Below, one piece after another: positions 1 to 64,000 of a DNA stretch of 64,000 nucleotides. Position numbers and translations under genes: made by a program. The DNA lies in assembly GCA_964019135.1 (NCBI GenBank), contig OZ025263.1, positions 19,941,123-20,005,122 of the forward strand. The letters are read 5' to 3'. Every line of letters begins with the position of its first letter. Within the stretch, counting starts at the first letter, position 1. The notes under the pieces were generated by a model. It made no database searches, was not told the DNA's origin, and worked only from the letters and a program-made list of their open reading frames with translations. The stretch comes from Arenicola marina. Taxonomy: Eukaryota; Annelida; Polychaeta; Arenicolidae.

Positions 1-886
1 AATTTAATATTTGGTAAGTTTCGTGGTTGCAGTTAAGTAGTTAGATCCTCTATATCCTTTACATTAATATTTTAGAAATCCTAGTTAATAATAAGCCTAA
101 AACTAATAAGTTTAATCGACAGCACCTATCATATATTCATATCATTTTCATTTTTCATCCTCAACTTTCATACATCATATATTCATCTGTGACTGATCAG
201 TTGTTATCATTTTCAATCATTATCTTATCTTATACCCCATATGTAGAATATTTCTTCTTTGTCGCAACTGACTTAATTGTTCAATTGCGCTTATCATTTG
301 CTTCGTACTTTTGATCAATTCCTATTCTTGTTTTGTGGGAATTGGTTATATATTCATTTGTATCAACCTCTACATTTTCATAAATATCACTGGATTTCAT
401 GAACGTATAGTACATTGATTACTTTTCCAAGTGATTGAGTCCATTATTATCTCCTTTCCATTTGTCTGCAATTTATTTCAGATTGGAACATTAGAAATGA
501 ACTTTCTAATTTCTTTCTTCAGATTCTCATCTGATTTACGCCTGATTTATTGATCAATTCTGATTTCAGGTACCAATCTACACTTCATACAAATCTAGTA
601 GCATGATGAATTGTATGTTATCTCGTATGGGTACAGAAACTTGATGCAATCTTGTCTTGTGATAATGTGGCAGTTGTGCATCTGAGTTTGAACTTACAAT
701 TGAATGTGTTATATGTACCGCATTGTGTGAACATTTAATTTGTATTTTTTGTTTGAAGAAATCTTTGAATTTCTTTGAACAGTGTCACAGTGATTGATAT
801 AGTTGGTCACATTTCAATCAGCAAGACTTGCACTTAACAGAAATTGAATTGTGAATCCCTGTGTGGATTACCATCTTGTGGGGATC
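1..886. other. AT-rich non-coding flank
   Basis: No gene, RNA or repeat is recognised here. The stretch is AT-rich and has stops in all frames. A splice-acceptor-like pyrimidine/AG site lies just before 841 (ending TTAACAG), so 841 could be the 5' edge of the exon that holds the RRM-like frame starting at 887. This is a consensus match only. Confidence 0.4.
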
Positions 887-1204
887 ATGTCTCTTTACAA
901 GAGGTCAGTGTGTATTACTGGTTTGCCAGATGATGTCGCCATTGCTGAGGTAGAATGCCTTTTCTCCCACATTGGGGATGTAGAACATGTGCTATTTAAA
1001 GGCTCCCCAGACCCTGGTGTCCGTGGTGGGTTCATGGTTAAAGGGGGTGGTGGCTTCATAGGTAGAGGGGGTGGTGGGTTCATGGGTAGAGGGGGTGATG
1101 GGTACATTGGTAGAGAGGGTGGGTTCATGGGTAGAGGGGGTGGTGATTCATGGGTAGAGGGGGTGGTGCGTTCATGGGTAGAGGGGGTGGTGGTTCATGG
1201 ATAG
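887..1204 (+). CDS. Half RRM domain running into an RGG-like repeat (partial or decayed gene)
   Basis: The open frame from the ATG at 887 (A at -3) starts MSLYKRSVCITGLPDD. VCITGLP resembles the RNP2 strand of an RNA-recognition motif, followed by a helix (AIAEVECLFSHIG) and a second strand (VEHVLF). The RNP1 half of the RRM is absent: after about residue 45 the frame enters Gly-Phe-Met-Gly-Arg-Gly-Gly repeats that resemble RGG boxes and belong to the 24-bp minisatellite. The frame closes at 1204 inside the array. RRM plus RGG is a common layout of RNA-binding proteins, so a real gene whose RGG exon expanded is plausible. Alternatively this is one RRM exon with an intronic minisatellite, or a pseudogene. 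The host protein is not recognised. Confidence 0.45.
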   Translation: MSLYKRSVCITGLPDDVAIAEVECLFSHIGDVEHVLFKGSPDPGVRGGFMVKGGGGFIGRGGGGFMGRGGDGYIGREGGFMGRGGGDSWVEGVVRSWVEGVVVHG

Positions 1205-4200
1205 AGAGGGTGGTGGGTTCATTGGTAGAGAGGGTGGGTTCATGGGTAGAGGGGGTGGTGGGTTCATGGGTAGAGGGGGTGGTGGGTTCATGGGTAGAGG
1301 GGTGGTGGGTTCATGGGTAGAGGGGGTGTTGGGTTCATGGGTAGAGGGGGTGGTGGGTTCATGGGTAGAGGGGGTGGTGGGTTCATGGGTAGAGGGGGTG
1401 GTGTGTTCATAGGTAGAGGGGGTGGTGGGTTCATGGTTAGAGGGGGTGGTGGCTTCATAGGTAGAGGGGGTGGTGGGTTCATGGGTAGAGGAGGTGATGG
1501 GTACATTGGTAGAGAGGGTGGGTTCATGGGTAGAGGGGGTGGTGATTCATGGGTAGAGGGGGTGGTGCGTTCATGGGTAGAGGGGGTGGTGGTTCATGGA
1601 TAGAGAGGGTGGTGGGTTCATTGGTAGAGAGGGTGGGTTCATGGGTAGAGGGGGTGGTGGGTTCATGGGTAGAGGGATGGTGGGTTCATGGGTAGAGGGG
1701 TGGTGGGTTCATGGATAGAGGGGTGGGGATTCATGGATACAGAAGGGGGGGGGTGTCATGGGTAGAGGGGTGGTGAGTTTATGGGTAGAGGGGTGGTAGG
1801 TTCATGGGTAGAGGGGTGGTGGGTTTATGGGTAGATGGGGTGGTGGGTTCATGGATAGAGGGGTGGTGGGTTTATGGGTAGAGGGGGTGGTGGGTTCATG
1901 GATAGAGGGGGTGGTGAGTTTATGGGTAGAGGGGTGGTGGGTTCATGGGTAGAGGGCGTGGTGTGTTCATGGGTAGAGGGGGTGGTGGGTTCATGGGTAG
2001 AGGGCGTGGTGTGTACATGGGTAGAGGGGGTGGTGGGTTCATAGGAAGAGGGGGTGGTGCGTTCATGGGTAGAGGGGTGGTGGGTTCATGGGTAGAGGGG
2101 TGGTGGGTTCATGGGTAGAGGGGGTGGTGGGTTCATGGGTAGAGGGGTGGTGGGTTCATGGGTAGAGAGGGTGGGTTCATGGGTAGAGGGGGTGGTGCGT
2201 TCATGGGTAGAGGGGGTGGTGGGTTCATGGGTAGAGGGGTGGTGGGTTCATGGGTAGAGGGGTGGTGGGTTCATGGGTAGAGGGGTGGTGAGTTTATGGG
2301 TAGAGGGGTGGCGGGTTCATGGGTAGAGGGGTGGTGGGTTTATGGGTAGAGGGGGTGGTGGGTTCATGGATAGAGGGGTGGTGGGTTTATGGGTAGAGGG
2401 GGTGGTGGGTTCATGGATAGAGGGGTGGGGATTCATGGATACAGAAGGGGGGGGGTGTCATGGGTAGAGGGGGTGGTGGGTTCATGGGTAGAGGGCGTGG
2501 TGTGTTCGTGGGTAGAGGGCGTGGTGTGTTCGTGGGTAGAGGGGGTGCTGGGTTCATGGGTAGAGAGGGTGGTGGGTTCATGGGTAGAGGGGGTGGTGGG
2601 TTCATGGGTAGAGGGGGTGGTGGGTTCATGGGTAGAGGGGGTGGTGTGTTCATGGGTAGAGGGGGTGCTGGGTTCATGGGTAGAGGGCGTGGTGTGTTCG
2701 TGGGTAGAGGGGGTGCTGGGTTCATGGGTAGAGAGGGTGGTGGGTTCATGGGTAGAGGGGGTGGTGGGTTCATGGGTAGAGGGGGTGGTGGGTTCATGGG
2801 TAGAGAGGGTGGTGGGTTCATGTGTAGAGGGGGTGGTGGGTTCATGGGTAGAGGGGGTGGTGGGTTCATGGGTAGAGGGGGTGGTGGGTTCATGGGTAGA
2901 GGGGGTGGTGGGTTCATGGGTAGAGGGGGTGGGGCGTTCATGGGTAGAGGGGGTGGTGGGTTCATGGGTAGAGGGGGTGGTGGGTTCATGGGTAGAGAGG
3001 GTGGTGGGTTCATGGGTAGAGGGGGTGGTGCGTTCATGGGTAGAGGGGGTGGTGCGTTCATGGGTAGAGGGGGTGGTGGGTTCATGGGTAGAGGGTGTGG
3101 TGTGTTCATGGGTAGAGGGGGTGGTGGGTTCATGGGTAGAGGGGGTGGTGCGTTCATGGGTAGAGGGGGTGGTGGGTTCATTGGTAGAGAGGGTGGGTTC
3201 ATGGGTAGAGGGGGTGGTGGGTTCATGGGTAGAGGGCGTGGTGTGTTCGTGGGTAGAGGGGGTGGTGGGTTCATGGGTAGAGGGGGTGGTGGGTTCATGG
3301 GTAGAGGGGGTGGTGGGTTCATGGGTAGAGGGGGTGGTGGGTTCATGGGTAGAGGGGGTGGTGCGTTCATGGGTAGAGGGGGTGGTGGGTTCATGGGTAG
3401 AGGGGGTGGTGGGTTCATGGGTAGAGGGGGTGGTGGGTTCATGGATAGAGTGGGTGGTGGGTTCATGGGTAGAGGGGGTGGTGGGTTCAAGGGTAGAGAG
3501 GGTGGATTCATGGGTAGAGGGGGTGGGTTCATGGTTAGAGGGTGTGGTGGGTTCATAGGTAGAGGGGGTGGTGGGTTCATGGTTAGAGGGGGTGGTGGCT
3601 TCATAGGTAGAGGGGGTGGTGGGTTCATGGGTAGATGGGGTGATGGGTACATTGGTAGAGAGGGTGGGTTCATGGGTAGAGGGGGTGGTGATTCATGGGT
3701 AGAGGGGGTGGTGCGTTCATGGGTAGAGGGGGTGGTGGTTCATGGATAGAGAGGGTGGTGGGTTCATTGGTAGAGAGGGTGGGTTCATGGGTAGAGGGGG
3801 TGGTGGGTTCATGGGTAGAGGGGGTGGTGGGTTCATGGGTAGAGGGGTGGTGGGTTCATGGGTAGAGGGGGTGTTGGGTTCATGGGTAGAGGGGGTGGTG
3901 GGTTCATGGGTAGAGGGGGTGGTGGGTTCATGGGTAGAGGGGGTGGTGTGTTCATAGGTAGAGGGGGTGGTGGGTTCATGGTTAGAGGGGGTGGTGGCTT
4001 CCTAGGTAGAGGGGGTGGTGGGTTCATGGGTAGAGGGGGTGATGGGTACATTGGTAGAGAGGGTGGGTTCATGGGTAGAGGGGGTGGTGATTCATGGGTA
4101 GAGGGGGTGGTGCGTTCATGGGTAGAGGGGGTGGTGGTTCATGGATAGAGAGGGTGGTGGGTTCATTGGTAGAGAGGGTGGGTTCATGGGTAGAGGGGGT

Positions 4201-5870
4201 GGTGGGTTCATGGGTATAGGTGGTGGTGGGTTTATGGGTAGAGAGGGTGGTGGGTTCATTGGTAGAGAGGGTGGGTTCATGGGTAGAAAGGTTGGTGGGT
4301 TCATGGGTAGAGGGGTGGTGGGTTCATGGGTAGAAGGGTGGTGGGTTCATGGGTAGAGGGGTGGTGAGTTTATGGGTAGAGGGGGTGGTGGGTTCATGGA
4401 TAGAGGGGTGGTGGGTTTATGGGTAGAGGGGGTGATGGGTTCATGGATAGAGGGGTGGTGGGTTCATGGGTAGAGGTGTGGTGGGTTTATGGGTAGAGGT
4501 GGTGGTGGGTTCATGGATAGAGGGGTGGTGGGTTTATGGGTAGAGGGGGTGATTGGTTCATGGATAGAGGGGTGGGGATTCATGGATACAGAAGGGGGGG
4601 GGGTGTCATGGGTAGAGGGGGTGGTGGGTTCATGGGTAGAGGGCGTGGTGTGTTCATGGGTAGAGGGGTGGTGGGTTTATGGGTAGAGAGGGTGGTGGGT
4701 TCATGGGTAGAGGGGTGGTGGGTTCATTGGTAGAGAGGGTGGGTTCATGGGTAGAGGGGTGGTGGGTTCATGGGTAGAGAGGGTGGTGGGTTCATGGGTA
4801 GAGGGGGTGGTGCGTTCATGGGTAGAGGGGGTGGTGGGTTCATGGGTAGAGAGGGTGGTGGGTTCATGGGTAGAGGGAGTGGTGCGTTCATCGGTAGAGG
4901 GGGTGGTGGGTTCATGGGTAGAGAGGGTGGTGGGTTCATGGGTAGAGGTGGTGGTGCGTTCATCGGTAGAGGGGGTGGTGCGTTCATGGGTAGAGGGGGT
5001 GGTGGGTTCATGGGTAGAGAGGGTGGTGGGTTCATGGGTAGAGGGGGTGGTGCGTTCATGGGTAGAGGGGGTGGTGGGTTCATGGGTAGAGGGGGTGGTG
5101 GGTTCATGGGTAGAGAGGGTGGTGTGTTCATGGGTAGAGGGGGTGGTGGGTTCATAGGTAGAGGGTGTGGTGGGTTCATGGGTAGAGGGGGTGGTGGGTT
5201 CATCGGTAGAGGGGGTGGTGGGTTCATGGGTAGAGGGGGTGGTGGGTTCATGGGTAGAGGGGGTGGTGGGTTCATGGGTAGAGGGGGTGGTGGGTTCATG
5301 GGTAGAGGGGGTGGTGGGTTCATGGGTAGAGAGGGTGGTGTGTTCATGGGTAGAGGGGGTGGTGGGTTCATGGGTAGAGGGGGTGGTGGGTTCATAGGTA
5401 GAGGGGGTGGTGGGTTCATGGGTAGAGGGGGTGGTGGGTTCATGGGTAGAGGGGGTGGTGGGTTCATGGGTAGAGGGGGTGGTGGGTTCATGGGTAGAAG
5501 GGTGGTGGGTTCATGGGTAGAAGGGGTGGTGGGTTCATGAGTAGAGGGGGTGGTGGGTTCATGGGTAGAGGGGGTGGTGGGTTCATGGGTGGAGGGGGTG
5601 GTGGGTTCATGGTTAGAGGGGGTGCTGGGTTCATGGGTGGAGGGAGGTGGCTTCATGGGTAGAGGAGGTGGTGGGTTCATGGGTAGAGTGGGTGGTGGGT
5701 TCATGGGTAGGAGGGTGGTGGGTTCATGGGTAGAGGGGGTGGTGGGTTCATGGGTAGAGGGGGTGGTGGGTTCATGGTTAGAGGGGGTGGTGGGTTCATG
5801 GTTAGAGGGGGTGATGGGTTCATGGGTAGAGGGGGTATTGGGTACATGGATAGAGGGGGTGGTTGGTTCA
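1023..5870. repeat. 24-bp G-rich minisatellite, about 200 units
   Basis: The unit reads GGTGGTGGGTTC followed by ATGGGTAGAGGG. Variant units of about 21-23 bp (for example GAGGGGTGG types) shift the phase repeatedly. Because the unit is 8 codons long and lacks stops in several frames, it makes long spurious frames: GFMGRGGG-type and GSWVEGVV-type on the plus strand, and PMNPPPPL-type on the minus strand. Unit variants change amino acids freely in every frame (G to A, M to I, G to E), which argues against protein constraint. Higher-order copies are visible: a distinctive stretch starting near 1052 recurs near 1451, 3598 and 3994, and the GGGGATTCATGGATACAG variant recurs near 1724, 2425 and 4572. 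Confidence 0.95.
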
Positions 5871-5953
5871 AGGAGCAACTGGGGGGTGACAGGATGGGTG
5901 AAGCGGGGAATCTGGACATCTCTGAGTTAATACCCTCCTATAGTGAGACATAA
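5726..5953 (+). CDS. Possible C-terminal tail of the RRM/RGG frame
   Basis: At the right edge of the minisatellite one frame leaves the repeats and ends with non-repetitive codons (GGWFKEQLGGDRMGEAGNLD, then ISELIPSYSET and a stop). It is in the same window frame as the half RRM at 887, although the array between them is not open throughout. It could be the original 3' end of an RRM-RGG exon, or chance. No family is recognised. Confidence 0.25.
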   Translation: MGRGGGGFMGRGGGGFMVRGGGGFMVRGGDGFMGRGGIGYMDRGGGWFKEQLGGDRMGEAGNLDISELIPSYSET

Positions 5954-6261
5954 TACATTTTTGAGATATAATAGCCGTTTGGGTTAACACCCTGTACGGC
6001 CATATCTGGCTTATATGAAGCTACTCACAGAGCATGTTTCTCTCCGAATGATCAATTTCTAATATACTTATCATGAAACGCTTTAGGGAACATGTATATG
6101 CCTTCTCGTATGTATCTGGAGTTAAATCGGCAAAAAGCGTCAGCAATGCACCACAGTTTGATGATGTAGTGCACAAGCCACTTCTCTGCGCATGTCCCTG
6201 GACCGGGCTGAGCATGTCTTTATCTTGAAGCATCTCCTTGTTTCTCGCGTGATTAGTATAA
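5954..6261. other. Unassigned spacer
   Basis: This lies between the 24-bp minisatellite and the duplicated sulfotransferase block. A 70-codon minus-strand frame (6021-6233) matches no family I know and does not resemble CHST15 exon 5, which would be expected near here for copy A. Confidence 0.4.
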
Positions 6262-6744
6262 ACAGCTTTAAAGAAGGATTAAAGCGCCCAACCAATCCAG
6301 GGACTATAAGGTAACGTTGGGTTGAGCTGTGCTGCCCTTATAGATTACGTCGCAGGCCATAGTTCAGATAATGCCACGATGAGGCGCCACTGTTTGCATG
6401 TGCAATATTTCCTGGGTATCATTTTGGTTGGGCAAAAAATGACGTATGATAACATATTCTGTAGACAATCAAACTATTGGTAAGAAAACGATATTATCAT
6501 TGATGAGAAGCAAAAGTTATGCTCAATGTAATTTATACCAACTCATTAATTATATATATGCTGTGCTACTAGCCTGAAAATTATTCTACGTATCCTCGGA
6601 GAACAATTCAAGATGCCACCAAATAGTCCCCAACTCTTTATACCAGTCATCCTCCAAGATGGTGGATATTTGCAAAGTCAGACATTGAGTAAAGTCGACC
6701 AAAGGCGATAAATCTCCCGAAGTAAAAGCGCTGAAGACCAGTAC

Positions 6745-6901
6745 CTGGCTGTCGGCTGACGCAGAATCACAATGAACTTGGCCTGAGGGACAAACTCTCG
6801 CAGCGTGTGAGCGAGAATGACGCGTGGCTCCGTGAGGTTGCGGTTTGCGGGGACGTTCTGCCACCCAGTGTGGAGCCAGAGGTAGGAGGCCGTCGGGTCG
6901 A
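6745..6901 (-). CDS. Sulfotransferase A exon 4
   Basis: 157 bp, entering in phase 1 and leaving with two bases of a codon. It encodes DPTASYLWLHTGW, then NVPANRNLTEPRVILAH, then FVPQAKFIVILRQPTA. This matches the human CHST15 stretch ASASTMWDNNAW to LIVMLRDPVERLYS, including the start of the 3'-PAPS-binding motif. The acceptor (minus strand) is CTCTAG, preceded by a long C-rich pyrimidine tract (plus-strand G run at about 6905-6945). The donor is CAG/GTACTG. An NLT sequon is present. Confidence 0.85.
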
Positions 6902-9900
6902 CTAGAGGGGAGGGGCGGGGGGCGGGCCCGGGGGGGGGGGTGGAAGGTAGTGGGGTAATAGTACGTAAACAAATAAAAGGCAAACACAATCAAAGAAACG
7001 TTACACACAACTTTTGCAGTGATAGTTTAGCATTATATTGTACACGATTAGGATGGTACAGCCAAATGGCATGAACTGAAATGAAATGAGCTGAAATAAC
7101 AAATAAGTTTCTCTCAAGACAATCTTTGCCTTCTAAACGTAACATACGGCACATCTATATGAATGGCTTAGGAGATAAAATAAAAAAACAAACCAACATG
7201 CTGCAACGCTAAAACCTGCTTATATGGCAGGTATCATACATTTCATAATTTTCTCAATCTAATTTAGCCTTAGTGCACAAGTGGCCTAGAACATCAAGAT
7301 TCATTTCAAACCGCCGAATCCGAGTTGTTTAATTACTGCGTGTCTCTTGTCCATCGTTACCCTGCCAGTCAGGCGTGGGTTCCCCCTGTGGCCTAGTGGT
7401 TAGCGCGTTAGGCTATTCCCCAGTGTGCTCTGCTAGGGCAGCCCAAGCGGCCGGGGCGTGGTTTGAGCCCCAATCCTGCAAATCTGCGTTGGTGCACGAT
7501 AAAGATAGCATGTCTTTTTGCGACAAGAATTTTGGGGTTATTCTCGGAGACATGACTCCACTCAACCTTGAACCTGCCCATTGTCGTGATATGGCAGTTA
7601 AAGCGTCCTACTGACTATAACCGACCTACCAGTCACGTGACGGTGGTAATCTCCCTCTGAGTGCTGCCTTATCCTCTCTGCCGCCACGTCAAACTGGTCT
7701 ATATAGTCTGAGAATGAGGCTGAAACAAAGACAAGGTCAAGGCTATTTTATGTGATCCTTCATGCTGAAAGAAACTCTTATTCATTTTTATTATTTATTC
7801 ATCAAGTCTTTGGTGAAGCTGAAGTGATGATTGAGATGCTTCGTAGACAACCGACTAGCCTACTAGACCCATCAGTACATAGACACCTAACCGACTAGCC
7901 TACTAGGCCCATCGGTACATAGACACCTAACCAAGGGCAACCTGCTAACCGATGACTACCCACTGACATCAGACGACGAACATACGTGTCCGATGACTCA
8001 CTATGGCCCAGTGACCTCCAATAATCTTCTCGTTCATATAGACAGGAACGAATATTTCTTGGTGATATCGGGGGACTTGTGTTGTTGTTTTAAATTAGAT
8101 AATTTGCAATGTACCATGTAATTGGACCTCACTTCACATGTTGCGGAGAGCACATTTTTGTAAACATCCTCGCGACTCTACTTTCTCTGTGTATTTGTAC
8201 TGCTGGGTGACCTTGCACAGCGCCTGGTTGATCTGTGTTGCTCATGTTGTTCGTCAGCTGGTGGGTACGGTCTCCAGTTCGCCAACGGTCCCAGTAGAAG
8301 TTTTCTCCCGGGCCTTCTACGATCTCTGGATGGCGCGTCAGTGCCTGGTGGGGGAGTATACGGTGCATACAGAACAGTGAGGATATGGCAGGGATGGAAG
8401 GGGTGGGCGGACCATGGGGGGAGGAGGTCTGTGTAAAATGCGGTATCGAAATGTCTGTAAAGTTAGTAGAGAAAATCGGTCACATTTGTAATGGCCATTA
8501 TTACAGATACTGGAGGGTGAGTAAGTCCGATTTAAGAATTGAGTGGAAATCATGGGCAAGTAACATGTTACTTCTTCATCCATTATGCACAGCCAAGCGT
8601 AGTATTTTTACGCATATTGACTGAGAGTTTCAGGGATATCATGCGCACTGATGAAGATCGTTGTAAAACAATAGCCGGACTCACCATGTAGACGTCTGTG
8701 GTTCCACTCTTACTGAAACCCAGGGTGAAGACGGACTCACCATGAAGACGTCTGTGGTTCCACTCTTACTGACACCCAAGGTGAAGACGGACTCACCATA
8801 AAGACGTCTGTGGTTCCACTCTTACTGACACCCAGGGCGAAGACGGACTCACCATGAAGACGTCTGTGGTTCCACTCTTACTGACACCCAAGGTGAAGAC
8901 GGACTCACCATGAAGACGTCTGTGGTTCCACTCTTACTGACACCCAGGGTGAAGACGGACTCACCATGAAGACGTCTGTGGTTCCACTCTTACTGACACC
9001 CAGGGTGAAGACGGACTCACCATGAAGACGTCTGTGGTTCCACTCTTACTGACACCCAGGGTGAAGACGGACTCACCATGAAGACGTCTGTGGTTCCACT
9101 CTTACTGACACCCAGGGTGAAGAGGGACTCACCATAAAGACGTCTGTGGTTCCACTCTTACTGACACCTAGGGTGAAGACGGACTCACCATGAAGACGTC
9201 TGTGGTTCCACTCTTACTAACACCCAAGGTGAAGACGGACTCACCATGAAGACGTCTGTGGTTCCACTCTTACTGACACCCAAGGTGAAGACGGTCTCAC
9301 CATGAAGACGTCTGTGGTTCCACTCTTACTGACACCCAGGGTGAAGACGGACTCACCATGAAGACGTCTGTGGTTCCACTCTTACTGACACCCAGGGTGA
9401 AGAGGGACTCACCATGAAGACGTCTGTGGTTCCACTCTTACTAACACCTAGGGTGAAGACGGTCTCACCATGAAGACGTCTGTGGTTCCACTCTTACTGA
9501 CACCCAGGGCGAAGACGGACTCACCATGAAGACGTCTGTGGTTCCACTCTTACTAACACCTAGGGTGAAGACGGTCTCACCATGAAGACGTCTGTGGTTC
9601 CACTCTTACTGACACCCAGGGTGAAGACGGACTCACCATGAAGAGGTCTGTGGTTCCACTCTTACTGACACCCAGGGCGAAGACGGACTCACCATGAAGA
9701 CGTCTGTGGTTCCACTCTTACTGACACCCAAGGTGAAGACGGACTCACCATGAAGACGTCTGTGGTTCCACTCTTACTGACACCCAGGGTGAAGACGGAC
9801 TCACCATGAAGACGTTTGTGGTTCCACTCTTACTGACACCCAGGGTGAAGACGGACTCACCATGAAGACGTCTGTGGTTCCACTCTTACTGACACCCAGG

Positions 9901-11392
9901 GTGAAGACGGACTCACCATGAAGAGGTCTGTGGTTCCACTCTTACTGACACCCAGGGTGAAGACGGACTCACCATGAAGACGTCTGTGGTTCCACTCTTA
10001 CTGACACCCAGGGTGAAGACGGACTCACCATGAAGACGTCTGTGGTTCCACTCTTACTGACACCCAGGGTGAAGACGGACTCACCATGAAGACGTCTGTG
10101 GTTCCACTCTTACTGACACCCAGGGTGAAGACGGACTCACCATGAAGACGTCTGTGGTTCCACTCTTACTGACACCCAGGGTGAAGACTGACTCACCATG
10201 AAGACGTCTGTGGTTCCACTCTTACTGACACCCAAGGTAAAGACGAGGGGCAGACAGCGCATGCGCCACGGGTCACGTGAATCTCGGGAACGTCTCGCGA
10301 AGCCTCGTGGCACTTGTTGCCTGCCTCTAGCCAGGCGCTGAGGTGCTTTGGAGATATTCCACGCTTGGTTTTCCCGATAGGGGTCGCCTTGGGGCAGCCT
10401 GCCCACCCAGCATGGGTTGCGGAAGTTGTCGAGCGGACGTAAAGGACCCTGAAATAATTGTATTACTAGAAGGGCGGATCCAGGATTTTTAAACACAACG
10501 GGGAAAAAAGGGGGTGTTGGGGGGGGGGGGGGGGGGGGTCAAGTTCGGTCTCTAGTATTAACTTATAATGGTATTTTCTGATTAATAGCGACACCGAATC
10601 GCTCAGATGATTCGATTAATCGCTAAAATCGACTCATAACGACATATCGAAAGACGTAGGATAAGTAATTGAATACCTCATGTGAGTACCTCAAATATGT
10701 TTTACTTATAGACATATCTGTAATATGTCATAGAGGCCAAAGTCTCCGAGACTACTGGGGACGCCTCCGACTGATTATTTGGCATAAACCAAGGTAAATA
10801 TTGTGGCTCAGTCAGGGTGACTATTGTGACTAAATCAATGTGATTATTACGATTGTATCTGGGAAAGCTGTGCACTACTTACCCCGATAAGACTCTCTTC
10901 GATTTCCCGCTCAATATCGACATTATAATATATACTAGAAAAGTCCGGTTTCTTCTGTAGTGTTTTCCATATGCGCGCATTGGTTGTGCGTCCACATCTC
11001 TCCTTCACGGTCCTCACACTAAACTGACTCATATTGACTTCCAACGGGCGTCCATATCCTGTCGCTATTGAAGTCGCCTGCGCTGATGACGTCATCTCCG
11101 GTGTCGGTGAAATTAGGTTACTCCTGCATCTTCGCTTCTCGCCGATGTGGTAATTACCCAGTGTTCCATGCTCATCTTCAGCTCGCTGGTCAGCTAACGG
11201 GGCGGATTGGCTGGCGTTTACCATGGCATAAAAGTAGTTGGCATTCGTCGTTGTTAAAACCTCGTCACATTGCCACCACATTTGCTGCACACCGATACAC
11301 CAGCCGCAGTAGAGGACCACCAGACTGCCGACCACCACTGCGGCAACGGTACGCAGCGGACGCGCTCCGCCCACGGTATATCCCTTCTTCAT
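6745..11392 (-). CDS. CHST15-like carbohydrate sulfotransferase, copy A (exons 1-4; 3' part not found)
   Basis: This minus-strand gene has four recognisable exons: 10883-11392, 10197-10448, 8212-8344 and 6745-6901. Phases agree at each junction (0, 0, 1, 2). The protein is a predicted type II Golgi enzyme that would transfer sulfate from PAPS to a glycosaminoglycan; CHST15 itself makes the 6-sulfate on GalNAc-4-sulfate of chondroitin. The 5'-phosphosulfate loop (GVSKSGTTDVF) and the 3'-phosphate region (FIVILRQPTAR) are both present. Exons equivalent to copy B exons 5-6 were not found between 6745 and the window start. They may lie beyond position 1, behind the 24-bp minisatellite, or be lost. 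The donor after exon 4 is intact, so the gene may be complete off-window or may be a truncated duplicate. Confidence 0.7.
7255..7620 (+). mobile_element. tRNA-derived SINE, copy A
   Basis: A tRNA-like head carries an A box (GGCCTAGTGGTTAGCGC, about 7390-7406) and a B box (GTGGTTTGAGCCCC, about 7458-7471), spaced more widely than in a true tRNA by a GC-rich insert. A body reading CACGATAAAGATAGCATG follows. Upstream at 7255-7307 lies a fragment (AATTTAGCC, then GTGCACAAGTGGCCTAGAAC) equal to the 3' tail of the SINE at 44333, so this is probably two SINE pieces side by side. The same arrangement is in block B. Confidence 0.7.
7850..7930 (+). repeat. 40-bp tandem repeat, two units (block A)
   Basis: The unit begins ACCGACTAGCCTACTAGACC and continues CATCGGTACATAGACACCTA. 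There are two copies here against six before the LINE and two after it in block B, so the copy number changed after duplication. Confidence 0.85.
8212..8344 (-). CDS. Sulfotransferase A exon 3
   Basis: 133 bp, entering in phase 0 and leaving one base. The acceptor (minus strand) CCCACCAG is followed by codons for ALTRHPEIVEGPGENFYWDR, which aligns with human RLRLHPEV and EPHWWTRKR just after the PAPS loop. The 3' end is placed at CAAG/GTCACC because this keeps phase with exon 4 and the B copy has the equivalent GTCAGC. That donor is weak. The segment between this exon and exon 4 is about 35 residues shorter than in human CHST15, so a missed small exon is possible. Confidence 0.7.
8678..10245 (-). 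repeat. 56-bp exon/donor minisatellite, 28 exact units (copy A)
   Basis: The array is 1568 bp, exactly 28 x 56, with no length variation. Each unit, read on the minus strand, is the last 49 nt of exon 2 plus the first 7 nt of intron 2. The exonic part starts CGTCTTYACCCTGGGTGTC and encodes TLGVSKSGTTDVFM, the PAPS-binding loop; the intronic part is GTGAGTC. The exon-proximal unit (10197-10245) is the real exon end. The other 27 lie in intron 2, nearly all with an intact GTGAGT-type donor (a few read GTGAGAC). The most distal unit runs into unique intron at about 8677. The 56-nt length is not a multiple of 3, so use of the next donor would shift the frame, and a stop follows. Confidence 0.97.
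10197..10448 (-). CDS. Sulfotransferase A exon 2 (PAPS loop)
   Basis: 252 bp, 84 codons, phase 0 at both ends. The acceptor is TTATTTCAG at about 10449. The exon reads GPLRPLDNFRNPCWVG near its start and CLPLVFTLGVSKSGTTDVFM at its end. The KSGTTD stretch is the conserved 5'-PSB loop of PAPS-dependent sulfotransferases (KCGTTD in human CHST15). The donor is ATG/GTGAGT. An NIS sequon lies in the middle. This exon end is the source of the 56-bp array. Confidence 0.85.
10883..11392 (-). CDS. Sulfotransferase A exon 1 (signal anchor and stem)
   Basis: 170 codons from the ATG at 11392 (G at -3). The frame extends further upstream but has no earlier ATG. Residues 13-35 (LRTVAAVVVGSLVVLYCGW...) form a single membrane anchor after a short basic cytosolic end, as in type II Golgi enzymes. 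A stem follows with NAS and NMS sequons. The exon ends KPDFSSIYYNVDIEREIEES and LIG at donor GGG/GTAAGT, matching the end of copy B exon 1 (FYNVDIDTEINNSLIG). Confidence 0.75.
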
Positions 11393-12867
11393 GCCGTCAG
11401 CACAGCGCACAACGATCCCAATCGGGACGCCGATGGAAGGCCGCTTGAGATAACAAAATGTCGCTAACAATGAAAGTTATCGTAAACGGATATTGAAGTC
11501 ACCACGCATGGTTAAGAAACAGCGTCGTTTCAACACGATGAATGAGACTGAAACGATCAGAAGCGAACATATTTCGTTACATTCAGACGATTACAAGAAC
11601 CTGATATGTGTATGCTGATTGCCACTCTTTTGAACCAAAGCCGCTTGCATAAAATCACGCCACGATAAGCACATGGCCTTGCAAGAATCAAGTGGGAAGT
11701 GTGATCGATCCTTTAGGCGTGACCCACAGAGACGAGGCGGCTCACGTCAATGGAGGTCGATATCTCCATTCGCTGCTGACAAGCGCTCAATATGCTGATG
11801 ACAGATGACAAGTCTCCTTGATATCTGACATATTTGATTTTCTCGTGGGTTGAAATAAAACCAGGATTTTGTTTGGGTCGATAGGAGAGCAAGAAATGTA
11901 TTCTTAACTTAACAATTTGTGTTCAGGTGCCGAGGCATTGTTTTGTGTTTCATTGTTTTTTAGGGGGAGGGGTCAAGGTCAGGTAAATTCCAAGGCTAGA
12001 GTTTGGCTTAACCACCCCCCCCCCCCCCCCAAAGTCAACCTCACTGGATATCAAATGGTCCACCCCTTAAAATGAAATGAATAATGGCTGCTTAGGCCCG
12101 ATTTGTGCACGAGGGTGGGTGGGGAGCGTCTCCGAAGAACTGACAACGTTTCCTATGAAGATGGGATGCCCTCGTGAAAAAAACTCCTTGAATTTAACAC
12201 AATCACCCTCGCCCTCTTCCCACCCCCTCCCCCCATTGGATCCGTCAGTCGATTCCCCCCGGCCCCATGTTCAATTGTACGGAAAGGCCGAGGCGCTACC
12301 ATTAGAATGGTTCCCAACACTCGACACTTCCACTTATAGTCGAATGCAAATTTGTACGTGCGTTCTCACAAAATTGGCCAGTCGAATACGCGGATAAATA
12401 GCCACTCTATTTCCAGCGGTTGCCTCTATTCATCGCCTGGAAAAAGTTTCGGCGCTCTTATACTGAGACTCAAATTATGTCTGCTCATTAGCTTGAACTA
12501 TAAAAATAATACACGCCCTCGACCACAGATGTCTACGCACTGCGTCAAAGCTCACCTGTCAATCTTGTGACATCATTGGGGAATTTTCAAATAACGCTCA
12601 GATGCAATGCTCACAGAAATAAACCCGCCGGATCTCATTTTTGCTATTTTGACGAACGCGTTTATAGTGATATCGTGGCATAAAAAATCTTCAATTAAAA
12701 CAAATTGTTATTTGTTTATCTTCCCTAAACCAAGTTAACTCTGAGCAAGACAAAATCTTAGCACGAACACTTTAAAGTGCGTGACATACATGTATAAATT
12801 TGCTCTAAAGATACATTTAACTATCTGTAGCATTAACATAATACGTATATACACCTTAATCATCATC
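11393..12867. other. Upstream region of sulfotransferase A; no gene recognised
   Basis: This holds the presumptive 5' region of copy A and its spacer to the Gypsy-type element. A C run lies at about 12006-12030 and CT-rich patches near 12210-12260. A 106-codon plus frame at 12077 shows no family features. No convincing TATA box or RNA gene was found. Confidence 0.4.
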
Positions 12868-15800
12868 TCAGTATCGAACTGGTCGACGGATCTGTCTTCC
12901 ACTTCTGGTGACAGCTACCACTGGCGTGTCGCCAGCTTCCTCGGCTGCCTCGGCGTGTGTGGAACTGCTGCTGCGACGTTCAGCAGCAGGCTGGAATGCT
13001 ACATCAGGCGCTGAAACGACATCTGTGGGTGTCGCTGTACTGACAAGATCGCGAAAGTCTTCCTTGGTTTGCAGCAAATGCTCGCGATTTCTGCGATACT
13101 GAGCGAGTTGACACAACGCAGGATCTTGTGTCGTGCTGAGAGTCAATCTTTACAGGTTCCCACGTTTTTCCTTTCCGCATCCGCGCATACTCATTAGGCT
13201 TTAGATGTGACAGAGGAATAGTCCCTCTATCGTAATGAGTCTTTTGAGCGGTCTGAGCTTTCTTGAGAGCGCATCGTACGTCGTCAGTGCTGACAGCAGA
13301 TGGGTTAAGGAGGTTAGGATGCACTGGAAGTCTAGCCTTCAACCGCCTTCCCATTAGCATCTGAGCAGGTGAATATTGTCCATTTACAACAGGAGTATTT
13401 CTCAACTCCAACAAGGACATATATGGATCCGATCCACTATGTTCTGCTTTCCTTAACATTTGCTTCACAATCTGCACATTACGTTCAGCTAACCCATTTG
13501 ACCGCGCATACAATGGACTCAAAATAACATGCTAAATATCCCATGATTGTATGAAGTTTACAAATTCTTGGTTTGCATAACATGGACCATTATCAGACAC
13601 AATCACATCAGGGATACCGTGCCTGGCGAATATGAATTTTAAATGCAAAATCACAGTGCTTGACTTGCAGTTGTCTAATTTCGTTAACTCTACAAATTTG
13701 GAATAATTTGTAGCAGGAAGGATTTTCCGTTGTACTTGAACAAATCAGAAGCTACCTTCTCCCACGGACGATTAGGTACATCAAGAGGCATGGGTGGCTG
13801 TTTAGCGTTCTGAGACCGGAATTTGCTACATGTAGGACAATTGATACAACCTCCTCAATTTCTGACGTCATCCCCGGCCAAAACCAAATATCACGAGCAC
13901 GTTGTTTACAATTGACGATGCCCAAATGTGCCTTGTGGATCTTTTTCAACATTGATTTGACGGAATGATCAACTTATTTCCCTTGAACATCAAGTCATCC
14001 AAACATGTGATCTCCTCCCTGAAATCCCAATATGGTCTCAAACAGATTGGTACTGAGGATTTCAGTTCAGGCCACCTTCGACAGGCCATGTGCTTCATCT
14101 GTTGTAAGGTATCGTCACTATCAGTGTCTGAGAGTAATTCACTAAACTTTTCAGGCGATACAGGTAAATAGTTAATCACATTGATCTGGGGCATGTCTGT
14201 CTTTACAGTCTCGGGGTAAATAAGCTCTACTTAACAGATCTGCAACAAACATTGCTTTGCCTTGCTTGTAAATAACACTCATGTTATATGGCAATAACTT
14301 TAGAAGCATCATTTGCAATCTGAGTGGTGCTTGAGCGATTGGTTTTCGACATTCCAATGGCTTATGATCACTTTCTACGATGAAATCACGACCATAAAGA
14401 TATTGGTGAAATTTCTGACAACCGTATACAATGGCAATGAGTTCTTTTTCAATCTGTGCATATTTCGACTGAGCGTCAGACAGAGCTCGACACCCATATG
14501 CAACTGGTCTACCATCCTGGATGATGACAGCACCAAGACCCTTGCTACTGGAATCAACTGACAAAGTCACAGGCTTGGTCACATCATAGTACTTCAGTAC
14601 AGAAGCATTAGTCACAAGATTAACTATATCCTGGAAGCTTTGAGCCTGACTATCTCCCCACGACCATTCAATATCTTGTTTTAAAAGCTCTCTCAGTGAT
14701 ACACTAATTGTAGACAGATTGGGAAGAAATTTAGCTAGATCAGTTACAAATCCCATGAATGTGCGAAGTTCATTTAAACTCGAGGCTGAGGCATTTGCAA
14801 TATAGCCTTCACCCTACTCAAATCAGGCTTCAATCCATTCTCTGACAATGTGTGTCCAACATAGTCTAGTTGAGTCATTTCAAACTCACATTTCTTTGGG
14901 ATAAACTCTAGATTGCTTTCTCTAGCCTTCTCAAGGACTTCATGTAACCTTTCATCATGTTCTTTCGTGTTTTCTGCCCACACTAAGATATCATCAACTA
15001 TGCACTCTACTCCTTCAATCCATCGAACAACTGAGACATCCTTTTCTGGAACACTTCCCCAGCAGAGGAGATTCCGAAAGGTAGACGCTTAAATGAATAC
15101 TTCCAAAGAGTGTACTGAAGGTGAATAGTTTTGTACTCTCCTCATTTCATTGGAGCATCCACTAGCCAGAACTGGCATCCAGTTCGGAGAACAACTTTGC
15201 TTTGGGCATGCGTGAAACAACATCATCTATCGTAGGCATAGGTTGATGTTCCCGCTTAATTGCCTCATTCAGATTTCTTGGATCTATACACCCTTTCACA
15301 ATACCATTTGCCTTTTCAGCAACTACCAAGCTGCTCACCCAGTCTGTAGGCTCATTCTGTGCTACGATTATGCCCCCATCTTCCATGCGTTTTAGCTCAA
15401 CCGTAACTGTATCTCTGAGGGCTATAGGGACTTTCCTACGTGCATGTATAACAGGAGTGAATGACTCCTCAATCTTTATAAAATGCTTACCTTCTAAGCA
15501 GCCAATTCCCCTGAAGACATCAGAGTACTCATCAGACAGATAACTCTTTCGCATGGCATATACTCTCTTTATCAGTCCTATCACTGCACTCGTCTCCCCT
15601 CGTAAAACAGCGGGTACTGGCTTGTCCACAACCTGGAAAGGTGCCTGAACAGATTTGCCTTTGTAGGCTGTGGGAATAAACACTTCTGCATGTGGCATGA
15701 CATGTTCCCCAAAATACCTAACCAAACCAGCTTTGGATTTCTTCACGTGGACAATATGAGTCTCCTTTTGCTTATCAAAGAGGCTTTTAGAGATGACATT

Positions 15801-16310
15801 ACACCTCGCACCTGTATCTATCTCAAGGAGAGGATATAGATTCCCAAGGTTTAACTATACTGACCATGGATTGGCATTCTTCACATTTTCTTCGACTTTG
15901 TCTAATGCACCTATGAATAGCTCTTCACGACTTCCCGCTTCACCATACCCTTCTTGTCTTGAGACAGTGTACTTTCTGCCTGTATTTACGTTCTTGAAGC
16001 TGGAGGTAGTAATGTGTCCATATTGACTTACTATATACTAAGCACCGTTCTTCTGCATAGGCTGACTTGGCAACTCACGCTTGTTCACTTCTGACACCAT
16101 GTGCTGTCTTACCGCGTGTCACGTTCCTGAGGGTCGATATAATAAGTAGGACGCTGACACGAGAGTATCTGACATGAAGAACTTTTATTTGTCCCGCCGC
16201 TCTATTTATGGAGTGGACCCCTGGCGGTCACATTAACATTCATGCACAATCCGCCTGGCGACTGCTCGAATCACAGAATCATAACGCGCGCGGACATTAA
16301 AGTTGCCACA
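12868..16310 (-). mobile_element. Ty3/Gypsy-type LTR retrotransposon, broken fossil
   Basis: A minus-strand pol region with parts in Ty3/Gypsy order: protease (about 15660-15840), reverse transcriptase (about 14770-15540), RNase H (about 14200-14760) and integrase with a C-terminal tail (about 12868-13950). One LTR with a primer-binding-site-like sequence next to it is seen at the 5' end (16102-16310). gag and a matching 3' LTR were not recognised. The coding region is interrupted in roughly half a dozen places, so the element is dead. With only one LTR found its age cannot be dated; the decay suggests it is not recent. Confidence 0.9.
16102..16310 (-). repeat. Probable 5' LTR of the Gypsy-type fossil
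   Basis: About 209 bp with TG...CA ends on the minus strand, a TATA-like stretch (CCATAAATAGAG), a polyadenylation-type AATAAA and, directly after the end, TGGTGTCAGAAGTG, which resembles a tRNA primer-binding site. Confidence 0.65.
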
Positions 16311-17140
16311 GAACTAGCGCTTCACATCAATCTAAGAGACAACACGGTGAACAGACAGCAAACACCAAGCAGTCTACCAAAGTTCAGTGAGTTTTATATT
16401 TTATAACAAAATACATTGATACATTGATACGTTGATACATAGGCTTCATTCCATTTTCATTAAAAACAGCATATTAATGCAATTTTTTTTTTTTTTTAAT
16501 TTCGTAATATCGGAATGTACTTTGGATTTCCTCGTCATGTGTTCAATACCGGTTGCCTTTCACAGACTTATATCTTGACTATATCTTGGTAAGTATAGTC
16601 AGTTTTTTTGTTTTTTTTGGCTATCCAATGATTGAAATCAATCGTAATCATGTATTCTGCTCGTCTCAATAGCGGTGTAGTTCTGTTGGGGCACACATAG
16701 AGTAGTCATGATGATATCAAAGATGAGTTTTCAATTTGATCAGTATTACTGAACATGTGTGTATGACTCACCTACTGGTCAATAAGTGGCACTCATGTAT
16801 TTAATTACTGTCGTATGATAGTTGTAATATAGGTAGTGAGAAAATCGCATTGCATTCGTGAGAGAAATTTGTCAATTTTAGTTGCATATGATTTATCTTG
16901 TTTCCGATTACGGATGATAACGGATCATACCGGATCATACCGAATCCTACCGGATCATTCTGATCAATTGCGTTACATCCCGGAATTGGTTTTAACACTA
17001 TTTGCCCAGTTAATTGTCCCATTGGATAACCGGGAGATAATAAACCCGCTAATCACAATGCACCAAATCCGGATGAGAATACCTCGTTATGGGAGGATCA
17101 GATACGGGTGGAAAACATAGTGTGAAGAAGACGGTCGACG
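16311..17140. other. 3' flank of sulfotransferase B; no gene recognised
   Basis: Downstream side of the copy B stop codon (minus strand). It holds a T run at about 16483-16497 and a short repeated series GGATCATACCGGATCATACC near 16920-16960. No coding or RNA gene is recognised. Confidence 0.4.
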
Positions 17141-17491
17141 TTACTTGGGATGCCACACGGAAATGTAGCGTCGGTCACCAAGAAGGTCCGCCAACTGCTC
17201 GTTAAACGGGCGGAAGAAATGGTCGAGGAGTCGTTTGGTTTTTGCCCACATGGGGGCGTACAGGCGGCCTTTGGCGGAGGCGGAGTTGATGACGCCATTG
17301 GCATCCTGGGCGGCATACCAGGAGTCGGACATGGGTGCCAGATCCAGAAACTCGAACATCCGAGTTAGAACGGGCGTCCTTCTGGAGAAATACTCCTCCG
17401 CCATAATGACGAAGAATTGCTCTCGTCTGAAGACTTGAAACCAGTCGACGAGGAAGATGTGGTAGAACGACGCCCGGAAGCCAGATATAGG
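17141..17491 (-). CDS. Sulfotransferase B exon 6 (C-terminal domain and stop)
   Basis: 117 codons including the stop; acceptor GTGTTTCAG, phase 0. It reads PISGFRASFYHIFLVDWFQV, then EQFFVIMAEEYFSRRTPVL, and later APMWAKTKRLLDHFFRPFNE. This aligns through its length with the human CHST15 C-terminus (GLYAVYLLDWLTVF, QFLILRLEDHA, LGPMWPITQKILRDFYSPFN). Confidence 0.9.
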   Translation of the reverse strand, partial: PISGFRASFYHIFLVDWFQVFRREQFFVIMAEEYFSRRTPVLTRMFEFLDLAPMSDSWYAAQDANGVINSASAKGRLYAPMWAKTKRLLDHFFRPFNEQLADLLGDRRYISVWHPK

Positions 17492-20400
17492 CTGAAACAC
17501 AGAAAACAAGAAACGTCGGGGGTCAAAATAAATTCGGCGACAGAATGTTTTTCTTTTTTCTTTAAATAAGTATCGTGTATGGATCTACTTGAACATGTAA
17601 TAAAAATATGTTACTTTACAAACAAAAAGTGTTTTTTTTCAAATTGGCATTAATGCTTTAAAAAATTGTTTTGCAATATTTTGAAACCCCCTTATCAAAC
17701 TTCAAAGTCAACAGTCTTTACCAAACAAACGTCCTGTTAAAGCATAGCGTCATTGTGGGAATAAAAATGAGAAAAAAAAATGTCACCAGACTGACTTGCT
17801 CTATAAGCTCGGCTGTAACCAAAATAGGCTATAAAATAGGCCAAAAATGTAGAATTGTCAAAATTTGGCTCTTCGGCCCATATATGCAATCACTAAATAT
17901 GTTGTGCATTTGGTTGTAACACATCACACACATGCACAATTGGTACAGGAACTATGATTTGATGTGACATAGATGGATATTGGTTGCCATTGGAACCTAA
18001 AAATGCAACAACAAAAATTTAGACAGCAATATTGAATGCGAAACCACCTACCCCCGCCCCAGCAGCCCCGCCCCCCCCCCCGCCTCCCCAAACAAAATGT
18101 AAACAAGCATATCTGTAGCTTTTCCATTCACCTCAGGGTACGACTAGACACATAAAATACAGTGTGTCAATAAACTATTTATAATCTTAAATAGCGGTGC
18201 TTAAAGCCATATATCTAACCTGTAACCGTAAACAACTTGCCATGCACGTTTTATAATATATACATATTCAATTGTTTTCCAGCATTAAGCGTATCCATAT
18301 TTCATATGCAGGCATTTCGTTTACTCACTGAGCGCCGTTGAAGAGTGTCATTGTAAACACAGGAGCGAACAGTGGCGGTCTCCAAACACTGCTGGAAGTT
18401 ACTCAGAAGAGTCATGACAATGGCATGAAAGGATGCTGGATTTCCATCTTGGTGAAACATGTGGTAGTGAGAGTAAAGTCTGAAGAAAACAAAGGAACAC
18501 GAACAGATCATTGTTAGCCGTCAGAAGTGAAACAGTAATTCCACAGAAGTTCGTTTAATTTGAAGGCTTCAGCCTGCGTATGTCATATCGCGACAATGGG
18601 AAGGTGGCAAGAAGCATGTATCGAATATTAACCCTCTACACCTTGCAAAGAAACGAAACTGATGGGATCGTTATCCTGCACAAAATTATAAATTATTAAG
18701 AGTTGATGGTCGGGTTAACTAGTACAAGAGCATTACATCTGCAAACGGCTAAAGGCCATGATACATCTAAAAAGTTGTGTCCCAAATTCAAACATGTTGA
18801 AACTTCGGAAACAATGTTTCGGTCACAAAGTTACCAAAACATTTCAGGATACACCAGTGAAAAGTTTCGGAAATAAAGTTTCGGTCACAAAGTTACCGAA
18901 ACATTGCCAGATGTATCATGAGCTTTAAACCGTACAATATGACCCAAACCCAAACCAATCTAACCCAAGTCCCTGCAATAGTCAATCGTTGCCATGGTGA
19001 CATTGCGCAGAAAAATGACGTCACGCACATACGAATTTTAGTTAGGTGTAATCGACCAGTCTACCTGCACATGTCACGTTTCTTGGCCACGATATATATA
19101 CTGATATGTGTACAGAATGCGACTGGCTCAGAAGGTGTGGGGCCCGCTCAGAAGGTGTGGGGCCCGCAAGCGCTAAACATTTTACTTCGAACGCTGTATG
19201 CGGAATTAAAGAAGAAATGAGGCATGTTAACGCCCAGCACATATGTGAGGTAAGCTTAAATTTGAATCTGAAATTTGAATTTAATTCGTAATAATAGTAG
19301 TAGCGAGTTTTGCATGGCGTTTGGAATTTGATTGACCCTTCATCAATCTGTTCGCTATGGTTACATTGAGTCAGCCCAACTGACATAGAAGAGTACACTC
19401 GATAATAGCCGAACGTGACCCCTGTTTCAAATGTGTCTCTCCGCGACACCGGTGAGGTGTAAATACGGGTCGAAGGACTTCTGTCACTCCATACTCCTGT
19501 AACACTGTAAACGTGTTCAGAACATGTCGACACCCGCCTGCTGGGCGAAAATCTATATTTTATACTGTCGATGTGCGATTTTCTCGCTAATGCTTTCTTT
19601 TTAAACAGAACGATTAACGGCAAATAAATTTAATACCAACAGAGATTTATTTTTATACCCCATTACAGCCCCCGGTATTTTTCTTGTAAAAAGAAGAATT
19701 AAAGCGCCCAACCAATCCAGCGACTATAAGGTAACGTTGGGTTGAGCTGTGCTGCCCTTATAGATTACGTCGCAAGCCATAGTTCAGATAATGCCACAAT
19801 GAGGCGCCACTGTTTGCATGTGCAATATATCCTGAGTATCATTTTGGTTTGGCAAAAAATGACGTATGATAACATATTCTGTAGATAAACTGTTGGTAAG
19901 AAAATGATATTGTCATTAATGTGAAGGAAAAGTTATGCTTAAAGAAATTTATACCAACTCATTAATTATAGCGAGCGTAAGCGAGCTCTTAAGGTAACAT
20001 GCATGCCTTTTCAAAGTCCATTTCAAGCATAGGCTTAGGACTTTCATTTCGCGTAACAGCCCCCATGAGACGTTTTCGGATTCGGAGTAAATATCAGCTG
20101 TACATAAATGTATTCAAGCAAAGAGAGGTCGAAGCCTTTTATGTCATGTCTTTAATAATTAAATCAGCTGTCCCACAAAATTAACGAATAAATTAATCGA
20201 TGTTAACACTGGATGTATACTTCAAATTAAAGTTAATTTATAAGCGACGGGCTAAATGACAATGTCTGTTGCCAAGCAGAGTGCTCTTGGTGACCGCCCA
20301 TCGGCTGCTGTCATAGTGAGTAGTTGTGACGTCAAAATGTTATAAACATGACGTCACAATGGGAGTTCCTAAGCAACCGAATGATATGACAAGCCGCGCT

Positions 20401-23400
20401 AAATATAAGCTGGTACCGCCGCTCAAACTCATACAGGTAAGAGCGGGTGTTAGGTATTGCGCGTAGGTCAAGGTCACGGCATTTCTATCTTGCCCGATAG
20501 GTGACGCACTACTCCCACGTAACTGGTTCCCCTGTGCGGAGATACAGGATACCCTTTTCACTACTCTACTCAGTGTTAACATGAACGAGCGAATCCAGAA
20601 TTTAGATCTTTTGTACGTGAATTTGCGAAAGGCTCTCGTGAAACTGAACATAGAATCAGAAAAGGAGTACAACCACTTGAGACCAAAGCAGTTGCAGGCC
20701 ATTTCGGAGGCCTCAAAGGGAGACCACTCACAACTCTCAAACCGTTTATCCTTTTTTTCGGAGTAGCTGTCAAATATGAAGTAATTATGATGGATTGAGC
20801 GAATATGTATCAGACAATTGAGAAGAGATATGTAATTTAATATATCATATGTATCAAATCTATAATTAAGAATTTTCAATATTTCATTACATAGATTAGG
20901 CATTGAATATTTGCAAGCCCAAGAATATTTTGCTGTATTATATAAATAAAATTAATACACTGTTTTCCTTTCCATACATTACATTTCATTTATATTTATA
21001 TTTAAATGATTTACCAAAAAATATTTTCCATATCAATAAGTACCGGTAGAACTTACACATCTTCAATTTTCACATCATCTTTGGTACTAAAGTGCTGCAT
21101 CAGCGATGAACTGGACCCTGGGCACAATCTCATGGAACACCAAATATTGTTACTGCATGATCAAGCAGGTATTCCTCAAGCCCTATGGATAGATGGATTG
21201 GTTTTTTAATTAGACTACTTAATTGTGTGCAAGCATAAACTGAACTGGTCCAAAATATTTCTTAGGAGAATAGGATTATACATTTTAGTGTAAGCATAGT
21301 TTGTTTTTACAATGTAGTGTAAGTATAGTTTGTCACGATGTAGCATAAGTGTTTATAGATTGATAAATTTAACACATACAGTTCAGTACATGAACTAAAT
21401 ATTAAAGATGGTACAAATAATGGCAAGGGCTGGGGTATCATTTTCTTGGGGAGGGGAGGGGAATTGTCAATAGAATACTGATATTATACAGTGCCTAATA
21501 TCATGTGCTGGTACTTGCAGGTTGTCTAAGTGGCATTTGCATTGCTAAAAATAAAAATAAAATAAAAATGTGTCAAGAGATTTATTTATTTTTTGGGGAG
21601 GCTCTGTCAACCAATCTGAGTGTATATCTGAGCATTTCTAAATGGCATTGCGCACCATTTTCATGCACCAGCATTACTGAAATGTGTGAGACAGGAAAGT
21701 GTTATAAACAAAATTGTGAAGGATCTTCATTTGCGTAAGATATTATGCACCTATATTAAATAATAAAAATTCAGCAGCATCTTAAAGTTGTTTCATGCCC
21801 ACCTAAACAATGTCCAGGATGTCTCTCTGGGGGAGGGGTAATTCTCAGCCCCTGTCATACGCTGCCATAAGGAAAATGTGTCAAAGAGGGGAGTGTTACT
21901 TATTTTCCTCAAACGTTCTATCCAATGAATAATTTTCTTGTGGGGCTGTGTCAACCTATATTAAATATTAAGAATTCTGCAGCATTTCTAAGTGGTATTC
22001 CCAACCATTTCATGCAAGGCCATTAATGAAATATGTCAGAGAGGGGAGTGACAATAATGTTCTTGTGGGGCTGTGTCAACCGATTACAGGGGCTGTTATA
22101 GAAACCTAGTGTATTGAACTTCAATTGTGCAAAATATTATGCATCTATAATAAATATTAAGAACTCTGCAGCATTCCTAAGTGGCATTCCCACCCATTTC
22201 ATGCACCGCCATTAATGAAATATGTCAGAGAGGGGAGAGCTAATAATTTTCTTGTGTGGCTGTGTCAACTGATTACAGGGAATGTTTTAGAAACCTAGTG
22301 TATTGAACTTCAATTGTGCAAAATATTATGCATCTATATTAGTTATTAAGAACTCTGCAGCATTTCTAAGTGGCATTCCCACCCATTTCATGCACCGCCA
22401 TTAATGAAATATGTCAGAGAGGGGAGTGCTAATAATTTTCTTGTGGGGCTGTGTCAAGTGATTACAGAGAATGTTTTAGAAACATAGTGTATTGAACTTC
22501 AATTGTGCAAAATATTATGCATCTATATTAAATATTAAGAACTCTGCAGCATTTCTAAGTGGCATTCCCACCCATTTCATGCACCGCCATTAATGAAATA
22601 TGTCAGAGAGGGGAGTGCTAATAATTTTATTGTGGGGCTGTGCCAACTGATTACAGGGAATGTTGTAGAAACCTAGTGTATTGAACTTCAATTGTGCAAA
22701 ATATTATGCATTTATATTAAATATTAAGAACTCTGCAGCATTTCTAAGTGGCATTCCCACCCATTTCATGCACCGCCATTAGTGAAATATGTCAGAGAGG
22801 GGAGTGCTTATAATTTTCTTGTGGGGCTGTGTCAACTGATTACAGGGAATGTTGTGGAAACCTAGTGTATTGAACTTCAATTGTGCAAAATATTATGCAT
22901 CTATATTAAATATTAAGAACTCTGCAGCATTTCTAAGTGGCATTCCCACCCATTTCATGCACTGCCATTAATGAAATATGTCAGAGAGGGGAGAGCTAAT
23001 ATTTTTTTTGTGGGGCTGTGTCAACTGATTACAGGGACTGTTGTAGAAACCTAGTGTATTTAACTTCAACTATGCAAAATATTATGCACCTATATTAAAT
23101 ATTGAGAACTCTGCAGCATTTTAAAGTTGTGGCATTCCCACCAACACAATGCTTCCCTGGACTGTCACGAACTGATATGACATGGATGCGCAAATGTAGT
23201 ACACAAGTGAGTTTATCCACTTAATCAATGCATATTTATGGCTAATAATCCATACGTATACGTTGGGGAATACGTTTGCCGCCTGACATGTTTGTCTACC
23301 TTCATAATTAGAGAACAGTCTTCACTGACATAACGCCGCGGCCTGGCACCGCTTTAACTGCACACACGAAGGTCAAGGCCGTTAATGGTGGTTAACACCG

Positions 23401-26400
23401 GGCCCTTGCTGAGCGAGCGAAGTTGGGACCGCGGAACCAGGCTACGCTAAATATTCCTTGCCACACTCCCGGCAGAGGGCGCTCGGGCTGTGTTCTACTA
23501 GTCAGACTGGTGCCCGACCTGCAACTGACTGTTTCCGCTTTCACTGACGGGTTCGCGTTCACATGCACAGTCGCCCCTGTCAACAGAACGCCACCTTCCG
23601 ACATCGTAACTATGAGCGTCTCCGTTTACCAAAATGGCTGGTCGTCTGCTAGCTTTGCTCACCTGCTCACTTAAACTGCTTGAAATCGCCATTTCGCAAA
23701 GAAAATTAACAGACCAGACACTGATAATGTGATTAAACAACGATCACAGATAAGTGTTACTTAATTCATTGTGCAAAACTGCGTGTAATCTACGCCATTC
23801 GCCAGTTTGTTGACCTGCTTTCGCACTCTGGCAGTCTGTCTCTCCGTCTGACAGGCAGACAGCTGAGCTGAGCTTTAGCTGTGTTAAACTGGCTGCACTG
23901 CTACCCGTCGCCGTCGGTGTGGTCAGTGGGACTAAATTTGACTGTCTCGGGTTGTCACTGTGTCAAACACACACCGTCACTGTGTCAGATACACACACAG
24001 TCACTGTGTCAGTGTCAGTGACAGTTGACCCTGGCAAATTTACTGTCACCTAATTTTAGGCTAGCCTAGCCGCATGACTAACAATTTTCAATTTCAGGCT
24101 GACCAGGCTTGGATCCAGGGATGTGGGGGGTGGGGTGGAGGGGGGGGGGGATCATCCACTTCCCTTGAAATGTTATGCCCTGGCAGCAATTTAACCGTAA
24201 AAAGGTGCACTCAAAAATTCATATGGCATTGCGTCGAGTGCGAGATGGGTTTATCTCAGCACAAGTCTCCAATATCCTGCCTGAGCCTTTATAGGCGAAG
24301 GCAGGATTTCGGAGATACGTGCTGAGTTAACCCATCTCGCACGAGAAGCAATGCCATATGTATTTTCTCGTTCGAATAGAACTTCAAACGTCGCCATTAA
24401 GTCAACACGGAGATCTAACGATGACAATGTTACTCACAACTGCACCTAAATATTTGGTCGAAATCATAACAGTGGCGCTCAATAGCACCTGTAATTAAGT
24501 GTTGCGCGCGACGTGTTTCCTTAGAGATATGACGTGGTCAAAGTGATTACGCCTCAGCGGCGGAGATAGGTCTAACGAACATATTGTTTTAGGCAAAATG
24601 GTATCTATTTGTTAAATGAACCTTTTGTTTTCGTAAATTGTGGTTGTATTTCTATAGTTGGAGTTCATATGATTCAGGTCTATAGCTATTAAGTTCGGGT
24701 GGTTTGTTGGAACTATTTATGTAAATATCAGTTACAAGATCTGTAACGTGAATGGCGGCAGCAAAACAACGCACGATTGGAAAACTAAGATGGATCTTAC
24801 ACAGTAAGTTTGAGCTTTTAAGCCGCCAAACTTCGCCACATAAACTAATTTGTCAAACTGTAACATAATATGATAAAATCTCTATTTCTGACACGTATAG
24901 ATCTACCGGGATGGGTTTTTCCTGGAACTGGTGTCAACATTGGCCACTGACAACAGAGTGCGAGAAGGTTTCTAAGGACTAATTTGCAAATGAAAAAGGA
25001 CAAAACAAATGTGGGGTACAGTGGTGGGCTGCAGGCAGACGTGCCCCACGACCCAAGGCCTCTTCGATCTCTCTGGACCAGCCACAACTCACAATCAGAT
25101 GAAAAATATTAACAATCATTTTGTTAGCAAAATCCAAGGCTGTTTCTTTCTAATTTCTTCACCGCTGATAAAGATAAATGAATAACATTGGGATAATTAT
25201 TATGCATAGTCTAAGAGTGACACAAAAATAATGCTATTGGCAATTGATATGCCAAAAACCATTTCCATAAACAATTGTCAATTATCAATTGACTGATTAC
25301 ACAAGCGGTAAAAGGCTGGTAATAATGCAAAGTACCGGTAGTTTGCTTACAATCTTGCAAAAAACAAGTTATCCATTTATACAACCTTTCGGTACAGGTT
25401 TTCTCCAATTTATATAAAGTCATAAAAGGCAAATTTTGTTCCCAATAAATTACTTTTGACTGAAAATCAGCCTTTTTTGCATGCAATTAGTATCAATCAG
25501 TACCTTCAGTTAGAGGGAGTTTATTTTAATATATATATTTACAATATTGCTTAAGCCTATTATAAGCCATGCATAGGTATTAAATAATTATATGTGTTAT
25601 ATATTAAGCATGTACATGTATATGTATCAAATCCAGTTATATACTTAATAACTGCATGTCATTTATCCACTTGTTGTCTGTTCATTTAGCCTAGTTCTAT
25701 AAGAGAAATTAAAAGTGTTTGCCAAAGTAGGACTGACAGAGTAAAATTGCTCAAGTGTTACTGTTAGCCTAAAGTTAATTATTTTATGCCTGTTTTGTTA
25801 TTTCTGTTCCCATGTGAAAATACCAATGAACATTGCATTTATATAAATATATATAATGGCAGTTAATAGATGCTGATCAGTTATAGTAAAATTATTTTCA
25901 CAGACAGTTAGCATGGTTAGAGTAGTTGATGAACATTGCATTTATATAAATATATATAATGGCAGTAATGGATGCTGATCACTTATAGTAAAATGATTTT
26001 CACAGACAGTTAGCATGATTAGAGTAGTTGTCACATCAAGCTCAGCCAATTACCATGGTTTTATTTTTTATTATACTCAATTCTAATTGGCTTCCAGCAT
26101 ATCATGTAAGTTGCAGAGGTGCTAATTACATTCAGGGTTTGAAATTCGTTTGGTCTGAGATTTGGTCAAACTACTGCTAACCACATATCTTAAAAGTGAT
26201 TTCGATTTATCCAGCAATGTGGAAATATGGCTATATTGTCAATTGCGTTATGAACTAGCACACTATCGGTAGCGTGAAATTACCAGCTTAATTTACCATA
26301 TAAACTTGTTTCTTCAAAACCTTAAATTGCATAATGGGATCATCCTTTTATAATTTCCATGTTTCATATATATATTAATTTGATCTGACTTTGTATCAAG

Positions 26401-29400
26401 ATTGACAATCATTGTCTATATAGTATATTCATATTGTTTAATTACCAATTGTTTGACACAAAAGCACAACAACACTGTTTAAATTTTGTCAAAGGGACTA
26501 GCTTAGCCAGATTCAAATTTGACACATATTTAGTAATCAGGGCCACATACCAACGTGGTTAAGTGGTGCTTTATGGAACATTCAGGTCTTGTCATACTGT
26601 ATCTATGTGACTCAATTTTCTTTGTTTGCAAAGTCATGCTCCCTACTCAGGGTTAACTTCTACCATGTAAAGGATATGTCATATCCTAGAAAGATGTGTG
26701 ATATCTATTCTAAAATGAAAATACGGACATTTAACTTTTCTCTTACTTTCAAGGTTTCATAGTCTAATTTAGTCTAATTTGGTTCAAGTTGAATATTATC
26801 TTGATGGTTCAATTATGGGGCATTATGATATAATGTAACCATTTAGCGAAAATACAGTTATGAATTCCATATTGTTAACATATGAAGTATATCACACAAT
26901 CTGCTATTGACCATTTGTAGTTTTTGCATGTCAGTTTTATTTTATTAATGATTATAGAGCATACTCAGTATTTTATCACTTAACTATCACTTCAATCTGT
27001 GTCTTTATTTGAAGTAAACATACAGGCCTACATTTTCATTTGCTTTGACATGCAGTTTATATATATATCCACCTCAATTACATATTTCTGTCTAAGTAGC
27101 CATCTTGTTGAGTTATGCAGTGTGAATGGATATATGAATGATTATTTTGATCTAGATGAGCAGCACTAGAAATCTGCAATACTTCTTTTAATAGTAGAAC
27201 TTTTTTCCGAAAATAGTTGCGCTCGCCCTATTAGGTTTTATTTATATGACATATTATATATGCTAAGCCATTAGCCTGAGAAATATGCTATGTATCCTTG
27301 AAGAACAATGAAAGATGGCACTAGAATAGTCCACAACTCTTTATACCAGTCATACGTTCTCCAAGATGGTGGATATTTGCAGAGTCGAATAAAAGCGCTC
27401 ACTCTCCCGAAGTAAAAGCGCTGAGGACAACAGCTAAGTACCTGGCTGACGGCTGACGCAGAATCACAATGAACTTGGCCTGAGGGACAAACTCTCGCAG
27501 CGTGTGAGCGAGAATGACGCGTGGCTCCGTGAGGTTGCGGTTTGCGGGGACGTTCTGCCACCCAGTGTGGAGCCAGAGGTAGGAGGCCGTCGGGTCGACT
27601 GGAGGACAGGGGCGGGCGCGGGGGGGGGGGGGGGGGGGGGGCGGGGGGTTAGTAGGGTAATAGTATGTTAACAAAAAAAAAAAAAAACGCAATCAAAGAA
27701 ACATCACACGCAACTTTTGCAGTGACGCTTAGCATTGTATTGTACGCGATTAGGATGTTACAGCAAATGACAAGAACTCAAATGAAATGAGCTAAAATAA
27801 GAAACAATTTTCTCTCAAGACAATCTTTGCCTTGTGACCGTAACGTACGACACATATATATGAATGGCTTAAGAGATAAAATAAAAAATAAATTCCAACG
27901 CTAAGACCTGCTTATATAACAGGTATCATACATTTTAAAATTTTCTCAATCTAATTTAGCCTTAGTGCACAAAAGTGGGCTAGAACATCAAGATTCATTT
28001 CAAACCGCCGAATCCGAGTTGTTTAATTACTGCGTGTCTCGTGTCCATCGTCACCCTGTCAGTCAGGCGTGGGTTCCCCCTGTGGCCTAGTGGGTAGCGC
28101 GTTAGGCTATTCCCCAGTGTGCTCTGCTAGGGCAGCCCAAGCGGCCGGGGCGTGGTTTGAGCCCAACCCGTGCAAATCTGCGTTTGTGCACGATAAAGAT
28201 AGCATGTCTTTTTGCGAACAGATTTTGAGGTTATTCTCGGAGACATGACTCCACTCTACGTTGAACCTGCCATTGTCGTGATATGGCAGTTAAAGCGTCC
28301 TACTGACTATAACCGACCTACCAGTTACGTGACGGTGGTAATCTCCCTCTGAGTGCTGCCTTATCCTCTCTGCCGCCACGTCAAACTGGTCTATATAGTC
28401 TGAGAATGAGGCTGAAACAAAGACAAGGTCAAGGTTATTTCATGTGATCTTTCATGCTGAAGAAAAACACTTATTCATTTTTATTATTTATCCATCAAGT
28501 CTTTGGTGAAGCTGAAGTGATGATTGAGATGATCCGTAGACAACCGACTAGCCTACTAGACCCATCGGTACATAGACACCTAACCGACTAGCCTACTAGA
28601 CCCATCGGTACATAGACACCTAACCGACTAGCCTACTAGACCCATCGGTACATAGACACCTAACCGACTAGCCTACTAGACCCATCGGTACATAGACACC
28701 TAACCGACTAGCCTACTAGACCCATCGGTACATAGACACCTAACCGACTAGCCTACTGGACCCATCGGTACATAGACACCTAACCAAGGGAAACCTGCTA
28801 ACCGGTGACTACCCACTGACATGAGATGACAAACATACGTATCCGATTACTCACTATGGCCCAGTGACCTCCAATAACCTTCTCGTCCATATAGACAGGA
28901 ACGAATGTTTCTTGTGCCGTTGTTTTAAATTATATAATTTGCAATGTACTATGGGATTGCACTTCACTTCACATGTTTGGGAAAAGATATGCATTCCAGC
29001 CTGCCTTTATGGATCTGAAGTGTGGCTTAGCCTCCGAGACAAGCACTTCGTGCAATTAGAAAAGTTACAAAAATATGCTGCCAAATTGATTCAGGGCTTC
29101 CACGTTAGAACCCATGATGAAATTGTACGCTCTACACTAGGTTGGTTGACGATTAAATCTCGCGTATTTAAGAATAAAATAATGTTTCTGCATAAGTTAT
29201 ACTCTATGCCAACATCGTGCATAGCTAAGCAATTGTTTTTGTCAAGGTTAACTGAATTTATACTATGTAAACAATTCCGCAAGGAGGGTTTTTTGCCCAG
29301 CGTATGGACAATTTTAAAATGTTTTAGTCTTACGGATTTACTCATGAATTACTTCTACGGTATGGAATACCCTACCAAACAAACGTGGCGTAACACTATC

Positions 29401-32400
29401 TTGAGCTCTATACGTCAAAACGAGAACATGGAGTATGTTGCAAGATTGTCGGAAAAAAATGGCACAGCATTATTTCTAAGCGTCCAACCTGCCATATATA
29501 TAAATAAATTGTATCGTATTTCACAGAACCATCCCTCTCACCGACAAAACATTCTCAATTTGGTTCGCATGCTGACAATACCAGATACAGACCTCCTTGC
29601 TTGCCCTTTTTGTTGTGAAACAGTGTGTAACATTCAGTGTCATTTTATAATTTACTGCCCAGTACTAGTGTGTACACGTTACAAAATGTGGGCGGACATA
29701 CTTAGAGTAATCTCCGTACCAGAATTTACTTCATTGTTGTCATACGCAGACACTAAACTTTGTGCGTTCTTATTGGGAGCACCATTTCAACTTGTGTGCG
29801 ATCTAGTGCAAGAAAGCATTATACTGTTTGTTTCGGAACATTTCGGTCCTTTACTAAGAAATATTAGACAAATGGCATATCATCAGTAACTTAAATTTAA
29901 ATTCCAATGCCTTGATATGTATATATGTGCTCGCTTGTTCGCTTCAGTTGAAGCTCTTGAGTCTTAATTTATTTAAGTGACCTGTTTGTGTACTCCTCAC
30001 TTTGATGGGAAATAAAGATCAAATCAAATCAACCGACTAGCCTACTAGACCCATCGGTACATAGACACCTAACCGACTAGCCTACTGGACCCATCGGTAC
30101 ATAGACACCTAACCAAGGGAAACCTGCTAACCGATGACTACCCACTGACATGAGACGACAAACATACGTATCCGATTACTCACTATGGCCCAGTGACCTC
30201 CAATAACCTTCTCGTCCATATAGACAGGAACGAATGTTTCTTGTGCCGTTGTTTTAAATTATATAATTTGCAATGCACTATGGGATTGCACTTCACTTCA
30301 CATGTTTCCGACAAGACATTAAAACCTCCTCGCGACTCTAGTTTCTCTGTGTATGTTCACTGCTGGCTGACCTTGCACAGCGCCTGGTTGATCTGTGTTG
30401 CTGCCGTTGTTCGTCAGCTGGTGGGTACGGCCTCCAGTTCGCCAACGGTCCCAGTAGAAGTTTTCTCCCGGGCCTTCTACGACCTCTAGGTGGCGCGTCA
30501 GTGCCTGGTGTGACAGTATACGGTAAATACAGAAAAGTGAGAGAATGGAATTATGGATGGAAGAGGCGGGCTTAAGGTGGGGGAGGGGGTTGGGGGGGTG
30601 GCAGGAGGGTGGTGGGTCAGTGTTGAATACTGCATCGAAATGTTAAGTTATGAGAAAAAATCGGTTACAGTTGTAATGGCCATCATTACAGATACTGGAG
30701 GATAAGTCCGATTTTAGAATTGAGTAGAAATAATGGGCAAGTAACTTGCTACTTCTTCATCAGTTATGCAGAGTTTCGCGTCATATTTTCACGCGTACAG
30801 ACTGAGAGTTCCAGGGATAACGTGAAATCATTAGTTGCGCGTTTTAAAGTAACATTTACATATTTGTGTCAGACTGAAGTCTACATCAAAATATAAGAAT
30901 GACTTAATTAGAAGATAATTACAGTCTAGTATAGGTTAAATACAGATATTTAGATACAGATCTGTGTCGTTTGTGTCACCTACGCTCGCTGTGATCGTTA
31001 AGCAGGAGAGTTACTCGACTAGAGGTGCAACTTGGAACACATTAATGGCACACTCATGCGCACTGATCGTTGTAAAACAATAGCCGGACTCACCATGAAG
31101 ACGTCTGTGGTTCCACTCCTACTGACACCCAGGGTGAAGACGTACTCACCATGAAGACGTCTGTGGTTTCACTCTTACTGACACCCAGGGTGAAGAGGGA
31201 CTCACCATAAAGACGTCTGTGGTTCCACTCTTACTGACACCCAGGGTGAAGACGGACTCACCATGAAGACGTCTGTGGTTCCACTCTTACTGACACCCAG
31301 GGTGAAGACGGACTCACCATGAAGACGTCTGTGGTTCCACTCTTACTGACACCCAGGGTGAAGACGTACTCACCATGAAGACGTCTGTGGTTCCACTCTT
31401 ACTAACACCTAGGGTGAAGACGGACTCACCATGAAGACGTCTGTGGTTCCACTCTTAATGACACCCAGGGTGAAGACGGACTCACCATAAAGACGTCTGT
31501 GGTTCCACTCTTACTGACACCCAGTGTGAAGACGGACTCACCATGAAGACGTCTGTGGTTCCACTCTTACCGACACTCAGGGTGAAGACGGACTCACCAT
31601 GAAGACGTCTGTGGTTCCACTCTTACTGACACCCAGGGTGAAGACGGACTCACCATAAAGACGTCTGTGGTTCCACTCTTACTAACACCCAGGGTGAAGA
31701 CGGACTCACCATGAAGACGTCTGTGGTTCCACTCTTACTGACACCCAGGGTAAAGACGGACTCACCCTAAAGACGTCTGTGGTTCCACTCTTACTGACAC
31801 CCAGGGTAAAGACGAGGGGCAGACAGCGCATGCGCCATGGGTCACGTGAATCTCGGGAACGTCTCGCGAAGTCTCGTAGCACTTGCTGCGTGCTTCTAGC
31901 CAGGCGCTGAGGTGCTTTGGAGATATTCCACGCCTGGTTTTCCCGATAGGGGTCGCCCTCGGGCAGCCTGCCCACCCAGCATGGGTTGCGGAAGTTGTCC
32001 AGCCGATGCAAAGGACCCTGAAATAATTGTATTACTAGATGGGCGGATACAGGACTTTTAAAAACGAGGGGGTAGGGGGTGTCAAGTTGGGTCTCTAGTA
32101 TCAACTTATAATGGTATTTTCTAATTAATAGCGACACGAAATTGCTCAGATGATTTGATTAATCGCTAAAATGAACTCATTGAATGACGTAGGGTAATCA
32201 ATTGAATACCATGTGACTACCTCAAATATTCCTAAGGCACAGACATATCTGTAATATGTCATAGGTGCTACCTAATCTGAGCGAGTGCGTTAAACTGATC
32301 AATAAATATATTATTGTCATATATATTATCATACGGTATATCCCTGCAAAGGCCAAAGCGGCAAACTGTTTTTGTCAGCTATAATTAATACCACAACATG

Positions 32401-35400
32401 GCATTGGGTTGGTGATGGATCCGCCCCCTCCGAGATGTATCCTATATACATAGGATAAATCAGTAGGGTCTCATGGGCTAGGGGCAGTGGTTAGCATGAA
32501 TGTTAGAATCAGTTTCATAAGAGGTTCTTTAATTAATTCAGTATCAGCTCTGCGCAGTAAGCGTTTGTTTGCAGAAATATATTCTTTAGCTTATTTATAG
32601 GCTAACATAGTAGCTACATACTACTATAAAGAAAGGAAAGTATGATTTTATTGATTGGGTCTCTGGTTCCTGCAACCTGTCTGTAAATTATGTTCATTCA
32701 AATTTTAGCGAAGATCTGCAAAACAAGCTGTGAACGGCGCCAATGAATTTAACATTAATACATGTATGCTGCTGGATATTTGTTGATAAGATGTATTATG
32801 TCATCACACACTCCAGCTCTAATATGAGGATTACCCTTTCTCGTTAATTAAAGCGCCCACGGACGGGCCCACCACGCTGCCCCCTCCCTACTACCCACCC
32901 AGCGCACCACCGATATGCCAGTCGGGACACAAACGCTGAGAACAAAAAAACACTCGCTATTACATACTATTATATACTATTATATATCTGTTACTCATAG
33001 TATTACATGGACGCGGTGAGGATATTGCAATGTATAAGTATCGTGTATTAATAGTTATTTAGTCTTATATCTATGTATGTATAGTACCTGTTTGATAATA
33101 TTTCTGAAATACTCCCGATTCCCCCAAACCTGCATAGCCTGGAAACTATATTACTCTACGGGTCTAATGATTTTCCACGGGAAAAAAAGTTATTATAATG
33201 TTAAGGTCCAGCGTTTTATCCATGATTCTGGTCTGTTTAATGTCTAACAATTATCATAGTATTATTATTATTAGTGTACGATCTTGTTGTACGAACATAT
33301 TACTCAATATCACAAATTATTATCTTTAATTTCATTTACTTAAATTTATGGTCACAATAGAGGTAAACCATGTTTTTTATGTTATTTTATGTTGATTTAT
33401 GTATTATGTTTGTTGAGGTGACCCTGCCAGATGGCAACCCCTTTCAGGGGAACCTCGTTAAATAAATGATGTTTATAAAAAAAAATGTATTGTATACATA
33501 CATTGTATACATGTGAAGAATGCGCAAAGGACATCTTAATGCCATGAGGCTGAGTAACAGGCGATTAAACGATAATCTGAAGCGTAAACCGATGTCCAAA
33601 TGGCTACATGACCAGGGTTTCCACATGGCCCTCTTTGGGGAAACCGTTTGCATGGAAACGCTGGATTCATTCATGGAAGCAAACTGGGATGGAACTGGGA
33701 TAATCTGTATAATGGATTCCAGCCATAGTCGAGACATTACGACGTTAATTAGTAAATACATCGTAAGCAATGTAATGGACATCCACATCAGTGAGGATGG
33801 TAGAACGGTTGCGATTATGCCAAAAGGTTCAAGCCTATAGTTTCACTTGTTTCAGTTGATGCCGCAAATAATGGACACGGGGTATTGACTTGATAAGCAT
33901 TTGACGAGATGGGGGACACAGCATCGACTGATGAACCTTCATTGATGGCTGGTGACATAAACTTTTGTCTTCTTAATACAGACCGAAGTCCCATGTGAAA
34001 GACAGATTGATAACTGCTTTATACTGAATGCTGACCATACTGAATATGTAAGTAAGTTTATTCGTACATAAAAGACCTTATGCCCATTGTACACAACTCA
34101 AACGAATTTAAATGGCAGTGCCGGTGGGCATCATCTTAAATGCATGATAAACATAATCTGTTACATTGCAGATAACAGATGGCGTTGAAGAGTTCAACAT
34201 TTTACAGAATAGCAAACAATCAGGGGAATGGTACTCGTCCCCTATCACTCTTACAGAATTTTCTTTTAAGCGGTAATTGCAATATAGCTCTATTAGGAGC
34301 ATTGCAGCCCGAAGCGTCTCTATGGGTAACTTGTGGCTGGAACATCGTAGTTTGGCCAGAGCAACTATGTGCTTACGTGCTTCATAGTGCCATGCAGGAG
34401 GTATGCCTCAAGTTTAAATGATTCTTAAAAAGACTATATCCATCGAGCTTTGAGGTACTATTCACACAGTCACGCCACTCCTGTCAGGCTATGTCTGTCA
34501 TACTATATCTGTCAGGCTATATCTGTCAGGCCCTGCTTAAATTGTGACAACAACTATGCTATGTCTCCAGTCCCTGGGACTCCCAAACAAATCCAACGCC
34601 AAACTTAAATAATATAGGTCCAATGTGAACAGCCCACGTAATTGTTGCCCTGTGCTCCACGGGAGAGGATGACATTATAGCAACCAGTAAATATACATTT
34701 ACTCATGTATTTGATATATAGGGGTCTCCTGCCACACTCTCCAATGACAGCACCATCGGGTGTACGCGAAGGTACGCCTAGGGTTACTTTACAATATCTG
34801 ATATGGTACTTTTCTATTTGAGAGCAATATTTGTAACCCAGGTTTCAGCTCCGTATAGAAATATGGATAGAATCAACTTATCGAATAGGTCAAAAGATAC
34901 ACGTATTGGTAAATCACCACATTTTTGGCGTATGAGCCTAATTGAGTCTGCTTGTTTCGCCAGTGTATCATCGTTCATTTGCTATTAGTTTGCCACCATT
35001 CATGAAAACGATAATTTTGGCTTTTGACCTGTTAACCCGCAAACCATATCCATCACAGAATACGCCCAGGGTGTTCAGTTGCTTCTGTATTCTTCCTGCG
35101 GAAGCGTTAACAAAAGCAAAGTCACCCGCGTACATGAGCATATATAAAGCCGGAAATTCGTCATTGACAAATACAGCGTGACAGCTGCTCTTAGCACATT
35201 TTGTCGAGTTCCTGGATGTGCATGATGAACACAGGCGGACTGATCATGCATCGCTGACGTGTCCCGACATCGCATTCGTAATATACCGACACACCTGCTG
35301 GTGTCTTGACTTAGAGTATTTTCCGTAAGATTTTAATCACATTACCGTGTATACCAACTTTAGTCAGCCGATAGAACAATTTGTAGTGAGGCTCCCTTCC

Positions 35401-38400
35401 TAGAGAGATACTTCTCAGCAGTGGCATATAAAATTAACATATTATCTATAGTAGATCTACATTGACGATAAGCACCTTGGCTTTCATATAGTTTGCTATT
35501 CTTCAAGAAGAAAATCTTGCCTAAGACGCATAACGGAAAGATTCCGCGAAAGTTGTTAGTGTCTGTTTTTTAGCCTCCCTTGTGAATGTGGCTAACGACA
35601 GCCTTACACCAGTCGTCTGCAAATACCCCGGTGTTTGGAATTGCATTAAATCGACGATGAAGACGATTTAATGCGGTATCCAGTATTCTATATTGTTTTG
35701 ATTGGTACTCGCGTTTTTTCCATTTACATATAGTCTTGAACTCTCGTATTGCACCTTTATATATGTCATAATCACTCTGTTACCTCGTCTCTCTAAATTG
35801 CGTTAATAGACTTGTTGTCTGGGCTTTCGCAGCTGCCGTATCGCTGTCCCGCCACTCGGCTCCAAGCTTCAACGTACTCTTGCGCCCTTTACGGCGCAAA
35901 CATATCGCAGCCCTGTGGATTGGGCGCGAAATGTCACAGGTGGCTTGCTCGGTGTTGTCGTCATCTAGCGCTTGGTCAACAGCTGCCATTATATTTGAAC
36001 TGCCATGCTTTAGTCGTTTAGTTGTCGTGGTCCCACCGTTGGCATGGTAATCTCATTCGACCCGCATTTTGTAATAGTGTCTGCTGTTAACATTGACTTC
36101 GCGGTTAACATAAAAAGTATAGCCTTTGCTATGGATATACAAACATGCAGAAATATTTATGAACATGGCATGGTCCGTGAGTATTACTTTGGAGTGATTA
36201 CTGACCCGCCCTATTAACAAACACCGCTAAGCCTCCTGAGGTTCTTCCATACCTGGCTCTTCGTTTACCATGCAACACATACCGTGTACAGTCCAAAAAA
36301 AAGGCGAATGGCTTCAGGTAAGTCTTGATGTCTGGGCTCTGTCTGGCGTCATGAAGACCGTGGACATTCCAGATCGACGGTGTAGACTGTCCATTGTCAT
36401 CAACAGAAAAGACGTGGTTGTCGATGTGTAGCTTGTCGAAGCGGATACTGGCGCGTTTGCCCCGTTCTTTCGCAGGCTTTCATTTTCAGGTAAAGCGTTC
36501 TACGGATTTCACGGACAGGTTTACTGAAGTACGTCCTCGCTGAGTTTCACTCCCGACGTTTTGGGTACAGCCCTTGCCTTCTTCATGACTTGTTCCTTTG
36601 TTTTTCCATCGCTAGAATCGCACACGTATTGGTCGTGGTCGATTTTGTTGCCGTTTGCCTACTCGATGGACAGTCGTCAGAGTCTGGTATGTTCAGCTTG
36701 TCCTGCATAGCTAGTCGCGCCGCCGCTCTGTTCCCAGGATTCCTTTGGTCCTTCTGGTATGCCGTAGAAGATTACGTTGTTGCGGCGTGATTGCTCGTCC
36801 TGTCGAGCGGCGTTAATTTCAAGCTGTTTCATTCGTTTGATTGTGGCCTTAAGACGACATATCATAGATATATCGTCTTATGTCGGAAGGACGATATTTT
36901 GAACAACAATGTTTGTTTGTTTGCATTTCTTTCGTACCCTCTACTGCCCTAACGAAAACAGCTATCGTTCACCAATATTTATGGAAATGTGGCATGTCCG
37001 AACCTCTACAGTTTTCAAGTTTTGGACTTTCAAAAGGCAAAGGTCAAAGGTCAAGGCCGTCCGGTTAAACGAAAAACGTAAAAGTGCTAAGGCTTTCTTA
37101 ATCTTTGTCCTAAAGAGATGCGACTGGCGTCAAAATGCTCCACTGATTAGGGGAAACAACTTTAATATAGATCATTTGTTTGCGCGTAGGAAGAAGTTTC
37201 GCGCAAAATGACGCCACAGTTCACCTTGTTCTTATGTTCAAACTAGATGCACGTTGTTTTCCCACTTTAACTTTCTCAATCGTCGTCAACCTCCAAAGAT
37301 ATATTAATGGAGTCGGTATGACCCAGTTCCCGAAGAAAAGTTCGCCGTCAATGGCGTCACATGACGTCAAAAAAATAAAATATTTAAATACGAAGTAAAT
37401 TCACTGTATAATTAATATTGGGAATAGAGAGATTGGATTCGGGTCACAGGACGTCTAATTTTCCCGCCTAGTTGTTTCTTAGTTAAAAAAATATACTTTC
37501 TATTTTACTTTTCCCGCTAGAGGGCCAAACATTCCTTATGGAGATTGCACGCGGGTTGGCCTCCTCGCCCCCCCCCCCTCCCCCCACGCCCCCCCCCCCA
37601 TGCCCACCCACACCAAGCAAGGTTGATGGACTCCTCTCTGCTTATCCCCCACACCCATCCACCCGACTCTTGCAGCACCCCAGCCCACCGACACTCATCA
37701 GATACATGCATTCAGCTGGGGAGGGGTGGTTGGGTGTAGGTTGAGGTCATGACCGAACCCGACCGAGTCATTACAGCGCTCGTAGAGGGGGTGAGTGGGC
37801 TGTTGACAGAATTCAGGCCGCGCGCGGTAATATTGGAGCCGTTTCACCGCGCAGAGCGAAGAAATACCCTCACCGCCACCGCCCCCTCCCCCCTCATGTC
37901 AATACTCCTTCGGTGAGCCCCATGATATCTGGTGTGTTAGAATACATATGGATGACATGGTATTCCATTGGTGGACTCAGTTAACGAATAATTGGGTGAA
38001 ACTGCAATCTGCCGATCTGCAATCTGCCAATCTGTATTTTAAAGACGCCCATGCAACTCCTCCCTGGAAAATCCCTCACTACCAGCTGAATTATCCCCGG
38101 ACAACTGCCTCCGCCCCCCCCCCTCCCCCCCGGGCAAATCCCCAATATACAATTCCCTCGCAGACCGTGCCCCACCCCCCACACAATGCTTCCTACCACC
38201 ACTCCCCTCCCCTTTGACAATCACCCTCTCCCCCTCATGACAATACTCCCTTGGTCAGCCCCATGCCCCCTCCCCCCATGACAATACTCACTCGGTCAGC
38301 CCCATGCCCCTACTCCCTCATGACAATACTCCCGCGGTCCGCCCCACGCTCCCTCCCCCCTTATGACACTCCTGCTTCGTTCAGCCCCATGCCCCCTCCC

Positions 38401-41400
38401 CCCATGACAAAACTAGCTCCCTCGGTCAGCCCCATGCCTCCCCCACCCCCAAGGCTATGCTCCCCCGATCAGCCCCACGCCCCCTCCCCCTCACGACAAT
38501 ACTCCCTCTGTCTGCCCCATGCCCCTCACCCCAAAGACAATACACCCTCGGTCAGCCCCACGCTCCCTTCTCCCCGAGACAATACTCCCTCGGTCAGCCC
38601 CATTCCCCCTACCCCCCGTGACAACACTCCCTCGGTCAGCCCAATGCCCCCTACCCCCATGACAATACTCCCTCGGTCAGCCCCATGCCCCCTCCCCACA
38701 TGACGATACTCCCTCGGTCAGCCCCATGCCCCCTCCCCCCATGACGATACTCCCTCGGTCAGCCCCGTGCCCCCGCTCCCCTAAGACAATGCTTCCTCTA
38801 TCAGCCTGGGCTAGACGCCTAGGCTAACGGCTTAAGCTAGCGGCCTGGCTTAGCAGCCTGGGCAAAGCTGCCTGGGCTAGGGGCCTGGGCTAGCGGCCTG
38901 AGCTAGCGGCCTTGGCAAGGCCTGGATTGATGCCCTGGCTAGCCGCCTGGGTTGGTGCCCTGGGTAGTGGCCTGGGTTAGCATACGGGGCTAAACGGAGC
39001 ACCACACAACCATATGAGCTCATTGGTAAAAACCACACACGCAATAGTATGCGACAAGACCTTTATTACTTCGACAAGCAGCGCATGCAGTACATATAAA
39101 ACGGTAAAAGTAATAAAGGCCAACTAACTAACCACCCCCAACCCCTAACCCAACCCCCCTAACCCCACCCTGGACTAACACTACTTATTGACATTACCCA
39201 ATTAAAAAGACCCCAATTAAAAACTAGCGAAGGCGAGATCAGTATAAGTAGGCACGTAGGGCCTACTGAAGCCCACGACAGAGTAGACCACTCTGTACAA
39301 GGGCGGGTGAGCGGAAGAGCAAAACACCTGCTGCCAGAGCGCACGCTGAGCAGGGCGGAAGTGAACCGATCGTGTGGTGGAGTGCACCAACCGGGCGCAA
39401 GTTGGTCGCAAGCGGACGCCGAGCTTACGCCGGCGTAAATCCGCGCGAGGAGTTTTACGCGGTGTGCACCAAGTGGACGTAGGGCGGGCGTTAGTCGCAA
39501 GTTGGTCGCACCGCTACGCCTGCTAGGGGGTAGGGGTAAGGCTAGGGGGTGGGTGGTCGCAAGTGTCAATAACTCAACCAAGGGTGATGGAACTTCAAAT
39601 TTTCGACTTCAAAGAGCATGAAGACACAGTGTCAGTCATAATTACTGGGTGAAATAGCATATGATGCACTTTGTTAAGTAAAACAAATGACTGTACAACT
39701 GACCCTGCGTCCCATGGGCTTTTCCAATGGTAATCCACAAGCGAGTGAATCATGTTGCACGCCAGCGCATTAACTGTTGTCTGTATCATGATCAACTTGT
39801 TTTTGTTGACCCACACCACAACCGGGATTGCTGTTAAAACATCTTTATTATCTTATACACTTCCAGTAATGACCGAATTTCTGAGTCACTGGAGTTGTTC
39901 TTTCGTGCCATTTTGTCTTGGTTCTAGCTTCAAAGGTGAGACTATATAGAGACGCGTGCGTTTATAACGGAGCCACTAGCTGGTATACACATTCCAGTGC
40001 CAAACTGGACTTCGTACACGTGTATATAGCAAGTATAGGCTGTAAATTGTTTCCTTGCCTAAAGCGCTAAAATTTAGGGGATCAGGTTTCCTTCTTCCCT
40101 ACGGCATGTTTCTCTGGTACGCGCCACGTCTTGTCCTTGACCTACGGGGGTCGCCACCCTTCACACGCCTCAATGTTAAGAGTCTGCGACAGAAAGGAAT
40201 TGAAACTTGTGCAGGACACACACTAATACATATCACAAAAAGCAGGAACAGCAAAGCGGAATGCTATACTAATGTGTTGTTCTGGTAGGCCGTATCATCA
40301 CAATGACCCTATGTCTTGTTTAATTAACTAAACACGGGAATATTACATCAACATCAACCTGAGCCCTCCTCACATGTTTTGATAATTAAGCTATTTAGCA
40401 AGCATAGAAACGATCCACGTCCAACAATGATCCTTCGCATAGTTGAATTTACATTTATAAGAGCTGTGAGCTGTAAGAAACGTCACTTTCCGAAATCCGC
40501 CATCGAAACAAGGGGGAATTCCCCACATTTCATGGATGTACGTCGGACGTAACTACGCCCGACCAACGCCGGCTTGGTGCACACGGACTAACATTCCTCA
40601 CTACGTCCGACGTACGTCCGACGTAGTTACGCCGGCGCAACCACTACGCCGGCGTAAATCTGCGACCGGTTGGTGCAGTCCACCACTGAGGCTGGCCTCG
40701 TTTCCACCTGTGAGCTTGACACCGAGGCTGGCCTCGTTTCCGCTGGCCGCTCCAGACTCTAACGAGGCTCCCGCGGCCCAGTCCACTGACGTGGGCGCTC
40801 AGCCAGGCGCCCCCCCCCCCACCCCCCCGCTAACCTATCCTTGCGTTGAAGTCTCCCACCGCCTCGTGGGGGCCTCGCACCAAAGGCCCCCCGTGGGGCT
40901 AACCCGCTATGCAGACAATAGCGCTGCTACTGCGCGTGCGGCGTTTACCTTGTTCCAGAAGGAACACAGGAAAACCCCGATAGCAGTGGTCGGGATTGTG
41001 GGTCGACGTCACACACAGGTGACCTCATATCTGTAGCTCACGTACGCTGATCCAGAACGGTACGGACAAACAAACGGCGTGACTGAGTGACTTATTAAGA
41101 GCATTAAACCGCGATCTACAAGCTATACATGAGTGGTCTGAAAAATGGAAAATGGAGATCAGCGTAGAGAAAAAAAAGACTGTATTGTTCAGTAAGAAAA
41201 ATCGCGATATCAAACATCATGTACATATAGCCGGCCGTACCATTGAACAAGTGTCATCTCATAAGCACCTGGGTATCACCATTATGTCTAATATGTCATG
41301 GACAAGACACGTCCAAATTATTACTACTAAAGCGTCCGTTAGATTGAATCTGCTTAAACGGGTGAAGTATAAGTGGTCTCGTAAGAGTTTAGAACTATTT

Positions 41401-44400
41401 TTGTTGTCATATGTGCGGCCACTCTTAGAATATAGTAGTGTTGTATTTGCAAACTGTGACGCCAAGAGCAGCCAGGAGATCGAACACGTTCAAAACGAGG
41501 CCATCCGCGTATTCAATGGTGCAAAGAGCCTATCATCTAGAATCGGGTTATTGAACGAAAGCGGTCTGCCCTCACTTACAGACCGCCGCCAATTTCAGAT
41601 CGCTGTTAAATATGCCCAGTGCGTCCTAGGCGCAACCACATCCTATATCACATCTAGCCTACCATCCAGGTTGGGTTCCAACAGAATGACGCGAGGCAAC
41701 AATGCCAATCAATTCCGCACCATCCATTGTACAACCAACAGTTACTTATCTAGTTTCTTCCCCGCAGGTACACGAAGGTGGAACTCTTTGTCGCGTGCAC
41801 TGCGTAGTTGTCAATCTGTTTGCCAATTTCGATCTCTGTATTGCTCTCTGTATACCATACGTCGAAACAAGATAAGCTACTTCTATATGGGTTCAAGAAA
41901 ATTGCAAGTGACATTAGCGCAAATGCGACTGGGTTTTAGCAATTTAAAAAAACATCTGTATGATAATCTGAGCAACGAAAGCCCCTACTGTTCATGTGGT
42001 GCTCTTAGTGAGACTGTTATGCATTTTTTTCCCGACTGTCCTAATTATAACCGCGAAAGAGAATATTTAATCGGGCAGTCTTATTAGAATAACTCATGAC
42101 CTCAATCGAAAAGATATTGTACATTTATTCCTCTACGGCCACGAGCGTCTTACTGAAAACTCTATTATTATTGACGCCATATCTACATTTGTTGCATCTA
42201 CTCATCGTTTCAGATATTAAAAATCTGTCTGGAGTTTCATGTACCGTTATATGTGATCAAACTTGCCTCGCCATTGTACCATTGTACTATTGCATATTTT
42301 GTTTTACATTGTAACATGTTGCTTTTCAATTTTTTGAGAAAGCCTTATGTTCTTAGCGTATGCTATTCGGGGTATCCTCGTTAAATAAATATGTTTAAAC
42401 CAAGGGCGTGACTGGGGATGGTCGTAGCGCCAAATATCAGCCCCCCCCCCCCCCCAAGACAATACTCCTTCGGTCAGCCCAATGACCCTTCCCCACAAGA
42501 CAATACTCCCTCGGTCAGCCCCATGCCCCCCCCCCCGCCCCCAAGACAATACACCATCGGCCAGCCCCATGCCCCCCGCCCTCCCCCAGCGGCCTGGACT
42601 AGCGGCCAGGGCTAGGCCTGGGTTAGGGGCCTGAACTGGTGCCCTGGGCTAGCGGCATCGGTTATAGCAGCCTGTGCTAGGAATGTCCTGGGTCCTGTCC
42701 TAGGTCCTGTCCTGGGCTAGGGGCTTAAGCTAGGGACCCGGGCTAGGAACCAGAGAGGGATAGAACCATTATTTTGATACCTCTACATAGGTTCAGCGCG
42801 GTCGCTGAATTCGAAACAAAATCATTATTGGGTATCCTGTTGCATAGCAGAGGGGGATTAGCGTGCGTCAACGTCATAGCAAACGTGCCCTTACGAAAGG
42901 TTGGGCTTGCTTGATGTTCAGCTAATTTTGCAATAGCTACCATCACCCGAGTTCATAAGTAGGTATATTTAACAAAATAGAAGCCATTGCGAATATTGCC
43001 GTGAACGTCAAATGACGTCATGTGACGTCACGAAGACGTCATAATAAATAAAAGTTAAAAGTCATAGTACCGTAATAATATTGCTTCAAGAGAAGCGTTC
43101 CTGACTTCAAACTGGATGTAAGCTCCGCCTACAGTGCCCACATTGCCTGTCGAAGGTAGTATTTAGCACAAATCGCCCCTTAAAGGCCCTTTAGCCGAAA
43201 TTAAACCTGACAACCAGTGGCGTCGCCATATATACAGCTTCCAAATTTACCCAACGTGTCGTTGTTTTGCAGTTGTTTGACATGTATTCCGTAAGTCATA
43301 CGACCATACGAGCCAACCGAACTGCGACAACGCTTATGGATTGTCGTCCGCGACCTATGGTCGAATATCTCTTGTTCTCTTTGTCTATCATTGACTTCGT
43401 CTGCTCTTGCTGGTCTCTTAGCCCTTCTTGTCGGGAGCTGAGTACATCAATAGCCGCGGCGTATATTTTCGGCTTGCCATCCACTTCGGCCAGATGTATA
43501 TTCATACAGACCAGGTTATTGCATATCCAACAGAGTCTTTTTAATGTCTTTGATGTCTTGATAAAAAATATACATGACAGATGTCTTCTATTTCTTATGT
43601 TAACAGCACCCGTTGTAAATATATAACCGGAACACGCCAGCACTCGTTATTTAAATAGCCAAAGAAAGTTGACGCCAAGAATTTCGGTGGCTCCCATGAA
43701 AGCTTCCGGATCTTAGTGGAAGACCCCCAATCAAGTTCCGAAATTAAGTTTTGTACATTTTTCGTTTATTCTGTGATACATGTATGTAATGTATTCTATC
43801 GACTTGATGAAATAAATTATTCCAATTCCAATATAACATTATCTCTATCACAGATGCCTATTGTGTAATTTAAGTACCAGTTTCATGATAACTGTCTGAA
43901 ACGCTACCACAATAAGCGTAGATGCTTCTATTATGTTGACATAAATGTGACGGGTAGATAATTCTGGTCTACATTTCCTGATATCCTGCGTCATAATGAC
44001 ATGTTGGAAGGGGTATTTGAACAGGCCTGAATAGGCGTTTCCAAAAAGACTAGCTATTTGCATAAAGCTTAATCGTGCAATTCGATGTCGAGGCCGTGAC
44101 AATCCGTGCGATAAAGAGATTCCAGCTACGCTGATTGACAGACTAGCTTATAACACCGCCACCGATGACATTCAACGTGCATCATCGCCGGTCCGATGTA
44201 CGATTGATTTGCGAAACGTACGATTGATTTGCAAAACGATCAACCACAGGTCGAAAACAACCTAAAATAGACAGACGAACGACGGACAATTCACCGTTAA
44301 CACCGTCTGTTACTTCTAAATGTCACCTGGGGGCCTCCCTGGTGTAGTGGTTAGCGCACTAGACCGCAGATCAATAGGTCCTGGGTTCGAATCCGGGCTC

Positions 44401-47400
44401 GGGCACCTAATCTGGGGCATGTTTCATTCCTTCATCCTTCATCGTCTCGGGAGGTTCCTTGGCCCAATTTAGCCTGTATGTGCACAAAAGTGGCCTAAAA
44501 CACCAACATTCCATTCCTCTAAATGTCACCTGGCGTCACATGTCGTTCGGTCGTGCTTGTTTGTGAGTTTGTTTCCCTCCAAAATTGGAGTCTTATTACC
44601 ATATTACTACGCAGTAAAGCTACAACATACTCGTCATCCAGGTCAAAAGGTCAAAGGTTAAGGTCACAGCGATGTCTTGCCCAAAAAACTACGAACGCAT
44701 ATATGTTCGTTACTAACGGACCTATAGATCCCGGGTAAGTCTCAGAATGTGCCGCCCTTTAAAACGCAGTTGTCGGATATTGTTCACTTTTTCATGCGTA
44801 ATGCTAATTTTCGAGCAAGATGAGATCATCTGACGTTCTAATAGGTCATAGCAATAGGAATAGCGATGACTTGTGTCGAAATTTAGAGATTACCGATGCG
44901 TCACGTGACGTCACGATGACGTCACTTTTGAAAAAAAAGATCCTAAAAATACGTGAGTGAGATCATATTGTAGGAAATTGGTCCCTCGTATGGCTAGTCA
45001 ATAAACAAGACTAGCTTAGACGTATCTGCAATATCTTACTTCCGGTTCCAGGGGTGACAGTAATTCTCTATGAGACTTCCCATGTTAAAGCCGTCTATCT
45101 CTCATGCTTGGAAAAATGTTGTGTGGCGTATTTCACAAGTGCCTTCTTCAAACAGTACCAGGATTTTTCTTTGGTTAAACATGGTGCCCAATAGCCACAG
45201 GGCATACTATATGGAAAGGATCGACATTTGCCCGATGATGAAAGATACCGATATTTTATCCCAGCAGGGGCTCCAACGGACGTGCTTTTTACACCATCAC
45301 TCGATACTTGCAGCTATAGATAGATACTGCTTAGCTGAGCCACCAACTGTAAACATGGTGACAAAACCCTGTTACTTTTCGGTATATTGTCGAAAACGTT
45401 GGATCCTATGGGCAAAAATGAACTTGAGTGAATATGACCTAATTCCGTTCAAGCTATTTTAGTCTCCTTCACCACACAGCTAGGCACTATCATCGCAAGG
45501 CAAGCTATAAGGTAAACATGGCTATTGGGATATTAGTTTTTCGTTTCCATGGCAACGAAGCATTTCGCCTAATGATAAACACAAATTCCTGCCATTTAAA
45601 AAAAATCGTCAAACCTCAGAAAAAAACATTCTAGAGCTGGTTTTTGCACCAAAAAGGTAGATAACATTCATCTTGAGAGAACTAGTAAAAGAAGCAATAG
45701 TTCCTGCATAACTTTCGCCCTTTGTTCTTCGCTTCGGTCTTTGTGTCTCCCTAATGATACACTAATACACTTTTGGGCCATTTTGTCAAGCCATAGCTGG
45801 AGGACCAGCCTTTCTATCGCCTAGCTCTTTAATCCAATGAGTTGTGGCAGTAACCTTTGACGAATTGCTCCTTGGACGTTGTCCTCTCACGTCATGACGT
45901 GGCCATGCGGCCACACATCTTATGTACGATATTACAATAAAAAAATAAAATGGCGTCATAGCGAACGTGCTCTTATGAAATGTTATGAAATGTTTCAGCT
46001 ACTTTGGCAATAGCTATAATCACCCTGGTTCATAGGTGGGTAATATTAGGAAAATAGAAGCCATCTGAAGCATTTTCGCGAGTGTCATATGACGTCACGT
46101 GACGTCACGATGACGTCATATCAAATAGCAGGTAAAATTCATAGCACCATTAATATTGAGTCAAGAGAATAGCTGTTGACTTTAATCTTTAATCTGACAT
46201 TAATGTGGTGGGCGAAAGATACGTCACCCGACGTCATCGTGACGTCACGGGCCCAAACCACGGGGTGACCTCAAATTTCGTTAATATCGGTGAATACAGT
46301 GTGCAATTGGTGAAAATAGATCCTGCAGCGCGCATATTGTACTACACAGCGTCTGCGGTGCGCGCATTGTCTTAACCTAGCCTTAACCCCACATAGCAGC
46401 GTCTTATTGCCCGCTGATGCCGCAAGGTATGACATTCCAGTTTTGCGTTGGCAATTGCTGCGTTGGCTATTGTTGTATTGGCTATTGCTGCGTTGGCTAT
46501 GGCTGTGTTGGCTATTGCTGTGTTGGCTATTGCTATGTTGGCTATTGCTATGTTGGCTATTGCTGTGTTGGCTATTGCTATGTTGGCTATTGCTGTGTTG
46601 GCTATTGCTGTGTTGGCTATTGCTGTGTTGGCTATTGCTATGTGGGTTATTGCTGTGTTGGCTATTGCTGTGTTAGTTATTGCTGTGTTGGCTATGGCTG
46701 TGTTGGCTATTGTTGTGTTGGCTATTGCTGCGTTGGCTATTGCTATGTTGGCTATTGCTGTGTTGGCTATTGCTGTGTTGGCTATTGCTATGTTGGCTAT
46801 TGCTGTGTAGGCTATTGCTGTGTTGGCTATTGCTGTATTGGCTATTGCTGTGTTGGTTATTGCTGTGTTGGCTATTGCTGTGTTGGCTATTGCTGTGTTG
46901 GCTATTGATGTGTTGGCTATTGCTGTGTTGGCTATTGCTGTGTTGGCTATTGCTGCGTTGGCTATTGCTGTGTTGGCTATTGCTGTGTTGGCTATTGCTG
47001 TGTTGGCTATTGCTGCGTTGGCTATTGCTGTGTTTGCTATTGCTGTGTTGGCTATTGCTGCGTTGGCTATTGCTGTGTTTGCTATTGCTGTGTTGGCTAT
47101 TGCTGTGTTGGCTATTGCTGTGTTGGCTATTGCTGCGTTGGCTATTGCTGTGTTTGCTATTGCTGTGTTGACTATTGCTGTGTTGGCTATTGCTGTGTTG
47201 ACTATTGCTGTGTTGGCTATTGCTGTGTTGGCTATTGCTGTGTTGACTATTGCTGTGTTGACTATTGCTGTGTTGGCTATTGCTGTGTTGGCTATTGCTG
47301 TGTTGACTATTGCTGTGTTGACTATTGCTGTGTTGACTATTGCTGTGTTGGCTATTGCTGTGTTGACTATTGCTGTGTTGGCTATTGCTGTGTTGGCTAT

Positions 47401-49844
47401 TGCTGTGTTGACTATTGCTGTGTTGGCTATTGCTGTGTTGGCTATTGCTGTGTTGGCTATTGCTGCGTTGGCTATTGCTGTGTTTGCTATTGCTGTGTTG
47501 GCTATTGCTGTGTTGGCTATTGCTGTGTTGGCTATTGCTGTGTTGGCTATTGCTGCGTTGGCTATTGCTGTGTTTGCTATTGCTGCGTTGGCTATTGCTG
47601 TGTTGGCTATTGCTGCGTTGGCTATTGCTGTGTTGGCTATTGCTGTGCAAGATCAAGCCAGGAGACTCGGCATATCCAAAAGTCAATGTACTGGAATCAA
47701 GAAATGACCCTAATTAATTATATGATAATTAACGTACACCGTCACGGTCACAGGTTCAGACAGACACACTCTATGACCCAAAATCTTTTCTTTTTTACAT
47801 GTCGCTGGACGACATTTATACTTTCGAAAGTTTGGGTAAGAACGCTTGATTATAAAGAATAAGTACTTTTATAGGTATGTAACAAACGAAAAACATTTAA
47901 AGGCCAGCTTTTGGGCAAATTAATTCGTAAAATTAACCTAATATACCCATAGAGGAGTAAATATTGAAGCAACTGGGTGGTTCTGCAAAATCTACGGTTC
48001 ATAATTCGATAAAATTGGAGTGTTTTAGTAACTGAATAAACTCAACAAATGTGAAAATGTGAAAAATGAACAAACTTGGAAATCAACTCCGAACAAACTC
48101 CATAATTTTCGCTAAATGACGTAGATTCAGGTCCCGGTTTATAAAAACTCAATATAGGATTTGACGTGTTGGATTTATCATATCTGGTATAGTGTGTTAA
48201 TCTCCTATGTTTCGCAACGTTACAAATAAAAAAATGCATGACTGCCCGTCTTATGCGTACGGTGCCCCAACTCCTCGAAGAGAAACATACATTTATGTCA
48301 CGAAACTTCGAGTGTATATTTCTTGATTTTTTAATGCGTCATATGGGATAATATTTTTAATAGTGCTCCCAAATAAACTGATCGGCTATTCTATTTTCAT
48401 GACGTAATATATAATTGAGGTCTCCTTGGACCTAGGAGTATAACGTTCAGTATTGAGTGAAATCTCCGTGGCCGAGTGGCAGGACGTGGTTCAAAACCCG
48501 GTATGGGTGATCTGATCTGAAGACAAAGTCTACTTTGCACAATTTGTTTTACCAATGTTTTACCCCCAATGCCATACATACTGTATTAACATTATTCTTA
48601 CCATTTTATCAGGTTGTGAAGCCCGGTTCGGTTATTGACATAATCTGCCCGTAACATAGGATTTGATAATTAGCAGAGAACAACTTTATGCAGAGAAAGT
48701 ATTATGTTGTGTAGATGGCCAGAAAGCATATGAAATACTATTACTTCATTAATCCAGTGGATATCCCCATCCCTCATTGGTTGCTTGCCTTCTACTTACT
48801 GACACATAATTAGAAACAGACCAGATATGTGATCTCAATTAATAAGCCCCAAAAACAAATGCACAAAAATACATACATTGAACGCTCTGCATGTCATTTC
48901 CTGTATGCAGTGATCTTGTACAAAATTCCCTTAAACATTGGAGTAATATATGTACACTAAAAGTAGTTTTTTCCCCTTTCAATTTATGTGATTACAGTTC
49001 CAAGAAAAATTTTTTTGGTCAGAACCTCAGTTCCAAAAATCACCTCAATTAAGTGGCCAGGGCATACCTCCATCCATTTAAAGACCAAGCCTCCCCCAAA
49101 CCCTAAACACCGCGGGTACGACAGACCGGAAGTCAACTTCGGCGGGTTCCACTGCCACTCGCGAGGTGTCGCGCGTGACTACGGGAATTCCGGAATGTTA
49201 GTTATGTTGGTCCTACTTACCAACATATTTGACACAAGTTAAAATATTTTCGTAATTGGCGGGAATTTTCTGTACACTTATATATATTTATTTATTTCTA
49301 CATTTAATTACATAGCACGATCACTTACCCCTATAAGACTGTTGTTAATTTCAGTGTCAATGTCGACGTTATAGAAGAGGCTGTCGTAGTCAGGTTGCTG
49401 TTGCAGGGTTTGCAAAATACGCCTGTTTCGATCTGAGCCTGCTCGAGGGGTCATTTTATCCTCTTCAAATTCTGTCATCCTAACTGTCAAAGTGCTTTGA
49501 TAATCCGCGGACGCCACGTTTGGGAGTAGCTCAGGCGAAGACGTGTCGGGTGCGGTAATAGGTCCAGCGTTATTCTCGTTTATCCTTGACGTTGCGGCAC
49601 CACCGACCAGGTGTGGGGTGCCTGACGCTGTATAGTCACCACGTGGGGCAGGGCCAGTGGATGTGTTATGAGCCCGCTTTGTGGCCTGAAGATGCTCCAT
49701 AGTCTGCTGGCGATGGGCAACAAAGGTGTCCGGGTGTGACATGTTAACGTACAAATACATGCAACATAGGCTCCCAATTAGGATGCCGGCGGCCATCCTT
49801 GACCCACGCCTGAGGATAAGGACCATGCAGCCTTCGTGTACCAT
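17141..49844 (-). CDS. CHST15-like carbohydrate sulfotransferase, copy B (complete, six exons)
   Basis: Exons on the minus strand: 49329-49844, 31766-32017, 30372-30504, 27442-27598, 18329-18479 and 17141-17491. They total 1560 bp, about 519 residues plus stop, against 561 in human CHST15. All introns are GT-AG and phases agree (0, 0, 1, 2, 0). Layout: membrane anchor at residues 17-35, stem, exon 2 with the 5'-PSB loop KSGTTD, exon 4-5 junction rebuilding VILRQPSARLYSHYHMF (3'-PB motif; human VMLRDPVERLYSDY), and a C-terminal domain ending LADLLGDRRYISVWHPK. The expected role is Golgi transfer of sulfate from PAPS to chondroitin-type chains. The 32.7-kb span is mostly introns filled with repeats; intron 1 alone is 17 kb. 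The main doubt is the short segment at the exon 3-4 junction. Confidence 0.85.
17492..18328 (-). other. Intron 5 of sulfotransferase B
   Basis: 837 bp, AT-rich, with a C/G-rich patch at about 18049-18085. The donor GTGAGT is at 18323-18328 and the acceptor at 17492. Nothing else is recognised. Confidence 0.7.
18329..18479 (-). CDS. Sulfotransferase B exon 5
   Basis: 151 bp entering with one base that completes an Arg codon with the AG of exon 4. Acceptor TTTTCTTCAG, donor TCA/GTGAGT. It encodes LYSHYHMFHQDGNPASFHAI, then LLSNFQQCLETATVRSCVYN and DTLQRRS, matching the human stretch LYSDYLYF, FHEKVTEALQLFENC and ACVYNNTL. No copy A counterpart is in the window. Confidence 0.9.
18935..19335 (+). 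repeat. Dispersed repeat family R2, copy 1
   Basis: Resembles 61612-62010 along its length: both start near GACCCAAACC, share CAATCGTTGCCAT, a TGACGTCA site, ACTGATATA, GCGACTGGCTCA, CGC/GCACATATG and end GCGAGTTTTGCATGGCGTT. Copy 1 has a 21-bp internal tandem duplication (CTCAGAAGGTGTGGGGCCCG, about 19127-19168). Family unknown. Confidence 0.7.
19690..19970. repeat. Segmental duplication, copy B, left part
   Basis: 281 bp near-identical to 6270-6550, broken off at AACTCATTAATTATA from the rest of block B, which resumes at about 27233. Confidence 0.9.
20350..20766 (+). pseudogene. Promoter-like start and N-terminal fragment of a RecQ-like helicase
   Basis: A 61-codon frame starts at ATG 20581 (A at -3). 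Its middle (LRKALVKLNIESEKEYNHLR, then PKQLQAISEASKGD) resembles the N-terminal helix and Q motif of RecQ-type DNA helicases, where LKPEQ..AI..-GD precedes the Walker A motif. The expected LPTG.GKS does not follow: after the Asp the frame runs about a dozen unrelated residues and stops at 20766. No GT donor sits at the right place. Upstream are a TGACGTCA site (20350) and CTAAATATAAG (about 20399). I read this as a truncated copy of a multi-copy helicase gene, with moderate doubt. Confidence 0.35.
21430..23130. repeat. 189-bp tandem array, about 9 units
   Basis: The marker CATTTCTAAGTGGCATTCCC recurs at 22361, 22550, 22739 and 22928, exactly 189 bp apart. Other unit marks are TATGTCAGAGAGGGGAG, GGGGCTGTGTCAAC and CCTAGTGTATTGAACTTC. 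Units in the middle are near-identical; those at the left (21430-22000) and the far right are strongly diverged, the usual edge decay of a satellite-like array. Confidence 0.92.
23330..23700 (+). promoter_or_regulatory. GC-rich island with a CTCF-like site
   Basis: A GC- and CpG-richer patch in AT-rich DNA. At 23469-23483 CCGGCAGAGGGCGCT matches the CTCF core consensus CCASYAGRKGGCRSY at 14 of 15 positions. A short frame starts at AAAATGGCTGGTCG (about 23631) with a hydrophobic start (MAGRLLALLTCSLKLLEIA) but ends after some 30 codons. It could be an insulator or an unannotated first exon; neither is shown. Confidence 0.4.
23936..24030. repeat. Imperfect GTCACTGTGTCA tandem repeat
   Basis: Four or so irregular copies of GTCACTGTGTCA separated by ACACACA tracts. 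Confidence 0.6.
24219..24361. repeat. Long foldback (about 143 bp)
   Basis: Two arms of about 67 bp are near-perfect inverted copies. The left arm opens CATATGGCATTGC and carries GTGCGAGATGGG; the right arm carries CCCATCTCGCAC and ends GCAATGCCATATG. The loop is a few bases (near TTTATA, about 24288-24294). It may be a MITE or a transcribed hairpin; it has no coding content. Confidence 0.85.
24362..27232. other. AT-rich intron DNA unique to copy B
   Basis: No gene recognised. It contains a 103-bp tandem duplication at about 25831-26036 (CATTGCATTTATATAAATAT starts both units). The rest is AT-rich with scattered T and A runs. Confidence 0.5.
25831..26036. repeat. 103-bp tandem duplication, two units
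   Basis: CATTGCATTT recurs at 25831 and 25934. Units differ at a handful of bases and include CACAGACAGTTAGCATG. Confidence 0.85.
27442..27598 (-). CDS. Sulfotransferase B exon 4
   Basis: 157 bp, same phases as A exon 4, with QPSAR in place of QPTAR. Acceptor GTCCTCCAG follows a C run of more than 20 bases (plus-strand G run at about 27619-27650); donor CAG/GTACTT. Together with exon 5 it completes the 3'-PAPS-binding motif. Confidence 0.88.
27950..28310 (+). mobile_element. tRNA-derived SINE, copy B
   Basis: Counterpart of the copy A SINE at 7255-7620: tail fragment at 27950-28010, A box about 28083-28100 (TGGCCTAGTGGGTAGCGC), B box about 28153-28166 and the same body. It was present before the block duplicated. 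Confidence 0.7.
28543..28790 (+). repeat. 40-bp tandem repeat, six units (block B)
   Basis: ACCGACTA recurs every 40 bp from 28543. The last unit reads CTACTGGACCC. Block A has two units. Confidence 0.92.
28979..30031 (+). mobile_element. 5'-truncated LINE (CR1/L2-like group)
   Basis: One long frame, continuous to the stop at 29887-29889, covers the C-terminal part of a LINE ORF2. It includes the post-RT stretch ACLYGSEVWLSLRDK, RTHDEIVRSTLGWL and a terminal Cys/His cluster (CPFCCETVCNIQCHFIIYC). The endonuclease and RT palm are missing, so the insertion is strongly 5'-truncated. The 3' end is AATAAAGATCAAATCAAATC. The open frame suggests a fairly young copy. It is flanked by a 276-bp direct repeat (28703-28978 and 30032-30307). 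Confidence 0.85.
30032..30307. repeat. 276-bp direct repeat flanking the LINE
   Basis: Equal in length to 28703-28978, with about three mismatches seen. It starts at a 40-bp unit and ends CACATGTTT. Block A has a single copy, so one of the two B copies was made with or after the LINE insertion. Confidence 0.85.
30372..30504 (-). CDS. Sulfotransferase B exon 3
   Basis: 133 bp, acceptor TCACACCAG, encoding ALTRHLEVVEGPGENFYWDR. Compared with copy A it has Leu for Pro in RHPE and GGR for GDR. The donor is placed at CAAG/GTCAGC by phase and similarity to A. Confidence 0.72.
31087..31814 (-). repeat. 56-bp exon/donor minisatellite, 13 exact units (copy B)
   Basis: 728 bp, exactly 13 x 56, with the same unit as copy A: 49 exonic nt plus GTGAGTC. 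The exon-proximal unit is 31766-31814. Twelve further donors lie in intron 2. Units differ by single substitutions only, with no insertions or deletions. Confidence 0.97.
31766..32017 (-). CDS. Sulfotransferase B exon 2 (PAPS loop)
   Basis: 84 codons, phase 0, acceptor TTATTTCAG. It reads GPLHRLDNFRNPCWVGRLPE at the start and LGVSKSGTTDVFR at the end. The last codon is AGG (Arg) where A has ATG, giving donor AGG/GTGAGT. It is close to A exon 2 throughout. Confidence 0.88.
33040..33480 (+). mobile_element. LINE 3' tail
   Basis: Only a 3' UTR-like piece ending CCTCGTTAAATAAATGATG and an A run. The end closely resembles that of the LINE at 41045-42395 (CCTCGTTAAATAAATATG), so it is the same or a sister family. 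Confidence 0.5.
33520..33840 (+). CDS. Unassigned 106-codon frame
   Basis: The frame contains KPMSKWLHDQGFHMALFGET, MEANWDGTGIICIMDSS and VSNVMDIHISEDGRTVAIM, with a balanced, protein-like composition. No family is recognised, and no clear splice sites frame it. The opposite strand is also open. It could be an exon of a nested gene or a repeat remnant. Confidence 0.25.
   Translation: MRKGHLNAMRLSNRRLNDNLKRKPMSKWLHDQGFHMALFGETVCMETLDSFMEANWDGTGIICIMDSSHSRDITTLISKYIVSNVMDIHISEDGRTVAIMPKGSSL
34172..34421 (+). CDS. Unassigned frame with splice-like edges
   Basis: After an acceptor-like TGTTACATTGCAG a frame runs ITDGVEEFNILQNSKQSGEW and ends at a GCG/GTAATT donor-like site. Another frame (RPLSLLQNFLLSGNCNIALL, then PEASLWVTCGWNIVVWPEQL) spans to 34421 and passes a CAGGAG/GTATGC donor-like site. 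The implied intron of about 40 nt is too short to trust. No family recognised. Confidence 0.2.
34690..36870 (-). mobile_element. Degenerate LINE with ORF1 and ORF2 remnants
   Basis: Minus strand. The ORF1 remnant (36360-36865) has a coiled-coil/RRM-type start (KQLEINAARQDEQSRRNNVI, then FYGIPEG) and a C-terminal KERGKRASIRFDKLHIDNHV. ORF2 remnants follow: an endonuclease-RT linker at 35780-35989, RT motif B VGTRQRCMISPPVF at about 35240-35280, the catalytic box as YAGD (about 35125-35136, for the usual YADD), NRSKAKIIVFMNGGKL, and the thumb LILSIFLYGAETW near 34840. The frame is broken by several stops and shifts, for instance after GGKLIANER, and the catalytic Asp is changed, so it is inactive. 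Confidence 0.8.
36850..37390 (+). repeat. Hairpin-ended dispersed repeat family R4, copy 1
   Basis: Begins with a terminal inverted hairpin (TAAGACGACATAT, loop, ATATATCGTCTTA) followed by TGTCGG. The same hairpin design and TATGTCGG occur at 56743. It contains AAAGGTCAAAGGTCAAGG (about 37027-37044), a perfect DR1 nuclear-receptor half-site pair, and GCGTCACATGACGTCA near its right end. Family unknown. Confidence 0.55.
37391..38199. other. C-rich low-complexity DNA
   Basis: Dominated on the plus strand by runs of C broken by CCACC and CTCC from about 37560 to 37720 and again around 37870-37900 and 38105-38200. No gene: the open frames here are composition artefacts. Confidence 0.6.
38200..38995. 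repeat. Compound minisatellite: C-rich then GGCCTGGGCTAG
   Basis: 38200-38790 is a tandem array of about 41 bp (TGACAATACTCCCTCGGTCA then GCCCCATGCCCCCTCCCCC). It is followed at 38808-38990 by a degenerate array of GGCCTGGGCTAGC. The same two arrays occur in the same order at 42437-42755. Confidence 0.88.
39374..40686. mobile_element. DNA element with long terminal inverted repeats
   Basis: The ends are inverted copies: GTGGTGGAGTGCACCAACC at 39374 and its complement (GGTTGGTGCAGTCCACCAC) ending at 40686. The terminal ~150 bp on each side also share ACGCCGGCGTAAAT palindromes and a second GTGCACCAA box in inverted orientation. The interior has no transposase that I recognise, so this looks non-autonomous. 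No target duplication could be fixed. Confidence 0.6.
41045..42395 (+). mobile_element. 5'-truncated LINE (CR1/Jockey-like group)
   Basis: The open frame to 42087 encodes the end of the RT and the thumb region: IHEWSEKWKMEISVEKKKTV, HKHLGITIMSNMSWTRHV, LFLLSYVRPLLEYSSVVF, then a Cys-rich end (SPYCSCGALSETVMHFFPDC). It enters downstream of the YADD box. A single frameshift at about 42065-42085 separates it from RITHDLNRKDIVHLFLYG, which runs in another frame to the true end near 42230. The 3' end is CCTCGTTAAATAAATATG. Inactive, but only lightly decayed. Confidence 0.85.
42437..42755. repeat. Second compound C-rich and GGCCTGGGCTAG minisatellite
   Basis: GACAATACTCCCTCGGTCAG-type units (42450-42580) followed by CCTGGGCTAGCGGC-type units (42586-42755), as at 38200-38995. 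These pairs flank the TIR element and the LINE. Confidence 0.85.
42870..43150 (+). repeat. Dispersed repeat R3, copy 1 (CRE-bearing)
   Basis: Resembles 45950-46200: shared GCAATAGCTA, ATCACCC, TTCATAAGTAGGTA, AAAATAGAAGCCAT and a run of TGACGTCA palindromes (43013-43020, 43023-43030, plus a variant), then TCATAGTACCGTAATAATAT. Confidence 0.75.
43151..44332. other. Spacer with a LINE-like tail
   Basis: A 115-codon minus frame (43296-43643) contains CWICNNLVCMNIHLAEVDGK but matches nothing I know. At 43780-43835 GATGAAATAAATTATTCCAA looks like a LINE 3' tail. A 20-bp tandem pair (TACGATTGATTTGC) lies at about 44201-44240. Confidence 0.35.
44333..44520 (+). mobile_element. tRNA-derived SINE
   Basis: The head (44333-44405) has an A box GGTGTAGTGGTTAGCGC and a perfect B box and T arm (CCTGGGTTCGAATCCGGG). 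The acceptor stem does not pair and no tRNA 3' end follows, so it is not a functional tRNA gene. The body reads CCTTCATCGTCTCGGGAGG and the tail GTGCACAAAAGTGGCCTAAA, shared with the fragments at 7255 and 27950. Confidence 0.85.
44738..45600 (+). repeat. Dispersed repeat R1, copy 1 (CRE-bearing)
   Basis: Matches 62583-63415 along about 850 bp: GTTCACTTTTT, GATGCGTAATG, GCGTCACGTGACGTCACGAT, GATGATGAAAGATAC, ATCACTC, GCTTGCAG, GGTGACA and TTTCCATGGCAACG. The 130-codon frame at 45070-45462 lies wholly inside and is not open in the other copy, so it is not a gene. AGGTCAAAAGGTCAAAGG lies just upstream (44639). Confidence 0.8.
45950..46200 (+). repeat. Dispersed repeat R3, copy 2 (CRE-bearing)
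   Basis: Contains three TGACGTCA palindromes in 29 bp (46090-46097, 46100-46107, 46111-46118). Another lies just outside at 46240-46247. Confidence 0.78.
46443..47655. repeat. 15-bp minisatellite, about 80 units
   Basis: Unit GCTATTGCTGTGTTG with few variants (GCTGCGTTG, GCTATGTTG, TTGACTATT). The 15-bp period leaves several frames open for hundreds of codons: AIAVL and CWLLL types on the plus strand, and SNSQH on the minus strand. Variants change residues in all of them, and there is no unique coding sequence on either side. Not a gene. Confidence 0.97.
47656..49328. other. Intron spacer with a tRNA-like scrap
   Basis: Mostly AT-rich with no gene. At 48465-48516 a shortened tRNA-like piece has an A box (GTGGCCGAGTGGC) and a B box (GTGGTTCAAAACC) separated by only about ten bases, probably a SINE remnant. 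Confidence 0.45.
49329..49844 (-). CDS. Sulfotransferase B exon 1 (signal anchor and stem)
   Basis: 172 codons from the ATG at 49844 (G at -3, G at +4). Basic end (LILRRGSR), then a membrane segment at residues 17-35 (MAAGILIGSLCCMYLYVNM), and a stem with NMS and NTS sequons. It ends QPDYDSLFYNVDIDTEINNS and LIG at donor GGG/GTAAGT. Only this last part and the general layout match A exon 1; the rest differs. Confidence 0.8.
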
Positions 49845-50689
49845 GTCGATGCTTGGGTGATTCGTGTGAAATAGGCCTAGGCCCTCTGGTATAAATAACC
49901 CACGACATGAACTACTTTAAACGTAAAAATTTCGAAGTCGCCCCGTGACTTTTGCGCGTGTGCGCATGACGGGGTGGCATATCCGGTGTCAGCTGTCATG
50001 CAGTTCTTGTCGCTTCCTTCGTAATTATATTGATTTCTCGAGCTCGGCAAGTGTGCTAGAATTACGTATCCCTTCCTCTTCTGACTAGAGCGGAGTAAAT
50101 GTCACCAGCGCTATACAAATATACAGCACATATATACAGTACGTGTCTAACGCCTGGTGTTACACGGCTCAGCGAGGCCATGCGGGGCCTGGTCCGCCCG
50201 CTGGGTTGGACACACATGGTGGCCGACTAGCGGCCTAAGCAGCCAATCACCAGCTCGGTGACCTCGGGCAGACTGACCAATGAGGGGTGATGCCACGCCC
50301 ACACTGGTCAGTCTGAACGGGTACAAAAGGGGCAAATGCCAGGAACTCGAGACTCGACGTATCGACCGGTATTAAACGATTTAAGACCAACTTTAATACA
50401 GATCTGATGCTCAGTGACGTCGCACCATCATATCGTTGCAAAACGCTAAACGTGACCATGCAATGGCGGAATCATATGGTTTATAGTCTAGTTTCGATCT
50501 TCAAACCGAGCTGTTTTTACTCACGAATGGGTCAGATTCGGGCAAACTTACGATATTTAAAATAACATGTGTGGTCTAACCCTATCCAACCAACGCTTTA
50601 TTCCAAGGCGCCGGATAAAGGATTATATACGGTCGACAAACATTTAACTTATCCCATATATGTACTTGACCGCTGGTGTGGAAGTATAA
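49845..50689. other. Upstream region of sulfotransferase B
   Basis: Presumptive promoter side of copy B. It is GC-richer around 50150-50300. No decisive core promoter element is seen on the minus strand. No other gene is recognised. Confidence 0.4.
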
Positions 50690-51219
50690 TTATGACCCAA
50701 GTGACCTTGAGGTGGTTATAAACTCTTCTTGCGTTCTGCCCATTTGTTTCGAAACACAACTGCTACAGGCCCTGCAACTGCTACATCTATGTGGCATGAT
50801 GTTTATCGCATCAGTCTGAAGGCTGAGGTGAACCAAGTATATAGCGTATAATAGGATATCCAACTCTGCATTTCGCGCGGTAATACGCCGTTCGCAGAGC
50901 CATCTGTGAAATACCGTGTTAGAAATGTCAACATGTCGGCGAGAAGCTGGAAGACCGGCGGGCAGCTTCGTGCCGCCAAATAATGCACAACTTGCCCAGT
51001 AAAGAAGCCAGAATCTGCATTTTGGGGATGTTCGAACGACCAAGAGAAGTAGGTTATTCGCTTCCATGTTGGTGTAAACTTTGCCGGCAAGTGTTTGCTA
51101 CCTGAGAGATAAAGAGGGATATTACTCACTCCGAGGGCTAGCCATCTTTCCTCAATCCCAACCAGTTTCAGACAAAGGGAAAATAACGAAAAGTAGTCAC
51201 TAATATTTATAGATGTCAC
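50690..51219 (-). other. Two overlapping unassigned frames
   Basis: Frames at 50803-51219 (contains ITYFSWSFEHPQNADSGFF and FQLLADMLTFLTRYF) and 50690-51067 overlap in different frames. Neither matches a family I know, and they cannot both be coding over the overlap. Possibly a decayed repeat. Confidence 0.2.
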
Positions 51220-54200
51220 CTAAATGGCGGGCGAAGTTAGATCACCAGATGTGTTTTTTAAATATTTTTAAAATATTTTAAATTATATTTTTAATAATAT
51301 TTTTGTGTTAAATATTTTTAATATTACATAATTACATAAGCTTATATCAGGAAGGAATGCATTTATGCCTATGCTATGGTATATGTTATACTGAGTTTAA
51401 AGTTACTATAAATCAACATATGCCCATTGGATAAGCAGGGTTAAACAAATTTGGCAGTAGAGTGTATTTATTAATAGCAGCTATCTTTAGTTAGGCTGAA
51501 AAATGTGGTGCCCCCCCCCCCTGTGTATATTCAGTTATTTTAAGATTTAGACAAAATTAATTAAACTGTTAGATCAACAACTTATAAAAAAAATATAGAT
51601 CCATACATACTGTAACTCGTAACTTAACATTGGTTTGAAAACAGTTGAAAAAAGTAACCCTCCTCCGACTAAATGATAAATCTATGTATGAAAATGGAGC
51701 AATATATGCTTTAACACAGCTCATTACCATGAGAAAGGAGCATTTGACTGATTTGAGGTGCTGTTAAATCATTAAAGACAGATAACCCATTGAAAATCAC
51801 TCAAACTTTAAATTTCTTAAATATAGAGGTGACTGAATACAGTTAATTGATCTAGGCATACTGCAAAAATGTGGTACATTGTTCGTTTTACAGTGAAATA
51901 TTAGATGTAGATCTATCATATAAACTAGATCTATGCATGTATTTAAGTGATGAGTTTGAGCTTCTTTTTCTGGAACATACACTGCCCTTTATTTGAGGTA
52001 ATCAAAGCATGTCTACCTTTGAAAGGTTGACAGTTACTTCACAACAAATGCAGCTTAATCCTGGTTAAATCTAATGCTGAAATAAATTTCTTTTCTTCAC
52101 TTTTCTTCAGAAACTGTTGTTTTTTGCTTCAATGCCCTTTTTTGGACATATTTTGGCTTCAATAGCTTTTCTTCACAAAGTTATATTTAATTAATTCTTG
52201 TGAACTGGCTACTTTTTGCTTTTTAACTTTCAGCTAAGCTTGTTTGTTTCATTAGTCTATTTTTTGTTTGTTTCTGTAACTACAAAAAGCAACTGGTCAA
52301 TGACAAAATACATGAAAGCATGCATGTCCTCTGGCTTGGTAAAAAACCATTGGTAAAGAATTCAATATTTTATCAACATGCATGTGTTTAGGCAAATAAA
52401 CTCTGCAAATGTAATTGTTTGTTTTTATCGACTTTTCCCTAATTAATGGGGTTTTTCTTGCTTCAATACCCTGTTTGTGTACTTTTTTGGTTTCAACTGT
52501 TCAATGGTTTTTTTCTTCACACTTTTTTTTCATTCATTTTTGGAAAATAAAAAGTTTAACTTTAGCTAGACGGACTCGGAGTCTTAATATTTTTCTTAAA
52601 CAAAGTTTTGGTTTTAAAACTGTGCAAAGTGACTGCAATCATGGAAATAAATTCTAGTCCAACAAAGCAGAAAATTCTGCAAATGCAATTATTTTGGTCT
52701 AGACTTTTCCTCAATTGATGGCGCTTGTTTTACTTCATTGCGCTTTTTTTTGTTGACTAGCTTTACCCAATGAATGGCCCTTTCTGTTTTTTTTGGCTTC
52801 ATGAATTGGCTTGTTTTCTTCTCATTTTGTTTTTTTATAACAAAAAAAGACTCAGTGTCTCTCTAAATATTGGGTAGGTTTTTGTGAATTACCTTTCCTT
52901 TAACTTCAGTTATATTTTTTTCTTTAGTTTGTCATGTTCTAAAAAAACAGTGAAAGGCTAACTAACCAAAGAAAAACAATTCTAGTCTACGCTAGCTGGG
53001 GTCTAAATTGAAGTTAAGCGACCAAGGAAAAAAAATCCAACTGGTATTCTTGATTAAGAAATCAGAAGAATGTTTCGACACCACCATTTTTGTTTCAAAA
53101 CTTACATCTTAAGTTGGGACTATTTTTGTTCTTGCCGTACACAGAATTTGAAAAGGGGGGTGGAGTCAAAACTTGTCACTGCATGTGGGGGATCCATGCC
53201 ACCTCATATAGCATTCTTCCCCAGAAAGGGGGGGTCCATGCCTCAGATGGAAAAAAGATACATTAAAAGATGGCATTCATCCTCAAAAAGGTGGGGGGGG
53301 GGAGGTCTGGACCCCCTAAAGCCCCCCCTCCCTGGATCTGCGCTAGCTCTATTAGTGTCTTCTTCGACAAATTTGTTAATTTTTTCGTAACATGTAAATT
53401 GAAGAACTTGTCATGTGGGAATGTCTATAAGACATATACCTTTTTTTCAAATAACTTACTTTACATAGTCATAGACACAAGCTTTCCATACTTGAAGCTT
53501 AAAACATTGCTTAAAACATCACATCGACAGTGAGTTGTACCTTGGCAGATCTATTATCTGGTGATCGTGTAACAGAGATGTGTGCTGCTATGACTGTCAA
53601 AAGGTACCAGTGAAGAATAATGTGTTATTTAATGTTAACCTACCTATTTCGTCTTTGGAGCTGAAGCCGTATCCACCATTGGTTAGGCTAATTTAAACAC
53701 TCAAAGTGTCAGTGAAACTTATTGTTGACTGACAATTCAATTGTTCAACCCGAAAAAGGCTACTCATGCTACACGGACCAGACAATGTAAATATACAAAG
53801 CCTGGTAATGGAACCAGCAGTTAATTTGTCAAGGACAATTAAGTTCGGAAAACCTGGGAAAGTTTGGACAAAAAGCACAGAACCTTGTTTACAAAACTTC
53901 AAAGCATAACACTGTCAGTGTCACTGCAAGGTGGGCGATAATACGGTAATACCCCACGATGCCAATCGAAAAGCGGACGGTACATTACGTTGAAGAAGGC
54001 TTTTGTGCTATTCGTATGTTAGGCAGTTTTCTGAAGATGATACGGTTTAATCACGTAGTCGTTGAAACATTCGCCCAATCGGTTGTTTCTCACAGTCATA
54101 TAAATCGGATTCGAAGTGTCATAATTGTGCGGACGAAGCGTTACGCCCCGCCCGGCAGTTCGAATTGACGCGCCGCCTACCTGCGAGAGCGTTTAATTCA

Positions 54201-54251
54201 GGTTAAATTTAAGCCAATCATAGAGTCTGGCACAGTCCGAAAAATCGGCCT
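51220..54251. other. AT-rich intergenic DNA
   Basis: No gene. T-rich tracts with loosely repeated phrases (TTTTTTGGCTTCA, TTTTCTTCAC) at about 52090-52950 suggest an old degenerate repeat. C runs lie at 51512 and G runs at 53148 and 53288. Confidence 0.45.
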
Positions 54252-54303
54252 GAGGGACCGGTATTATCGCTCATCTGTGAGGGACCGGTATTATCGCTCA
54301 TGT
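54252..54303. repeat. 27-bp tandem pair
   Basis: GAGGGACCGGTATTATCGCT recurs at 54252 and 54279. Confidence 0.9.
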
Positions 54304-54454
54304 GGTCACGGTTTTTCAATCGCATGGACATGAAATTTCAATTTTATTAACTGATTGACCATTAAACTTATTAGCTAATTATCACACTTCCTAATTGGTT
54401 TTCATTGGCAGGTCCAATAGCGGGTGGGGCTACCAGGGCAGACAGTGGAAGCCC

Positions 54455-54529
54455 TTGGCGTAAGTGCCCCCTAGCAAGCCCGCTTCTCTAGGATGGAGAA
54501 GCGGGCTTGCCTGGGGGCACTTGCACCAA
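54455..54529. repeat. 75-nt hairpin with 34-bp arms
   Basis: The left arm (54455-54488, ending AGCAAGCCCGCTTCTC) pairs with the right arm (54496-54529, starting GAGAAGCGGGCTTGC) with about four mismatches and a 7-nt loop. Size and structure resemble a microRNA precursor, but a MITE core is equally possible. Confidence 0.8.
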
Positions 54530-56742
54530 TGGAAACCCTATATTTCTGAAAACGCAATTAGGCCTAGATGGACCATTTGTTTCCCTTTGGTATAGATATA
54601 ATAATTTGTTTTAGTCATAATCGGTATGGTGAGTAGACCCGGATACTCGGTATGGAAACACACTTAATATATTTTAAAGGGGGCCTAGCGTAAGGTTGTA
54701 TGATATACGGACCACTGTATTACTGGTATCCCACATCCTTCGACAAACTATATTATTTTGAAAACTTGTTATTTATCTTATATTTCATAGGTAAGTGGGT
54801 AATCAGTCTGCGGCATGAACATCTGCTAAAAAAAGAGACAGCCAGCGTCTTCAGAAGAACTTTGTGGCCTGCTGAAACTCGGCTTAAGGACTCCATATTC
54901 ATAAATATTCATGAAGTAAAGCCTGAGATGACAGTGCCAACATTTTGGTGTTGAATATAATTTGACATTGTCAGCATTAGTATTTCAAAACATTTTATAT
55001 TGTATGAAGCATGTGAAGAAACATTTTATTATATGAACTGTATTGTAAAACAAAACTATGAACATACTTGACATTAATATTCCCATGTTAAGCAATCAAT
55101 TATGTCTGATGTGTGTAATATTTACAATGTTATAAATGGATTAATGGCTGTTTATTGTCTTAATATGATACTGAATTGTGTCGGCTATCTTTGTTAATTA
55201 CACTGTATGTCCATATAACAATCTTTATCACATGTACAACATGTGACGTCATCGTTGACATATAGTTCTGGCGATTGCTGAAATGTTCCCACACAGTTAT
55301 GTTCCAACAGCTTAATTAGAGCTATTTGTTATCATTCAAAAATAAATAGTTTAGACTAAGGCTCATTTGACAATGAGATGATATGTACAAGGCAATATGT
55401 ACTGTACATGACCTGAGACTTCACTGTACTGAGACTGTAATTAAATGCGAATACCTACAACAAATCATGTGTCTGTTTCTTACTTTGTTACAGTTATAAC
55501 AATATTCAATATCACTATACCTTATTACTAACCTAGGGGTTATAACTAATGATGACATCAACTTATCAGCAATGGTCTGATTTTGTTCGAGAGATTTGAT
55601 TCATTTTGAAAAAAGGAAGGCAATTTTTGCATTATTCCAACAAATTCTTGTTTTACATTGTTCAGCTGGTCAAACTGCAAAAGTGCATTCAAAAATAAAT
55701 TATTGGAACTATTGATGAACTCCATTTTATATTATTCCAACGAATTCTTACTACTTGAATTCTTGTTACTTGCATTGTTCAACAGATCAAATTGCAACAG
55801 TGCGCCAAAAATCGTACATTAATCTCGTGAAACTATATTTCTTGAATATTCTTAAGTATTTCGCTAGGACTTCCGCAGTGGAACCACCCCTCGGCGCCTG
55901 GCTCTTGCGCAGGTAGTCTGGTTCCCTGTCTCTGTCGTAACATATACGTCACGACTACGTCACCGATAGTCAGGATACCAGTGTGCGCAGAGACTCTAAA
56001 CTCGCTCCGAACATGTGCTTCGTTTGTTTGTCCCCAAAATAAAATAAGTAAACCGGAAGTCTTGACCAACGAGACTTTATAGCCCTATACGGTATTTTAG
56101 CGGCCTTCAGATTTAATGCTATTGTACTAGTTAACATGACCACCGACTCGTAATAATATCGGATAACAATGGGTCCTCGGGCTTCCCCCTCGGACTTCAT
56201 TATTATCTGGTAATGTCGTGTTCTTTGGACGCCTAATTAAGAAACCAGCTGCCTCACTCAATCGATGAGGTCTCAACCAATGTCATTTTCAAAGAGCCGG
56301 TATTAGTATCTAAACACTTCATTAATAATTGGCACATATTTAACTGATTACGTTCAGGTCCAATTTGAGTCGCGCCTGTTCTTGAAGGTGGTAATTTGAA
56401 GTAAGTAATTTAGATCATATACAGCAATTTGATATCAATCGCACAGTCATCTAATGTTGATGACCGCTAATGAACATCATAAACTGAATCTGACATTTGA
56501 CTGACGTGGGATGCCTGCTACGATAGATATGAACAGACTGGTGTCACTGCCCCTGTCCCGTGCAAACCTCCGTCACACGTTAATTCTTCTGCTTACTTCT
56601 GCTCTATTTTGTTACAAGATTTATGACGACATCCACTAAACCAAAACATTTTCCTCAAACATCCATTTCATGCATACTGCCACAAATACAGCTTTTGTTA
56701 TTTGCTCCCAAAGCCACGGTGATAAAGGGAAGATGAACTCAT
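54530..56742. other. AT-rich intergenic DNA
   Basis: No gene recognised. A partly repeated phrase (ATTATTCCAACAAATTCTTG and ATTATTCCAACGAATTCTTA) occurs at 55630 and 55730. An ACCGGAAGT ETS-type site lies at about 56050. Confidence 0.4.
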
Positions 56743-56799
56743 TAAGACGAAAAAAATTTCAATTTTCGTCTTATGTCGGTGTGTTCGGTTTGTCTGTGA

Positions 56800-56842
<43 letters not shown>

Positions 56843-57770
56843 GGTTTGTAACGCGGGGCATTATCTTTCGAATGCCTTAAGATATCGACTTCCAAATTCA
56901 CAGAAAGATGCGGAATGGCAATCGTCAGGCTAAGTTCGTAGATGGGCCATGTAGGTCAAAGTCACAAGAATTTTTTCGAAATTCGCTTAACCATTGAAAG
57001 ATAGGACCAAAAAATGGGAAAATCGCTATAACGTTCGTAGTTTCCATTCAATCATGCTGCAAAGTATTTCACGTATTGGGCCCATTAGTACCTTCTATAT
57101 CGTCTTTCATTTGTGCAAATCGCCCGAATAGTTTTCCTGCTAAAAATTCCCAAAGTTTAACATGGGACCCTATGGGAGCATTTTGGCGGGAATCAGGTCT
57201 CCATAATTTCTCCATGAAGGGGACATGTCAGACAAACGACACCTTGCGTGAGAGATGACATTAGTATTTGGGCTTAAAATATTATATTGACCAAGGTCAC
57301 GCTTCCAAGGTCATGGTCACATCAAGGTCAAGGTTACGAAACATGTATTCCCGCGTAACTTCGTTAATATTTGGTCTAGCGATTCGCGGTTTGTTTCAGA
57401 GTATTCTTCAGAGACAGACGCCAAGGTAATGTGCCCTCAGATTTCACTTCACATTGACAGTTTTCGAGTTATAGGATAATCAATTTTGACATTGCCGAAA
57501 GTGCAAAAAAATCGCTGTGACTAAATAAATGCAGGTAGATGACTCATATGTGGTGGAATATGTACCCATATTACTGACATCATGTATGCCAAATGCCATC
57601 GAAATCGAACCAGTGGTTTCGACGCTGGCAAATAATCACACTTTAACATGGTCAATCCCATTATAAAGCCTCGATACGCCAAATAACTGACGGCGTGCCA
57701 TGCAAACGTCATGAAATGGGTCTTAACATAGTCGAATTGGTCCCATAACCACAATTTTCGTCTTCCTTCT
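56743..57770 (+). repeat. Hairpin-ended dispersed repeat family R4, copy 2
   Basis: Begins TAAGACGAAAA...TTTTCGTCTTA (hairpin, 56743-56773) and TGTCGG as at 36850, then a (TCTG)n microsatellite (56795-56842). Further on are several AGGTCA half sites (57291-57335). A matching CAATTTTCGTCTT lies near the right end (57752). Confidence 0.6.
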
Positions 57771-58229
57771 CAAGCTCTGCTTGACCGTCTAGTGCTATAT
57801 ATTCGCGAGTCGACATTCACTTCATTTGCGGTGACCAGTGAAATATTGACATTTAGCAGAATTAACCAATCACCGCTCAAATCACGCATTACGTGGCATG
57901 ATACGTGGTGGCACAAACTAATCCCTTAAGTTTTATTTGACATTTCAATCTTATCACATGTGCTACAGTTACGGCATGGAGTTGACATATGGCTGATGTG
58001 AGCGGACAGTGGTTAATGTCAACTTAAAGTCAAAGTCATAAATGCCGGAAAGTGACGTTTCGGCCCATATTTTCACATTCATTGACACCTTGAAGGGGCA
58101 TTTCGAACGAAATGCCCACTTTACTGTAAAGATTAAAGGCCAGCTTGTGGATACGTTAATTCGTATTATTACGAGTTGATGGTTGTGTAACTAGTACTAG
58201 TAACTAGTACAATAGCATTCATTAAAACG
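57771..58229. other. Spacer
   Basis: No gene. 58133-58210 shares GAGTTGATGGT and TAACTAGTAC with 18700-18730, a short dispersed repeat. Confidence 0.35.
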
Positions 58230-58393
58230 GACTTCCGGTCATGCGCATAACACTCGCCAGGCGGCGCACTAAGCGAGGGTGAAAACAAACGCACGTGGTC
58301 CATTTGTTTGCTATGTTGCGTTATATTTCTCTCCTTATCGGTCGCCCTGATCTTGCATTATATAGAGCTACCTATGCATATTAGGCCGTACCG
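58230..58393 (+). promoter_or_regulatory. Candidate promoter
   Basis: An ETS-type ACTTCCGG (58231-58238) lies directly beside an NRF1-like ATGCGCAT, in CpG-richer DNA (CGCCAGGCGGCGCAC). TTATATAG at about 58358 is only some 30 bp before the next ATG, so the ETS/NRF1 pair is the better signal. Inference from motifs only. Confidence 0.35.
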
Positions 58394-58585
58394 ATGTCTG
58401 GCGTGCTCCCAAAAATCAACATACAAGGAAAACTAAGGTCTTCTTTGAAATTGACTATCAATAAACAGACTCAACAGGCTGTAGATATAGGGGTCAGGAA
58501 GGGCCAAATGGCGACACGCGACAAAGGCTCATTTAAAAAATCGACATTCGACATTGACCCCCAAACTCCGACACTGAGGATCTGA
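58394..58585 (+). CDS. Small frame behind the candidate promoter
   Basis: 63 codons from ATG 58394: MSGVLPKINIQGKLRSSLKL, then TINKQTQQAVDIGVRKGQ. Basic, with no family recognised. It may be a first exon (no strong donor seen) or chance. Confidence 0.3.
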   Translation: MSGVLPKINIQGKLRSSLKLTINKQTQQAVDIGVRKGQMATRDKGSFKKSTFDIDPQTPTLRI

Positions 58586-60529
58586 AAAAGCGATATCGAC
58601 ACGGATTTTTTTTTAAACGACACTGAATTTAGCCAAAAAGTGACACGAAACGTCGTGATAAAAACATAAAACATTTGACACGGGGAATTTAGAAAAAACG
58701 CCTCTTCCAGACCCAGGCCCACCTGGCATTCAACAAAATTTTCTTGGACATTATAGAAATTTATTGAAGTGGAGAAATTTTTTTTTTTACTGTCCATGTA
58801 TTAATTAGATCGACTCCTGTACTGCCTTTCGGAGCAGGTGAAAAAAATGACGGTTATATCTGTAACAAGGCCCAAAGAAAGTGTTCCTGTGGGCCTCCCT
58901 CATCCCAATTAAGTACCCCATCCCCTGGATATACCTGTATATATTTATTAGGCTGTAGCTTGATAATTACAAATTGGGAAATAGTACACATGCATGCATA
59001 TGTACTATTTCCAAACTGCAGGTTGCTGCCGGGTGCATGCCTGGGGGCTATCAGCTGTTTTTGCTGCAATAGGTGCAAGATTATTTTTGATGAGAAACAG
59101 GAGTGCACGCGCAATATGGGAGCATGTATTGCCTTTAAAATCCTGCCCCCCCCCCACCCTCCCTCAAAGTTATCTAATAATAATAATATATATATTTCTG
59201 TCAATAAGGAAACCGGTTTCCCCCCGAAAATCAGGGTTTTAGAATATATAAAGCATTATCGAATTCAAGCAGTGGATCTAATGTAAAGTTAAAAGTTTAA
59301 ACAAACGTTTAATCCAGATTATTTCTTTCAATCCACATATTCATGACAAGAGAGAATTTTGTTTCACAAAATGCAGGATATATGAATTTGTTTAGGCTCT
59401 AAATTGGGTTCACATATGGTTTGTTTCTAATTACGTTTCAGCAAGGTAAGAATTTAGCCGCAACGAATGAGGGATATGGGGAAAAGCACTGAATTAATGC
59501 AAGTGATAATGTTTTGAATATGCATTCTGACCAACTACACTACATGTACAGTCCTGTATTAGTCCTGTATTAGTTTTATTCTGCTCCAAGACTTGCAAAA
59601 GTTGTCTTCATGGACTTCAAATCCGACCTTAAAACGCCTATAAATAAAATGATATACCAGTACACGTATATCAACCCGTTACAGGAGAAATCTATAAAAT
59701 AAATGTCAAAGACTACCATCTTCAACCTGTAATGGAGCAATTATGAAAATATTCATCCATGTTTGGGCTGTAAAATCTCACGAGATAAGTCAATAACTGA
59801 GCTCAATCTGGAAGAATTCAGTATGTTTTTTTGTCAAGCTCAATGAAACCTATTTTCCCCAACAAATCAAGGCAACTTGTTCTCATAAAATGTAAGGCAA
59901 AACCATATTCAATCAATTATGAAAATGTTTATCAATGTTGTTGTTGTACTTCTGTACTCCAGGCCCCAGGTACAATTACACAAAAGCAATTGTATATAAA
60001 AACAGAACAAAAACAAACAATTAAACTGGTAAACAGTTGTACGGTACAAAACTGGTAATATATCGTGTTGTCTGACAATTTAACAGATGTATATGCCTCT
60101 GAAACTGATCATTATGGGTTAGTAATAGTTTGCTGTGTTGTATATAGTTCAGTACACTTTTGACTTCACCCCAAGTTTCACCATATTGCAAGTTTATAAG
60201 TTGCATCATTGGCATTACAAGACATAATTAAGGTTAAAAAATTCTGCAGTCACAAACGTGATTGGTGGGCAGGTACTTTCCCCTGATTTTACTTTATAAA
60301 GGACAGGTCATTAAAACGTGATATTGGTTTAAAACTGTGTCGTGCCTTAGCTTATGATTGTTTAATGTAGCTAAGAATGGTTACGAGTGTGTACAAGGAT
60401 ATTTTGCTTTTTGTAATGATGTAAGTCCATAAGTGAGCTCTAAAAGTCAGGAGATACAATATTATTATTTTAACTCCCTTGTTTACTTACTGAAAATATT
60501 TGTCAATACCCTGGCTTACAATTTGGAGA
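58586..60529. other. AT-rich intergenic DNA
   Basis: No gene recognised. Short frames at 58854-59286 overlap on both strands without family features. A C run lies at 59145. Confidence 0.4.
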
Positions 60530-61170
60530 CAAATGTGGGATATGTTACAAAAATTAATATAAGATGTACATGAAATACGAGATGTGGTCAACATGAATAC
60601 ATGTAATGTAAAGGTAACAAAGGGTACAAAAATGTGGGAATGGGCAAAATGTGCGATGTGTTCAAACTGAATACTCATACATGGGATATATGAGATAATA
60701 AGGGGTAAATTAAGTAGTTGTCAAAATGAATATATAGGATATGTATAAGATCGGTGTAAACTTGTGAGATGTCTAATTAAATATAACATGTGTCATATTA
60801 GCAGTAAACAATGAGTAAAAGAATGTAGAAGGGAAAATTAGTAGGAGACAAAAAATGTAGGATGTGGCAAAATGAATATATGCAATATGTTTTATTTAAT
60901 GTAGAAATTATGGAGTGTTGTCAAAATGAACATATTTAATGTACAAAATTGGGATTGCAAATGTGAGATGTCATTAAAATGAGTCTAAGATACATATATA
61001 GGAGATTGGCCATAAAGAATGGGTAACTAAATGTAGGGGAGGGGAAATATTAGAGAAGAAACAAAAAGTGGGATGTGGTAAAAATGAATAAGAGTACAGA
61101 ATTATAAAATTGAACGAAAACATATGAGATGTTGTCAAAATAAATATAGGATATGTATTAGATTGAGATA
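60530..61170. repeat. Degenerate purine-rich tandem-like region
   Basis: Phrases such as CAAAATGAATATA, GGATATGT, GAGATGT and AAATGTAGG recur at irregular 50-150-bp spacing. The plus strand is strongly A/G biased. Probably an old, decayed tandem array. Confidence 0.5.
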
Positions 61171-61611
61171 AAAATTAAGTATAATTGATATTGGGCCCAC
61201 AGCCACACATATATAACCCCCCCCCCCCCATGCCCCACATTGCGGTCCAAACAGGTCCAAAACCAAGGAGAAGGCGACCTGCGTGACCCGTACCTCACCC
61301 TTTTCTCTGTTGGTTCGTTGTGCTTTAAGCCAGGTACTTCTAGTTTTCAACATGCCTGGCACTAGCTGCACCTTCCAATTTAGTCGTGGGACATTACACA
61401 ATGAAAGAAAAAATAGGCGCAAAACGACGGAAGCAAGCTAGCAGAAAACCCTGCGAAAGACGCGATTCATATGCAGATCTATAACCACGTGGCTATGTTT
61501 TCACCTGAGCGATAACGAGGCTGCGTATTTTCACCTACTACGCATGCGCACCAACATTGTGACGTCAGTCTGTTTCCATGAATTAAATCTGAAGGTCGCT
61601 AAAGTTCTGTA

Positions 61612-62010
61612 ATCTGACCCAAACCGCTCTCCGGCCCGTTTAATAGACAATCGTTGCCATAGATACATGGCTTAGAACAATGAAACATGACGTCATATAC
61701 AAAGAATTGCGGTTATTGATTTAAATGGCCCACCCAGCCGCTTAGTTGCCTAGCTGCCCGTGCCGTTTCTTGGGTTACGATATACTGATATATACTACTT
61801 ATATGGTGTAAAGAAGGCGACTGGCTCACAAAATGTGGGAAGGCTTGTAAGTGCTAAACTGTTTACTTCGGACGTTGTATGTGAAGTAAAGCAAAGAATC
61901 AAGTAGACCTTTTAACGCCGAGCACATATGGTAGGCAAACTAGAACTTAATTCAACCCGTAATACTACTTTAATAGTAATAGCGCGAGTTTTGCATGGCG
62001 TTCGACATTT
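61612..62010 (+). repeat. Dispersed repeat family R2, copy 2
   Basis: Counterpart of 18935-19335; same orientation and landmarks, with a TGACGTCA at about 61689. Confidence 0.7.
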
Positions 62011-62582
62011 TATTAGCTCCACATCAAGCTGTAGCATCCCTTTCTTTTCATTATTCGTCTTCGCCTCGCTAACTCACGCTATTGCTATAATATTAAAGTG
62101 TTCGTGCCACGACTTTGTTTAGCTCGGATCTAACTTTGTTTAGGGAAGACAAACAAATAAGAATTTGTTTTAATGGGAGTTCACAGTTTTTATTCCACGA
62201 TATCACTATAAACGCGTTCGTCAAAGGAGAAAAAGTGCGCCCGGGCGGGTTCAATTATGGGAGCATTGCATCTGAGCGTTATTTAGAAATTCCTCAATGC
62301 TGTCACAGGAGCTTTGATGCAGTGCGTAGGTTGTTGTCGAGGGCGTGTATTGTTCTCAATATAAAAGCACATACGTTTGTACTCCCCTTTGACGTCACTT
62401 TCCTAGCTCCCAGAATTTAAATCGGCATGTGCGAAAGCAAGTGGAAAAAGTATTCCCTTCAACTATTTGGGGCGTTATAGCTCGATAATATAAGCGTGGA
62501 AACACAGAAGATGAATATGAGCTAAAGTTGTTTTGGCGTGGCATTTAACTGCGATATTTTGAAGCGTTTTCAACAAAAACTT

Positions 62583-63415
62583 GTGCTACCCTTCAAGGCG
62601 CATCTTTAGTGTATGTTCACTTTTTGATGCGTAATGTTTGATTTTGATACTCATTTGTGGTATTAGGTTTTTGGGAAAAAGCACTAAATGACATCAGTTT
62701 TTCCGTTATTTCGCTTTTTCACACATTTAGAGCAAGGCTAGCACTATAAGGTTCTGACACATCATAGCACTATGAATAAAAATGACCGCTGGAGAATCTT
62801 AGGTCTTTCTGATGCGTCACGTGACGTCACGATGACGTCAAATCGTCAAAAAATTGTTTTAATATCGATAGCTGCATAATAAAAATTAGTCTCTCCTGCT
62901 GGGAAAAATGTTTTGTCCCGTATTCCAACAGTACCTTTGGCACGCATCATCAGGATTTTTGTGCGTTGTTAAACATGGTATCCAGTAACCACAATGCTTA
63001 CCATATGGAATTCGAGTAAGAAATGACGTCACAGGAATTTTTCAAAATGTTGCCAATGATGAAAGATACATATTTTTGGTGCTAGCACCGGCTCCCACGG
63101 GCGTCCTATTTAAGCCATCACTCTATGCTTGCAGTTGTGGATGAATAATACTAAGTTGAGCCATTAGCTTTAAACGTGGTGACATAACTCTATTACTTTT
63201 TGGTATATAGTCAAAAACGTTCGACATGGAACCCTATGGAGATAGAACTTCATTCAAAATGACCTACTTCCGTTTGGGCGACTTCACTTTCCTTCGCAAT
63301 GGATGAAGATGTTGATGAGTGCAGGAGACTTATGGCAAGCACATGGCGAAAGGCAAGACGCAATTATGTTTCCATGGCAACGGAACACTGTCCCAATGGT
63401 AAAGTATACAGATTC
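62583..63415 (+). repeat. Dispersed repeat R1, copy 2 (CRE-bearing)
   Basis: Counterpart of 44738-45600. Carries GCGTCACGTGACGTCACGAT and TGACGTCA sites at 62822 and 62833, and another near 63025. Confidence 0.8.
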
Positions 63416-64000
63416 TGGGTAGATTAGAAAATCCGTCACAAATCGGAAAATAGTGCCTGCATGGTGCATTTCCACCTGCGTAACGCCTACAGTATGCGCT
63501 TTGCCCTACATAGCGCCTATAGGAAGCTCTTTGATCTACATATGGCGCCTACAACACGCACTTTGACCTACCTTGCCCGCCCTGGCTCCACTCTCCCTTC
63601 CTTCGCCTATGGACGCGATATGACCAAAAGTGGTTAAAGCGTCCTGAATAGCCAACAAACCTAACCCGGGTTGAAACCCCAACCTGGCGGGGATGAACTG
63701 GTGCACCACACTGGTGCAATGTCTCCGAGAGGTGGCAGTACTTCACTCTTCGAGAACCCCTGACAGTCTCCAGGAATTGGGCTGGCTGGTTCTGCGTTTT
63801 ACAAATGTTTATACGGTGGTATATAATTATGTTTTTATTTACAAGCAGGCAAAATATAGGCATTGCCAGATAATGTGACGTTACGGGGAAGTTAATTAAA
63901 ACATCAAATTCAAATCAAACTCCGCGCTCTTTTGAACTACGTACCTCTTGTTAACTACGTCATTATCATCGGGTAAGACATATCCGCTGAGAGAAATAGT
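63416..64000. other. Spacer with a short tandem repeat
   Basis: 63483-63575 holds three imperfect units of about 31 bp built on GCGCCTACA..GCGC/CTTTG.CCTACAT. No gene recognised to the window end. Confidence 0.5.

Follow-up and report, generated by a model that had tools for sequence, protein, structure and literature searches.

The exon 2/intron 2 junction of two neighbouring predicted sulfotransferase genes is occupied by a minisatellite, each unit of which carries the end of the exon together with a candidate splice donor. The explanation favoured here, at a probability of about 0.7, is that the repeat stems from one junction-spanning duplication, is tolerated, exchanges units between the paralogs and is spliced at its first donor, with no regulatory role needed. 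Within the 64,000-bp stretch of DNA analysed (the window), array B in gene B fills positions 8678–10245 of the minus strand with exactly 28 units of 56 bp and no indels. TRF reports 8676–10245 with a period of 56, 28.0 copies, 96 % matches and 0 % indels, and cutting in register yields 28 of 28 units at 56 nt each. Minisatellites, or VNTRs, are head-to-tail arrays with units of roughly 10–100 bp, and this head-to-tail array falls within that unit size.

Each unit of array B consists of the last 49 nt of exon 2 and the first 7 nt of intron 2, the latter being GTGAGTC in 25 units and GTGAGAC in three (units 12, 14 and 17). Unit 1 (10245–10190, minus strand) holds what is predicted to be the genuine exon end and donor. 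The unit edges can be placed only to within 2 bp, as CG follows both the exonic CTGCCCCT and the last intronic GTGAGTC. The initial annotation had described the array at this extent, with units of this composition opening intron 2, and both statements hold: the predicted exon 2–3 join is open and the paralog has the same junction. Its 27 extra GTGAGT-type donors are found as such in 24 cases, the other three being GTGAGA. The array lies on the minus strand, a correction to that annotation, in which the second array (31087–31814) was also overlooked.

The predicted exons of gene B, all on the minus strand, are exon 1 (10883–11392, with an N-terminal stretch that appears hydrophobic by eye), exon 2 (10197–10448, 252 nt, phase 0 at both ends, with a PAPS-loop-like coding end, GVSKSGTTDVFM), exon 3 (8212–8344) and exon 4 (6745–6901). 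Gene A, on the same strand, has predicted exons 2 (31766–32017, 252 nt), 3 (30372–30504), 4 (27442–27598), 5 (18329–18479) and 6 (17141–17491, with the stop codon); an exon 1 at 49329–49844, 17 kb away, is putatively assigned to it and has 31 % identity to exon 1 of gene B. The exon 2–exon 3 junction keeps the frame open in gene B and is identical in gene A, whose frame is open across six predicted exons (519 aa). Gene A exon 6 has no counterpart for gene B elsewhere in the window, and the later gene B exons are either beyond base 1 of the window or missing. Hand-joined exons 2–6 of gene A match Pfam PF13469 at 31.6 bits (cut-off 27) and PF00685 at 29 bits (cut-off 22), whereas the pieces scanned singly fall below these cut-offs. 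The best solved relative is HS 3-O-sulfotransferase 5 (E 2.6e-6). On these domain matches gene A is a predicted PAPS-dependent sulfotransferase gene, eukaryotic and probably encoding a membrane-anchored protein, and the sulfotransferase exon with a PAPS-loop motif proposed initially is borne out as PAPS-loop-like.

Array A, at the same exon 2/intron 2 junction of gene A, consists of 13 units of 56 bp without indels at 31087–31814 of the minus strand (TRF and in-register cutting), with unit 1 at 31814–31759. Copy number thus differs between the paralogs (28 in B, 13 in A), while the unit edges are identical, as are the preceding (CTGCCCCT) and following (CGGCTATTGTTTTACAACG) sequences. The 41 units of both arrays fall into 25 distinct types, and three units of array A are identical to eight of array B. 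Beyond the first units there are no fixed differences over 56 positions; net divergence is 0.08–0.14 %, and five variants are common to both arrays. Because no fixed difference exists outside unit 1 and net divergence is about 0.1 %, the arrays seem to exchange units, and their units appear homogenised as in a minisatellite when units 2 onwards are set against the roughly 14 % divergence of the aligned introns. The exchange is not complete, since A and B are slightly differentiated over all units (permutation P 0.044; 0.147 without the first units).

Assembling arrays whose units are almost the same is difficult, and an assembly error could affect the copy number or even account for the whole array. 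Such an artefact is considered highly improbable: the same unit occurs in different numbers at two loci whose flanking introns differ by about 14 %, and stutter or collapse would hardly yield 25 distinct types among 41 units. Three further arrays in the window, each with at least 10 copies and a unit of at least 15 bp, are unrelated to A and B; as all five together take up 8932 of 64,000 bp, repeat expansion looks like a local habit of the window. A tblastn search with exon 2 found no third locus in the window at which exon 2 lacks an array. A 36-base piece of the unit gave no exact matches in viral and prokaryote contig collections, which says little for eukaryote DNA.

Exons 2–4 of A and B differ at 24 of 542 sites (4.4 %) and the aligned intron parts at 118 of 829 (14.2 %), the exons being about three times less diverged (Fisher P = 1.2e-9). 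That the genes are dying copies, with a junction under no constraint, is given almost no credence. Gene B is visible only up to exon 4, and dN/dS over exons 2–4 is about 0.5 (dN 0.037, dS 0.076), borderline below 1 (P = 0.054); against this, the predicted exons (six in A, four in B) contain no stops or frameshifts, and the exons are less diverged than the introns, a contrast to which conversion could add. Low exon divergence need not reflect selection alone, and conversion of the exons may also contribute, since exon 4 lacks any synonymous difference over 39 sites and the dN/dS value is only borderline. Among the 50 aligned columns adjoining the array, one differs on each side, compared with 89 of 669 in the remaining compared flanks (Fisher P = 3.6e-4, a contrast tested after being seen). 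The similarity near the array is such as the remnant of a conversion tract would leave.

In both gene models donor 1 is the sole donor that keeps the frame open. Every extra donor leads to a stop 57–60 nt past the normal exon end (27 of 27 in B and 12 of 12 in A, 39 of 39 in total), truncating the predicted protein shortly after the PAPS-loop motif. The need for donor 1, initially argued from 56 not being a multiple of 3, is therefore stronger than proposed, but frame alone is insufficient to explain it: every third donor (4, 7, 10 and so on) preserves phase yet still runs into a stop. For the same reason a frameshift giving a second full protein is contradicted, and the controllable frameshift suggested initially is not supported. 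Intron gain by tandem duplication, in which a new intron with its own donor and acceptor arises, is not indicated by the models: there the array extends intron 2, and the exon 2/exon 3 junction is identical in both.

The predicted stops at 39 of 39 donors are those expected of a regulated poison-donor switch (alternative splicing with decay), and raise the alternative that the array is a splicing rheostat, in which extra donors hold U1 snRNP and divert transcripts to poison isoforms subject to nonsense-mediated decay, unit number setting enzyme dose. Any extra donor would be unproductive, and an array is present in both paralogs. A PWM with human-type frequencies gives 41 minus-strand sites at or above a score of 6.2 in the window, and 37 of them lie inside the arrays. 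Across the 39 interior units no invariant run is longer than ATGGTGAG, which is the donor itself; this hints at constraint and counts against the favoured explanation. The invariance is not significant, however (P 0.09–0.10): in these 39 units none of the five positions of GTGAG varies (P 0.10) and one of the nine of ATG|GTGAGT does (P 0.09), against 20 of 56 overall. A twofold copy-number difference between the paralogs and the absence of ordered donor exposure in RNA folding also speak against a rheostat, which is rated unlikely. The more specific proposal that unit number is a heritable dose dial, more donors giving more poison exon ends and less sulfotransferase output, with paralog exchange resetting both dials together, is quite improbable. 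The initial idea of U1 decoys or sharper splicing is likewise unsupported, given that donor 1 is not more exposed, that invariance is at P 0.09–0.10 and that copies number 28 and 13.

Selection of donor 1 by RNA structure was rejected, as predicted folding does not favour that donor. In local folds of 240 nt the mean unpaired probability is 0.35–0.56 for all donors except donor 1 of A, the least exposed at 0.16; donor 1 of B is at 0.48. In folds of the whole arrays with flanks most donors are at 0.38–0.50 and donor 1 at 0.45 (B) and 0.39 (A); the minimum falls on the last donor (0.22 in B, 0.15 in A). Folded as a one-copy version, the donor is at 0.48 (B) and 0.20 (A).

Interior units show no clear excess of synonymous change: over unit positions 2–49, outside the first units, the variant types number 6 synonymous and 11 non-synonymous, compared with 34:110 possible single changes, or 16:32 for transitions only. 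Synonymous types make up 5 of 8 recurrent variants and 1 of 10 singletons over all 41 units (Fisher P = 0.043), a weak contrast, sorted by eye and tested after being seen. Plain neutrality does not predict such a pattern, which counts weakly against the favoured explanation. Units could also serve as very small alternative exons or as sites of recursive splicing, parts of the array being spliced stepwise; the consensus unit has TGTCAG at positions 16–21, preceded by 17 scored bases of which 11 are pyrimidines, and a donor 28 nt after the CAG. This is scarcely credible, the tract ahead of the AG ending in GGGTG and the 28-nt piece starting with TAA and not being a multiple of three.

The tolerated minisatellite would have been founded by one 56-bp tandem duplication, with its left edge in exon 2 and its right edge 7 nt into intron 2, presumably via the 2-bp CG common to both edges. 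Such a duplication would preserve the exon, in that the 5′-most copy restores the exon end and donor in full, while all that follows is turned into intron; because that copy always rebuilds exon and donor, the array could be tolerated and grow by unequal exchange. Gene conversion or unequal crossing-over would carry units from one neighbouring paralog to the other, a passage suggested by the near-zero net divergence. Both genes would work by joining exon 2 at donor 1 to exon 3 and removing the remaining units as the start of intron 2; the open frame and the slower change of the exons point to this use of donor 1. The 5′-most donor probably wins by exon definition, which favours the 252-nt exon, and by being transcribed first.

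Donor choice of a related kind is described for human DOK7 (PMC5585400), where, of two donors, the one nearer the intron is both stronger and preferred, SRSF1 shifts the choice towards it, and a minigene with the stronger donor at both positions shows weakened suppression of the upstream donor. A rule favouring the donor closest to the acceptor would pick late donors and kill the message, and counts against the favoured explanation. In both systems it depends on the choice among nearby donors whether the protein is functional or truncated; DOK7 has two different donors 11 nt apart under known SRSF1 control (PMC5585400), whereas the donors of the sulfotransferase pair, 28 and 13 in number, are almost the same and recur every 56 nt. 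Earthworm metallothionein genes have repeats in intron 1, intronic minisatellites (PMC12783039). There, too, tandemly duplicated genes differ in their intronic repeats, whose units have the length typical of minisatellites; in the sulfotransferases, by contrast, the unit itself is an exon end plus donor and each copy has a candidate splice site. In a potato RdRp gene (PMC4974935), one tandem duplication across the acceptor created a new intron, following the Rogers model of intron gain. Tandem duplication across an exon/intron boundary copies splicing signals in both cases, but here 28 and 13 copies span the donor and an existing intron is only lengthened. Fission yeast, as PMC4974935 cites from Zhu and Niu (2013), has genes in which a 24-bp exonic AGGT segment is repeated several times in tandem, likewise exon pieces bearing splice signals and removed as intron; there the intron lies across four or two exonic duplicates, whereas the sulfotransferase pair involves a donor junction that was already present, and many more units. 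Among the matches listed from the open-licence literature on splice-site repeats and duplications, donor competition and the gene family, no title or opening of an abstract describes an exon-donor minisatellite, which is no proof of absence.

The array is probably harmless DNA, yet one that poses an unusually hard choice to the splicing machinery, because only the first of many near-identical donors leaves the frame open. It amounts to a natural experiment on donor choice: its 28 5′ splice sites are almost the same and recur every 56 nt, the most upstream alone is predicted to be productive, and the adjacent 13-unit twin provides a matched comparison. Site strength, acceptor proximity, exon definition and transcription order would each, as splicing rules, predict a different outcome at these arrays. 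The pair also suggests why repeats can occupy a splice junction: a donor-spanning duplication would preserve the exon by construction.

Array B (8678–10245), at the exon 2 donor of the predicted sulfotransferase gene B, is a run of exactly 28 complete 56 bp units with no insertion or deletion; TRF gives 96 % matches and 0 % indels, and the inspection of all units bears out the array length proposed in the initial annotation. On the minus strand the consensus unit consists of CGTCTTCACCCTGGGTGTCAGTAAGAGTGGAACCACAGACGTCTTCATG, the last 49 nt of exon 2, and then GTGAGTC, the first 7 nt of intron 2. The donor reads GTGAGT in 25 of the 28 units and GTGAGA in three (units 12, 14 and 17). A second array, absent from that annotation, is located in the neighbouring paralog, gene A: array A (31087–31814) repeats this 56 bp unit 13 times (TRF), each time with GTGAGT. 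Both arrays occupy the identical position, the exon 2 donor, with identical edges, in two minus-strand genes.

Exon borders of both genes are predictions based on an open frame, on consensus sites and on the concordance of the two paralogs. For gene A, six exons are predicted, with introns that begin in GT and end in AG; together they encode 519 aa without internal stops. For gene B, only exons 1–4 are seen in the window. Pieces of gene A scanned separately fell below the Pfam cut-offs for sulfotransferase domains; exons 2–6 joined by hand (one junction residue unlike the six-exon model) scored above them for Sulfotransfer_3 and Sulfotransfer_1. Among solved structures, heparan sulfate 3-O-sulfotransferases come closest in sequence (3bd9, E 2.6e-6). 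GVSKSGTTD, which we take to be the 5′ PAPS-binding loop, aligns with GVRKGGT of these enzymes, in agreement with that assignment, although the alignments are weak alone. Exon 1 of gene A (49329–49844) and of gene B (10883–11392) share 31 % identity (tblastn E 2.6e-15), whereas exons 2–4 are 94–99 % identical, and homology continues, in pieces and with introns, from ~10733/32264 to ~6270/19690 (B/A). Comparison of these sequences thus suggests that a segment with exons 2–4 was copied or converted between old paralogs long after the first exons had diverged.

Several other repeats and elements are found around the two genes. Intron 3 of both contains a 40 bp unit (~2 copies at 7849–7932, ~6 at 28542–28785 and ~2 at 30031–30114; TRF). 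Within intron 3 of gene A, a 354 aa open frame (28825–29889, plus strand) gave no match in a Pfam scan; its start sequence is repeated from ~30154, and both places match a stretch of gene B near 7850–8150. The would-be intron 1 of gene A contains ~80 copies of the 15 bp unit GTTGGCTATTGCTGT (46447–47647; TRF). Two arrays ~4 kb apart, at 38224–38806 and 42440–42588, have a related ~41 bp unit (TRF; likeness by eye). Downstream of gene B exon 4 are ~205 copies of a G-rich 24 bp unit (1023–5870; TRF), and 21956–23142 holds 6.3 copies of a 189 bp unit with 94 % matches (TRF). Retrotransposon remains lie between the genes (13004–15854, minus strand). Of three pieces scanned, two gave PF17919 and PF17917 (RT RNase H) and PF00665 (integrase core), and 15165–15854 gave no Pfam match.

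Genes A and B differ at 24 of 542 sites in exons 2–4 and at 118 of 829 in the alignable parts of introns 1–4, gap columns left aside (Fisher P 1.2e-9). With dN/dS for exons 2–4 borderline at about 0.5 (P 0.054) and no synonymous differences across 39 sites in exon 4, exon conversion, beside selection, may be part of the low exon divergence. The arrays behave unlike the introns that house most of their units. From the second unit onward, the 27 units of B and the 12 of A show no fixed difference over 56 positions, for which the chance, assuming independent sites, is 1.9e-4 at 14.2 % divergence and 0.08 at the exon rate of 4.4 %. Net divergence between the arrays is 0.14 % with all units, a slight differentiation (permutation P 0.044), and 0.08 % without the first units (P 0.147). 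Five variants are common to both arrays, and two of them occur as a linked pair, at positions 13 and 19, in B13, B15 and A8. Whole units also match exactly: three of array A have the same sequence as eight of array B. Flanks adjoining the arrays differ at 1 of 50 sites on each side, as opposed to 89 of 669 farther out (P 3.6e-4), a contrast tested only after being noticed. Exchange of units between arrays A and B best explains their likeness.

Selection on the units could instead keep the arrays alike, and the variant pattern leans slightly that way. Were the extra donors maintained because they are used, less change would be expected in their core than in the rest of the unit. Among 39 interior units, GTGAG varies at 0 of 5 positions, compared with 20 of 56 across the unit (P 0.10), and the boundary ATG/GTGAGT at 1 of 9 (P 0.09); the longest invariant run is ATGGTGAG. 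Invariance of the donor core is at most a hint of constraint. In the exon frame, synonymous to non-synonymous counts are 5:3 for recurrent variants and 1:9 for singletons (P 0.043; small numbers), a pattern that would follow if old units had formerly occupied position 1.

A tandem duplication that starts within the exon and stops within the following intron could account for the arrays: exon end and donor would stay intact in its first copy, and additional copies would merely lengthen the intron. The dinucleotide CG follows CTGCCCCT on the exon side and GTGAGTC on the intron side, and the founding repeat could have used it. From two copies on, unequal exchange could add or remove units, the protein being untouched while splicing keeps to the first donor. 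Tandem duplications across splice junctions are described as a source of intron change in PMC4974935, which also cites a 24 bp AGGT segment present several times over in fission-yeast genes; PMC12783039 describes minisatellites within introns of tandem genes. No report of a high-copy minisatellite with an exon end and donor as its unit was found among the open-licence papers listed by the literature searches.

When exon 2 was extended to each donor in turn and spliced in silico to exons 3 and 4, the frame on the predicted exons was open with donor 1, that of the 5′-most unit, in both genes. All other donors (27/27 in B, 12/12 in A) led to a stop 57–60 nt past the normal exon end. The initial annotation held that frame forces use of the first donor, 56 not being a multiple of 3; donor 1 alone is indeed open, yet that argument is insufficient, because 3 × 56 is divisible by 3 and donors 4, 7, 10 and so on keep phase, only to encounter the same stop. 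On the predicted exons, only donor 1 could give a working protein, and by the usual 50 nt rule messages from each later donor should be open to nonsense-mediated decay. Exon 2 would be 252 nt long with donor 1 and 1764 nt with donor 28. In RNA folding, local and whole-array, donor 1 was no more exposed than other donors: local unpaired probabilities were 0.35–0.56, except for donor 1 of A at 0.16, and in whole-array folds the last donor had the smallest value (B 0.22, A 0.15). Exon definition and transcription order would favour donor 1. However, in human DOK7 the intron-proximal, stronger of two competing donors is preferred, with the choice controlled by SRSF1 (PMC5585400); thus, use of donor 1 is not to be assumed here. 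The choice among competing donors is what gives the locus its value for an RNA experiment.
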